Source: Muricea muricata (Eukaryota; Cnidaria; Anthozoa; Malacalcyonacea; Plexauridae). Taken from it: a stretch of DNA of 64,000 nt. Each line of letters starts with the position of its first letter. Within the stretch, counting starts at the first letter, position 1. The DNA lies in contig OY979726.1 of assembly GCA_963855995.1 (NCBI GenBank), positions 8,160,701 through 8,224,700 of the forward strand, in the 5' to 3' direction. A program made the position numbers and the translations under genes. Under the pieces are notes generated by a model. That model worked only from the letters and a program-made list of their open reading frames with translations. It was not told where the DNA came from and did no database searches. Below are positions 1-64,000 of the stretch, piece after piece.

Positions 1-172
1 TTTGCTGATGTTGATAGTTTGAGCGCCGAAAACATGATTGCGGACATGCTAAGTTCTCCAATTTCGATTTAGAAGCTGTCTTTTAGATACGCGATCGCAA
101 TATATCATTGTGCTCAACTCGTTGTTTTTAGCACTCAAAAACTCATTTTAAGCTCTAAAACGTAGCCGTGAT

Positions 173-229
173 CGATTTGAGACGGATATTTTTAGTTTGC
201 AGTCTGAGCATGTTTTTACGCTCAAATCG
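173..229. repeat. Inverted repeat IR1 (9-bp arms, 39-nt spacer), representative copy
   Basis: CGATTTGAG at 173-181 is the exact reverse complement of CTCAAATCG at 221-229. The same pair is present in most monomers, for example 56038-56046 with 56086-56094. It lies in the middle third of the monomer. Variants that break an arm are common (CGACTTAAG in the last monomer of the 13-mer, CTCAACTCA in the 10-mer family), so it is not strictly conserved. It could be a protein-binding dyad, a cruciform-forming site or simply a by-product of the repeated CTCAA/TTGAG words in this sequence. Confidence 0.7.
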
Positions 230-289
230 CTTCCAGAACGCCTAAAACGCGATTTTGATGATTGTAAGAACGTTTCTTTTCAGTCTCAA

Positions 290-321
290 AGCATGTTGTA
301 GGTTTCTCATTTCAACATGCT
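290..321. repeat. Inverted repeat IR2 (9-bp arms, 14-nt loop), representative hairpin
   Basis: AGCATGTTG at 290-298 is the exact reverse complement of CAACATGCT at 313-321, with a 14-nt T-rich loop. A perfect 8- or 9-bp form recurs in most monomers. Several subfamilies break it: left arms with GATTGTTG, CACGTTG or GAGGGTTG, and right arms with CAACATTC, CAACATGTT or CAAAATGC. I found no clear compensating change in the other arm, so selection for the stem itself is not shown. The hairpin sits at the 3' end of the monomer as phased here. Confidence 0.75.
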
Positions 322-2423
322 ATTTTGCTAATGTCGATACTTTGAGCGCTTAAAACGTGATTGCGGACTTGCTAAGTTCTCCAATTTCGATTTAGAGGCT
401 GTCTTTTAGGTCCGCGATTGCAATATATCATTGGGCTCAACTCGTTCATTTTAGCACTCAAAACATCATTTTAAGTAAAACGTCGCCGTGATCGATTTGA
501 GAAGGCAATTTTTAGTTGGCAGTCTGAGCATGTTTTTACGCTTAAATCGCTTCCAGAACGCCTAAAACGCGATTTTGATGACTGTAAGAGCGTTTCTTTT
601 CAGTTTCAAAGCAGGTTGTAGGTTTATTATTTCAACATGCTATTTTGCTGATGTCGATAGTTTGAGCGCCGAAAACGTGATTGCGGACTTTCTAAGTTCT
701 CCAATTTCGATTTAGAAGCTGTCTTTTAGGTCTGCGATTTCAATATATCATTGGGCTCAACTCGTTCATTTTAGCACTCAAAGCATCATTTTAAGCTCTA
801 AAACGTCGCCGTGATCGATTTGAGACGGATATTTTTTTTGGCAGTCCGAGCATTTTTTTACAATCAAATCCCTTCGAGAACGCCTAAAACGCGATTTTGA
901 TGATTGTAAGAGCGTTTCTTTTCAGTCTCAATGCACGTTGTAGGTTTCTAATTTCAACATGCTCTTTTGCTGATGTCGATAGTTTGAGGGCCGAAAACAT
1001 GATTGCGGACATGCTAATTTCTCCAATTTCGATTGAGAAGCTATCTTTTAGATACGCGATTGCAATATATCATTGTGCTCAACTCGTTCTTTTTAGCACT
1101 CAAAACATCATTTTAAGCTCTAAAACGTCGCCGTGATCGATTTGAGATTGATATTTTTAGTTTGCAGTCTGAGCATGTTTTTACGCTCAAATCGCTTCGA
1201 GGACGCCTAAAACGCGATTTTGATGATTGTAAGAGCGTTTCTTTTCAGTCTCAATGCATGTTGTAGGTTTCCAATTTCAACATGCTATTTTGCTGATGTC
1301 GATAGTTTAAGCGCCGAAAACGTGATTGCGGACTTGCTAAGTTCTCCAATTTCGATTTAGAAGCTGTCTTTTAGGTCTGCGATTGCAATATATCATTGGG
1401 TTCAACTCGTTCATTTTAGCACTCAAAACATCATTTTAAGCTGTAAAACGTCGCCGTGATCGATTTGAGACGGCAATTTTTAGTTGGAAGTCCGAGCATG
1501 TTTTTACGCTCAAATCGCTTCCAGAACGCCTAAAACGCGATTTTGATGATTGTAAGAACGTTTCTTTTCAGTCTCAAAGATTGTTGTAGGTTTCTCATTT
1601 CAACATTTTATTTTGCTGATGTCGATAGTTTGATTGCCGAAAACGTGATTGCGGACTGGCTAAGTTCTCCAATTTCGATTTAGAAGCTGTCTTTTAGGTA
1701 CGGGGTTGCAATATATCATTGGGCTCAACTCGTTGATTTTAGCACTCAAAAACTCTTTTTAAGCTCTAAAACGTCGCCGTGATCGATTTGAGATGGCAAT
1801 TTTTGTTGGCAGTCCGAGCATTTTTTTACAATCAAATCCCTTCGAGAACGCCTAAAACGCGATTTTGATGATTGTAAGAGCGTTTCTTTTCAGTCTCAAT
1901 GCACGTTGTAGGTTTCTTATTTCAACATGCTCTTTTGCTGATGTCGATAGTTTGAGCGCCGAAAACATGATTGCGGACATGCTAATTTCTCCAATTTCGA
2001 TTTAGAAGCTGTCTTTTAGATACGCGATTGCAATATATCATTGTGCTCAACTCGTTCTTTTTAGCACTCAAAACATCATTTTAAGCTCTAAAACGTCGCC
2101 GTGATCGATTTGAGATTGATATTTTTAGTTTGCAGTCTGAGCATGTTTTTATGCTCAAATCGCTTCGAGGACGCCTAAAACGCGATTTTGATGATTGTAA
2201 GAGCGTTTCTTTTCAGTCTCAATGCATGTTGTAGGTTTCCAATTTCAACATGCTATTTATCTGATGTCGATAGTTTAAGCGCCGAAAACGTGATTGCGGA
2301 CTTGCTAAGTTCTCCAATTTCGATTTAGAAGCTGTCTTTTAGGTCCGCGATTGCAATATATCATTGGGTTCAACTCGTTCATTTTAGCACTCAAAACATC
2401 ATTTTAAGCTCTAAAACGTCGCC

Positions 2424-5400
2424 GTGATCGATTTGAGACGGCAATTTTTAGTTGCCAGTCCGAGCATGTTTTTACGCTCAAATCGCTTCCAGAACGCCTA
2501 AAACCTGATGTTGATGATTGTAAGAGCGTTTCTTTTCAGCGTCAATGCATGTTGTAGGTTTCTCATTTCAACATGCTATTTTGCTGATGTCGATAGTTTG
2601 AGCGCCGAAAACATGATTGCGGACTTGCTAAGTTCTCCAATTTTGATTTAGAAGCTGTCTTTTAGGTTGCGATTGCAATATATCATTGGGCTCAACTCGT
2701 TCATTTTAGCACTCAAAACATCATTTTAAGCTCTAAAACGTAGCCGTGATCGATTTGAGACGGCAATTTTTGTTGGCAGTCCGAGCATTTTTTTACAATC
2801 AAATCCCTTCGAGAACGCCTAAAACGCGATTTTGATGATTGTAAGAGCGTTTCTTTTCAGTCTGAATGCACGTTGTAGGTTTCTAATTTCAACATGCTCT
2901 TTTGCTGATGTCGATAGTTTGAGCCCCGAAAACATGATTGCGGACTTGCTAAGTTCTCCAATTTCGATTTAAAAGCTGTCTTTTAGATACGCGATTGCAA
3001 TATATCATTGTGCTCAACTCGTTCTTTTTAGCACTCAAAACATCATTATAAGCTCTAAAACGTCGCCGTGATCGATTTGAGATTGATATTTTTAGTTTGC
3101 AGTCTGAGCATGTTTTTACGCTCAAATCGCTTCGAGAACACCTAAAACGCGATTTTGATTATTGTAAGAGCGTTTCTTTTCAGTCTCAACGCATGTTGTA
3201 GGTTTCCAATTTCAACATGCTTTTTTGCTGATGTCGATAGTTTGAGCGCCGAAAACGTGATTGCGGACTTGCTAAGTTCTCCAATTTCGATTTAGAAGCT
3301 GTCTTTTAGGTCCGCGATTGCAATATATCATTGGGTTCAACTCGTTCATTTTAGCACTCAAAACATCATTTTAAGCTCTAAAACGTCGCCGTGATCGATT
3401 TGAGACGGCAATTTTTAGTTGCCAGTCCGAGCATGTTTTTACGCTCAAATCGCTTCCAGAACGCCTAAAACGCGATTTTGATGATTGTAAGAGCGTTTCT
3501 TTTTAATCTCAATGCATGTTGTAGGTTTCTCATGTCAACATGCTATTTTGCTGATGTGGATCGTTTGAGCGCCGAAAACATGATTGCGGACATGCTAAGT
3601 TCTCCAATTTCGATTTAGAAGCTGTCTTTTAGGTAAGCGATTGCAATATATCATTGTGCTCAACTCGTTCTTTTTAGCACTCAAAACATCATTTTAAGCT
3701 CTAAAACGTCGCAGTGATCGATTTGAGACGGATATTTTTAGTTGGCAGTCTGAGCATGTTTTTACGCTTAAATCGCTTCCAGAACGCCTAAAACGCGATT
3801 TTGATGATATTAAGAACGTTTCTTTTCAGTCTCAAAGCATGTTGTAGGTTTCTCATTTCAACATGCTATTTTGCTGATGTCGATAGTTTGAGCGCCGAAA
3901 ACGTGATTGCGGACTTCCTATAAGTTCTCCAATTTCGATATAGAAGCTGTCTTTTAGGTACGCGATTGCAATAAATCATTGTGCTCAACTCGTTCTTTTT
4001 AGCACTCAAAACATCATTTTAAGCTCTAAAACGTCGCCGTGATCGATTTGAGACGGCAATTTTTAGTTGCCAGTCCGAGCATGTTTTTACGCTCAAATCG
4101 CTTCCAGAACGCCTAAAACCTGATGTTGATGATTGTAAGAGCGTTTCTTTTCAGCGTCAATGCATGTTGTAGGTTTCTCATTTCAACATGCTATTTTGCT
4201 GATGTCGATAGTTTGAGCGCCGAAAACATGATTGCGGACTTGCTAAGTTCTCCAATTTTGATTTAGAAGCTGTCTTTTAGGTTGCGATTGCAATATATCA
4301 TTGGGCTCAACTCGTTCATTTTAGCACTCAAAACATCATTTTAAGCTCTAAAACGTAGCCGTGATCGATTTGAGACGGCAATTTTTGTTGGCAGTCCGAC
4401 CATTTTTTTACAATCAAATCCCTTCGAGAACGCCTAAAACGCGATTTTGATGATTGTAAGAGCGTTTCTTTTCAGTCTGAATGCACGTTGTAGGTTTCTA
4501 ATTTCAACATGCTCTTTTGCTGATGTCGATAGTTTGAGCCCCGAAAACATGATTGCGGACTTGCTAAGTTCTCCAATTTCGATTTAAAAGCTGTCTTTTA
4601 GATACGCGATTGCAATATATCATTGTGCTCAACTCGTTCTTTTTAGCACTCAAAACATCATTATAAGCTCTAAAACGTCGCCGTGATCGATTTGAGATTG
4701 ATATTTTTAGTTTGCAGTCTGAGCATGTTTTTACGCTCAAATCGCTTCGAGAACACCTAAAACGCGATTTTGATTATTGTAAGAGCGTTTCTTTTCAGTC
4801 TCAACGCATGTTGTAGGTTTCCAATTTCAACATGCTTTTTTGCTGATGTCGATAGTTTGAGCGCCGAAAACGTGATTGCGGACTTGCTAAGTTCTCCAAT
4901 TTCGATTTAGAAGCTGTCTTTTAGGTCCGCGATTGCAATATATCATTGGGTTCAACTCGTTCATTTTAGCACTCAAAACATCATTTTAAGCTCTAAAACG
5001 TCGCCGTGATCGATTTGAGACGGCAATTTTTAGTTGCCAGTCCGAGCATGTTTTTATACGCTCAAATCGCTTCCAGAACGCCTAAAACGCGATTTTGATG
5101 ATTGTAAGAGCGTTTCTTTTTAATCTCAATGCATGTTGTAGGTTTCTCATGTCAACATGCTATTTTGCTGATGTGGATCGTTTGAGCGCCGAAAACATGA
5201 TTGCGGACATGCTAAGTTCTCCAATTTCGATTTAGAAGCTGTCTTTTAGGTAAGCGATTGCAATATATCATTGTGCTCAACTCGTTCTTTTTAGCACTCA
5301 AAACATCATTTTAAGCTCTAAAACGTCGCAGTGATCGATTTGAGACGGATATTTTTAGTTGGCAGTCTGAGCATGTTTTTACGCTTAAATCGCTTCCAGA

Positions 5401-5655
5401 ACGCCTAAAACGCGATTTTGATGATATTAAGAACGTTTCTTTTCAGTCTCAAAGCATGTTGTAGGTTTCTCATTTCAACATGCTATTTTGCTGATGTCGA
5501 TAGTTTGAGCGCCGAAAACGTGATTGCGGACTTCCTATAAGTTCTCCAATTTCGATATAGAAGCTGTCTTTTAGGTACGCGATTGCAATAAATCATTGTG
5601 CTCAACTCGTTCTTTTTAGCACTCAAAACATCATTTTAAGCTCTAAAACGTCGCC
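2424..5655 (+). repeat. Tandem 5-mer duplication (~1615 bp x 2) inside 13-mer copy A1
   Basis: The block of about 2424-4038 (tail of monomer 8 to middle of monomer 13) is repeated as 4039-5655. The word AAGCTCTAAA falls at 2406, 4021 and 5638, giving periods of 1615 and 1617 bp; the extra 2 bp is a TA inserted near 5057 in the second copy. The switch from monomer 13 to monomer 8 took place within the shared stretch between about 3997 and 4046, so the joint makes a hybrid monomer (3870-4194). The same duplication with the same joint occurs in copy A3. Confidence 0.9.
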
Positions 5656-8600
5656 GTGATCGACTTAAGACGGATATTTTTAGTTGGCAGTCTGAGCATG
5701 TTTTTACGCTCAAATCGCTTCCAGAACGCCTAAAACGCGATTTTGATGATTGTAAGAACGTTTCTTTTAAGTCTCAAAGCATGTTGCAGGTTTCTCATTT
5801 CAACATGCTATTTTGCTGATGTCGATAGTTTGACCGCCGAAAACATGATCAGCCTTGCTAAGTTCTAGAATTTCGATTTAGAAGCTGTCTTTTAGGTCCG
5901 CGATTGCAATATATCATTGGGCTCAACTCGTTCATTTTAGCACTCAAAAAATCATTTTAAGCTATAAAACGTCGCCGTGATCGATTTGAGACGGCAATTT
6001 TTAGTTGGCAGTCAGAGCATGTTTTTACGCTCAAATCACTTCCAGAACGCCTAAAACGCGTTTTTGATCATTGTAAAAGCGTTTCTTTTCATTCTCAAAG
6101 CATGTTGTAGGTTTCTAATTTCAACATGCTATTTTGCTGATGCCGATAGTTTGAGCGCCGAAAACATGATCAGCCTTGCTAAGTTCTAGAATTTCGATTT
6201 AGAGGCTGTCTTTTAGGTCCGCGATTGCAATATATCATTGGGCTTAACTTGTTCACTTTAGCACTCACAAACTCATTTTAAGCTCTAAAACGTCGCCGTG
6301 ATCGTTTTGAGAAGGCGATTTTTAGTTGGAAGTTTGAGCATGTTTTTACGCTCAAATCGCTTCCACAACGCCTAAAACGTGATTTTGATGATTGTAAGAG
6401 CGTTTCTTTTCAGTCTCAATGCATGTTGTAGGTTTCTTATTTCAACATGTTTTTTTCTGATGTCGATAGTTTGAGCGCCGAAAACATGATTGCAGACTTC
6501 CTATAAGTTCTCCAATTTCAATATAGAAGCTGTCTTTTAGGTACACGATTGCAACATATCATTGTGCTCAACTCGTTCTTTGTAGCATTCAAAACATCAT
6601 TTTAAGCTCTAAAACATCGCCGTGATCGATTTCAGACGGATATTTTTAGTTGGAAGTTCGAGCATGTTTTTACGCTCAAATCGCTTCCAGAACGCCTAAA
6701 ACGCGATTTTGATGATTGTAAGAGCGTTTCTTTTCAGTCTCAATGATTGTTGTAGGTTTCTAATTTCAACATGCTATTTTGCTGATGTCGATAGTTTGAC
6801 CACCAAAAACATGATCAGCCTTGCTAAGTTCTAGAATTTCGATTTAGAAGCTGTCTTTTAGGTCCGCGATTACAATATCTCATTGGGCTAAACTCGTTCA
6901 CTTTAGCACTCAAAACATCATTTTAAGCTCTAAAACGTCGCCGTGATCGATTTGAGACGGAAATTTTTAGTTATCAGTCTGAGTATGTTTTTACGCTCAA
7001 ATCGCTTCCAGATCGCTTAAAACGCGATTTTGATGATTGTAAAAGCGTTTCTTTTCATTCTCAAAGCATGTTGCAGGTTTCTAATTTCAACATGCTATTT
7101 TGCTGATGTCGATAGTTTGAGCGCCGAAAAGATGATTGCGGACTTCCTATAAGTTCTCCAATTTCGATTTAGAAGCTGTCTTTTAGGACCGCGATTGCAA
7201 TATATCATTGTGCTCAAGTCGTTCTTTTTAGCACTCAAAACATCATTTTAAGCTGTAAAACGTCGCCGTGATCTATTTGAGAAGGCAATTTTTAGTTGGC
7301 AGTCTGAGCATGTTTTTACGCTCAAATCGCTTCCAGAACGCCTAAAACGTGATTTTGATGATTGTAAGAGCCTATCTTTTCAGTCTCAATGCATGTTGTA
7401 GGTTTCTTATTTCAACATTCTATTTTGCTGATGTCGATAGTTTAAGCGCCGAAAACATGATTGCGGACTTCCTATAAGTTCTCCACTTTCGATATAGAAG
7501 CTGTCTTTTAGGTACGCAATTGCAATAAATCATTGTGCTCAACTCGTTCTTTTTAGCACTCAAAACATCATTTTAAGCTCTAAAACATCGACGTGATCGA
7601 TTTGAGACGGCAATTTTTAGTTGGCAATCCGAGCATGTTTTTACGCTCAAATCGCTTCCAGAACGCCTAAATCGCGATTTTGATGATTGTAGGAGCGTTT
7701 CTTTTCAGTTTCAATGATTGTTGTAGGTTTCTAATTTCAACATGCTATTTTTCTGATGTCGATAGTTTGACCGCCGAAAACATGATCAGCCTTGCTAAGT
7801 TCTAGAATTTCGATTTAGAAGCTGTCTTTTAGGTCCGCGATTGCAATATATCATTGGGCTCAACTCGTTCACTTTAGCACTCAAAACATCATTTTAAGCT
7901 CTAAAACGTCGCCGTGATTGATTTCAGACGGCAATTTTTAGTTGGCAGTCTGAGTATGTTTTTACGCTCAAATCGCTTGCAGATCGCCTAAAACGCGATT
8001 TTGATGATTGTAAGAGCGTTTCTTTTCAGTCTGAAAGCATGTTGTAGGTTTCTCATTTTAACATGCTATTTTGCTCATGTCGATAGTTTGAGCGCCGAAA
8101 ACGTGATTGCGGACTTTCTAAGTTCTCCAAGTTCGATTTAGAAGCTGTCTTTTAGGTCCGCGATTGCAATATATCATCGGGCTCAACTGGTATATTTTAG
8201 TACTCGAAACATCATTTTAAGCTCTAAAACGTCGCCGTGATCGATTTGAGACGGCGATTTTTACTTGGCAGTATGAGCATCTTTTTACGCTCAAATCGAG
8301 TCCAGAACGCCTAAAACGCGATTTTGATTATTGTAAGAGCGTTTCTTTTCAGTTTCAAAGAGGGTTGTAGGTTTCTCATTTCAAAATGCTATTTTCATGA
8401 TGTCGATAGTTTGAGCGCCGAAAACATGATTGCGGACTTGCTAAGTTCTCCAATTGCGATTTAGAAGCTGTCTTTTAGCTGCGCGATTGCAATATATCAT
8501 TGGGCTCAACTCGTTCACTTTAGAACTCAAAACATCATTTTAAGCTCTAAAACGTCGGCGTGATCGATTTGAGACGGCAATTTTTAGTTGGCAGTCTGAG

Positions 8601-9099
8601 CATGTTTTTACGCTCAAATCGCTTCCAGATCGCTTAAAACGCGATTCTGATGATTGTAAGAGCGTTTCTTTTCAGTCTCAATGAATGTTGTAGGTTTCTC
8701 ATTTCAACACGCTATTTTGCTGATGTCGATAGTTTGAGCGCCGAAAACATGATTGCGGACATGCTAAGTTCTCCAATTTCGATTTAGAAGCTGTCTTTTA
8801 GGTACGCGATTGCAATATATCATTGTGCTCAACTCGTTCATTTTAGCACTCAAAATATCATTTTAAGCTCTAAAACGTCGCCGTGATCGATTTGAGATGG
8901 ATATTTTTAGTTGGCAGTCCGAGCATGTTTTTACGCTCAAATCGCTTCCAGAACGCCTAAAACGCGATTTTGATGATTGTAAGAGCGTTTCTTTTGAGTC
9001 TCAAAGCATGTTGTAGGTTTCTCATTTCAACATGCTATTTTGCTGATGTCGGTAGTTTGAGCGCCGAAAACATGATTGCGGACATGCTAAGTTCTCTAA
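5656..9099 (+). repeat. Domain B copy 1: heterogeneous monomers
   Basis: These roughly 11 monomers are more varied than the 13-mer and show no short higher-order period. Marks include TTGACCGCCG followed by GATCAGCCTTGC (2 bp shorter than GATTGCGGACTTGC) near 5835, 6160, 6805 and 7785, CTTCCTATAAG (2 bp longer), GGACCGCG at 7186, GTGATCTATTTG near 7268 and the CATCTTTTT / CGAGTCC pair near 8280. The whole stretch returns almost unchanged at about 23411-26850, and related, more diverged cassettes lie at 34150-36000 and 58070-59300. Confidence 0.85.
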
Positions 9100-10393
9100 T
9101 TTCGATTTAGAAGCTGTCTTTTAGGTACGCGATTGCAATATATTATTGTGCTCAACTCGTTCATTTTAGCACTCAAAACATCATTTTAAGCTCTAAAACG
9201 TCGCCGTGCTCGATTTGAGACGGCAATTTTTAGTTGGCAGTCCGAGCAGGTTTTTACGCTCAAATCATTTCCAGAACGCCTAAAACGCGATTTTGATGAT
9301 GTAAGAGCGTTTCTTTTCATTCTCAAAGTATGTTGTAGGTTTCTAATTTCAACATGATATTTTGCTGATGTCGATAGTTTGAGCGCCGAAAACATGATGG
9401 CAGACTTCCTATAAGTTCTCCAATTTCGATATAGAAGCTGTCTTTTAGGTCCGCGATTGCAATATATCATTGGGCTCAACTGGTTCACTTTAGCACTCAA
9501 AAACTCATTTTAAGCTCTAAAACGTCGCCGTGATCGATTTGAGACGGCAATTTTTAGTTGGCAGTCTGAGCATGTTTTTACGCTCAAGTCGCTTCCAGAA
9601 CGCCTAAAACGCGATTTTGATGATTGTAAGAACGTTTCTTTTCAGTCTCAAAGCATGTTGTAGGTTTCTCATTTCAACATGCTATTTTGCTGATGTCGAT
9701 AGTTTGAGCGCCGAAAACATGATGGCGGACATGCTAAGTTCTCTAATTTCGATTTAGAAGCTGTCTTTTAGGTACGCGATTGCAATATATTATTGTGCTC
9801 AACTCGTTCATTTTAGCACTCAAAACATCATTTTAAGCTCTAAAACGTCGCCGTGCTCGATTTGAGACGGCAATTTTTAGTTGGCAGTCCGAGCATGTTT
9901 TTACGCTCTAATCATTTCCAGAACGCCTAAAACGCGATTTTGATGATGTAAGAGCGTTTCTTTTCATTCTCAAAGTATGTTGTAGGTTTCTAATTTCAAC
10001 ATGATATTTTGCTGATGTCGATAGTTTGAGCGCCGAAAACATGATGGCAGACTTCCTATAAGTTCTCCAATTTCGATATAGAAGCTGTCTTTTAGGTCCG
10101 CGATTGCAATATATCATTGGGCTCAACTGGTTCACTTTAGCACTCAAAAACTCATTTTAAGCTCTAAAACGTCGCCGTGATCGATTTGAGACGGCAATTT
10201 TTAGTTGGCAGTCTGAGCATGTTTTTACGCTCAAGTCGCTTCCAGAACGCCTAAAACGCGATTTTGATGATTGTAAGAACGTTTCTTTTCAGTCTCAAAG
10301 CATGTTGTAGGTTTCTCATTTCAACATTCTATTTTGCTGATGTCGATAGTTTGAGCGCCGAAAACATGATGGCGGACATGCTAAGTTCTCTAA
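9100..10393 (+). repeat. Tandem 2-mer duplication, 647 bp x 2
   Basis: A two-monomer unit is present twice: the rare word GTGCTCG falls at 9206 and 9853, exactly 647 bp apart. The second copy has small changes (TTACGCTCTAATC near 9901 instead of TTACGCTCAAATC). The joint lies between about 9725 and 9764, where a GATGGCGGACATG monomer changes to one with TCTTTTAGG instead of TCTTGTAGG. The equivalent place in the second large copy (26939-27253) has only one unit, so this duplication arose after the segmental duplication or was lost from the other copy. Confidence 0.88.
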
Positions 10394-11470
10394 TTTCGAT
10401 TTAGAAGCTGTCTTGTAGGTACGCGATTGCAATATATCATTCGGCTCAACTGGTATATTTTAGTACTCGAAACATCATTTTAAGCTCTAAAACGTCGCCG
10501 TGATCGATTTGAGACGGCGATTTTTAGTTGGCAGTATGAGCATCTTTTTACGCTCAAATCGAGTCCAGAACGCCTAAAACACGATTTTGATTATTGTAAG
10601 AGCGTTTCTTTTCAGTTTCAAAGAGGGTTGTAGGTTTCTCATTTCAAAATGCTATTTTCATGATGTCGATAGTTTGAGCGCCGAAAACATGATGGCAGAC
10701 TTCCTATAAGTTCTCCAATTTCGATATAGAAGCTGTCTTTTAGGTCCGCGATTGCAATATATCATTGGGCTCAACTGGTTCACTTTAGCACTCAAAAACT
10801 CATTTTAAGCTCTAAAACGTCGCCGTGATCGATTTGAGACGGCAATTTTTAGTTGGCAGTCTGAGCATGTTTTTACGCTCAAGTCGCTTCCAGAACGCCT
10901 AAAACGCGATTTTGATGATTGTAAGAACGTTTCTTTTCAGTCTCAAAGCATGTTGTAGGTTTCTCATTTCAACATGCTATTTTGCTGTTGTCGATAGTTT
11001 GAGCGCCGAAAACATGATGGCGGACATGCTAAGTTCTCTAATTTCGATTTAGAAGCTGTCTTGTAGGTACGCGATTGCAATATATCATTCGGCTCAACTG
11101 GTATATTTTAGTACTCGAAACATCATTTTAAGCTCTAAAACGTCGCCGTGATCGATTTGAGACGGCGATTTTTAGTTGGCAGTATGAGCATCTTTTTACG
11201 CTCAAATCGAGTCCAGAACGCCTAAAACACGATTTTGATTATTGTAAGAGCGTTTCTTTTCAGTTTCAAAGAGGGTTGTAGGTTTCTCATTTCAAAATGC
11301 TATTTTCATGATGTCGATAGTTTGAGCGCCGAAAACATGACTGCGGACTTGCTAAGTTCTCCAATTTCAATTTAGAAGCTGTCTTTTAGCTGCGCGATTG
11401 CAATATATCATTGGGCTCGACTCGTTCACTTTAGAACGCAAAACATCATTTTAAGCTCTAAAACGTCGGC
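10394..11470 (+). repeat. Domain B tail: 2-mer of ~648 bp, present about twice
   Basis: A pair of monomers, one with TCTTGTAGG, TCATTCGG, CATCTTTTT and GAGGGTTG and one with GATGGCAGACTTCCTATAAG and TCAAGTCG, is repeated with a spacing of 648 bp (TCTTGTAGG at 10411 and 11059). Unlike the 647-bp duplication just upstream, this one is shared with the second large copy (about 27510-28440). Confidence 0.82.
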
Positions 11471-14048
11471 GTGATCGATTTGAGACGGCAATTTTTAGTT
11501 GGCAGTCTGAGCATATTTTTACGCTCAAATCGCTTCCAGATCGTTAAAAACTTGATTTTGATGATTGTAAGAGCGTTTCTTTTCAGTCTCAATGATTGTT
11601 CTAGGTTTCTAATTTCAACATGCTATTTTGCTGATGTCGATAGTTTGACCGCCGAAAACATGATCAGCCTTGCTAAGTTCTTGAATTTCGATTTAGAAGC
11701 TGTCTTTTAGGTCCGCGATTGCAATATATCATTGGATTCAACTCGTTCACTTTAGCACTCAAAACATCATTTTAAGCTCTAAAACGTCGCCGTGATCGAT
11801 TTGAGACGGCAATTTTTAGTTGGCAGTCTGAGCATGTTTTTACGCTCAAATCGCTTCCACAACGCCTAAAACGTGATTTTGATGATTGTAAGAGCGTTTC
11901 TTTTCAGTCTCAATGCATGTTGTAGGTTTCTCATTTCAACATGCTATTTTGCTGATGTCGATAGTTTGAGCGCCGAAAACGTGATTGCGGACTTCCTATA
12001 AGTTCTCCAATTTCGATATAGAAGCTGTCTTTTAGGTACGCGATTGCAATAAATCATTGTGCTCAACTCGTTCTTTTTAGCACTCAAAACATCATTTTAA
12101 GCTCTAAAACGTCGCCGTGATCGACTTAAGACGGATATTTTTAGTTGGCAGTCTGAGCATGTTTTTACGCTCAAATCGCTTCCAGAACGCCTAAAACGCG
12201 ATTTTGATGATTGTAAGAACGTTTCTTTTCAGTCTGAATGCATGTTGTAGGTTTCTAATTTCAACATGCTATTTTGCTGATGTTGATAGTTTGAGCGCCG
12301 AAAACATGATTGCGGACATGCTAAGTTCTCCAATTTCGATTTAGAAGCTGTCTTTTAGATACGCGATCGCAATATATCACTGTGCTCAACTCGTTGTTTT
12401 TAGCACTCAAAAACTCATTTTAAGCTCTAAAACGTCGCCGTGATCGATTTGAGACGGATATTTTTAGTTTGCAGTCTGAGCATGTTTTTACGCTCAAATC
12501 GCTTCCAGAACGCCTAAAACGCGATTTTGATGATTGTAAGAACGTTTCTTTTCAGTCTCAAAGCATGTTGTAGGTTTCTCATTTCAACATGCTATTTTGC
12601 TAATGTCGATACTTTGAGCGCTTAAAACGTGATTGCGGACTTGCTAAGTTCTCCAATTTCGATTTAGAGGCTGTCTTTTAGGTCCGCGATTGCAATATAT
12701 CATTGGGCTCAACTCGTTCATTTTAGCACTCAAAACATCATTTTAAGTAAAACGTCGCCGTGATCGATTTGAGAAGGCAATTTTTAGTTGGCAGTCTGAG
12801 CATATTTTTACGCTCAAATCGCTTCCAGATCGTTAAAAACTTGATTTTGATGATTGTAAGAGCGTTTCTTTTCAGTCTCAATGATTGTTCTAGGTTTCTA
12901 ATTTCAACATGCTATTTTGCTGATGTCGATAGTTTGACCGCCGAAAACATGATCAGCCTTGCTAAGTTCTTGAATTTCGATTTAGAAGCTGTCTTTTAGG
13001 TCCGCGATTGCAATATATCATTGGATTCAACTCGTTCACTTTAGCACTCAAAACATCATTTTAAGCTCTAAAACGTCGCCGTGATCGATTTGAGACGGCA
13101 ATTTTTAGTTGGCAGTCTGAGCATGTTTTTACGCTCAAATCGCTTCCACAACGCCTAAAACGTGATTTTGATGATTGTAAGAGCGTTTCTTTTCAGTCTC
13201 AATGCATGTTGTAGGTTTCTCATTTCAACATGCTATTTTGCTGATGTCGATAGTTTGAGCGCCGAAAACGTGATTGCGGACTTCCTATAAGTTCTCCAAT
13301 TTCGATATAGAAGCTGTCTTTTAGGTACGCGATTGCAATAAATCATTGTGCTCAACTCGTTCTTTTTAGCACTCAAAACATCATTTTAAGCTCTAAAACG
13401 TCGCCGTGATCGACTTAAGACGGATATTTTTAGTTGGCAGTCTGAGCATGTTTTTACGCTCAAATCGCTTCCAGAACGCCTAAAACGCGATTTTGATGAT
13501 TGTAAGAACGTTTCTTTTCAGTCTGAATGCATGTTGTAGGTTTCTAATTTCAACATGCTATTTTGCTGATGTTGATAGTTTGAGCGCCGAAAACATGATT
13601 GCGGACATGCTAAGTTCTCCAATTTCGATTTAGAAGCTGTCTTTTAGATACGCGATCGCAATATATCACTGTGCTCAACTCGTTGTTTTTAGCACTCAAA
13701 AACTCATTTTAAGCTCTAAAACGTCGCCGTGATCGATTTGAGACGGATATTTTTAGTTTGCAGTCTGAGCATGTTTTTACGCTCAAATCGCTTCCAGAAC
13801 GCCTAAAACGCGATTTTGATGATTGTAAGAACGTTTCTTTTCAGTCTCAAAGCATGTTGTAGGTTTCTCATTTCAACATGCTATTTTGCTAATGTCGATA
13901 CTTTGAGCGCTTAAAACGTGATTGCGGACTTGCTAAGTTCTCCAATTTCGATTTAGAGGCTGTCTTTTAGGTCCGCGATTGCAATATATCATTGGGCTCA
14001 ACTCGTTCATTTTAGCACTCAAAACATCATTTTAAGTAAAACGTCGCC
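11471..14048 (+). repeat. Tandem 4-mer duplication, 1289 bp x 2, joining domain B to the 13-mer
   Basis: 11471-12759 and 12760-14048 are near-identical. Each unit contains the end of domain B (with TTAAAAACTTGATTTT and GTTCTAGG, found only here and at 28577-28816), the last monomer of the 13-mer, and monomers 1 and 2 of the 13-mer. The joint lies inside a monomer between the GAGAAGG mark near 12772 and the A in GAGCATATTTTTACG near 12803. The second unit then runs on into the complete 13-mer. The matching place in the second large copy lacks this duplication. Confidence 0.9.
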
Positions 14049-17000
14049 GTGATCGATTTGAGAAGGCAATTTTTAGTTGGCAGTCTGAGCATGTTTTTAC
14101 GCTTAAATCGCTTCCAGAACGCCTAAAACGCGATTTTGATGACTGTAAGAGCGTTTCTTTTCAGTTTCAAAGCAGGTTGTAGGTTTATTATTTCAACATG
14201 CTATTTTGCTGATGTCGATAGTTTGAGCGCCGAAAACGTGATTGCGGACTTTCTAAGTTCTCCAATTTCGATTTAGAAGCTGTCTTTTAGGTCTGCGATT
14301 TCAATATATCATTGGGCTCAACTCGTTCATTTTAGCACTCAAAGCATCATTTTAAGCTCTAAAACGTCGCCGTGATCGATTTGAGACGGATATTTTTTTT
14401 GGCAGTCCGAGCATTTTTTTACAATCAAATCCCTTCGAGAACGCCTAAAACGCGATTTTGATGATTGTAAGAGCGTTTCTTTTCAGTCTCAATGCACGTT
14501 GTAGGTTTCTAATTTCAACATGCTCTTTTGCTGATGTCGATAGTTTGAGGGCCGAAAACATGATTGCGGACATGCTAATTTCTCCAATTTCGATTGAGAA
14601 GCTATCTTTTAGATACGCGATTGCAATATATCATTGTGCTCAACTCGTTCTTTTTAGCACTCAAAACATCATTTTAAGCTCTAAAACGTCGCCGTGATCG
14701 ATTTGAGATTGATATTTTTAGTTTGCAGTCTGAGCATGTTTTTACGCTCAAATCGCTTCGAGGACGCCTAAAACGCGATTTTGATGATTGTAAGAGCGTT
14801 TCTTTTCAGCCTCAATGCATGTTGTAGGTTTCCAATTTCAACATGCTATTTTGCTGATGTCGATAGTTTAAGCGCCGAAAACGTGATTGCGGACTTGCTA
14901 AGTTCTCCAATTTCGATTTAGAAGCTGTCTTTTAGGTCTGCGATTGCAATATATCATTGGGTTCAACTCGTTCATTTTAGCACTCAAAACATCATTTTAA
15001 GCTGTAAAACGTCGCCGTGATCGATTTGAGACGGCAATTTTTAGTTGGAAGTCCGAGCATGTTTTTACGCTCAAATCGCTTCCAGAACGCCTAAAACGCG
15101 ATTTTGATGATTGTAAGAACGTTTCTTTTCAGTCTCAAAGATTGTTGTAGGTTTCTCATTTCAACATTTTATTTTGCTGATGTCGATAGTTTGATTGCCG
15201 AAAACGTGATTGCGGACTGGCTAAGTTCTCCAATTTCGATTTAGAAGCTGTCTTTTAGGTACGGGGTTGCAATATATCATTGGGCTCAACTCGTTGATTT
15301 TAGCACTCAAAAACTCTTTTTAAGCTCTAAAACGTCGCCGTGATCGATTTGAGATGGCAATTTTTGTTGGCAGTCCGAGCATTTTTTTACAATCAAATCC
15401 CTTCGAGAACGCCTAAAACGCGATTTTGATGATTGTAAGAGCGTTTCTTTTCAGTCTCAATGCACGTTGTAGGTTTCTTATTTCAACATGCTCTTTTGCT
15501 GATGTCGATAGTTTGAGCGCCGAAAACATGATTGCGGACATGCTAATTTCTCCAATTTCGATTTAGAAGCTGTCTTTTAGATACGCGATTGCAATATATC
15601 ATTGTGCTCAACTCGTTCTTTTTAGCACTCAAAACATCATTTTAAGCTCTAAAACGTCGCCGTGATCGATTTGAGATTGATATTTTTAGTTTGCAGTCTG
15701 AGCATGTTTTTATGCTCAAATCGCTTCGAGGACGCCTAAAACGCGATTTTGATGATTGTAAGAGCGTTTCTTTTCAGTCTCAATGCATGTTGTAGGTTTC
15801 CAATTTCAACATGCTATTTATCTGATGTCGATAGTTTAAGCGCCGAAAACGTGATTGCGGACTTGCTAAGTTCTCCAATTTCGATTTAGAAGCTGTCTTT
15901 TAGGTCCGCGATTGCAATATATCATTGGGTTCAACTCGTTCATTTTAGCACTCAAAACATCATTTTAAGCTCTAAAACGTCGCCGTGATCGATTTGAGAC
16001 GGCAATTTTTAGTTGCCAGTCCGAGCATGTTTTTACGCTCAAATCGCTTCCAGAACACCTAAAACCTGATGTTGATGATTGTAAGAGCGTTTCTTTTCAG
16101 CGTCAATGCATGTTGTAGGTTTCTCATTTCAACATGCTATTTTGCTGATGTCGATAGTTTGAGCGCCGAAAACATGATTGCGGACTTGCTAAGTTCTCCA
16201 ATTTTGATTTAGAAGCTGTCTTTTAGGTTGCGATTGCAATATATCATTGGGCTCAACTCGTTCATTTTAGCACTCAAAACATCATTTTAAGCTCTAAAAC
16301 GTAGCCGTGATCGATTTGAGACGGCAATTTTTGTTGGCAGTCCGAGCATTTTTTTACAATCAAATCCCTTCGAGAACGCCTAAAACGCGATTTTGATGAT
16401 TGTAAGAGCGTTTCTTTTCAGTCTGAATGCACGTTGTAGGTTTCTAATTTCAACATGCTCTTTTGCTGATGTCGATAGTTTGAGCCCCGAAAACATGATT
16501 GCGGACTTGCTAAGTTCTCCAATTTCGATTTAAAAGCTGTCTTTTAGATACGCGATTGCAATATATCATTGTGCTCAACTCGTTCTTTTTAGCACTCAAA
16601 ACATCATTATAAGCTCTAAAACGTCGCCGTGATCGATTTGAGATTGATATTTTTAGTTTGCAGTCTGAGCATGTTTTTACGCTCAAATCGCTTCGAGAAC
16701 ACCTAAAACGCGATTTTGATTATTGTAAGAGCGTTTCTTTTCAGTCTCAACGCATGTTGTAGGTTTCCAATTTCAACATGCTTTTTTGCTGATGTCGATA
16801 GTTTGAGCGCCGAAAACGTGATTGCGGACTTGCTAAGTTCTCCAATTTCGATTTAGAAGCTGTCTTTTAGGTCCGCGATTGCAATATATCATTGGGTTCA
16901 ACTCGTTCATTTTAGCACTCAAAACATCATTTTAAGCTCTAAAACGTCGCCGTGATCGATTTGAGACGGCAATTTTTAGTTGCCAGTCCGAGCATGTTTT

Positions 17001-17755
17001 TACGCTCAAATCGCTTCCAGAACGCCTAAAACGCGATTTTGATGATTGTAAGAGCGTTTCTTTTTAATCTCAATGCATGTTGTAGGTTTCTCATGTCAAC
17101 ATGCTATTTTGCTGATGTGGATCGTTTGAGCGCCGAAAACATGATTGCGGACATGCTAAGTTCTCCAATTTCGATTTAGAAGCTGTCTTTTAGGTAAGCG
17201 ATTGCAATATATCATTGTGCTCAACTCGTTCTTTTTAGCACTCAAAACATCATTTTAAGCTCTAAAACGTCGCAGTGATCGATTTGAGACGGATATTTTT
17301 AGTTGGCAGTCTGAGCATGTTTTTACGCTTAAATCGCTTCCAGAACGCCTAAAACGCGATTTTGATGATATTAAGAACGTTTCTTTTCAGTCTCAAAGCA
17401 TGTTGTAGGTTTCTCATTTCAACATGCTATTTTGCTGATGTCGATAGTTTGAGCGCCGAAAACGTGATTGCGGACTTCCTATAAGTTCTCCAATTTCGAT
17501 ATAGAAGCTGTCTTTTAGGTACGCGATTGCAATAAATCATTGTGCTCAACTCGTTCTTTTTAGCACTCAAAACATCATTTTAAGCTCTAAAACGTCGCCG
17601 TGATCGACTTAAGACGGATATTTTTAGTTGGCAGTCTGAGCATGTTTTTACGCTCAAATCGCTTCCAGAACGCCTAAAACGCGATTTTGATGATTGTAAG
17701 AACGTTTCTTTTCAGTCTGAATGCATGTTGTAGGTTTCTAATTTCAACATGCTAT
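13562..17755 (+). repeat. 13-mer higher-order repeat, copy A2 (complete, 4194 bp)
   Basis: Monomer starts are 13562, 13885, 14205, 14527, 14850, 15173, 15495, 15818, 16141, 16462, 16785, 17108 and 17431, with lengths 323, 320, 322, 323, 323, 322, 323, 323, 321, 323, 323, 323 and 325. The length differences are fixed indels: loss of 3 bp before AAAACGTCG in monomer 2, single-base losses in monomers 4, 7 and 9, and CTTCCTATAAG (+2 bp) in monomer 13. The unit is followed directly by copy A3 with the same monomers in the same order, which defines the 13-mer period of 4194 bp. Confidence 0.95.
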
Positions 17756-20700
17756 TTTGCTGATGTTGATAGTTTGAGCGCCGAAAACATGATTGCGGAC
17801 ATGCTAAGTTCTCCAATTTCGATTTAGAAGCTGTCTTTTAGATACGCGATCGCAATATATCACTGTGCTCAACTCGTTGTTTTTAGCACTCAAAAACTCA
17901 TTTTAAGCTCTAAAACGTCGCCGTGATCGATTTGAGACGGATATTTTTAGTTTGCAGTCTGAGCATGTTTTTACGCTCAAATCGCTTCCAGAACGCCTAA
18001 AACGCGATTTTGATGATTGTAAGAACGTTTCTTTTCAGTCTCAAAGCATGTTGTAGGTTTCTCATTTCAACATGCTATTTTGCTAATGTCGATACTTTGA
18101 GCGCTTAAAACGTGATTGCGGACTTGCTAAGTTCTCCAATTTCGATTTAGAGGCTGTCTTTTAGGTCCGCGATTGCAATATATCATTGGGCTCAACTCGT
18201 TCATTTTAGCACTCAAAACATCATTTTAAGTAAAACGTCGCCGTGATCGATTTGAGAAGGCAATTTTTAGTTGGCAGTCTGAGCATGTTTTTACGCTTAA
18301 ATCGCTTCCAGAACGCCTAAAACGCGATTTTGATGACTGTAAGAGCGTTTCTTTTCAGTTTCAAAGCAGGTTGTAGGTTTATTATTTCAACATGCTATTT
18401 TGCTGATGTCGATAGTTTGAGCGCCGAAAACGTGATTGCGGACTTTCTAAGTTCTCCAATTTCGATTTAGAAGCTGTCTTTTAGGTCTGCGATTTCAATA
18501 TATCATTGGGCTCAACTCGTTCATTTTAGCACTCAAAGCATCATTTTAAGCTCTAAAACGTCGCTGTGATCGATTTGAGACGGATATTTTTTTTGGCAGT
18601 CCGAGCATTTTTTTACAATCAAATCCCTTCGAGAACGCCTAAAACGCGATTTTGATGATTGTAAGAGCGTTTCTTTTCAGTCTCAATGCACGTTGTAGGT
18701 TTCTAATTTCAACATGCTCTTTTGCTGATGTCGATAGTTTGAGGGCCGAAAACATGATTGCGGACATGCTAATTTCTCCAATTTCGATTGAGAAGCTATC
18801 TTTTAGATACGCGATTGCAATATATCATTGTGCTCAACTCGTTCTTTTTAGCACTCAAAACATCATTTTAAGCTCTAAAACGTCGCCGTGATCGATTTGA
18901 GATTGATATTTTTAGTTTGCAGTCTGAGCATGTTTTTACGCTCAAATCGCTTCGAGGACGCCTAAAACGCGATTTTGATGATTGTAAGAGCGTTTCTTTT
19001 CAGTCTCAATGCATGTTGTAGGTTTCCAATTTCAACATGCTATTTTGCTGATGTCGATAGTTTAAGCGCCGAAAACGTGATTGCGGACTTGCTAAGTTCT
19101 CCAATTTCGATTTAGAAGCTGTCTTTTAGGTCTGCGATTGCAATATATCATTGGGTTCAACTCGTTCATTTTAGCACTCAAAACATCATTTTAAGCTGTA
19201 AAACGTCGCCGTGATCGATTTGAGACGGCAATTTTTAGTTGGAAGTCCGAGCATGTTTTTACGCTCAAATCGCTTCCAGAACGCCTAAAACGCGATTTTG
19301 ATGATTGTAAGAACGTTTCTTTTCAGTCTCAAAGATTGTTGTAGGTTTCTCATTTCAACATTTTATTTTGCTGATGTCGATAGTTTGATTGCCGAAAACG
19401 TGATTGCGGACTGGCTAAGTTCTCCAATTTCGATTTAGAAGCTGTCTTTTAGGTACGGGGTTGCAATATATCATTGGGCTCAACTCGTTGATTTTAGCAC
19501 TCAAAAACTCTTTTTAAGCTCTAAAACGTCGCCGTGATCGATTTGAGATGGCAATTTTTGTTGGCAGTCCGAGCATTTTTTTACAATCAAATCCCTTCGA
19601 GAACGCCTAAAACGCGATTTTGATGATTGTAAGAGCGTTTCTTTTCAGTCTCAATGCACGTTGTAGGTTTCTTATTTCAACATGCTCTTTTGCTGATGTC
19701 GATAGTTTGAGCGCCGAAAACATGATTGCGGACATGCTAATTTCTCCAATTTCGATTTAGAAGCTGTCTTTTAGATACGCGATTGCAATATATCATTGTG
19801 CTCAACTCGTTCTTTTTAGCACTCAAAACATCATTTTAAGCTCTAAAACGTCGCCGTGATCGATTTGAGATTGATATTTTTAGTTTGCAGTCTGAGCATG
19901 TTTTTATGCTCAAATCGCTTCGAGGACGCCTAAAACGCGATTTTGATGATTGTAAGAGCGTTTCTTTTCAGTCTCAATGCATGTTGTAGGTTTCCAATTT
20001 CAACATGCTATTTATCTGATGTCGATAGTTTAAGCGCCGAAAACGTGATTGCGGACTTGCTAAGTTCTCCAATTTCGATTTAGAAGCTGTCTTTTAGGTC
20101 CGCGATTGCAATATATCATTGGGTTCAACTCGTTCATTTTAGCACTCAAAACATCATTTTAAGCTCTAAAACGTCGCCGTGATCGATTTGAGACGGCAAT
20201 TTTTAGTTGCCAGTCCGAGCATGTTTTTACGCTCAAATCGCTTCCAGAACGCCTAAAACCTGATGTTGATGATTGTAAGAGCGTTTCTTTTCAGCGTCAA
20301 TGCATGTTGTAGGTTTCTCATTTCAACATGCTATTTTGCTGATGTCGATAGTTTGAGCGCCGAAAACATGATTGCGGACTTGCTAAGTTCTCCAATTTTG
20401 ATTTAGAAGCTGTCTTTTAGGTTGCGATTGCAATATATCATTGGGCTCAACTCGTTCATTTTAGCACTCAAAACATCATTTTAAGCTCTAAAACGTAGCC
20501 GTGATCGATTTGAGACGGCAATTTTTGTTGGCAGTCCGAGCATTTTTTTACAATCAAATCCCTTCGAGAACGCCTAAAACGCGATTTTGATGATTGTAAG
20601 AGCGTTTCTTTTCAGTCTGAATGCACGTTGTAGGTTTCTAATTTCAACATGCTCTTTTGCTGATGTCGATAGTTTGAGCCCCGAAAACATGATTGCGGAC

Positions 20701-21790
20701 TTGCTAAGTTCTCCAATTTCGATTTAAAAGCTGTCTTTTAGATACGCGATTGCAATATATCATTGTGCTCAACTCGTTCTTTTTAGCACTCAAAACATCA
20801 TTATAAGCTCTAAAACGTCGCCGTGATCGATTTGAGATTGATATTTTTAGTTTGCAGTCTGAGCATGTTTTTACGCTCAAATCGCTTCGAGAACACCTAA
20901 AACGCGATTTTGATTATTGTAAGAGCGTTTCTTTTCAGTCTCAACGCATGTTGTAGGTTTCCAATTTCAACATGCTTTTTTGCTGATGTCGATAGTTTGA
21001 GCGCCGAAAACGTGATTGCGGACTTGCTAAGTTCTCCAATTTCGATTTAGAAGCTGTCTTTTAGGTCCGCGATTGCAATATATCATTGGGTTCAACTCGT
21101 TCATTTTAGCACTCAAAACATCATTTTAAGCTCTAAAACGTCGCCGTGATCGATTTGAGACGGCAATTTTTAGTTGCCAGTCCGAGCATGTTTTTACGCT
21201 CAAATCGCTTCCAGAACGCCTAAAACGCGATTTTGATGATTGTAAGAGCGTTTCTTTTTAATCTCAATGCATGTTGTAGGTTTCTCATGTCAACATGCTA
21301 TTTTGCTGATGTGGATCGTTTGAGCGCCGAAAACATGATTGCGGACATGCTAAGTTCTCCAATTTCGATTTAGAAGCTGTCTTTTAGGTAAGCGATTGCA
21401 ATATATCATTGTGCTCAACTCGTTCTTTTTAGCACTCAAAACATCATTTTAAGCTCTAAAACGTCGCAGTGATCGATTTGAGACGGATATTTTTAGTTGG
21501 CAGTCTGAGCATGTTTTTACGCTTAAATCGCTTCCAGAACGCCTAAAACGCGATTTTGATGATATTAAGAACGTTTCTTTTCAGTCTCAAAGCATGTTGT
21601 AGGTTTCTCATTTCAACATGCAATTTTGCTGATGTCGATAGTTTGAGCGCCGAAAACGTGATTGCGGACTTCCTATAAGTTCTCCAATTTCGATATAGAA
21701 GCTGTCTTTTAGGTACGCGATTGCAATAAATCATTGTGCTCAACTCGTTCTTTTTAGCACTCAAAACATCATTTTAAGCTCTAAAACGTC
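17756..21790 (+). repeat. 13-mer higher-order repeat, copy A3
   Basis: This copy follows A2 without a break and repeats it monomer for monomer until monomer 13. Private single-base marks seen by eye include GTCGCTGTG near 18560 and CAATTTTGC near 21620. In monomer 13 it switches to the tail of monomer 8, at the same place as copy A1, and enters the 5-mer duplication. It is therefore the start of the second large copy. Confidence 0.93.
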
Positions 21791-23410
21791 GCCGTGATCG
21801 ATTTGAGACGGCAATTTTTAGTTGCCAGTCCGAGCATGTTTTTACGCTCAAATCGCTTCCAGAACGCCTAAAACCTGATGTTGATGATTGTAAGAGCGTT
21901 TCTTTTCAGCGTCAATGCATGTTGTAGGTTTCTCATTTCAACATGCTATTTTGCTGATGTCGATAGTTTGAGCGCCGAAAACATGATTGCGGACTTGCTA
22001 AGTTCTCCAATTTTGATTTAGAAGCTGTCTTTTAGGTTGCGATTGCAATATATCATTGGGCTCAACTCGTTCATTTTAGCACTCAAAACATCATTTTAAG
22101 CTCTAAAACGTAGCCGTGATCGATTTGAGACGGCAATTTTTGTTGGCAGTCCGAGCATTTTTTTACAATCAAATCCCTTCGAGAACGCCTAAAACGCGAT
22201 TTTGATGATTGTAAGAGCGTTTCTTTTCAGTCTGAATGCACGTTGTAGGTTTCTAATTTCAACATGCTCTTTTGCTGATGTCGATAGTTTGAGCCCCGAA
22301 AACATGATTGCGGACTTGCTAAGTTCTCCAATTTCGATTTAAAAGCTGTCTTTTAGATACGCGATTGCAATATATCATTGTGCTCAACTCGTTCTTTTTA
22401 GCACTCAAAACATCATTATAAGCTCTAAAACGTCGCCGTGATCGATTTGAGATTGATATTTTTAGTTTGCAGTCTGAGCATGTTTTTACGCTCAAATCGC
22501 TTCGAGAACACCTAAAACGCGATTTTGATTATTGTAAGAGCGTTTCTTTTCAGTCTCAACGCATGTTGTAGGTTTCCAATTTCAACATGCTTTTTTGCTG
22601 ATGTCGATAGTTTGAGCGCCGAAAACGTGATTGCGGACTTGCTAAGTTCTCCAATTTCGATTTAGAAGCTGTCTTTTAGGTCCGCGATTGCAATATATCA
22701 TTGGGTTCAACTCGTTCATTTTAGCACTCAAAACATCATTTTAAGCTCTAAAACGTCGCCGTGATCGATTTGAGACGGCAATTTTTAGTTGCCAGTCCGA
22801 GCATGTTTTTACGCTCAAATCGCTTCCAGAACGCCTAAAACGCGATTTTGATGATTGTAAGAGCGTTTCTTTTTAATCTCAATGCATGTTGTAGGTTTCT
22901 CATGTCAACATGCTATTTTGCTGATGTGGATCGTTTGAGCGCCGAAAACATGATTGCGGACATGCTAAGTTCTCCAATTTCGATTTAGAAGCTGTCTTTT
23001 AGGTAAGCGATTGCAATATATCATTGTGCTCAACTCGTTCTTTTTAGCACTCAAAACATCATTTTAAGCTCTAAAACGTCGCAGTGATCGATTTGAGACG
23101 GATATTTTTAGTTGGCAGTCTGAGCATGTTTTTACGCTTAAATCGCTTCCAGAACGCCTAAAACGCGATTTTGATGATATTAAGAACGTTTCTTTTCAGT
23201 CTCAAAGCATGTTGTAGGTTTCTCATTTCAACATGCTATTTTGCTGATGTCGATAGTTTGAGCGCCGAAAACGTGATTGCGGACTTCCTATAAGTTCTCC
23301 AATTTCGATATAGAAGCTGTCTTTTAGGTACGCGATTGCAATAAATCATTGTGCTCAACTCGTTCTTTTTAGCACTCAAAACATCATTTTAAGCTCTAAA
23401 ACGTCGCCGT
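20181..23410 (+). repeat. Tandem 5-mer duplication in the second large copy, 1615 bp x 2
   Basis: AAGCTCTAAA falls at 20161, 21776 and 23391, giving two equal periods of 1615 bp. Content and joint match 2424-5655. The TA insertion near 5057 of the first copy is absent here, so that insertion came after the large duplication or was lost here. Confidence 0.9.
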
Positions 23411-26400
23411 GATCGACTTAAGACGGATATTTTTAGTTGGCAGTCTGAGCATGTTTTTACGCTCAAATCGCTTCCAGAACGCCTAAGACGCGATTTTGAT
23501 GATTGTAAGAACGTTTCTTTTAAGTCTCAAAGCATGTTGCAGGTTTCTCATTTCAACATGCTATTTTGCTGATGTCGATAGTTTGACCGCCGAAAACATG
23601 ATCAGCCTTGCTAAGTTCTAGAATTTCGATTTAGAAGCTGTCTTTTAGGTCCGCGATTGCAATATATCATTGGGCTCAACTCGTTCATTTTAGCACTCAA
23701 AAAATCATTTTAAGCTATAAAACGTCGCCGTGATCGATTTGAGACGGCAATTTTTAGTTGGCAGTCAGAGCATGTTTTTACGCTCAAATCACTTCCAGAA
23801 CGCCTAAAACGCGTTTTTGATCATTGTAAAAGCGTTTCTTTTCATTCTCAAAGCATGTTGTAGGTTTCTAATTTCAACATGCTATTTTGCTGATGCCGAT
23901 AGTTTGAGCGCCGAAAACATGATCAGCCTTGCTAAGTTCTAGAATTTCGATTTAGAGGCTGTCTTTTAGGTCCGCGATTGCAATATATCATTGGGCTTAA
24001 CTTGTTCACTTTAGCACTCACAAACTCATTTTAAGCTCTAAAACGTCGCCGTGATCGTTTTGAGAAGGCGATTTTTAGTTGGAAGTTTGAGCATGTTTTT
24101 ACGCTCAAATCGCTTCCACAACGCCTAAAACGTGATTTTGATGATTGTAAGAGCGTTTCTTTTCAGTCTCAATGCATGTTGTAGGTTTCTTATTTCAACA
24201 TGTTTTTTTCTGATGTCGATAGTTTGAGCGCCGAAAACATGATTGCAGACTTCCTATAAGTTCTCCAATTTCAATATAGAAGCTGTCTTTTAGGTACACG
24301 ATTGCAACATATCATTGTGCTCAACTCGTTCTTTGTAGCATTCAAAACATCATTTTAAGCTCTAAAACATCGCCGTGATCGATTTCAGACGGATATTTTT
24401 AGTTGGAAGTTCGAGCATGTTTTTACGCTCAAATCGCTTCCAGAACGCCTAAAACGCGATTTTGATGATTGTAAGAGCGTTTCTTTTCAGTCTCAATGAT
24501 TGTTGTAGGTTTCTAATTTCAACATGCTATTTTGCTGATGTCGATAGTTTGACCACCAAAAACATGATCAGCCTTGCTAAGTTCTAGAATTTCGATTTAG
24601 AAGCTGTCTTTTAGGTCCGCGATTACAATATCTCATTGGGCTAAACTCGTTCACTTTAGCACTCAAAACATCATTTTAAGCTCTAAAACGTCGCCGTGAT
24701 CGATTTGAGACGGAAATTTTTAGTTATCAGTCTGAGTATGTTTTTACGCTCAAATCGCTTCCAGATCGCTTAAAACGCGATTTTGATGATTGTAAAAGCG
24801 TTTCTTTTCATTCTCAAAGCATGTTGCAGGTTTCTAATTTCAACATGCTATTTTGCTGATGTCGATAGTTTGAGCGCCGAAAAGATGATTGCGGACTTCC
24901 TATAAGTTCTCCAATTTCGATTTAGAAGCTGTCTTTTAGGACCGCGATTGCAATATATCATTGTGCTCAAGTCGTTCTTTTTAGCACTCAAAACATCATT
25001 TTAAGCTGTAAAACGTCGCCGTGATCTATTTGAGAAGGCAATTTTTAGTTGGCAGTCTGAGCATGTTTTTACGCTCAAATCGCTTCCAGAACGCCTAAAA
25101 CGTGATTTTGATGATTGTAAGAGCCTATCTTTTCAGTCTCAATGCATGTTGTAGGTTTCTTATTTCAACATTCTATTTTGCTGATGTCGATAGTTTAAGC
25201 GCCGAAAACATGATTGCGGACTTCCTATAAGTTCTCCACTTTCGATATAGAAGCTGTCTTTTAGGTACGCAATTGCAATAAATCATTGTGCTCAACTCGT
25301 TCTTTTTAGCACTCAAAACATCATTTTAAGCTCTAAAACATCGACGTGATCGATTTGAGACGGCAATTTTTAGTTGGCAATCCGAGCATGTTTTTACGCT
25401 CAAATCGCTTCCAGAACGCCTAAATCGCGATTTTGATGATTGTAGGAGCGTTTCTTTTCAGTCTCAATGATTGTTGTAGGTTTCTAATTTCAACATGCTA
25501 TTTTTCTGATGTCGATAGTTTGACCGCCGAACACATGATCAGCCTTGCTAAGTTCTAGAATTTCGATTTAGAAGCTGTCTTTTAGGTCCGCGATTGCAAT
25601 ATATCATTGGGCTCAACTCGTTCACTTTAGCACTCAAAACATCATTTTAAGCTCTAAAACGTCGCCGTGATTGATTTCAGACGGCAATTTTTAGTTGGCA
25701 GTCTGAGTATGTTTTTACGCTCAAATCGCTTGCAGATCGCCTAAAACGCGATTTTGATGATTGTAAGAGCGTTTCTTTTCAGTCTGAAAGCATGTTGTAG
25801 GTTTCTCATTTTAACATGCTATTTTGCTCATGTCGATAGTTTGAGCGCCGAAAACGTGATTGCGGACTTTCTAAGTTCTCCAAGTTCGATTTAGAAGCTG
25901 TCTTTTAGGTCCGCGATTGCAATATATCATCGGGCTCAACTGGTATATTTTAGTACTCGAAACATCATTTTAAGCTCTAAAACGTCGCCGTGATCGATTT
26001 GAGACGGCGATTTTTACTTGGCAGTATGAGCATCTTTTTACGCTCAAATCGAGTCCAGAACGCCTAAAACGCGATTTTGATTATTGTAAGAGCGTTTCTT
26101 TTCAGTTTCAAAGAGGGTTGTAGGTTTCTCATTTCAAAATGCTATTTTCATGATGTCGATAGTTTGAGCGCCGAAAACATGATTGCGGACTTGCTAAGTT
26201 CTCCAATTGCGATTTAGAAGCTGTCTTTTAGCTGCGCGATTGCAATATATCATTGGGCTCAACTCGTTCACTTTAGAACTCAAAACATCATTTTAAGCTC
26301 TAAAACGTCGGCGTGATCGATTTGAGACGGCAATTTTTAGTTGGCAGTCTGAGCATGTTTTTACGCTCAAATCGCTTCCAGATCGCTTAAAACGCGATTC

Positions 26401-29037
26401 TGATGATTGTAAGAGCGTTTCTTTTCAGTCTCAATGAATGTTGTAGGTTTCTCATTTCAACACGCTATTTTGCTGATGTCGATAGTTTGAGCGCCGAAAA
26501 CATGATTGCGGACATGCTAAGTTCTCCAATTTCGATTTAGAAGCTGTCTTTTAGGTACGCGATTGCAATATATCATTGTGCTCAACTCGTTCATTTTAGC
26601 ACTCAAAATATCATTTTAAGCTCTAAAACGTCGCCGTGATCGATTTGAGATGGATATTTTTAGTTGGCAGTCCGAGCATGTTTTTACGCTCAAATCGCTT
26701 CCAGAACGCCTAAAACGCGATTTTGATGATTGTAAGAGCGTTTCTTTTGAGTCTCAAAGCATGTTGTAGGTTTCTCATTTCAACATGCTATTTTGCTGAT
26801 GTCGGTAGTTTGAGCGCCGAAAACATGATTGCGGACATGCTAAGTTCTCTAATTTCGATTTAGAAGCTGTCTTTTAGGTACGCGATTGCAATATATTATT
26901 GTGCTCAACTCGTTCATTTTAGCACTCAAAACATCATTTTAAGCTCTAAAACGTCGCCGTGCTCGATTTGAGACGGCAATTTTTAGTTGGCAGTCCGAGC
27001 ATGTTTTTACGCTCAAATCATTTCCAGAACGCCTAAAACGCGATTTTGATGATGTAAGAGCGTTTCTTTTCATTCTCAAAGTATGTTGTAGGTTTCTAAT
27101 TTCAACATGATATTTTGCTGATGTCGATAGTTTGAGCGCCGAAAACATGATGGCAGACTTCCTATAAGTTCTCCAATTTCGATATAGAAGCTGTCTTTTA
27201 GGTCCGCGATTGCAATATATCATTGGGCTCAACTGGTTCACTTTAGCACTCAAAAACTCATTTTAAGCTCTAAAACGTCGCCGTGATCGATTTGAGACGG
27301 CAATTTTTAGTTGGCAGTCTGAGCATGTTTTTACGCTCAAGTCGCTTCCAGAACGCCTAAAACGCGATTTTGATGATTGTAAGAACGTTTCTTTTCAGTC
27401 TCAAAGCATGTTGTAGGTTTCTCATTTCAACATGCTATTTTGCTGATGTCGATAGTTTGAGCGCCGAAAACATGATGGCGGACATGCTAAGTTCTCTAAT
27501 TTCGATTTAGAAGCTGTCTTGTAGGTACGCGATTGCAATATATCATTCGGCTCAACTGGTATATTTTAGTACTCGAAACATCATTTTAAGCTCTAAAACG
27601 TCGCCGTGATCGATTTGAGACGGCGATTTTTAGTTGGCAGTATGAGCATCTTTTTACGCTCAAATCGAGTCCAGAACGCCTAAAACACGATTTTGATTAT
27701 TGTAAGAGCGTTTCTTTTCAGTTTCAAAGAGGGTTGTAGGTTTCTCATTTCAAAATGCTATTTTCATGATGTCGATAGTTTGAGCGCCGAAAACATGATG
27801 GCAGACTTCCTATAAGTTCTCCAATTTCGATATAGAAGCTGTCTTTTAGGTCCGCGATTGCAATATATCATTGGGCTCAACTGGTTCACTTTAGCACTCA
27901 AAAACTCATTTTAAGCTCTAAAACGTCGCCGTGATCGATTTGAGACGGCAATTTTTAGTTGGCAGTCTGAGCATGTTTTTACGCTCAAGTCGCTTCCAGA
28001 ACGCCTAAAACGCGATTTTGATGATTGTAAGAACGTTTCTTTTCAGTCTCAAAGCATGTTGTAGGTTTCTCATTTCAACATGCTATTTTGCTGATGTCGA
28101 TAGTTTGAGCGCCGAAAACATGATGGCGGACATGTTAAGTTCTCTAATTTCGATTTAGAAGCTGTCTTGTAGGTACGCGATTGCAATATATCATTCGGCT
28201 CAACTGGTATATTTTAGTACTCGAAACATCATTTTAAGCTCTAAAACGTCGCCGTGATCGATTTGAGACGGCGATTTTTAGTTGGCAGTATGAGCATCTT
28301 TTTACGCTCAAATCGAGTCCAGAACGCCTAAAACACGATTTTGATTATTGTAAGAGCGTTTCTTTTCAGTTTCAAAGAGGGTTGTAGGTTTCTCATTTCA
28401 AAATGCTATTTTCATGATGTCGATAGTTTGAGCGCCGAAAACATGACTGCGGACTTGCTAAGTTCTCCAATTTCAATTTAGAAGCTGTCTTTTAGCTGCG
28501 CGATTGCAATATATCATTGGGCTCGACTCGTTCACTTTAGAACGCAAAACATCATTTTAAGCTCTAAAACGTCGGCGTGATCGATTTGAGACGGCAATTT
28601 TTAGTTGGCAGTCTGAGCATATTTTTACGCTCAAATCGCTTCCAGATCGTTAAAAACTTGATTTTGATGATTGTAAGAGCGTTTCTTTTCAGTCTCAATG
28701 ATTGTTCTAGGTTTCTAATTTCAACATGCTATTTTGCTGATGTCGATAGTTTGACCGCCGAAAACATGATCAGCCTTGCTAAGTTCTTGAATTTCGATTT
28801 AGAAGCTGTCTTTTAGGTCCGCGATTGCAATATATCATTGGATTCAACTCGTTCACTTTAGCACTCAAAACATCATTTTAAGCTCTAAAACGTCGCCGTG
28901 ATCGATTTGAGACGGCAATTTTTAGTTGGCAGTCTGAGCATGTTTTTACGCTCAAATCGCTTCCACAACGCCTAAAACGTGATTTTGATGATTGTAAGAG
29001 CGTTTCTTTTCAGTCTCAATGCATGTTGTAGGTTTCT
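23411..29037 (+). repeat. Domain B copy 2: heterogeneous monomers
   Basis: This is the second copy of 5656-11931, with the same series of variant monomers: GATCAGCC types near 23600, 23920, 24560 and 25540, GGACCGCG near 24940, the CATCTTTTT / CGAGTCC pair near 26030 and the 648-bp 2-mer between about 27480 and 28440. It lacks the extra 647-bp unit. Its last monomers (28577-29037) carry TTAAAAACTTGATTTT and GTTCTAGG. Confidence 0.85.
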
Positions 29038-31336
29038 AATTTCAACATGCTATTTTGCTGATGTCGATAGTTTGAGCGCCGAAAACATGATTGCGGACAT
29101 GCTAAGTTCTCCAATTTCGATTTAGAAGCTGTCTTTTAGGTACGCGATTGCAATATATCATTGTGCTCAACTCGTTCATTTTAGACTCAAAATATCATTT
29201 TAAGCTCTAAAACGTCGCCGTGATGGATTTGAGACGGATATTTTTAGTTGGCAGTCCGAGCATGTTTTTACGCTCAAATCGCTCCAGAACGTCTAAAACG
29301 CGATTTTGATGATTGTAATAGCGTTTCTTTTCATTCTCAAAGCATGTTGTAGGTTTCTCATTTCAACATGCTATTTTGCTGATGTCGATAGTTTGATCGC
29401 CGGAAACATGATTGCGGACTTCCTATAAGTTCTCCAATTTCGATTATGAAGACAGCTTTTAAGTACGCGATTGCAATATATTATTGTGCTCAACTCGTTC
29501 ATTTTAGCACTCAAAACATCATTTTAAGCTATAAAACGTCGCCGTGATCGATTTGAGACGGCAATTGTTAGTGTGCAGTCTGAACATGTTTTTACGGTCA
29601 AATCACTTCCAGAACACCTAAAACACGATTTTGATGACTGTAAGAGCGTTTCTTTTCATTCTCAAAGCATGTTGTAGGTTTCTAATTTCAACATGCTATT
29701 TTGCTGATGTCGATAGTCTGAGCGCCGAAAACATGATTGCGGACTTGCTAAGTTCTCCAATTTCGATTTAGAAGCTGTCTTTTAGGTTCGTGATTGCAAT
29801 ATATCATTGGGCTCAACTCGTTCATTTTAGCACTCAAAACAATATTTTTAAGCTCTAAAACGTCGCCGTGATCGATTTGAGACGGCAATTTTTAGTTGGC
29901 AGTCTGAGCATGTTTTTACGCTCAAATCGCTTCCAGAACGCCTAAAACGCGATTTTGATGATTGTAAGAGCGTTTCTTTTGAGTCTCAAAGCATGTTGTA
30001 GGTTTCTCATTTCAACATGCTATTTTGCTGATGTCGGTAGTTTGAGCGCCGAAAACATGATTGCGGACATGCTAAGTTCTCTAATTCCGATTTAGAAGCT
30101 GTCTTTTAGGTACGCGATTGCAATATATTATTGTGCTCAACTCGTTCATTTTAGCACTCAAAACATCATTTTAAGCTCTAAAACGTCGCCGTGCTCGATT
30201 GGAGACGGCAATTTTTAGTTGGCAGTATGAGCATGTTTTTACGCTCAACTCATTTCCAGAACGCCTAAAACGCGATTTTGATGATGTAAGAGCGTTTCTT
30301 TTCATTCTCAAAGCATGTTGTAGGTTTCTAATTTCAACATGATATTTTGCTGATGTCGATAGTTTGAGCGCCGAAAACATGATGGCAGACTTCCTATAAG
30401 TTCTCCAATTTCGATATAGAAGCTGTCTTTTAGGTCCGCGATTGCAATATATCATTGGGCTCAACTGGTTCACTTTAGCACTCAAAAACTCATTTTAAGC
30501 TCTAAAACGTCGCCGTGATCGATTTGAGACGGCAATTTTTAGTTGGCAGTCTGAGCATGTTTTTACGCTCAAGTCGCTTCCAGAACGCCTAAAACGCGAT
30601 TTAATGATTGTAAGAACGTTTCTTTTCAGTCTCAAAGCATGTTGTAGGTTTCTCATTTCAACGTGCTATTTTGCTGATGTCGATAGTTTGAGCGCCGAAA
30701 ACATGATGGCGGACATGCTAAGTTCTCTAATTTCGATTTAGAAGCTGTCTTGTAGGTACGCGATTGCAATATATTATTCTGCTCAACTCGTTCATTTTAG
30801 CACTCAAAAAATCATTTTAAGCTCTAAAACGTCGTCGTGATCGATTTGAGAAGGCAATTTTTAGTTGGAAGTCTGAGCATGTTTTTACGCTCAAATCGCT
30901 TCCTCAACATCTAAAACGTGATTTTGATGATTGTAAGAGCGTTTCTTTTCAGTCTCAATGCATGTTGTAGGTTTCTTATTTCAACATGTTTTTTTCTGAT
31001 GTCGGTAGTTTGAGCGCCGAAAACATGATTGCGGACTTCCTATAAGTTCTCTAATTTAAATATAGAAGCTGTCTTTTAGGTACGCGATTGCAATATATCA
31101 TTTTGCTCAACTCGTTCTTTTTAGCACTCAAAAACTCATTTTAAGCTCTAAAACGTCGCCGTGATCGATTTGAGACGGCAATTTTTAGTTGGCAGTCCGA
31201 GCATGTTTTTACGCTCAAATCGCTTCCAGAACGCCTAAAACGCGATTTTGATGATTGTAAAAGCGTTTCTTTTCAGTGTCAAAGCATCTTGTAGGTTTCT
31301 CATTTCAACATGCTATTTTGCTGATGTCGATAGTTT
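29038..31336 (+). repeat. Mosaic domain C, part 1: 10-mer-type monomers
   Basis: Seven monomers that match the later 10-mer family in order: the monomer with GTTCATTTTAGACTC (4-bp-scale loss), the monomer with the AGACAGCT micro-inversion, GTGTGCAGTCTGAACATG, the GTGCTCG monomer, the TCTTGTAGG monomer, the monomer with TTTTTTTCTG and the one beginning GAGGCCG. Offsets are 11306 bp to the unit at 40756-41477 and 14534 bp to the unit at 44705-45871. It is an outlying, slightly more diverged member of that family. Confidence 0.82.
29450..29457. other. Micro-inversion allele AGACAGCT (first occurrence)
   Basis: Other monomers read GAAGCTGTCTTTTAGG here; this one reads GAAGACAGCTTTTAAG. The changed core is CTGT to ACAG, the exact reverse complement, within AGCTGTCT to AGACAGCT. 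An inversion of 4 to 8 bp explains it in one step. This copy also has ATTATGAAG where the other four carriers have ATTTAGAAG. Confidence 0.85.
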
Positions 31337-31959
31337 GAGGCCGAAAACGTGATTGCGGACTTGCTAAGTTCTCCAATTTCGATTTAGAAGCTGTCTTTTA
31401 GGTCTGCGATTGCAATATATCATTGGGTTCAACTCGTTCATTTTAGCACTCAAAACATCATTTTAAGCTGTAAAACGTCGCCGTGATCGATTTGAGACGG
31501 CAATTTTTAGTTGGAAGTCCGAGCATGTTTTTACGCTCAAATCGCTTCCAGAACGCCTAAAACCTGATGTTGATGATTGTAAGAGCGTTTCTTTTCAGCG
31601 TCAATGCTTGTTGTAGGTTTCTCATTTTAACATGCTATTTTGCTGATGTCGATAGTTTGAGCGCCGAAAACATGATTGCGGACTTGCTAAGTTCTCCAAT
31701 TTTGATTTAGAAGCTGTCTTTTAGGTTGCGATTGCAATATATCATTGGGCTCAACTCGTTCATTTTAGCACTCAAAACATCATTTTAAGCTCTAAAACGT
31801 CGCCGTGATCGATTTGAGACGGCAATTTTTGTTGGCAGTCCGAGCATTTTTTTACAATCAAATCCCTTCGAGAACGCCTAAAACGCGATTTTGATGATTG
31901 TAAGAGCGTTTCTTTTCAGTCTGAATGCACGTTGTAGGTTTCTAATTTCAACATGCTCT
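31337..31959 (+). repeat. Mosaic domain C, part 2: 13-mer-type monomers
   Basis: The sequence changes here to marks of the 13-mer: GGTCTGCG, GGGTTCAACTCG, AAGCTGTAAAACG and GGAAGTCCGAG as in monomer 5; then CCTGATGTTG and CAGCGTC as in monomer 8; then TTTTGATTTAG and GGTTGCG as in monomer 9 with the ACAATCAAATCCCTTCG tail. Monomers 6 and 7 are skipped, so this is a rearranged fragment, not a 13-mer copy. Confidence 0.78.
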
Positions 31960-32928
31960 TTTGCTGATGTCGATAGTTTGAGCGCCGAAAACATGATTGC
32001 GGACTTGCTAAGTTCTCCAATTTCGATTTAAAAGCTGTCTTTTAGATACGCGATTGCAATATATCATTGTGCTCAACTCGTTCTTTTTAGCACTCAAAAC
32101 ATCATTTTAAGCTCTAAAACGTCGCAGTGATTTATTTGAGACGGATATTTTTAGTTGGCAGTCTGAGCATGTTTTTACGCTTAAATCGCTTCCAGAACGC
32201 CTAAAACGCGATTTTGATGATATTAAGAACGTTTCTTTTCAGTCTCAAAGCATGTTGTAGGTTTCTCATTTCAACATGCTATTTTGCTGATGTCGATAGT
32301 TTGAGCGCCGAAAACATGATTGCGGACTTGCTAAATTCTCCAATTTCGATTTAAAAGCTGTCTTTTAGATACGCGATTGCAATATATCATTGTGCTCAAC
32401 TCGTTCTTTTTAGCACTCAAAACATCATTTTAAGCTCTAAAACGTCGCAGTGATCGATTTGAGACGGATATTTTTAGTTGGCAGTCTGAGCATGTTTTTA
32501 CGCTTAAATCGCTTCCAGAACGCCTAAAACGCGATTTTGATGATATTAAGAACGTTTCTTTTCAGTCTCAAAGCATGTTGTAGGTTTCTCATTTCAACAT
32601 GCTATTTTGCTGATGTCGATAGTTTGAGCGCCGAAAACGTGATTGCGGACTTGCTAAGTTCTCCAATTTCTATTTAGAAGCTGTCTTTTAGGTACGCGCT
32701 TGCAATATATCATTGGGCTCAACTCGTTCATTTTAGCACTCAAAACATCATTTTAAGCTCTAAAACGTCGCAGTGATCGATTTGAGACGGATATTTTTAG
32801 TTGGCAGTCTGAGCATGTTTTTACGCTTAAATCGCTTCCAGAACGCCTAAAACGCGATTTTGATGATATTAAGAACGTTTCTTTTCAGTCTCAAAGCATG
32901 TTGTAGGTTTCTCATTTCAACATGCTAT
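31960..32928 (+). repeat. Local triplication of one monomer tail type (323-bp period x 3)
   Basis: Three successive monomers (starts 31960, 32283, 32606) carry the same tail, marked by GTCGCAGTG, ACGCTTAAATCG and TGATATTAAGAACG. TGATATTAAG lies at 32218, 32541 and 32864, exactly 323 bp apart. In the 13-mer this tail occurs once per unit, in monomer 12. This is simple one-monomer amplification. Confidence 0.85.
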
Positions 32929-34150
32929 TTTGCTGATGTCGATAGTTTGAGCGCCGAAAACGTGATTGCGGACTTGCTAAGTTCTCCAATTTCGATTTAG
33001 AAGCTGTCTTTTAGCTGCGCGATTGCAATATATCATTGGGCTCAACTCGTTCTTTTTAGCACTCGAAACATCATTTTAAGCTCTAAAACGTCGCCGTGAT
33101 CGATTTGAGACGGCAATTTTTAGTTGGCAGTCCGAGCATGTTTTTACGCTCAAATCGCTTCCAGAACACCTAAAACGCGATTTTGATCATTGTAAGAACG
33201 TTTCTTTTGAGTCTTAAAGCATGTTGTAGGTTTCTCATTTCAACATGCTATTTTGCTGATGTCGATAGTTTGATTGCCGAAAACGCGATTGCGGACTGGC
33301 TAAGTTCTCCAATTTCGATTTAGAAGCTGTCTTTTAGGTCCGCGATTGCAATATATCATTGGTATCAACTCGTTCATTTTAGCACTCAAAATATCATTTT
33401 AAGCTCTAAAACGCCCCCGTGATCGATTTGAGACGGATATTTTTAGTTGGCAGTCCGAGCGTGTTTTTACGCTCAAATCGCTTCCAGAACGCCTAAAACG
33501 CGATTTTGATGATTGTAAGAGCGTTTCTTTTCAGTGTCAATGCATGTTGTAGGTTTCTCATTTCAACATGCTATTTTGCTGATGTCGATAGTTTGAGCGC
33601 CGAAAACATGATTGCGGAGATGCTAAGTTCTTCAATTTCGATTTAGAAGCTGTCTTTTAGGTACGCGATTGCAATATATCATTGTGCTCAACTCGTTCTT
33701 TTTAGCACTCAAAAACTCATTTTAAGCTCTAAAACGTCGCCGTGATCGACTTAAGACGGATATTTTTAGTTGGCAGTCTCAGCATTATTTTACGCTCAAA
33801 TTGCTTCCAGAACGCCTAAAACGCGATTTTGATGATTGTAAGAACGTTTCTTTTCAGTCTCAAAGCATGTTGTAGGTTTCTCATTTCAACATGCTATTTT
33901 TCTTATGTCGATAGTTTGAGTGCCGAAAACGTGATTGCGGACTTGCTAAGTTCTCCAATTTCGATTTAGAAGCTGTCTTTTAGGTCCGCGATTGCAATAT
34001 ATCATTGGACTCAACTCGTTCATTTTAGCACTCAAAACTTCATTTTAAGCTCTAAAACGTCGCCCTGATCGATTTGAGACGGATATTTTTAGTTGGCAGT
34101 CTGAGCATGTTTTTACGCTCAAATCGCTTCCAGAACGCCTAAAACGCGAT
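32929..34150 (+). repeat. Mosaic domain C, part 3: near-consensus monomers
   Basis: About four monomers with few subfamily marks, such as GTCTTAAAGC near 33213, TTGATTGCCG near 33272 (shared with monomer 6 of the 13-mer), ACGCCCCCG near 33412 and a CTCAGCATTATTTT variant near 33779. I see no higher-order period within this stretch. Confidence 0.75.
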
Positions 34151-36000
34151 TTTGATGATTGTAAGAACGTTTCTTTTAAGTCTCAAAGCATGTTGCAGGT
34201 TTCTCATTTCAACATGCTATTTTGCTGATGTCGATAGTTTGACCGCCGAAAACATGATCAGCCTTGCTAAGTTCTAGAATTTCGATTTAGAAGCTGTCTT
34301 TTAGGTCCGCGATTGCAATATATCATTGGGCTCAACTCGTTCACTTTAGTACTCAAAACATCATTTTAAGCTCTAAAACGTCGCCGTGATCGTTTTGAGA
34401 CGGCAATTTTTAGTTGGCAGTCTGAGTATGTTTTTACGCTTAAATCGCTTCCAGATCGCTTAAAACGCGATTTTGATGATTGTAAGAGCGTTTCTTTTCA
34501 GTCTCAATGAATGTTGTAGGTTTCTCATTTCAACATGCTATTTTTCTGATGTCGGTAGTTTGAGCGCCTAAAACATGATTGCGGACATGCTAAGTTCTCT
34601 AATTTCAATTTAGAAGGTGTCTTTTAGGTACGCGATTTCAATATATTATTGTGCTCAACTCGTTCACTTTAGCACTCAAAACATCATTTTAAGCTCTAAA
34701 ACGTCGCCGTGATCGATTTGAGACGGAAATTTTTAGTTGTCAGTCTGAGTATGTTTTTACGGTCAAATCGCTTCCAGATCGTTTAAAACGCGATTTTGAT
34801 GATTGTAAAAGCGTTTCTTTTCATTCTCAAAGCATGTTTTAGGTTTCTAATTTCAACATGCTATTTTGCTGATGTCGATAGTTTGAGCGCCGAAAACATG
34901 ATTGCGGATTTCCTATAAGTTCTCCAATTTCGATTTAGAAGCTGTCTTTTAGGACCGCGATTGCAATATATCATTGTGCTCAAGTCGTTCTTTTTAGCAC
35001 TCAAAACATCATTTTAAGCTCTAAAACGTCGCCGTGATCTATTTGAGAAGGCAATTTTTAGTTGGCAGTCTGAGCATGTTTTTACGGTCAAATCGCTTCC
35101 AGAACGCCTAAAACGTGATTTTGATGATTGTAAGAGCGTATCTTTTCAGTCTCAATGCATGTTGTAGGTTTCTTATTTCAACATTCTATTTTGCTGATGT
35201 CGATAGTTTAAGCGCCGAAAACATGATTGCGGACTTCCTATAAGTTCTCCAATTTCGATATAGAAGTTGTCTTTTAGGTACGCAATTGCAATAAATCATT
35301 GTGCTCAACTCGTTCTTTTTAGCACTCAAAACATCATTTTAAGCTCTAAAACATCGACGTGATCGATTTGAGACGGCAATTTTTAGTTGGCAATCTGAGC
35401 ATGTTTTTACGCTCAAATCGCTTCCAGAACGCCTAAATCGCGATTTTGATGATTGTAGGAGCGTTTCTTTTCAGTCTCAATGATTGTTGTAGGTTTCTAA
35501 TTTCAACATGCTATTTTTCTGATGTCGATAGTTTGACCGCCGAAAACATGATCAGCCTTGCTAAGTTCTAGAATTTCGATTTAGAAGCTGTCTTTTAGGT
35601 CCGCGATTGCAATATATCATTGGGCTCAACTCGTTCACTTTAGCACTCAAAACATCATTTTAAGCTCTAAAACGTCGCCGTGATTGATTTCAGACGGCAA
35701 TTTTTAGTTGGCAGTCTGAGTATGTTTTACGCTCAAATCGCTTCCAGATCGCCTAAAACGCGATTTTGAAGATTGTAAGAGCGTTTCTTTTCAGTCTGAA
35801 AGCATGTTGTAGGTTTCTCATTTTAACATGCTATTTTGCTCATGTCGATAGTTTGAGCGCCGAAAACGTGATTGCGGACTTGCTAAGTTCTCCAAGTACG
35901 ATTTAGAAGCTGTCTTTTAGGTCCGCGATTGCAATATATCATCGGGCTCAACTGGTATATTTTAGTACTCGAAACTTCATTTTAAGCTCTAAAACGTCGC
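34150..36000 (+). repeat. Diverged domain B cassette (third copy)
   Basis: The order TTTTAAGTCTC with GTTGCAGG, then TTGACCGCCG with GATCAGCC, GGACCGCG at 34952, GTGATCTATTTG, AACATCGACGTG and GATTGATTTCAG repeats the B series at 5760-8240. GGACC is offset 27766 bp from 7186. One to two monomers are missing compared with B, and single-base differences are more frequent than between the two large copies, so this is an older duplicate. Confidence 0.8.
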
Positions 36001-39000
36001 CGTGATGGATTTGAGACGGCGATTTTTACTTGGCAGTATGAGCATCTTTTTACGCTCAAATCGAGTCCAGAACGCCTAAAACGCGATTTTGATTATTGTA
36101 AGAGCGTTTCTTTTCAGTTTCAAAGAGGGTTGTAGGTTTCTCATTTCAACATGCTATTTTGCTGATGTCGGTAGTTTGAGCGCCGAAAACATGATTGCGG
36201 ACATGCTAAGTTCTCTAATTTCGATTTAGAAGCTGTCTTTTAGGTACGCGATTGCAATATATTATTGTGCTCAACTCGTTCATTTTAGCACTCAAAACAT
36301 CATTTTAAGCTCTAAAACGTCGCCGTGCTCGATTTGAGACGGCAATTTTTAGTTGGCAGTCCGAGCATGTTTTTACGCTCAAATCATTTCCAGAACGCCT
36401 AAAACGCGATTTTGATGATGTAAGAGCGTTTCTTTTCATTCTCAAAGCATGTTGTAGGTTTCTAATTTCAACATGATATTTTGCTGATGTCGATAGTTTG
36501 AGCGCCGAAAACATGATGGCAGACTTCCTATAAGTTCTCCAATTTCGATATAGAAGCTGTCTTTTAGGTCCGCGATTGCAATATATCATTGGGCTCAACT
36601 GGTTCACTTTAGCACTCAAAAACTCATTTTAAGCTCTAAAACGTCGCCGTGATCGATTTGAGACGGCAATTTTTAGTTGGCAGTCTGAGCATGTTTTTAC
36701 GCTCAAGTCGCTTCCAGAACGCCTAAAACGCGATTTTCATGATTGTAAGAACGTTTCTTTTCAGTCTCAAAGCATGTTGTAGGTTTCTCATTTCAACATG
36801 CTATTTTGCTGATGTCGATAGTTTGAGCGCCGAAAACATGATGGCGGACATGCTAAGTTCTCTAATTTCGATTTAGAAGCTGTCTTGTAGGTACGCGATT
36901 GCAATATATTATTCTGCTCAACTCGTTCATTTTAGCACTCAAAAAATCATTTTAAGCTCTAAAACTTCGCCGTGATCGATTTGAGAAGGCAATTTTTAGT
37001 TGGCAGTCTGAGCATGTTTTTACGCTCAAATCGCTTCCACAACATCTAAAACGTGATTTTGATGATTGTAAGAGCGTTTCTTTTCAGTCTCAATGATTGG
37101 TGTAGGTTTCTAATTTCAACATGCTATTTTGCTGATGTCGATAGTTTGAGCGCCGAAAACGTGATTGCGGACTTGCTAAGTTCTCCAAGTTCGATTTAGA
37201 AGCTGTCTTTAAGGTCTGCGATTGCAATATATCATTCGGCTCAACTGGTATATTTTAGTACTCGAAACATCATTTTAAGCTCTAAAACGTCGCCGTGATG
37301 GATTTGAGACGGCGATTTTTACTTGGCAGTATGAGCATCTTTTTACGCTCAAATCGAGTCCAGAACGCCTAAAACGCGATTTTGATTATTGTAAGAGCGT
37401 TTCTTTTCAGTTTCAAAGAGGGTTGTAGGTTTCTCATTTCAACATGCTATTTTGCTGATGTCGGTAGTTTGAGCGCCGAAAACATGATTGCGGACATGCT
37501 AAGTTCTCTAATTTCGATTTAGAAGCTGTCTTTTAGGTACGCGATTGCAATATATTATTGTGCTCAACTCGTTCATTTTAGCACTCAAAACATCATTTTA
37601 AGCTCTAAAACGTCGCCGTGCTCGATTTGAGACGGCAATTTTTAGTTGGCAGTCCGAGCATGTTTTTACGCTCAAATCATTTCCAGAACGCCTAAAACGC
37701 GATTTTGATGATGTAAGAGCGTTTCTTTTCATTCTCAAAGCATGTTGTAGGTTTCTAATTTCAACATGATATTTTGCTGATGTCGATAGTTTGAGCGCCG
37801 AAAACATGATGGCAGACTTCCTATAAGTTCTCCAATTTCGATATAGAAGCTGTCTTTTAGGTCCGCGATTGCAATATATCATTGGGCTCAACTGGTTCAC
37901 TTTAGCACTCAAAAACTCATTTTAAGCTCTAAAACGTCGCCGTGATCGATTTGAGACGGCAATTTTTAGTTGGCAGTCTGAGCATGTTTTTACGCTCAAG
38001 TCGCTTCCAGAACGCCTAAAACGCGATTTTCATGATTGTAAGAACGTTTCTTTTCAGTCTCAAAGCATGTTGTAGGTTTCTCATTTCAACATGCTATTTT
38101 GCTGATGTCGATAGTTTGAGCGCCGAAAACATGATGGCGGACATGCTAAGTTCTCTAATTTCGATTTAGAAGCTGTCTTGTAGGTACGCGATTGCAATAT
38201 ATTATTCTGCTCAACTCGTTCATTTTAGCACTCAAAAAATCATTTTAAGCTCTAAAACTTCGCCGTGATCGATTTGAGAAGGCAATTTTTAGTTGGCAGT
38301 CTGAGCATGTTTTTACGCTCAAATCGCTTCCACAACATCTAAAACGTGATTTTGATGATTGTAAGAGCGTTTCTTTTCAGTCTCAATGATTGGTGTAGGT
38401 TTCTAATTTCAACATGCTATTTTGCTGATGTCGATAGTTTGAGCGCCGAAAACGTGATTGCGGACTTGCTAAGTTCTCCAAGTTCGATTTAGAAGCTGTC
38501 TTTAAGGTCTGCGATTGCAATATATCATTCGGCTCAACTGGTATATTTTAGTACTCGAAACATCATTTTAAGCTCTAAAACGTCGCCGTGATGGATTTGA
38601 GACGGCGATTTTTACTTGGCAGTATGAGCATCTTTTTACGCTCAAATCGAGTCCAGAACGCCTAAAACGCGATTTTGATTATTGTAAGAGCGTTTCTTTT
38701 CAGTTTCAAAGAGGGTTGTAGGTTTCTCATTTCAACATGCTATTTTGCTGATGTCGGTAGTTTGAGCGCCGAAAACATGATTGCGGACATGCTAAGTTCT
38801 CTAATTTCGATTTAGAAGCTGTCTTTTAGGTACGCGATTGCAATATATTATTGTGCTCAACTCGTTCATTTTAGCACTCAAAACATCATTTTAAGCTCTA
38901 AAACGTCGCCGTGCTCGATTTGAGACGGCAATTTTTAGTTGGCAGTCCGAGCATGTTTTTACGCTCAAATCATTTCCAGAACGCCTAAAACGCGATTTTG

Positions 39001-39879
39001 ATGATGTAAGAGCGTTTCTTTTCATTCTCAAAGCATGTTGTAGGTTTCTAATTTCAACATGATATTTTGCTGATGTCGATAGTTTGAGCGCCGAAAACAT
39101 GATGGCAGACTTCCTATAAGTTCTCCAATTTCGATATAGAAGCTGTCTTTTAGGTCCGCGATTGCAATATATCATTGGGCTCAACTGGTTCACTTTAGCA
39201 CTCAAAAACTCATTTTAAGCTCTAAAACGTCGCCGTGATCGATTTGAGACGGCAATTTTTAGTTGGCAGTCTGAGCATGTTTTTACGCTCAAGTCGCTTC
39301 CAGAACGCCTAAAACGCGATTTTCATGATTGTAAGAACGTTTCTTTTCAGTCTCAAAGCATGTTGTAGGTTTCTCATTTCAACATGCTATTTTGCTGATG
39401 TCGATAGTTTGAGCGCCGAAAACATGATGGCGGACATGCTAAGTTCTCTAATTTCGATTTAGAAGCTGTCTTGTAGGTACGCGATTGCAATATATTATTC
39501 TGCTCAACTCGTTCATTTTAGCACTCAAAAAATCATTTTAAGCTCTAAAACTTCGCCGTGATCGATTTGAGAAGGCAATTTTTAGTTGGCAGTCTGAGCA
39601 TGTTTTTACGCTCAAATCGCTTCCACAACATCTAAAACGTGATTTTGATGATTGTAAGAGCGTTTCTTTTCAGTCTCAATGATTGGTGTAGGTTTCTAAT
39701 TTCAACATGCTATTTTGCTGATGTCGATAGTTTGAGCGCCGAAAACGTGATTGCGGACTTGCTAAGTTCTCCAAGTTCGATTTAGAAGCTGTCTTTAAGG
39801 TCTGCGATTGCAATATATCATTCGGCTCAACTGGTATATTTTAGTACTCGAAACATCATTTTAAGCTCTAAAACGTCGC
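36001..39879 (+). repeat. Tandem 4-mer block, 1293 bp x 3
   Basis: CGTGATGGATTTGAG begins at 36001, 37294 and 38587, and the next unit would begin at 39880, where CGTGATCG appears instead. The three units of exactly 1293 bp are near-identical, including private marks (GATTTTCATGATTG, AAAACTTCGCCG, ATGATTGGTG, TCTTTAAGG). Together they make 3879 bp. The near-identity suggests recent amplification. At 39880 the array moves to the closely related monomers of the 10-mer family. Confidence 0.93.
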
Positions 39880-40755
39880 CGTGATCGATTTGAGACGGCG
39901 ATTTTTAGTTGGCAGTATGAGCATCTTTTTACGCTCAAATCGAGTCCAGAACGCCTAAAACACGATTTTGATTATTGTAAGAGCGTTTCTTTTCAGTTTC
40001 AAAGAGGGTTGTAGGTTTCTCATTTCAAAATGCTATTTTCATGATGTCGATAGTTTGAGCGCCGAAAACATGACTGCGGACTTGCTAAGTTCTCCAATTT
40101 CGATTTAGAAGCTGTCTTTTAGCTGCGCGATTGCAATATATCATTGGGCTCAACTCGTTCACTTTAGAACTCAAAACATCATTTTAAGCTCTAAAACGTC
40201 GGCGTGATCGATTTGAGACGGCAATTTTTAGTTGGCAGTCTGAGCATGTTTTTACGCTCAAATCGCTTCCAGATCGCTTAAAACTTGATTTTGATGATTG
40301 TAAGAGCGTTTCTTTTCAGTCTCAATGATTGTTGTAGGTTTCTAATTTCAACATGCTATTTTGCTGATGTCGATAGTTTGAGCGCCGAAAACATGATTGC
40401 GGACATGCTAAGTTCTCCAATTTCGATTTAGAAGCTGTCTTTTAGGTACGCGATTGCAATATATCATTGTGCTCAACTCGTTCATTTTAGACTCAAAATA
40501 TCATTTTAAGCTCTAAAACGTCGCCGTGATGGATTTGAGACGGATATTTTTAGTTGGCAGTCTGAGCATGTTTTTACGCTCAAATCGCTCCAGAACGTCT
40601 AAAACGCGATTTTGATGATTGTAATAGCGTTTCTTTTCATTCTCAAAGCATGTTGTAGGTTTCTCATTTCAAGATGCTATTTTGCTGATGTCGATAGTTT
40701 GATCGCCGGAAACATGATTGCGGACTTCCTATAAGTTCTCCAATTTCGATTTAGA

Positions 40756-40763
40756 AGACAGCT
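40756..40763. other. Micro-inversion allele AGACAGCT in unit U1
   Basis: Same inverted core as at 29450, in the fourth monomer of U1, followed by TTTTAAG. The spacing of 3228 bp to the next carrier equals the 10-mer period. Confidence 0.88.
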
Positions 40764-41808
40764 TTTAAGTACGCGATTGCAATATATTATTGTGCTCAAC
40801 TCGTTCATTTTAGCACTCAAAACATCATTTTAAGCTATAAAACGTCGCCGTGATCGATTTGAGACGGCAATTGTTAGTGTGCAGTCTGAACATGTTTTTA
40901 CGCTCAAATCACTTCCAGAACGCCTAAAACACGATTTTGATGACTGTAAGAGCGTTTCTTTTCATTCTCAAAGCATGTTGTAGGTTTCTAATTTCAACAT
41001 GCTATTTTGCTGATGTCGATAGTCTGAGCGCCGAAAACATGATTGCGGACTTGCTAAGTTCTCCAATTTCGATTTAGAAGCTGTCTTTTAGGTTCGTGAT
41101 TGCAATATATCATTGGGCTCAACTCGTTCATTTTAGCACTCAAAACATTATTTTTAAGCTCTAAAACGTCGCCGTGATCGATTTGAGACGGCAATTTTTA
41201 GTTGGCAGTCTGAGCATGTTTTTACGCTCAAATCGCTTCCAGAACGCCTAAAACGCGATTTTGATGATTGTAAGAGCGTTTCTTTTGAGTCTCAAAGCAT
41301 GTTGTAGGTTTCTCATTTCAACATGCTATTTTGCTGATGTCGGTAGTTTGAGCGCCGAAAACATGATTGCGGACATGCTAAGTTCTCTAATTTCGATTTA
41401 GAAGCTGTCTTTTAGGTACGCGATTGCAATATATTATTGTGCTCAACTCGTTCATTTTAGCACTCAAAACATCATTTTAAGCTCTAAAACGTCGCCGTGC
41501 TCGATTTGAGACGGCAATTTTTAGTTGGCAGTCCGAGCATGTTTTTACGCTCAACTCATTTCCAGAACGCCTAAAACGCGATTTTGATGATGTAAGAGCG
41601 TTTCTTTTCATTCTCAAAGCATGTTGTAGGTTTCTAATTTCAACATGATATTTTGCTGATGTCGATAGTTCGAGCGCCGAAAACATGATGGCAGACTTCC
41701 TATAAGTTCTCCAATTTCGATATAGAAGCTGTCTTTTAGGTCCGCGATTGCAATATATCATTGGGCTCAACTTGTCACTTTAGCACTCAAAAACTCATTT
41801 TAAGCTCT

Positions 41809-42774
41809 AAAACGTCGCCGTGATCGATTTGAGACGGCAATTTTTAGTTGGCAGTCTGAGCATGTTTTTACGCTCAAGTCGCTTCCAGAACGCCTAAAAC
41901 GCGATTTAATGATTGTAAGAACGTTTCTTTTCAGTCTCAAAGCATGTTGTAGGTTTCTCATTTCAACATGCTATTTTGCTGATGTCGATAGTTTGAGCGC
42001 CGAAAAAATGATGGCGGACATGCTAAGTTCTCTAATTTCGATTTAGAAGCTGTCTTGTAGGTACGCGATTGCAATATATTATTCTGCTCAACTCGTTCAT
42101 TTTAGCACTCAAAAAATCATTTTAAGCTCTAAAACGTCGCCGTGATCGATTTGAGACGGCACTTTTTAGTTGGCAGTCTGAGCATGTTTTTACGCTCAAG
42201 TCGCTTCCAGAACGCCTAAAACGCGATTTAATGATTGTAAGAACGTTTCTTTTCAGTCTCAAAGCATGTTGTAGGTTTCTCATTTCAACATGCTATTTTG
42301 CTGATGTCGATAGTTTGAGCGCCGAAAAAATGATGGCGGACATGCTAAGTTCTCTAATTTCGATTTAGAAGCTGTCTTGTAGGTACGCGATTGCAATATA
42401 TTATTCTGCTCAACTCGTTCATTTTAGCACTCAAAAAATCATTTTAAGCTCTAAAACGTCGCCGTGATCGATTTGAGACGGCACTTTTTAGTTGGCAGTC
42501 TGAGCATGTTTTTACGCTCAAGTCGCTTCCAGAACGCCTAAAACGCGATTTAATGATTGTAAGAACGTTTCTTTTCAGTCTCAAAGCATGTTGTAGGTTT
42601 CTCATTTCAACATGCTATTTTGCTAATGTCGATAGTTTGAGCGCCGAAAAAATGATGGCGGACATGCTAAGTTCTCTAATTTCGATTTAGAAGCTGTCTT
42701 GTAGGTACGCGATTGCAATATATTATTCTGCTCAACTCGTTCATTTTAGCACTCAAAAAATCATTTTAAGCTCT
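41809..42774 (+). repeat. Homogeneous monomer triplet, 322 bp x 3
   Basis: The stretch is exactly 966 bp. CGAAAAAATGATGG lies at 42001, 42323 and 42645, 322 bp apart. The 1-bp shortening comes from CGATTTAATG in place of CGATTTTGATG. The second and third copies also share GGCACTTTTTAG in place of GGCAATTTTTAG. Near-identity of neighbours marks this as one of the youngest events in the window. Confidence 0.92.
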
Positions 42775-43295
42775 AAAACTTCGCCGTGATCGATTTAAGA
42801 AGGCAATTTTTAGTTGGCAGTCTGAGCATGTTTTTACGCTCAAATCGCTTCCACAACATCTAAAACGTGATTTTGAGGATTGTAAGAGCGTTTCTTTTCA
42901 GTCTCAATGATTGTTGTAGGTTTCTAATTTCAACATGCTATTTTGCTGATGTCGATAGTTTGAGCGCCGAAAACGTGATTGCGGACTTGCTAAGTTCTCC
43001 AAGTTCGATTTAGAAGCTGTCTTTAAGGTCTGCGATTGCAATATATCATTCGGCTCAACTGGTATATTTTAGTACTCGAAACATCATTTTAAGCTCTAAA
43101 ACGTCGCCGTGATCGATTTGAGACGGCGATTTTTAGTTGGCAGTATGAGCATCTTTTTACGCTCAAATCGAGTCCAGAACGCCTAAAACACGATTTTGAT
43201 TAATGTAAGAGCGTTTCTTTTCAGTTTCAAAGAGGGTTGTAGGTTTCTCATTTCAAAATGCTATTTTCATGATGTCGATAGTTTGAGCGCCGAAA

Positions 43296-46200
43296 ACATG
43301 ACTGCGGACTTGCTAAGTTCTCCAATTTCGATTTAGAAGCTGTCTTTTAGCTGCGCGATTGCAATATATCATTGGGCTCAACTCGTTCACTTTAGAACTC
43401 AAAACATCATTTTAAGCTCTAAAACGTCGGCGTGATCGATTTGAGACGGCAATTTTTAGTTGGCAGTCTGAGCATGTTTTTACGCTCAAATCGCTTCCAG
43501 ATCGCTTAAAACTTGATTTTGATGATTGTAAGAGCGTTTCTTTTCAGTCTCAATGATTGTTGTAGGTTTCTAATTTCAACATGCTATTTTGCTGATGTCG
43601 ATAGTTTGAGCGCCGAAAACATGATTGCGGACATGCTAAGTTCTCCAATTTCGATTTAGAAGCTGTCTTTTAGGTACGCGATTGCAATATATCATTGTGC
43701 TCAACTCGTTCATTTTAGACTCAAAATATCATTTTAAGCTCTAAAACGTCGCCGTGATGGATTTGAGACGGATATTTTTAGTTGGCAGTCTGAGCATGTT
43801 TTTACGCTCAAATCGCTCCAGAACGTCTAAAACGCGATTTTGATGATTGTAATAGCGTTTCTTTTCATTCTCAAAGCATGTTGTAGGTTTCTCATTTCAA
43901 CATGCTATTTTGCTGATGTCGATAGTTTGATCGCCGGAAACATGATTGCGGACTTCCTATAAGTTCTCCAATTTCGATTTAGAAGACAGCTTTTAAGTAC
44001 GCGATTGCAATATATTATTGTGCTCAACTCGTTCATTTTAGCACTCAAAACATCATTTTAAGCTATAAAACGTCGCCGTGATCGATTTGAGACGGCAATT
44101 GTTAGTGTGCAGTCTGAACATGTTTTTACGCTCAAATCACTTCCAGAACGCCTAAAACACGATTTTGATGACTGTAAGAGCGTTTCTTTTCATTCTCAAA
44201 GCATGTTGTAGGTTTCTAATTTCAACATGCTATTTTGCTGATGTCGATAGTCTGAGCGCCGAAAACATGATTGCGGACTTGCTAAGTTCTCCAATTTCGA
44301 TTTAGAAGCTGTCTTTTAGGTTCGTGATTGCAATATATCATTGGGCTCAACTCGTTCATTTTAGCACTCAAAACATTATTTTTAAGCTCTAAAACGTCGC
44401 CGTGATCGATTTGAGACGGCAATTTTTAGTTGGCAGTCTGAGCATGTTTTTACGCTCAAATCGCTTCCAGAACGCCTAAAACGCGATTTTGATGATTGTA
44501 AGAGCGTTTCTTTTGAGTCTCAAAGCATGTTGTAGGTTTCTCATTTCAACATGCTATTTTGCTGATGTCGGTAGTTTGAGCGCCGAAAACATGATTGCGG
44601 ACATGCTAAGTTCTCTAATTTCGATTTAGAAGCTGTCTTTTAGGTACGCGATTGCAATATATTATTGTGCTCAACTCGTTCATTTTAGCACTCAAAACAT
44701 CATTTTAAGCTCTAAAACGTCGCCGTGCTCGATTTGAGACGGCAATTTTTAGTTGGCAGTCCGAGCATGTTTTTACGCTCAACTCATTTCCAGAACGCCT
44801 AAAACGCGATTTTGATGATGTAAGAGCGTTTCTTTTCATTCTCAAAGCATGTTGTAGGTTTCTAATTTCAACATGATATTTTGCTGATGTCGATAGTTCG
44901 AGCGCCGAAAACATGATGGCAGACTTCCTATAAGTTCTCCAATTTCGATATAGAAGCTGTCTTTTAGGTCCGCGATTGCAATATATCATTGGGCTCAACT
45001 GGTTCACTTTAGCACTCAAAAACTCATTTTAAAATCTAAAACGTCGCCGTGATCGATTTGAGACGGCAATTTTTAGTTGGCAGTCTGAGCATGTTTTTAC
45101 GCTCAAGTCGCTTCCAGAACGCCTAAAACGCGATTTAATGATTGTAAGAACGTTTCTTTTCAGTCTCAAAGCATGTTGTAGGTTTCTCATTTCAACATGC
45201 TATTTTGCTGATGTCGATAGTTTGAGCGCCGAAAAAATGATGGCGGACATGCTAAGTTCTCTAATTTCGATTTAGAAGCTGTCTTGTAGGTACGCGATTG
45301 CAATATATTATTCTGCTCAACTCGTTCATTTTAGCACTCAAAAAATCATTTTAAGCTCTAAAACGTCACCGTGATCGATTTGAGAAGGCAATTTTTAGTT
45401 GGCAGTCTGAGCATGTTTTTACGCTCAAATCGCTTCCACAACATCTAAAACGTGATTTTGATGATTGTAAGAGCGTTTCTTTTCAGTCTCAATGCATGTT
45501 GTAGGTTTCTTATTTCAACATGTTTTTTTCTGATGTCGGTAGTTTGAGCGCCGAAAACATGATTGCGGACTTCCTATAAGTTCTCTAATTTAAATATAGA
45601 AGCTGTCTTTTAGGTACGCGATTGCAATATATCATTTTGCTCAACTCGTTCTTTTTAGCACTTAAAAACTCATTTTAAGCTCTAAAACGTCGCCGTGATC
45701 GATTTGAGACGGCAATTTTTAGTTGGCAGTCCGAGCATGTTTTTACGCTCAAATCGCTTCCAGAACGCCTAAAACGCGATTTTGATGATTGTAAGAGCGT
45801 TTCTTTTCAGTGTCAAAGCATGTTGTAGGTTTCTCATTTCAACATGCTATTTTGCTGATGTCGATAGTTTGAGGCCGAAAACGTGATTGCGGACTTGCTA
45901 AGTTCTCCAATTTCGATTTAGACGCGGTCTTTTAGGTCCGCGATTGCAATATATCATTGGGCTCAACTCATTCATTTTAGCACTCAAAACATCATTTTAA
46001 GCTCTAAAACGTCGCCGTGATCGATTTGAGACGGCAATTTTTAGTTGGCAGTCCGAGCATGTTTTTACGCTCAAATCGCTTCCAGAACGCCTAAAACGCG
46101 ATTTTGATGATTGTAAGAGCGTTTCTTTTCAGTCTCAATGATTGTTGTAGGTTTCTAATTTCAACATGCTATTTTGCTGATGTCGATAGTTTGAGCGCCG

Positions 46201-46526
46201 AAAACGTGATTGCGGACTTGCTAAGTTCTCGAAGTTCGATTTAGAAGCTGTCTTTAAGGTCTGCGATTGCAATATATCATTCGGCTCAACTGGTATATTT
46301 TAGTACTCGAAACATCATTTTAAGCTCTAAAACGTCGCCGTGATCGATTTGAGACGGCGATTTTTAGTTGGCAGTATGAGCATCTTTTTACGCTCAAATC
46401 GAGTCCAGAACGCCTAAAACACGATTTTGATTATTGTAAGAGCGTTTCTTTTCAGTTTCAAAGAGGGTTGTAGGTTTCTCATTTCAAAATGCTATTTTCA
46501 TGATGTCGATAGTTTGAGCGCCGAAA
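43296..46526 (+). repeat. 10-mer higher-order repeat, unit U2 (3231 bp)
   Basis: The first six monomers match U1. The next four differ: one CGAAAAAATGATGG monomer, one with GTCACCGTG, ACAACATCTAAAACGTG and TTTTTTTCTGATGTCGG, one starting GAGGCCG with GACGCGGTC, and one with CTCGAAGTTCG and TCTTTAAGG. The monomer count is unchanged although the content is not. Confidence 0.88.
43984..43991. other. Micro-inversion allele AGACAGCT in unit U2
   Basis: Same inverted core, one 10-mer period (3228 bp) after the U1 copy. Confidence 0.88.
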
Positions 46527-49500
46527 ACATGACTGCGGACTTGCTAAGTTCTCCAATTTCGATTTAGAAGCTGTCTTTTAGCTGCGCGATTGCAATATAT
46601 CATTGGGCTCAACTCGTTCACTTTAGAACTCAAAACATCATTTTAAGCTCTAAAACGTCGGCGTGATCGATTTGAGACGGCAATTTTTAGTTGGCAGTCT
46701 GAGCATGTTTTTACGCTCAAATCGCTTCCAGATCGCTTAAAACTTGATTTTGATGATTGTAAGAGCGTTTCTTTTCAGTCTCAATGATTGTTGTAGGTTT
46801 CTAATTTCAACATGCTATTTTGCTGATGTCGATAGTTTGAGCGCCGAAAACATGATTGCGGACATGCTAAGTTCTCCAATTTCGATTTAGAAGCTGTCTT
46901 TTAGGTACGCGATTGCAATATATCATTGTGCTCAACTCGTTCATTTTAGACTCAAAATATCATTTTAAGCTCTAAAACGTCGCCGTGATGGATTTGAGAC
47001 GGATATTTTTAGTTGGCAGTCTGAGCATGTTTTTACGCTCAAATCGCTCCAGAACGTCTAAAACGCGATTTTGATGATTGTAATAGCGTTTCTTTTCATT
47101 CTCAAAGCATGTTGTAGGTTTCTCATTTCAACATGCTATTTTGCTGATGTCGATAGTTTGATCGCCGGAAACATGATTGCGGACTTCCTATAAGTTCTCC
47201 AATTTCGATTTAGAAGACAGCTTTTAAGTACGCGATTGCAATATATTATTGTGCTCAACTCGTTCATTTTAGCACTCAAAACATCATTTTAAGCTATAAA
47301 ACGTCGCCGTGATCGATTTGAGACGGCAATTGTTAGTGTGCAGTCTGAACATGTTTTTACGCTCAAATCACTTCCAGAACGCCTAAAACACGATTTTGAT
47401 GACTGTAAGAGCGTTTCTTTTCATTCTCAAAGCATGTTGTAGGTTTCTAATTTCAACATGCTATTTTGCTGATGTCGATAGTCTGAGCGCCGAAAACATG
47501 ATTGCGGACTTGCTAAGTTCTCCAATTTCGATTTAGAAGCTGTCTTTTAGGTTCGTGATTGCAATATATCATTGGGCTCAACTCGTTCATTTTAGCACTC
47601 AAAACATTATTTTTAAGCTCTAAAACGTCGCCGTGATCGATTTGAGACGGCAATTTTTAGTTGGCAGTCTGAGCATGTTTTTACGCTGAAATCGCTTCCA
47701 GAACGCCTAAAACGCGATTTTGATGATTGTAAGAGCGTTTCTTTTGAGTCTCAAAGCATGTTGTAGGTTTCTCATTTCAACATGCTATTTTGCTGATGTC
47801 GGTAGTTTGAGCGCCGAAAACATGATTGCGGACATGCTAAGTTCTCTAATTTCGATTTAGAAGCTGTCTTTTAGGTACGCGATTGCAATATATTATTGTG
47901 CTCAACTCGTTCATTTTAGCACTCAAAACATCATTTTAAGCTCTAAAACGTCGCCGTGCTCGATTTGAGACGGCAATTTTTAGTTGGCAGTCCGAGCATG
48001 TTTTTACGCTCAACTCATTTCCAGAACGCCTAAAACGCGATTTTGATGATGTAAGAGCGTTTCTTTTCATTCTCAAAGCATGTTGTAGGTTTCTAATTTC
48101 AACATGATATTTTGCTGATGTCGATAGTTCGAGCGCCGAAAACATGATGGCAGACTTCCTATAAGTTCTCCAATTTCGATATAGAAGCTGTCTTTTAGGT
48201 CCGCGATTGCAATATATCATTGGGCTCAACTGGTTCACTTTAGCACTCAAAAACTCATTTTAAGCTCTAAAACGTCGCCGTGATCGATTTGAGACGGCAA
48301 TTTTTAGTTGGCAGTCTGAGCATGTTTTTACGCTCAAGTCGCTTCCAGAACGCCTAAAACGCGATTTAATGATTGTAAGAACGTTTCTTTTCAGTCTCAA
48401 AGCATGTTGTAGGTTTCTCATTTCAACATGCTATTTTGCTGATGTCGATAGTTTGAGCGCCGAAAAAATGATGGCGGACATGCTAAGTTCTCTAATTTCG
48501 ATTTAGAAGCTGTCTTGTAGGTACGCGATTGCAATATATTATTCTGCTCAACTCGTTCATTTTAGCACTCAAAAAATCATTTTAAGCTCTAAAACGTCAC
48601 CGTGATCGATTTGAGAAGGCAATTTTTAGTTGGCAGTCTGAGCATGTTTTTACGCTCAAATCGCTTCCACAACATCTAAAACGTGATTTTGATGATTGTA
48701 AGAGCGTTTCTTTTCAGTCTCAATGCATGTTGTAGGTTTCTTATTTCAACATGTTTTTTTCTGATGTCGGTAGTTTGAGCGCCGAAAACATGATTGCGGA
48801 CTTCCTATAAGTTCTCTAATTTAAATATAGAAGCTGTCTTTTAGGTACGCGATTGCAATATATCATTTTGCTCAACTCGTTCTTTTTAGCACTCAAAAAC
48901 TCATTTTAAGCTCTAAAACGTCGCCGTGATCGATTTGAGACGGCAATTTTTAGTTGGCAGTCCGAGCATGTTTTTACGCTCAAATCGCTTCCAGAACGCC
49001 TAAAACGCGATTTTGATGATTGTAAGAGCGTTTCTTTTCAGTGTCAAAGCATGTTGTAGGTTTCTCATTTCAACATGCTATTTTGCTGATGTCGATAGTT
49101 TGAGCGCCGAAAAAATGATGGCGGACATGCTAAGTTCTCTAATTTCGATTTAGAAGCTGTCTTGTAGGTACGCGATTGCAATATATTATTCTGCTCAACT
49201 CGTTCATTTTAGCACTCAAAAAATCATTTTAAGCTCTAAAACGTCACCGTGATCGATTTGAGAAGGCAATTTTTAGTTGGCAGTCTGAGCATGTTTTTAC
49301 GCTCAAATCGCTTCCACAACATCTAAAACGTGATTTTGATGATTGTAAGAGCGTTTCTTTTCAGTCTCAATGCATGTTGTAGGTTTCTTATTTCAACATG
49401 TTTTTTTCTGATGTCGGTAGTTTGAGCGCCGAAAACATGATTGCGGACTTCCTATAAGTTCTCTAATTTAAATATAGAAGCTGTCTTTTAGGTACGCGAT

Positions 49501-50404
49501 TGCAATATATCATTTTGCTCAACTCGTTCTTTTTAGCACTTAAAAACTCATTTTAAGCTCTAAAACGTCGCCGTGATCGATTTGAGACGGCAATTTTTAG
49601 TTGGCAGTCCGAGCATGTTTTTACGCTCAAATCGCTTCCAGAACGCCTAAAACGCGATTTTGATGATTGTAAGAGCGTTTCTTTTCAGTGTCAAAGCATG
49701 TTGTAGGTTTCTCATTTCAACATGCTATTTTGCTGATGTCGATAGTTTGAGGCCGAAAACGTGATTGCGGACTTGCTAAGTTCTCCAATTTCGATTTAGA
49801 CGCGGTCTTTTAGGTCCGCGATTGCAATATATCATTGGGCTCAACTCATTCATTTTAGCACTCAAAACATCATTTTAAGCTCTAAAACGTCGCCGTGATC
49901 GATTTGAGACGGCAATTTTTAGTTGGCAGTCCGAGCATGTTTTTACGCTCAAATCGCTTCCAGAACGCCTAAAACGCGATTTTGATGATTGTAAGAGCGT
50001 TTCTTTTCAGTCTCAATGATTGTTGTAGGTTTCTAATTTCAACATGCTATTTTGCTGATGTCGATAGTTTGAGCGCCGAAAACGTGATTGCGGACTTGCT
50101 AAGTTCTCGAAGTTCGATTTAGAAGCTGTCTTTAAGGTCTGCGATTGCAATATATCATTCGGCTCAACTGGTATATTTTAGTACTCGAAACATCATTTTA
50201 AGCTCTAAAACGTCGCCGTGATCGATTTGAGACGGCGATTTTTAGTTGGCAGTATGAGCATCTTTTTACGCTCAAATCGAGTCCAGAACGCCTAAAACAC
50301 GATTTTGATTATTGTAAGAGCGTTTCTTTTCAGTTTCAAAGAGGGTTGTAGGTTTCTCATTTCAAAATGCTATTTTCATGATGTCGATAGTTTGAGCGCC
50401 GAAA
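46527..50404 (+). repeat. 12-mer derivative, unit U3 (3878 bp)
   Basis: It equals U2 plus one extra pair of monomers. CGAAAAAATGATGG lies at 48461 and 49108, 647 bp apart, so the pair (AAAAAATG monomer plus TTTTTTTCTG monomer) is present twice. The joint lies in the hairpin segment between about 49043 and 49103, where a tail with CAGTGTC is joined to a head with GAAAAAATG. Confidence 0.9.
47215..47222. other. Micro-inversion allele AGACAGCT in unit U3
   Basis: Same inverted core, 3231 bp after the U2 copy. Confidence 0.88.
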
Positions 50405-53400
50405 ACATGACTGCGGACTTGCTAAGTTCTCCAATTTCGATTTAGAAGCTGTCTTTTAGCTGCGCGATTGCAATATATCATTGGGCTCAACTCGTTCACT
50501 TTAGAACTCAAAACATCATTTTAAGCTCTAAAACGTCGGCGTGATCGATTTGAGACGGCAATTTTTAGTTGGCAGTCTGAGCATGTTTTTACGCTCAAAT
50601 CGCTTCCAGATCGCTTAAAACTTGATTTTGATGATTGTAAGAGCGTTTCTTTTCAGTCTCAATGATTGTTGTAGGTTTCTAATTTCAACATGCTATTTTG
50701 CTGATGTCGATAGTTTGAGCGCCGAAAACATGATTGCGGACATGCTAAGTTCTCCAATTTCGATTTAGAAGCTGTCTTTTAGGTACGCGATTGCAATATA
50801 TCATTGTGCTCAACTCGTTCATTTTAGACTCAAAATATCATTTTAAGCTCTAAAACGTCGCCGTGATGGATTTGAGACGGATATTTTTAGTTGGCAGTCT
50901 GAGCATGTTTTTACGCTCAAATCGCTCCAGAACGTCTAAAACGCGATTTTGATGATTGTAATAGCGTTTCTTTTCATTCTCAAAGCATGTTGTAGGTTTC
51001 TCATTTCAACATGCTATTTTGCTGATGTCGATAGTTTGATCGCCGGAAACATGATTGCGGACTTCCTATAAGTTCTCCAATTTCGATTTAGAAGACAGCT
51101 TTTAAGTACGCGATTGCAATATATTATTGTGCTCAACTCGTTCATTTTAGCACTCAAAACATCATTTTAAGCTATAAAACGTCGCCGTGATCGATTTGAG
51201 ACGGCAATTGTTAGTGTGCAGTCTGAACATGTTTTTACGCTCAAATCACTTCCAGAACGCCTAAAACACGATTTTGATGACTGTAAGAGCGTTTCTTTTC
51301 ATTCTCAAAGCATGTTGTAGGTTTCTAATTTCAACATGCTATTTTGCTGATGTCGATAGTCTGAGCGCCGAAAACATGATTGCGGACTTGCTAAGTTCTC
51401 CAATTTCGATTTAGAAGCTGTCTTTTAGGTTCGTGATTGCAATATATCATTGGGCTCAACTCGTTCATTTTAGCACTCAAAACATTATTTTTAAGCTCTA
51501 AAACGTCGCCGTGATCGATTTGAGACGGCAATTTTTAGTTGGCAGTCTGAGCATGTTTTTACGCTGAAATCGCTTCCAGAACGCCTAAAACGCGATTTTG
51601 ATGATTGTAAGAGCGTTTCTTTTGAGTCTCAAAGCATGTTGTAGGTTTCTCATTTCAACATGCTATTTTGCTGATGTCGGTAGTTTGAGCGCCGAAAACA
51701 TGATTGCGGACATGCTAAGTTCTCTAATTTCGATTTAGAAGCTGTCTTTTAGGTACGCGATTGCAATATATTATTGTGCTCAACTCGTTCATTTTAGCAC
51801 TCAAAACATCATTTTAAGCTCTAAAACGTCGCCGTGCTCGATTTGAGACGGCAATTTTTAGTTGGCAGTCCGAGCATGTTTTTACGCTCAACTCATTTCC
51901 AGAACGCCTAAAACGCGATTTTGATGATGTAAGAGCGTTTCTTTTCATTCTCAAAGCATGTTGTAGGTTTCTAATTTCAACATGATATTTTGCTGATGTC
52001 GATAGTTCGAGCGCCGAAAACATGATGGCAGACTTCCTATAAGTTCTCCAATTTCGATATAGAAGCTGTCTTTTAGGTCCGCGATTGCAATATATCATTG
52101 GGCTCAACTGGTTCACTTTAGCACTCAAAAACTCATTTTAAGCTCTAAAACGTCGCCGTGATCGATTTGAGACGGCAATTTTTAGTTGGCAGTCTGAGCA
52201 TGTTTTTACGCTCAAGTCGCTTCCAGAACGCCTAAAACGCGATTTAATGATTGTAAGAACGTTTCTTTTCAGTCTCAAAGCATGTTGTAGGTTTCTCATT
52301 TCAACATGCTATTTTGCTGATGTCGATAGTTTGAGCGCCGAAAAAATGATGGCGGACATGCTAAGTTCTCTAATTTCGATTTAGAAGCTGTCTTGTAGGT
52401 ACGCGATTGCAATATATTATTCTGCTCAACTCGTTCATTTTAGCACTCAAAAAATCATTTTAAGCTCTAAAACGTCACCGTGATCGATTTGAGAAGGCAA
52501 TTTTTAGTTGGCAGTCTGAGCATGTTTTTACGCTCAAATCGCTTCCACAACATCTAAAACGTGATTTTGATGATTGTAAGAGCGTTTCTTTTCAGTCTCA
52601 ATGCATGTTGTAGGTTTCTTATTTCAACATGTTTTTTTCTGATGTCGGTAGTTTGAGCGCCGAAAACATGATTGCGGACTTCCTATAAGTTCTCTAATTT
52701 AAATATAGAAGCTGTCTTTTAGGTACGCGATTGCAATATATCATTTTGCTCAACTCGTTCTTTTTAGCACTCAAAAACTCATTTTAAGCTCTAAAACGTC
52801 GCCGTGATCGATTTGAGACGGCAATTTTTAGTTGGCAGTCCGAGCATGTTTTTACGCTCAAATCGCTTCCAGAACGCCTAAAACGCGATTTTGATGATTG
52901 TAAGAGCGTTTCTTTTCAGTGTCAAAGCATGTTGTAGGTTTCTCATTTCAACATGCTATTTTGCTGATGTCGATAGTTTGAGCGCCGAAAAAATGATGGC
53001 GGACATGCTAAGTTCTCTAATTTCGATTTAGAAGCTGTCTTGTAGGTACGCGATTGCAATATATTATTCTGCTCAACTCGTTCATTTTAGCACTCAAAAA
53101 ATCATTTTAAGCTCTAAAACGTCACCGTGATCGATTTGAGAAGGCAATTTTTAGTTGGCAGTCTGAGCATGTTTTTACGCTCAAATCGCTTCCACAACAT
53201 CTAAAACGTGATTTTGATGATTGTAAGAGCGTTTCTTTTCAGTCTCAATGCATGTTGTAGGTTTCTTATTTCAACATGTTTTTTTCTGATGTCGGTAGTT
53301 TGAGCGCCGAAAACATGATTGCGGACTTCCTATAAGTTCTCTAATTTAAATATAGAAGCTGTCTTTTAGGTACGCGATTGCAATATATCATTTTGCTCAA

Positions 53401-53880
53401 CTCGTTCTTTTTAGCACTCAAAAACTCATTTTAAGCTCTAAAACGTCGCCGTGATCGATTTGAGACGGCAATTTTTAGTTGGCAGTCCGAGCATGTTTTT
53501 ACGCTCAAATCGCTTCCAGAACGCCTAAAACGCGATTTTGATGATTGTAAGAGCGTTTCTTTTCAGTGTCAAAGCATGTTGTAGGTTTCTCATTTCAACA
53601 TGCTATTTTGCTGATGTCGATAGTTTGAGGCCGAAAACGTGATTGCGGACTTGCTAAGTTCTCCAATTTCGATTTAGACGCGGTCTTTTAGGTCCGCGAT
53701 TGCAATATATCATTGGGCTCAACTCATTCATTTTAGCACTCAAAACATCATTTTAAGCTCTAAAACGTCGCCGTGATCGATTTGAGACGGCAATTTTTAG
53801 TTGGCAGTCCGAGCATGTTTTTACGCTCAAATCGCTTCCAGAACGCCTAAAACGCGATTTTGATGATTGTAAGAGCGTTT
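50405..53880 (+). repeat. 12-mer derivative, unit U4 (interrupted by change to near-consensus monomers)
   Basis: It follows U3 monomer by monomer, including the doubled pair (CGAAAAAATGATGG at 52339 and 52986, again 647 bp apart). After the GAGGCCG / GACGCGGTC monomer, the expected ATGATTGTTG tail is replaced near 53880 by a CAGTGTCAATGC tail, where the near-consensus domain begins. Confidence 0.88.
51093..51100. other. Micro-inversion allele AGACAGCT in unit U4
   Basis: Same inverted core, 3878 bp after the U3 copy, the 12-mer period. The 22-mer copy 2 does not include this monomer, because its homology to U4 starts about 450 bp downstream. Confidence 0.88.
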
Positions 53881-56800
53881 CTTTTCAGTGTCAATGCATG
53901 TTGTAGGTTTCTCATTTCAACATGCTATTTTGCTGATGTCGATAGTTTGAGCGCCGAAAACGTGATTGCGGACTTGCTAAGTTCTCCAATTTCGATTTAG
54001 AAGCTGTCTTTTAGGTCCGCGATTGCAATATATCATTGGGCTCAACTCGTTCATTTTAGCACTCAAAACATCATTTTAAGCTCTAAAACGTCGCCATGAT
54101 CGATTTGAGACGGCAATTATTGTTGGCAGTCCGAGCATTTTTTTACGCTCAAATCGCTTCGAGAACGCCTAAAACGCGATTTTGATTATTTTAAGAGCGT
54201 TTCTTTTCAGTCTCAATGCACGTTGTAGGTTTCTAATTTCAACATGCTATTTTGCTGATGTCGATAGTTTGAGCGCCGAAAACATGATTGCGGACATGCT
54301 AAGTTCTCCAATTTCGATTTAGAAGCTGTCTTTTAGATACGCGATTGCAATATATCATTGTGCTCAACTCGTTCTTTTTAGCACTCAAAACATCATTTTA
54401 AGCTCTAAAACGTCGCCGTGATCGATTTGAGACGGATATTTTTAGTTGGCAGTCTGAGCATGTTTTTACGCTCAAATCGCTTCGAGAACGCCTAAAACGC
54501 GATTTTGATGATTGTAAGAACGTTTCTTTTCAGTCTCAAAGCATGTTGTAAGTTTCTCATTTCAACATGCTATTTTGCTGATGTCGATAGTTTGAGCGCA
54601 GAAAACATGATTGCGGACATGCTAAGTTCTTCAATTTCGATTTAGAAGCTATCTTTTAGGTACGCGATTGCAATATATTATTCTGCTCAACTCGTTCATT
54701 TTAGCACTCAAAACATCATTTTAAGCTATAAAACGTCGCCGCGATCGATTTGAGACGGCAATTTTTAGTTGGCAGTCCGAGCATGTTTTTACGCTCAAAT
54801 CGCTTCCAGAACGCCTAAAACGCGATTTTGATGATTGTAAGAACGTTTCTTTTCAGTCTCAAAGCATGTTGTAGGTTTCTCATTTCAACATGCTATTTTG
54901 CTGATGTCGATAGTTTGAGCGCCGAAAACGTGATTGCGGACTTGCTAAGTTCTCCAATTTCTATTTAGAAGCTGTCTTTTAGGTCCGCGCTTGCAATATA
55001 TCATTGGGCTCAACTCGTTCATTTTAGCACTCAAAAATTCATTTTAAGCTCTAAAACGTCGCAGTGATCGATTTGAGACGGATATTTTTAGTTGGCAGTC
55101 CGAGCATGTTTTTACGCTCAAATCGCTTCCAGAATGCCTAAAACGCGATTTTGATGATTGTAAGAACGTTTCTTTTCAGTCTCAAAGCATGTTGTAGGTT
55201 TCTAATTTCAACATGCTATTTTACTGATGTCGATAGTTTGAGCGCCGAAAACGTGATTGTTGACTTGCTAAGTTCTCCAATTTCGATTTAGAAACTGTCT
55301 TTTAGGTCCGCGATTGCAATATATCATTGGGCTCAACTCGTTCATTTTAGCACTCAAAACATCATTTTAAGCTCTAAAACGTCGCCGTGATCGATTTGAG
55401 ACGGATATTTTTAGTTGGCAGTCCGAGCATGTTTTTACGCTCAAATCGCTTCCAGAACGCCTAAAACGCGATTTTGATGATTGTAAGAACGTTTCTTTTC
55501 AGTCTCAAAGCATGTTGTAGGTTTCTCATTTCAACATGCTATTTTGCTGATGTCGATAGTTTGAGCGCCGAAAACGTGATTGCGGACTTGCTAAGTTCTC
55601 CAATTTCGATTTAGAAGCTGTCTTTTAGGTCCGCGATTGCAATATATCATTGGGCTCAACTTGTTCATTTTAGCACTCAAAACATCATTTTAAGCTCTAA
55701 AACGTCGCCGTGATCGATTTGAGACGGCAATTTTTAGTTGGCAGTCCGAGCATGTTTTTACGCTCAAATCGCTTCCAGAACGCCTAAAACGCGATTTTGA
55801 TGATTGTAAGAACATTTCTTTTCAGTCTCAAAGCATGTTGTAGGTTTCTCATTTCAACATGCTATTTTGCTGATGTCGATAGTTTGAGCGCCGAAAACGT
55901 GATTGCGGACTTGCTAAGTTCTCCAATTTCGATTTAGAAACTGTCTTTTAGGTCCGCGATTGCAATATATCATTGGGCTCAACTCGTTCATTTTAGCACT
56001 CAAAACATCATTTTAAGCTCTAAAACGTCGCCGTGATCGATTTGAGACGGCAATTTTTAGTTGGCAGTCCGAGCATGTTTTTACGCTCAAATCGCTTCCA
56101 GAACGCCTAAAACGCGATTTTGATGATTGTAAGAGCGTTTCTTTTCAGTGTCAATGCATGTTGTAGGTTTCTCATTTCAACATTCTATTTATCTGATGTC
56201 CATAGTTTGAGCGGCGAAAACGTGATTGCGGACTTGCTAAGTTCTCCAATTTCGATTTAGAAGCTGTCTTTCAGGTCCGCGATTGCAATATATCATTGGG
56301 CTCAACTCGTTCATTTTAGCACTCAAAACATCATTTTAAGCTCTAAAACGTCGCCGTGATCGATTTGAGACGGCAGTTTTTAGTTGGCAGTCCGAGCATG
56401 TTTTTACGTTCAAATCGCTTCCAAAACGCCTAAAACGCGATTTTGATGATTGTAAGAGCGTTTCTTTTCAGTGTCAATGCATGTTGTAGGTTTCTCATTT
56501 CAACATGCTATTTTGCTGATGTCGATAGTTTGAGCGCAGAAAACATGATTGCGGACATGCTAAGTTCTTCAATTTCGATTTAGAAGCTATCTTTTAGGTA
56601 CGCGATTGCAATATATTATTCTGCTCAACTCGTTCATTTTAGCACTCAAAATATCATTTTAAGCTATAAAACGTTGCCGCGATCGATTTGAGACGGCAAT
56701 TTTTAGTTGGCAGTCCGAGCATGTTTTTACTCTCAAATCGCTTCCAGAACGCCTAAAACGCGATTTTGATGATTGTAAGAGCGTTTCTTTTCAGTGTAAT

Positions 56801-58070
56801 GCATGTTGTAGGTTTCTCATTTCAACATGCTATTTTGCTGATGTCGATAGTTTGAGCGCCGAAAACGTGATTGCGGACTTGCTAAGTTCTCCAATTTCGA
56901 TTTAGAAGCTGTCTTTTAGATACGCGATTGCAATATATCATTGTGCTCAACTCGTTCTTTTTAGCACTCAAAACATCATTTTAAGCTCTAAAACGTCGCC
57001 GTGATCGATTTGAGACGGATATTTTTAGTTTGCAGTCTGAGCATGTTTTTACGCTCAAGTCGCTTCGAGAACGCCTAAAACGGGATTTTGATGATTGTAA
57101 GAACGTTTCTTTTCAGTCTCAAAGCATGTTGTAAGTTTCTCATTTCAACATGCTATTTTGCTGATGTCGATAGTTTGAGCGCTGAAAACGTGATTGCGGA
57201 CTTGCTAAGTTCTCTAATTTCGATTTAGAAGCTGTCTTTTAGGTCCGCGATTGCAATACATCATTGGGCTCAACTCGTTCATTTTAGCACTCAAAACATC
57301 ATTTTAAGCTCTAAAACGTCGCCGTGATCGATTTGAGACGGCAATTTTTAGTTGGAAGTCCGAGCATGTTTTTACGCTCAAATCGCTTCCAGAACGCCTA
57401 AAACGCAATTTTGATGATTGTAAGAGCGTTTCTTTTCAGTGTCAATGCATGTTGTAGGTTTCTCATTTCAACATTCTATTTATCTGATGTCGATAGTTTG
57501 AGTGCCAAAAACGTGATTGCGGACTTGCTAAGTTCTCCAATTTCGATTTAGAAGCTGTCTTTTAGGTCCGCGATTGCAATATATCATTGGGCTCAACTCG
57601 TTCATTTTAGCACTCAAAACATCATTTTAAGCTCTAAAACGTCGCCGTGATCGATTTGAGACGGCAATTTTTAGTTGGCAGTCCGAGCATGTTTTTACGC
57701 TCAAATCGCTTCCAGAACGCCTAAAACGCGATTTTGATGATTGTAAGAGCGTTTCTTGTCAGTCTCAATGCATGCTGTAGGTTTCTTATTTCAACATGTT
57801 TTTTTCTGATGTCGATAGTTTGAGCGCCGAAAACATGATTGCGGACTTCCTATAAGTTCTCCAATTTAAATATAGAAGCTGTCTTTTAGGTACGCGATTG
57901 CAATATATCATTGTGCCCAACTCGTTCTTTTTAGCACTCAAAAACTCATTTTAAGCTCTAAAACGTCGCCGTGATCAATTTGAGACGGATATTTTTAGTT
58001 GGCAGTCTGAGCATGTTTTTACGCTCAAATCGCTTCCACAACGCCTAAAACGCGATTTTGATGATTGTAA
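53881..58070 (+). repeat. Near-consensus domain E
   Basis: About 13 monomers with the fewest subfamily marks in the window. Internal echoes exist: the GAGCGCAGAAAAC / GCTATCTTTTAGG / CGCCGCGATCG monomer at 54594 and 56532 (1938 bp, six monomers apart) and TTTATCTG heads at about 56191 and 57482 (four monomers apart). The domain is repeated from about 60960 to the end of the window. Confidence 0.83.
55571..55893 (+). repeat. Reference monomer (near consensus), internally a trimer of a ~108-bp element
   Basis: This monomer differs from my eye-built consensus at three positions. An AAAAC landmark falls at 55571, 55679, 55786 and again at 55894, spacings of 108, 107 and 108 bp, one third of the monomer each. 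Writing the three thirds (T1 55571-55678, T2 55679-55785, T3 55786-55893) under each other without gaps gives, by hand count on the consensus, T1/T2 53 of 107, T2/T3 46 of 107 and T1/T3 58 of 108 matches, where base composition predicts about 26%. Shared positions include AAAAC at 1-5, AT at 9-10, CGATTT at 37-42 (T1, T2), and GCT-n-A-nn-TCG at 84-93 in all three. The 323-bp unit therefore looks like an ancient higher-order repeat that became the new monomer. Confidence 0.85.
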
Positions 58071-59301
58071 GAACGTTTCTTTTAAGTCTCAAAGCATGCT
58101 GTAAGTTTCTCATTTCAACATGCTATTTTGCTGATGTCGATAGTTTGACCGCCGAAAACATGATAAGCCTTGCTAAGTTCTAGAATTTCGATTTAGAAGC
58201 TGTCTTTTAGGTCTGCGATTGCAATATCTCATTGGGCTCAACTCGTTCACTTTAGCACTCAAAACATCATTTTAAGCCCTAAAACGTCGCCGTGATCGAT
58301 TTGAGTCGGAAATTTTTAGTTGGCAGTCTGAGTATGTTTTTACGCTCAAATCGCTTCCAGATCGCTTAAAACGCGATTTTGATGATTGTAAAAGCGTTTC
58401 TTTTCATTCTCAAAGCATGTTGTAGGTTTCTAATTTCAACATGCTATTTTGCTGATGTCGATAGTTTGAGCGCCGAAAACATGATTGCGGACTTCCTATA
58501 AGTTCTCCAATTTCGATTTAGAAGCTGTCTTTTAGGACCGCGATTGCCAAAATATCATTGTGCTCAAGTCGTTCTTTTTAGCACTCAAAACATCATTTTA
58601 AGCTCTAAAACGTCGCCGTGATCTATTTGAGACGGCAATTTTTAGTTGGCAGTCTGAGCATGTTTTTACGCTCAAATCGCTTCCAGAACGCCTAAAACGT
58701 GATTTTGATGATTGTAAGAGCGTATCTTTTCAGTCTCAATGCATGTTGTAGGTTTCTTATTTCAACATTCTATTTTGTTGATGTCGATAGTTTAAGCGCC
58801 GAAAACATGATTGCGGACTTCCTATAAGTTCTCCAATTTCGATATAGAAGCTGTCTTTTAGGTCCGCGATTGCAATATATCATTGGGCTCAACTCGTTCA
58901 CTTCAGCACTCAAAAACTCATTTTAAGCTCTAAAACGTTGCCGTGATCGATTTGAGAAGGCGATTTTTAGTTGGCAGTCTGAGCATGTTTTTACGCTGAA
59001 ATCGCTTCCACAACGCCTAAAACGTGATTTTTATGATTGTAAGAGCGTTTCTTTTCAGTCTCAATGCATGTTGTAGGTTTCTTATTTCAACATGCTATTT
59101 TGCTGATGTGGATAGTTTGAGCGCCGAAAACATGATTGCGGACTTCCTATAAGTTTTCCAATTTCGATATAGAAGCTGTCTTTTAGGTACGCGATTGCAA
59201 TAAATCATTGTGCTCAACTCGTTCTTTTTAGTACTCAAAACATCATTTTAAGCTCTAAAACGTCGCCGTGATCGATTTGAGACGGCAATTTTTAGTTGGC
59301 A
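58070..59301 (+). repeat. Diverged domain B cassette (fourth copy)
   Basis: The B order appears once more: TTTTAAGTCTC, TTGACCGCCG with GATAAGCC (one base different from GATCAGCC), GTCGGAAATTTTTAG with CTGAGTATG, GGACCGCG at 58535 and GTGATCTATTTG. It is shorter than B and differs from all other cassettes at several sites. It closes the first 22-mer unit. Confidence 0.78.
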
Positions 59302-62300
59302 GTCCGAGCATGTTTTTACGCTGAAATCGCTTCCAGAACGCCTAAAACGCGATTTTGATGATTGTAAGAGCGTTTCTTTTGAGTCTCAAAGCATGTTGTA
59401 GGTTTCTCATTTCAACATGCTATTTTGCTGATGTCGGTAGTTTGAGCGCCGAAAACATGATTGCGGACATGCTAAGTTCTCTAATTTCGATTTAGAAGCT
59501 GTCTTTTAGGTACGCGATTGCAATATATTATTGTGCTCAACTCGTTCATTTTAGCACTCAAAACATCATTTTAAGCTCTAAAACGTCGCCGTGCTCGATT
59601 TGAGACGGCAATTTTTAGTTGGCAGTCCGAGCATGTTTTTACGCTCAACTCATTTCCAGAACGCCTAAAACGCGATTTTGATGATGTAAGAGCGTTTCTT
59701 TTCATTCTCAAAGCATGTTGTAGGTTTCTAATTTCAACATGATATTTTGCTGATGTCGATAGTTCGAGCGCCGAAAACATGATGGCAGACTTCCTATAAG
59801 TTCTCCAATTTCGATATAGAAGCTGTCTTTTAGGTCCGCGATTGCAATATATCATTGGGCTCAACTGGTTCACTTTAGCACTCAAAAACTCATTTTAAGC
59901 TCTAAAACGTCGCCGTGATCGATTTGAGACGGCAATTTTTAGTTGGCAGTCTGAGCATGTTTTTACGCTCAAGTCGCTTCCAGAACGCCTAAAACGCGAT
60001 TTAATGATTGTAAGAACGTTTCTTTTCAGTCTCAAAGCATGTTGTAGGTTTCTCATTTCAACATGCTATTTTGCTGATGTCGATAGTTTGAGCGCCGAAA
60101 AAATGATGGCGGACATGCTAAGTTCTCTAATTTCGATTTAGAAGCTGTCTTGTAGGTACGCGATTGCAATATATTATTCTGCTCAACTCGTTCATTTTAG
60201 CACTCAAAAAATCATTTTAAGCTCTAAAACGTCACCGTGATCGATTTGAGAAGGCAATTTTTAGTTGGCAGTCTGAGCATGTTTTTACGCTCAAATCGCT
60301 TCCACAACATCTAAAACGTGATTTTGATGATTGTAAGAGCGTTTCTTTTCAGTCTCAATGCATGTTGTAGGTTTCTTATTTCAACATGTTTTTTTCTGAT
60401 GTCGGTAGTTTGAGCGCCGAAAACATGATTGCGGACTTCCTATAAGTTCTCTAATTTAAATATAGAAGCTGTCTTTTAGGTACGCGATTGCAATATATCA
60501 TTTTGCTCAACTCGTTCTTTTTAGCACTCAAAAACTCATTTTAAGCTCTAAAACGTCGCCGTGATCGATTTGAGACGGCAATTTTTAGTTGGCAGTCCGA
60601 GCATGTTTTTACGCTCAAATCGCTTCCAGAACGCCTAAAACGCGATTTTGATGATTGTAAGAGCGTTTCTTTTCAGTGTCAAAGCATGTTGTAGGTTTCT
60701 CATTTCAACATGCTATTTTGCTGATGTCGATAGTTTGAGGCCGAAAACGTGATTGCGGACTTGCTAAGTTCTCCAATTTCGATTTAGACGCGGTCTTTTA
60801 GGTCCGCGATTGCAATATATCATTGGGCTCAACTCATTCATTTTAGCACTCAAAACATCATTTTAAGCTCTAAAACGTCGCCGTGATCGATTTGAGACGG
60901 CAATTTTTAGTTGGCAGTCCGAGCATGTTTTTACGCTCAAATCGCTTCCAGAACGCCTAAAACGCGATTTTGATGATTGTAAGAGCGTTTCTTTTCAGTG
61001 TCAATGCATGTTGTAGGTTTCTCATTTCAACATGCTATTTTGCTGATGTCGATAGTTTGAGCGCCGAAAACGTGATTGCGGACTTGCTAAGTTCTCCAAT
61101 TTCGATTTAGAAGCTGTCTTTTAGGTCCGCGATTGCAATATATCATTGGGCTCAACTCGTTCATTTTAGCACTCAAAACATCATTTTAAGCTCTAAAACG
61201 TCGCCATGATCGATTTGAGACGGCAATTATTGTTGGCAGTCCGAGCATTTTTTTACGCTCAAATCGCTTCGAGAACGCCTAAAACGCGATTTTGATTATT
61301 TTAAGAGCGTTTCTTTTCAGTCTCAATGCACGTTGTAGGTTTCTAATTTCAACATGCTATTTTGCTGATGTCGATAGTTTGAGCGCCGAAAACATGATTG
61401 CGGACATGCTAAGTTCTCCAATTTCGATTTAGAAGCTGTCTTTTAGATACGCGATTGCAATATATCATTGTGCTCAACTCGTTCTTTTTAGCACTCAAAA
61501 CATCATTTTAAGCTCTAAAACGTCGCCGTGATCGATTTGAGACGGATATTTTTAGTTGGCAGTCTGAGCATGTTTTTACGCTCAAATCGCTTCGAGAACG
61601 CCTAAAACGCGATTTTGATGATTGTAAGAACGTTTCTTTTCAGTCTCAAAGCATGTTGTAAGTTTCTCATTTCAACATGCTATTTTGCTGATGTCGATAG
61701 TTTGAGCGCAGAAAACATGATTGCGGACATGCTAAGTTCTTCAATTTCGATTTAGAAGCTATCTTTTAGGTACGCGATTGCAATATATTATTCTGCTCAA
61801 CTCGTTCATTTTAGCACTCAAAACATCATTTTAAGCTATAAAACGTCGCCGCGATCGATTTGAGACCGCAATTTTTAGTTGGCAGTCCGAGCATGTTTTT
61901 ACGCTCAAATCGCTTCCAGAACGCCTAAAACGCGATTTTGATGATTGTAAGAACGTTTCTTTTCAGTCTCAAAGCATGTTGTAGGTTTCTCATTTCAACA
62001 TGCTATTTTGCTGATGTCGATAGTTTGAGCGCCGAAAACGTGATTGCGGACTTGCTAAGTTCTCCAATTTCTATTTAGAAGCTGTCTTTTAGGTCCGCGC
62101 TTGCAATATATCATTGGGCTCAACTCGTTCATTTTAGCACTCAAAAATTCATTTTAAGCTCTAAAACGTCGCAGTGATCGATTTGAGACGGATATTTTTA
62201 GTTGGCAGTCCGAGCATGTTTTTACGCTCAAATCGCTTCCAGAATGCCTAAAACGCGATTTTGATGATTGTAAGAACGTTTCTTTTCAGTCTCAAAGCAT

Positions 62301-64000
62301 GTTGTAGGTTTCTAATTTCAACATGCTATTTTACTGATGTCGATAGTTTGAGCGCCGAAAACGTGATTGTTGACTTGCTAAGTTCTCCAATTTCGATTTA
62401 GAAGCTGTCTTTTAGGTCCGCGATTGCAATATATCATTGGGCTCAACTCGTTCATTTTAGCACTCAAAACATCATTTTAAGCTCTAAAACGTCGCCGTGA
62501 TCGATTTGAGACGGATATTTTTAGTTGGCAGTCCGAGCATGTTTTTACGCTCAAATCGCTTCCAGAACGCCTAAAACGCGATTTTGATGATTGTAAGAAC
62601 GTTTCTTTTCAGTCTCAAAGCATGTTGTAGGTTTCTCATTTCAACATGCTATTTTGCTGATGTCGATAGTTTGAGCGCCGAAAACGTGATTGCGGACTTG
62701 CTAAGTTCTCCAATTTCGATTTAGAAGCTGTCTTTTAGGTCCGCGATTGCAATATATCATTGGGCTCAACTTGTTCATTTTAGCACTCAAAACATCATTT
62801 TAAGCTCTAAAACGTCGCCGTGATCGATTTGAGACGGCAATTTTTAGTTGGCAGTCCGAGCATGTTTTTACGCTCAAATCGCTTCCAGAACGCCTAAAAC
62901 GCGATTTTGATGATTGTAAGAACATTTCTTTTCAGTCTCAAAGCATGTTGTAGGTTTCTCATTTCAACATGCTATTTTGCTGATGTCGATAGTTTGAGCG
63001 CCGAAAACGTGATTGCGGACTTGCTAAGTTCTCCAATTTCGATTTAGAAACTGTCTTTTAGGTCCGCGATTGCAATATATCATTGGGCTCAACTCGTTCA
63101 TTTTAGCACTCAAAACATCATTTTAAGCTCTAAAACGTCGCCGTGATCGATTTGAGACGGCAATTTTTAGTTGGCAGTCCGAGCATGTTTTTACGCTCAA
63201 ATCGCTTCCAGAACGCCTAAAACGCGATTTTGATGATTGTAAGAGCGTTTCTTTTCAGTGTCAATGCATGTTGTAGGTTTCTCATTTCAACATTCTATTT
63301 ATCTGATGTCCATAGTTTGAGCGGCGAAAACGTGATTGCGGACTTGCTAAGTTCTCCAATTTCGATTTAGAAGCTGTCTTTCAGGTCCGCGATTGCAATA
63401 TATCATTGGGCTCAACTCGTTCATTTTAGCACTCAAAACATCATTTTAAGCTCTAAAACGTCGCCGTGATCGATTTGAGACGGCAGTTTTTAGTTGGCAG
63501 TCCGAGCATGTTTTTACGTTCAAATCGCTTCCAAAACGCCTAAAACGCGATTTTGATGATTGTAAGAGCGTTTCTTTTCAGTGTCAATGCATGTTGTAGG
63601 TTTCTCATTTCAACATGCTATTTTGCTGATGTCGATAGTTTGAGCGCAGAAAACATGATTGCGGACATGCTAAGTTCTTCAATTTCGATTTAGAAGCTAT
63701 CTTTTAGGTACGCGATTGCAATATATTATTCTGCTCAACTCGTTCATTTTAGCACTCAAAATATCATTTTAAGCTATAAAACGTTGCCGCGATCGATTTG
63801 AGACGGCAATTTTTAGTTGGCAGTCCGAGCATGTTTTTACTCTCAAATCGCTTCCAGAACGCCTAAAACGCGATTTTGATGATTGTAAGAGCGTTTCTTT
63901 TCAGTGTAATGCATGTTGTAGGTTTCTCATTTCAACATGCTATTTTGCTGATGTCGATAGTTTGAGCGCCGAAAACGTGATTGCGGACTTGCTAAGTTCT
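59302..64000 (+). repeat. 22-mer higher-order repeat, copy 2 (cut by window end)
   Basis: It repeats 51545 onward with one copy of the monomer pair instead of two. Small differences include GAGACCGCAATTT near 61862. The last base of the window corresponds to about 56890, so the remaining part of domain E and the B cassette should follow if the unit is complete. Confidence 0.88.

Follow-up and report, generated by a model that had tools for sequence, protein, structure and literature searches.

Satellite repeats often hold sub-repeats that stem from earlier duplications, and a review describes the centromeric satellites of mouse, tilapia and sparids as having grown from a 9-nt unit through repeated duplication (PMC5615363). 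The 343-bp alpha satellite of New World monkeys is presented as a promoted dimer of a 171-bp unit (PMC4053949). Cervid satellite I consists of 18-21 subrepeats of 31 bp, and subrepeats taken from a given position of the monomer are reported to resemble one another more closely between species than do those inside one monomer (PMC7835801). The promotion of multi-unit blocks is already on record for satellites of the mouse, fish, ruminants and primates (PMC5615363, PMC7835801, PMC4053949).

The array described here, from the cnidarian Muricea muricata, appears to work like these satellites with other numbers. Successive rounds of duplication and divergence, one nested in the next, would have shaped it as they did the satellites of mouse, tilapia and sparids, with a basic unit of 9 nt there and about 21.5 bp here (PMC5615363). 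Like the New World monkey 343-bp satellite, whose halves are only weakly alike, it would owe its unit to a block of diverged monomers; unlike that satellite, a dimer whose ancestral unit persists in relatives, it is a trimer (PMC4053949). Bovid and cervid satellite I shares with it a long monomer of short decayed subrepeats, and the positional likeness among those subrepeats parallels that among the thirds reported below; the subrepeats there are 31 bp long and number 18-21, whereas we find 15 sub-units of about 21.5 bp in a 3 x 5 hierarchy (PMC7835801). We recognised no published description of this 323-bp satellite in the portion of the open-access literature covered.

The window, by which we mean the whole stretch of 64,000 nucleotides analysed, is filled end to end by the array, which continues past both edges and leaves no non-array sequence inside. 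Tandem Repeats Finder (TRF) counted 198.2 copies of 323 bp with 91% matches, and this long head-to-tail run of near-identical 323-bp units is satellite DNA. A 323-bp consensus was built from 195 monomers: 197 anchors gave 196 intervals, one of which, 646 bp long and starting at 29082, was excluded. That interval spans two complete monomers, which align to the consensus with 310 and 298 matches. The second of them (29405-29727, 298 aligned matches to the 323-bp consensus) was missed by the first anchor and has local changes near its positions 44-58. Averaged over columns, the consensus base has a frequency of 95.1% among the 195 monomers, and monomers 1 to 119 places apart are on average 91.7% identical. 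The coordinates of the features are collected in Table 1.

Table 1. Repeat features of the 64-kb window, by position in the window
Feature	Position	Strand	Details	Basis
Satellite array	1..64000	.	323-bp unit	Tandem Repeats Finder and anchor spacing
Third 1 of hidden trimer	55571..55678	+	108 bp	Landmarks, alignment
Third 2 of hidden trimer	55679..55785	+	107 bp	Landmarks, alignment
Third 3 of hidden trimer	55786..55893	+	108 bp	Landmarks, alignment
15 decayed sub-units of ~21.5 bp	55581..55893	+	Majority unit TTTTAGCTCTCAAATCGCGATT; fitted starts at consensus positions 11, 35, 53, 77, 98, 119, 141, 162, 185, 205, 228, 249, 268, 290, 313	Lags, comb, profile fits
Two sub-units as 21-bp tandem	7550..7589	+	85% matches; monomer positions 98-136	TRF
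Copies of the 7550..7589 tandem	25303-25342, 35316-35355			TRF
2.4 sub-units as 21-bp tandem	6051..6101	+	76% matches; monomer positions 214-264	TRF
Copy of the 6051..6101 tandem	23804-23854			TRF
4-monomer block	35863..39740	+	About three copies (run of 8 monomers at lag 4); end approximate	
13-monomer block	13267..21660	+	Two tandem copies (13 monomers in a row at lag 13, 99.9%); end approximate	
30-monomer block	29..27470	+	From 29, recurring from 17784 (lag 55, 99.9%); copies of ~9.7 kb at 29-9720 and 17784-27470, ends approximate; longest run in the window	

An earlier note had read the monomer at 55571-55893 as a hidden trimer of an ancestral repeat of about 108 bp, and our analyses support the trimer by pair counts, three-way columns, shuffles, the consensus and the raw window alike. 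The motif AAAAC cuts this monomer into 108, 107 and 108 bp as described, CGATTT stands at 1-based offset 37 of thirds 1 and 2, and GCTnAnnTCG stands at offset 84 of all three. The ungapped matches between thirds are real, with counts of 52/107, 45/107 and 57/108, each one below the 53, 46 and 58 reported previously; the consensus of 195 monomers gives 54/107, 47/107 and 57/108. AAAAC does mark the starts of the thirds without being confined to them, the consensus having four copies, at 1, 109, 129 and 216. The extra copy at 129 lies 20 bp past that at 109, roughly one sub-unit of about 21 bp.

The landmarks had been picked visually, and the monomer contains a fourth AAAAC; one might suspect that the 108-bp signal, and with it the 21.5-bp signal described below, is an accident of an AT-rich, dinucleotide-biased sequence. 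The shuffle check that the note had proposed refutes this for lag 108, and chance or composition has a negligible probability as an account of the two signals. The consensus matches itself at 148 of 323 positions (45.8%) at lag 108, and none of 10,000 shuffles (5,000 dinucleotide and 5,000 mononucleotide) equalled this value, either at lags 107-108, where they had a mean of about 89 and a maximum of 117 matches, or at any lag from 10 to 161, where the maximum was 129. The signal was not lost in the consensus, the second check put forward; it rose from 40.6% in the raw window, where lag 108 is the best lag below 323 (mean of 26.6% over lags 20-299). All three thirds carry the same letter at 36 of 107 columns; 20,000 shuffles averaged 7.8 such columns and never exceeded 19. 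Single monomers tell the same story, lag 108 being the best of lags 10-159 in 133 of 195, with a mean identity of 40.8% (range 32.7-47.4%) at the best of lags 106-109. The internal units are thus significantly alike at a fixed spacing in a consensus of many monomers, as expected of a monomer derived from a former multi-unit block. We also considered a dimer of about 161 bp and rejected it: lags 161 and 162 give 74/323 matches, under the shuffle mean of about 89 for lags 107-108.

The 108-bp unit is real; it is not the lowest level, as the description of it as ancestral had implied. Our analysis shows that it bears traces of five repeats of about 21.5 bp, which survive shuffles that preserve the trimer. 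The consensus has raised lags at 21, 43, 64, 87, 127-128 and 151 (99 to 113 matches), and its three strongest Fourier harmonics are 45, 15 and 30, corresponding to 323/15 = 21.53 bp and its fractions. Because the trimer by itself favours harmonics divisible by three, we shuffled whole columns of the three-way alignment, a procedure that leaves the lag-108 identity intact. The 21.53-bp comb (harmonics 15, 30 and 45) had a value of 10.99, compared with a mean of 3.54 and a maximum of 9.13 in these trimer-preserving shuffles (0/5,000), and they did not reach 10.99 at any of the 16 three-divisible fundamentals tried (0/5,000). Identity was also summed over the remaining multiples of 21.5, taking the best lag within about 1-2 bp of each; the total was 649, above the maximum of 636 in 5,000 such shuffles.

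A profile of 15 units, fitted by an identical search to the consensus and to 200 trimer-preserving shuffles, reached 10.94 bits on the consensus, with a mean of 8.69 and a maximum of 10.10 in the shuffles. Sub-units at different places within thirds were 38.6% identical in this fit, against a shuffle maximum of 36.9%. A broader phase search gave 11.49 bits and the majority unit TTTTAGCTCTCAAATCGCGATT, whose sequence is soft, since the fit permits shifts of up to 2 bp and uneven steps (18-24 bp); the phase and steps of the lattice are likewise approximate. The window position of each sub-unit start is its consensus position plus 55570, assuming no indel, and the unit starting at 313 crosses into the next monomer. 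With a score threshold of 50, TRF reports five 21-bp tandems of 2.0-2.4 copies (scores 58-59), each of which repeats one of two sites in the monomer, at positions 98-136 and 214-264.

Several observations weigh against the level of about 21.5 bp. Harmonic 15 by itself is less extreme, being equalled in 32 of 5,000 trimer-preserving shuffles. Off the lattice, lag 68 scores 111, level with lag 21, and the fourth-ranked harmonic is 51 (6.33 bp), which is no multiple of 15. Inside single thirds, a 21.6-bp comb was equalled by 328, 37 and 11 of 5,000 shuffles for thirds 1, 2 and 3, so that third 1 is weak for this signal by itself. On a separate question, a palindromic 108-bp unit was not established: the best reverse-complement self-match scores 122/323, a value that 297 of 3,000 plain shuffles and 669 of 3,000 trimer-preserving ones reach. 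Reverse-complement lattices of 21.5 bp (reached by 28 of 3,000 trimer-preserving shuffles) and 10.77 bp (26 of 3,000) probably follow from the phasing of A and T.

This phasing brings in another explanation, which accepts the 108-bp trimer as ancestral and takes the 21.5-bp lattice for two helix turns, maintained or created by selection for phased A/T tracts that serve curvature or rotational nucleosome placement. AA/TT dinucleotides peak at 10.77 bp (power 11.27) and 9.79 bp, and their power in the 9.8-11.1 band was equalled by 1 of 2,000 shuffles (18 of 2,000 for all W-W dinucleotides); the weak/strong string also peaks at 10.77 bp, and A clusters at one phase with T half a unit on. Moreover, the three-way identical columns are more constant among monomers, at 97.4% versus about 94.4% (other classes 93.0-95.7%), a difference equalled by 70 of 10,000 within-base permutations, in a test in which gaps are ignored and the monomers are not independent because of block duplication. 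In a separate count of column constancy, the values for columns 1-2 come out too low, since MAFFT shifted 44 monomers by 2 bp at the anchor. This higher constancy could reflect either lasting constraint or low mutability. It has a bolder reading, in which the three-way identical positions are a two-helix-turn, 21.5-bp phasing code still kept by selection, with 108 and 323 bp constrained to multiples of a helical lattice; we regard that reading as quite improbable.

Several results speak against the helical explanation as the whole cause, and we hold it to be unlikely. When the letters were permuted within the fixed weak/strong string, the comb was equalled in 0 of 3,000 trials (maximum 8.02, against 10.99), and permuting A/T identity alone or G/C identity alone also cut it, with 6 and 15 of 3,000 equalling the observed value. 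A peak at 21.53 bp, not at 10.77, is seen for the A+C versus G+T string and for T alone, A alone peaks at 7.18, and phased curvature by itself needs no two-turn repeat. Phased A/T tracts could nonetheless contribute, the AA/TT rhythm being near the helical repeat, and the shape of the DNA may account for some of the 21.5-bp signal. The same phasing may, in its own right, bear on nucleosome placement or curvature.

The decayed repeats of about 21.5 bp can be tentatively placed relative to the trimer. On the consensus, lag 108 (148 matches) far exceeds the other multiples of 21.5 (99 to 113). Sub-units at the same place across thirds (15 pairs) are 44.4% identical in the wider fit and 49.8% in the even fit used with the 200 shuffles, and the remaining 90 pairs 38.9% and 38.6%. 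Given that lag 108 dominates and that same-place sub-units are more alike, the simplest history would be one in which five sub-units made the 108-bp unit before it tripled. The contrast between same-place and other pairs merely restates the trimer, as trimer-preserving shuffles under the same fit show it too (mean 44.9% versus 33.0%).

The current behaviour of the array is quite different from this older record, and the 108-bp register looks silent now within the window. Anchors in the second and third thirds each found 198 sites, and for each of them all 197 spacings lie within 320-326 bp, so no monomer in the window gained or lost a third; spacings departing by a third of a unit numbered 0 of 197. 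For the first third, the opening 60 bases of the consensus served as anchor and located 186 sites; the sites it missed account for 12 double spacings (646-647 bp), and one spacing was 318 bp. Ongoing exchange between thirds is likewise unsupported: 60 minor alleles occur in 10 or more of the 195 monomers and lie in columns at which another third has a different base, and 27 of these 60 agree with another third, where 27 were expected.

Exchange today works at 323 bp and above. The blocks at lags of 4, 10, 13 and 22 monomers that had been pointed out before are real, and they are joined by further lags, 12, 42, 53 and 55 among others. We searched for runs of monomers at 98% identity or more; the 25 longest have mean identities of 98.9-100%, and the longest extend over 30 monomers at lag 55, 15 at lag 12 and 13 at lag 13. 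The first 12 monomers of the 30-monomer block match at lag 42 as well. Judged by run length, most of the blocks resemble duplicated segments present two or three times, at changing lags. A regular alpha-like higher-order repeat was not found in the 64-kb window, where runs occur at many shifting lags.

Taken together, these results make it probable that the satellite unit was reset upward at least twice, from about 21.5 bp to 108 bp and then to 323 bp, followed by multi-monomer duplications. A unit of about 21-22 bp would first have been tandemly repeated, five diverged copies (108 bp) would then have been promoted to a new unit, three diverged 108-bp units (323 bp) would have been promoted to the present one, and multi-monomer blocks of 323-bp units would now be duplicating in turn. 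Ordinary unequal exchange, replication slippage or re-insertion from circles would most likely have driven this, working in whatever register had the highest identity; once the thirds had fallen to about 50% identity they would have stopped recombining in the 108-bp register, and homogenisation would thereby have been locked at 323 bp. A single process may lie behind every repeat level, as the earlier note had proposed.

Another possibility would be that the 323-bp unit arrived whole, from a transposable element or spacer that already held the 108-bp and 21-bp repeats, and turned into a satellite afterwards. Plant satellites of such origin are reported (PMC7004042), and the internal repeats could, on the present data, be older than the first amplification. 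An ORF of at least 120 aa with an ATG, GTG or TTG start is absent from the window, which is in this sense non-coding, and Rfam gave 0 matches in the 2,000 bases searched (55001-57000); these results carry little weight either way, as does the fact that the window has no sequence beyond the array. We consider an arrival in one piece improbable, and stepwise promotion of ever larger units remains our preferred reading.

Searches of sequence collections gave no match by blastn in its 'distant' setting (646 bases against plasmid and phage collections) and none for exact 20-22-mers against genome_contigs (prokaryotic) and viral_contigs. A free-standing 21-bp or 108-bp array was found in none of the prokaryotic, plasmid, phage and viral collections scanned, which, being prokaryotic or viral, say little about eukaryotes.

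From the kind of sequence alone, a structural role may be supposed, possibly centromeric or heterochromatic. The 15-base core of the CENP-B box has no exact match in the window, which sets this array apart from CENP-B-box satellites. TTCGATTTAGACGCG, one mismatch away from that core, occurs at 45912, 49790, 53668 and 60778, and these four one-mismatch matches are fewer than the 7.6 expected in shuffles. The window also shows an excess of CpG (observed/expected 1.51) and a depletion of TpA (0.61). This composition is unlike that of a heavily CpG-methylated, decayed satellite, and we would guess that the source genome is lightly methylated.

To conclude, this array is of note chiefly because it lets one read three older unit lengths (about 21.5, 108 and 323 bp) together with one recent multi-monomer level. 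Our results suggest that the older register is now silent, which fits the idea that divergence among sub-units fixes the unit size of a satellite.
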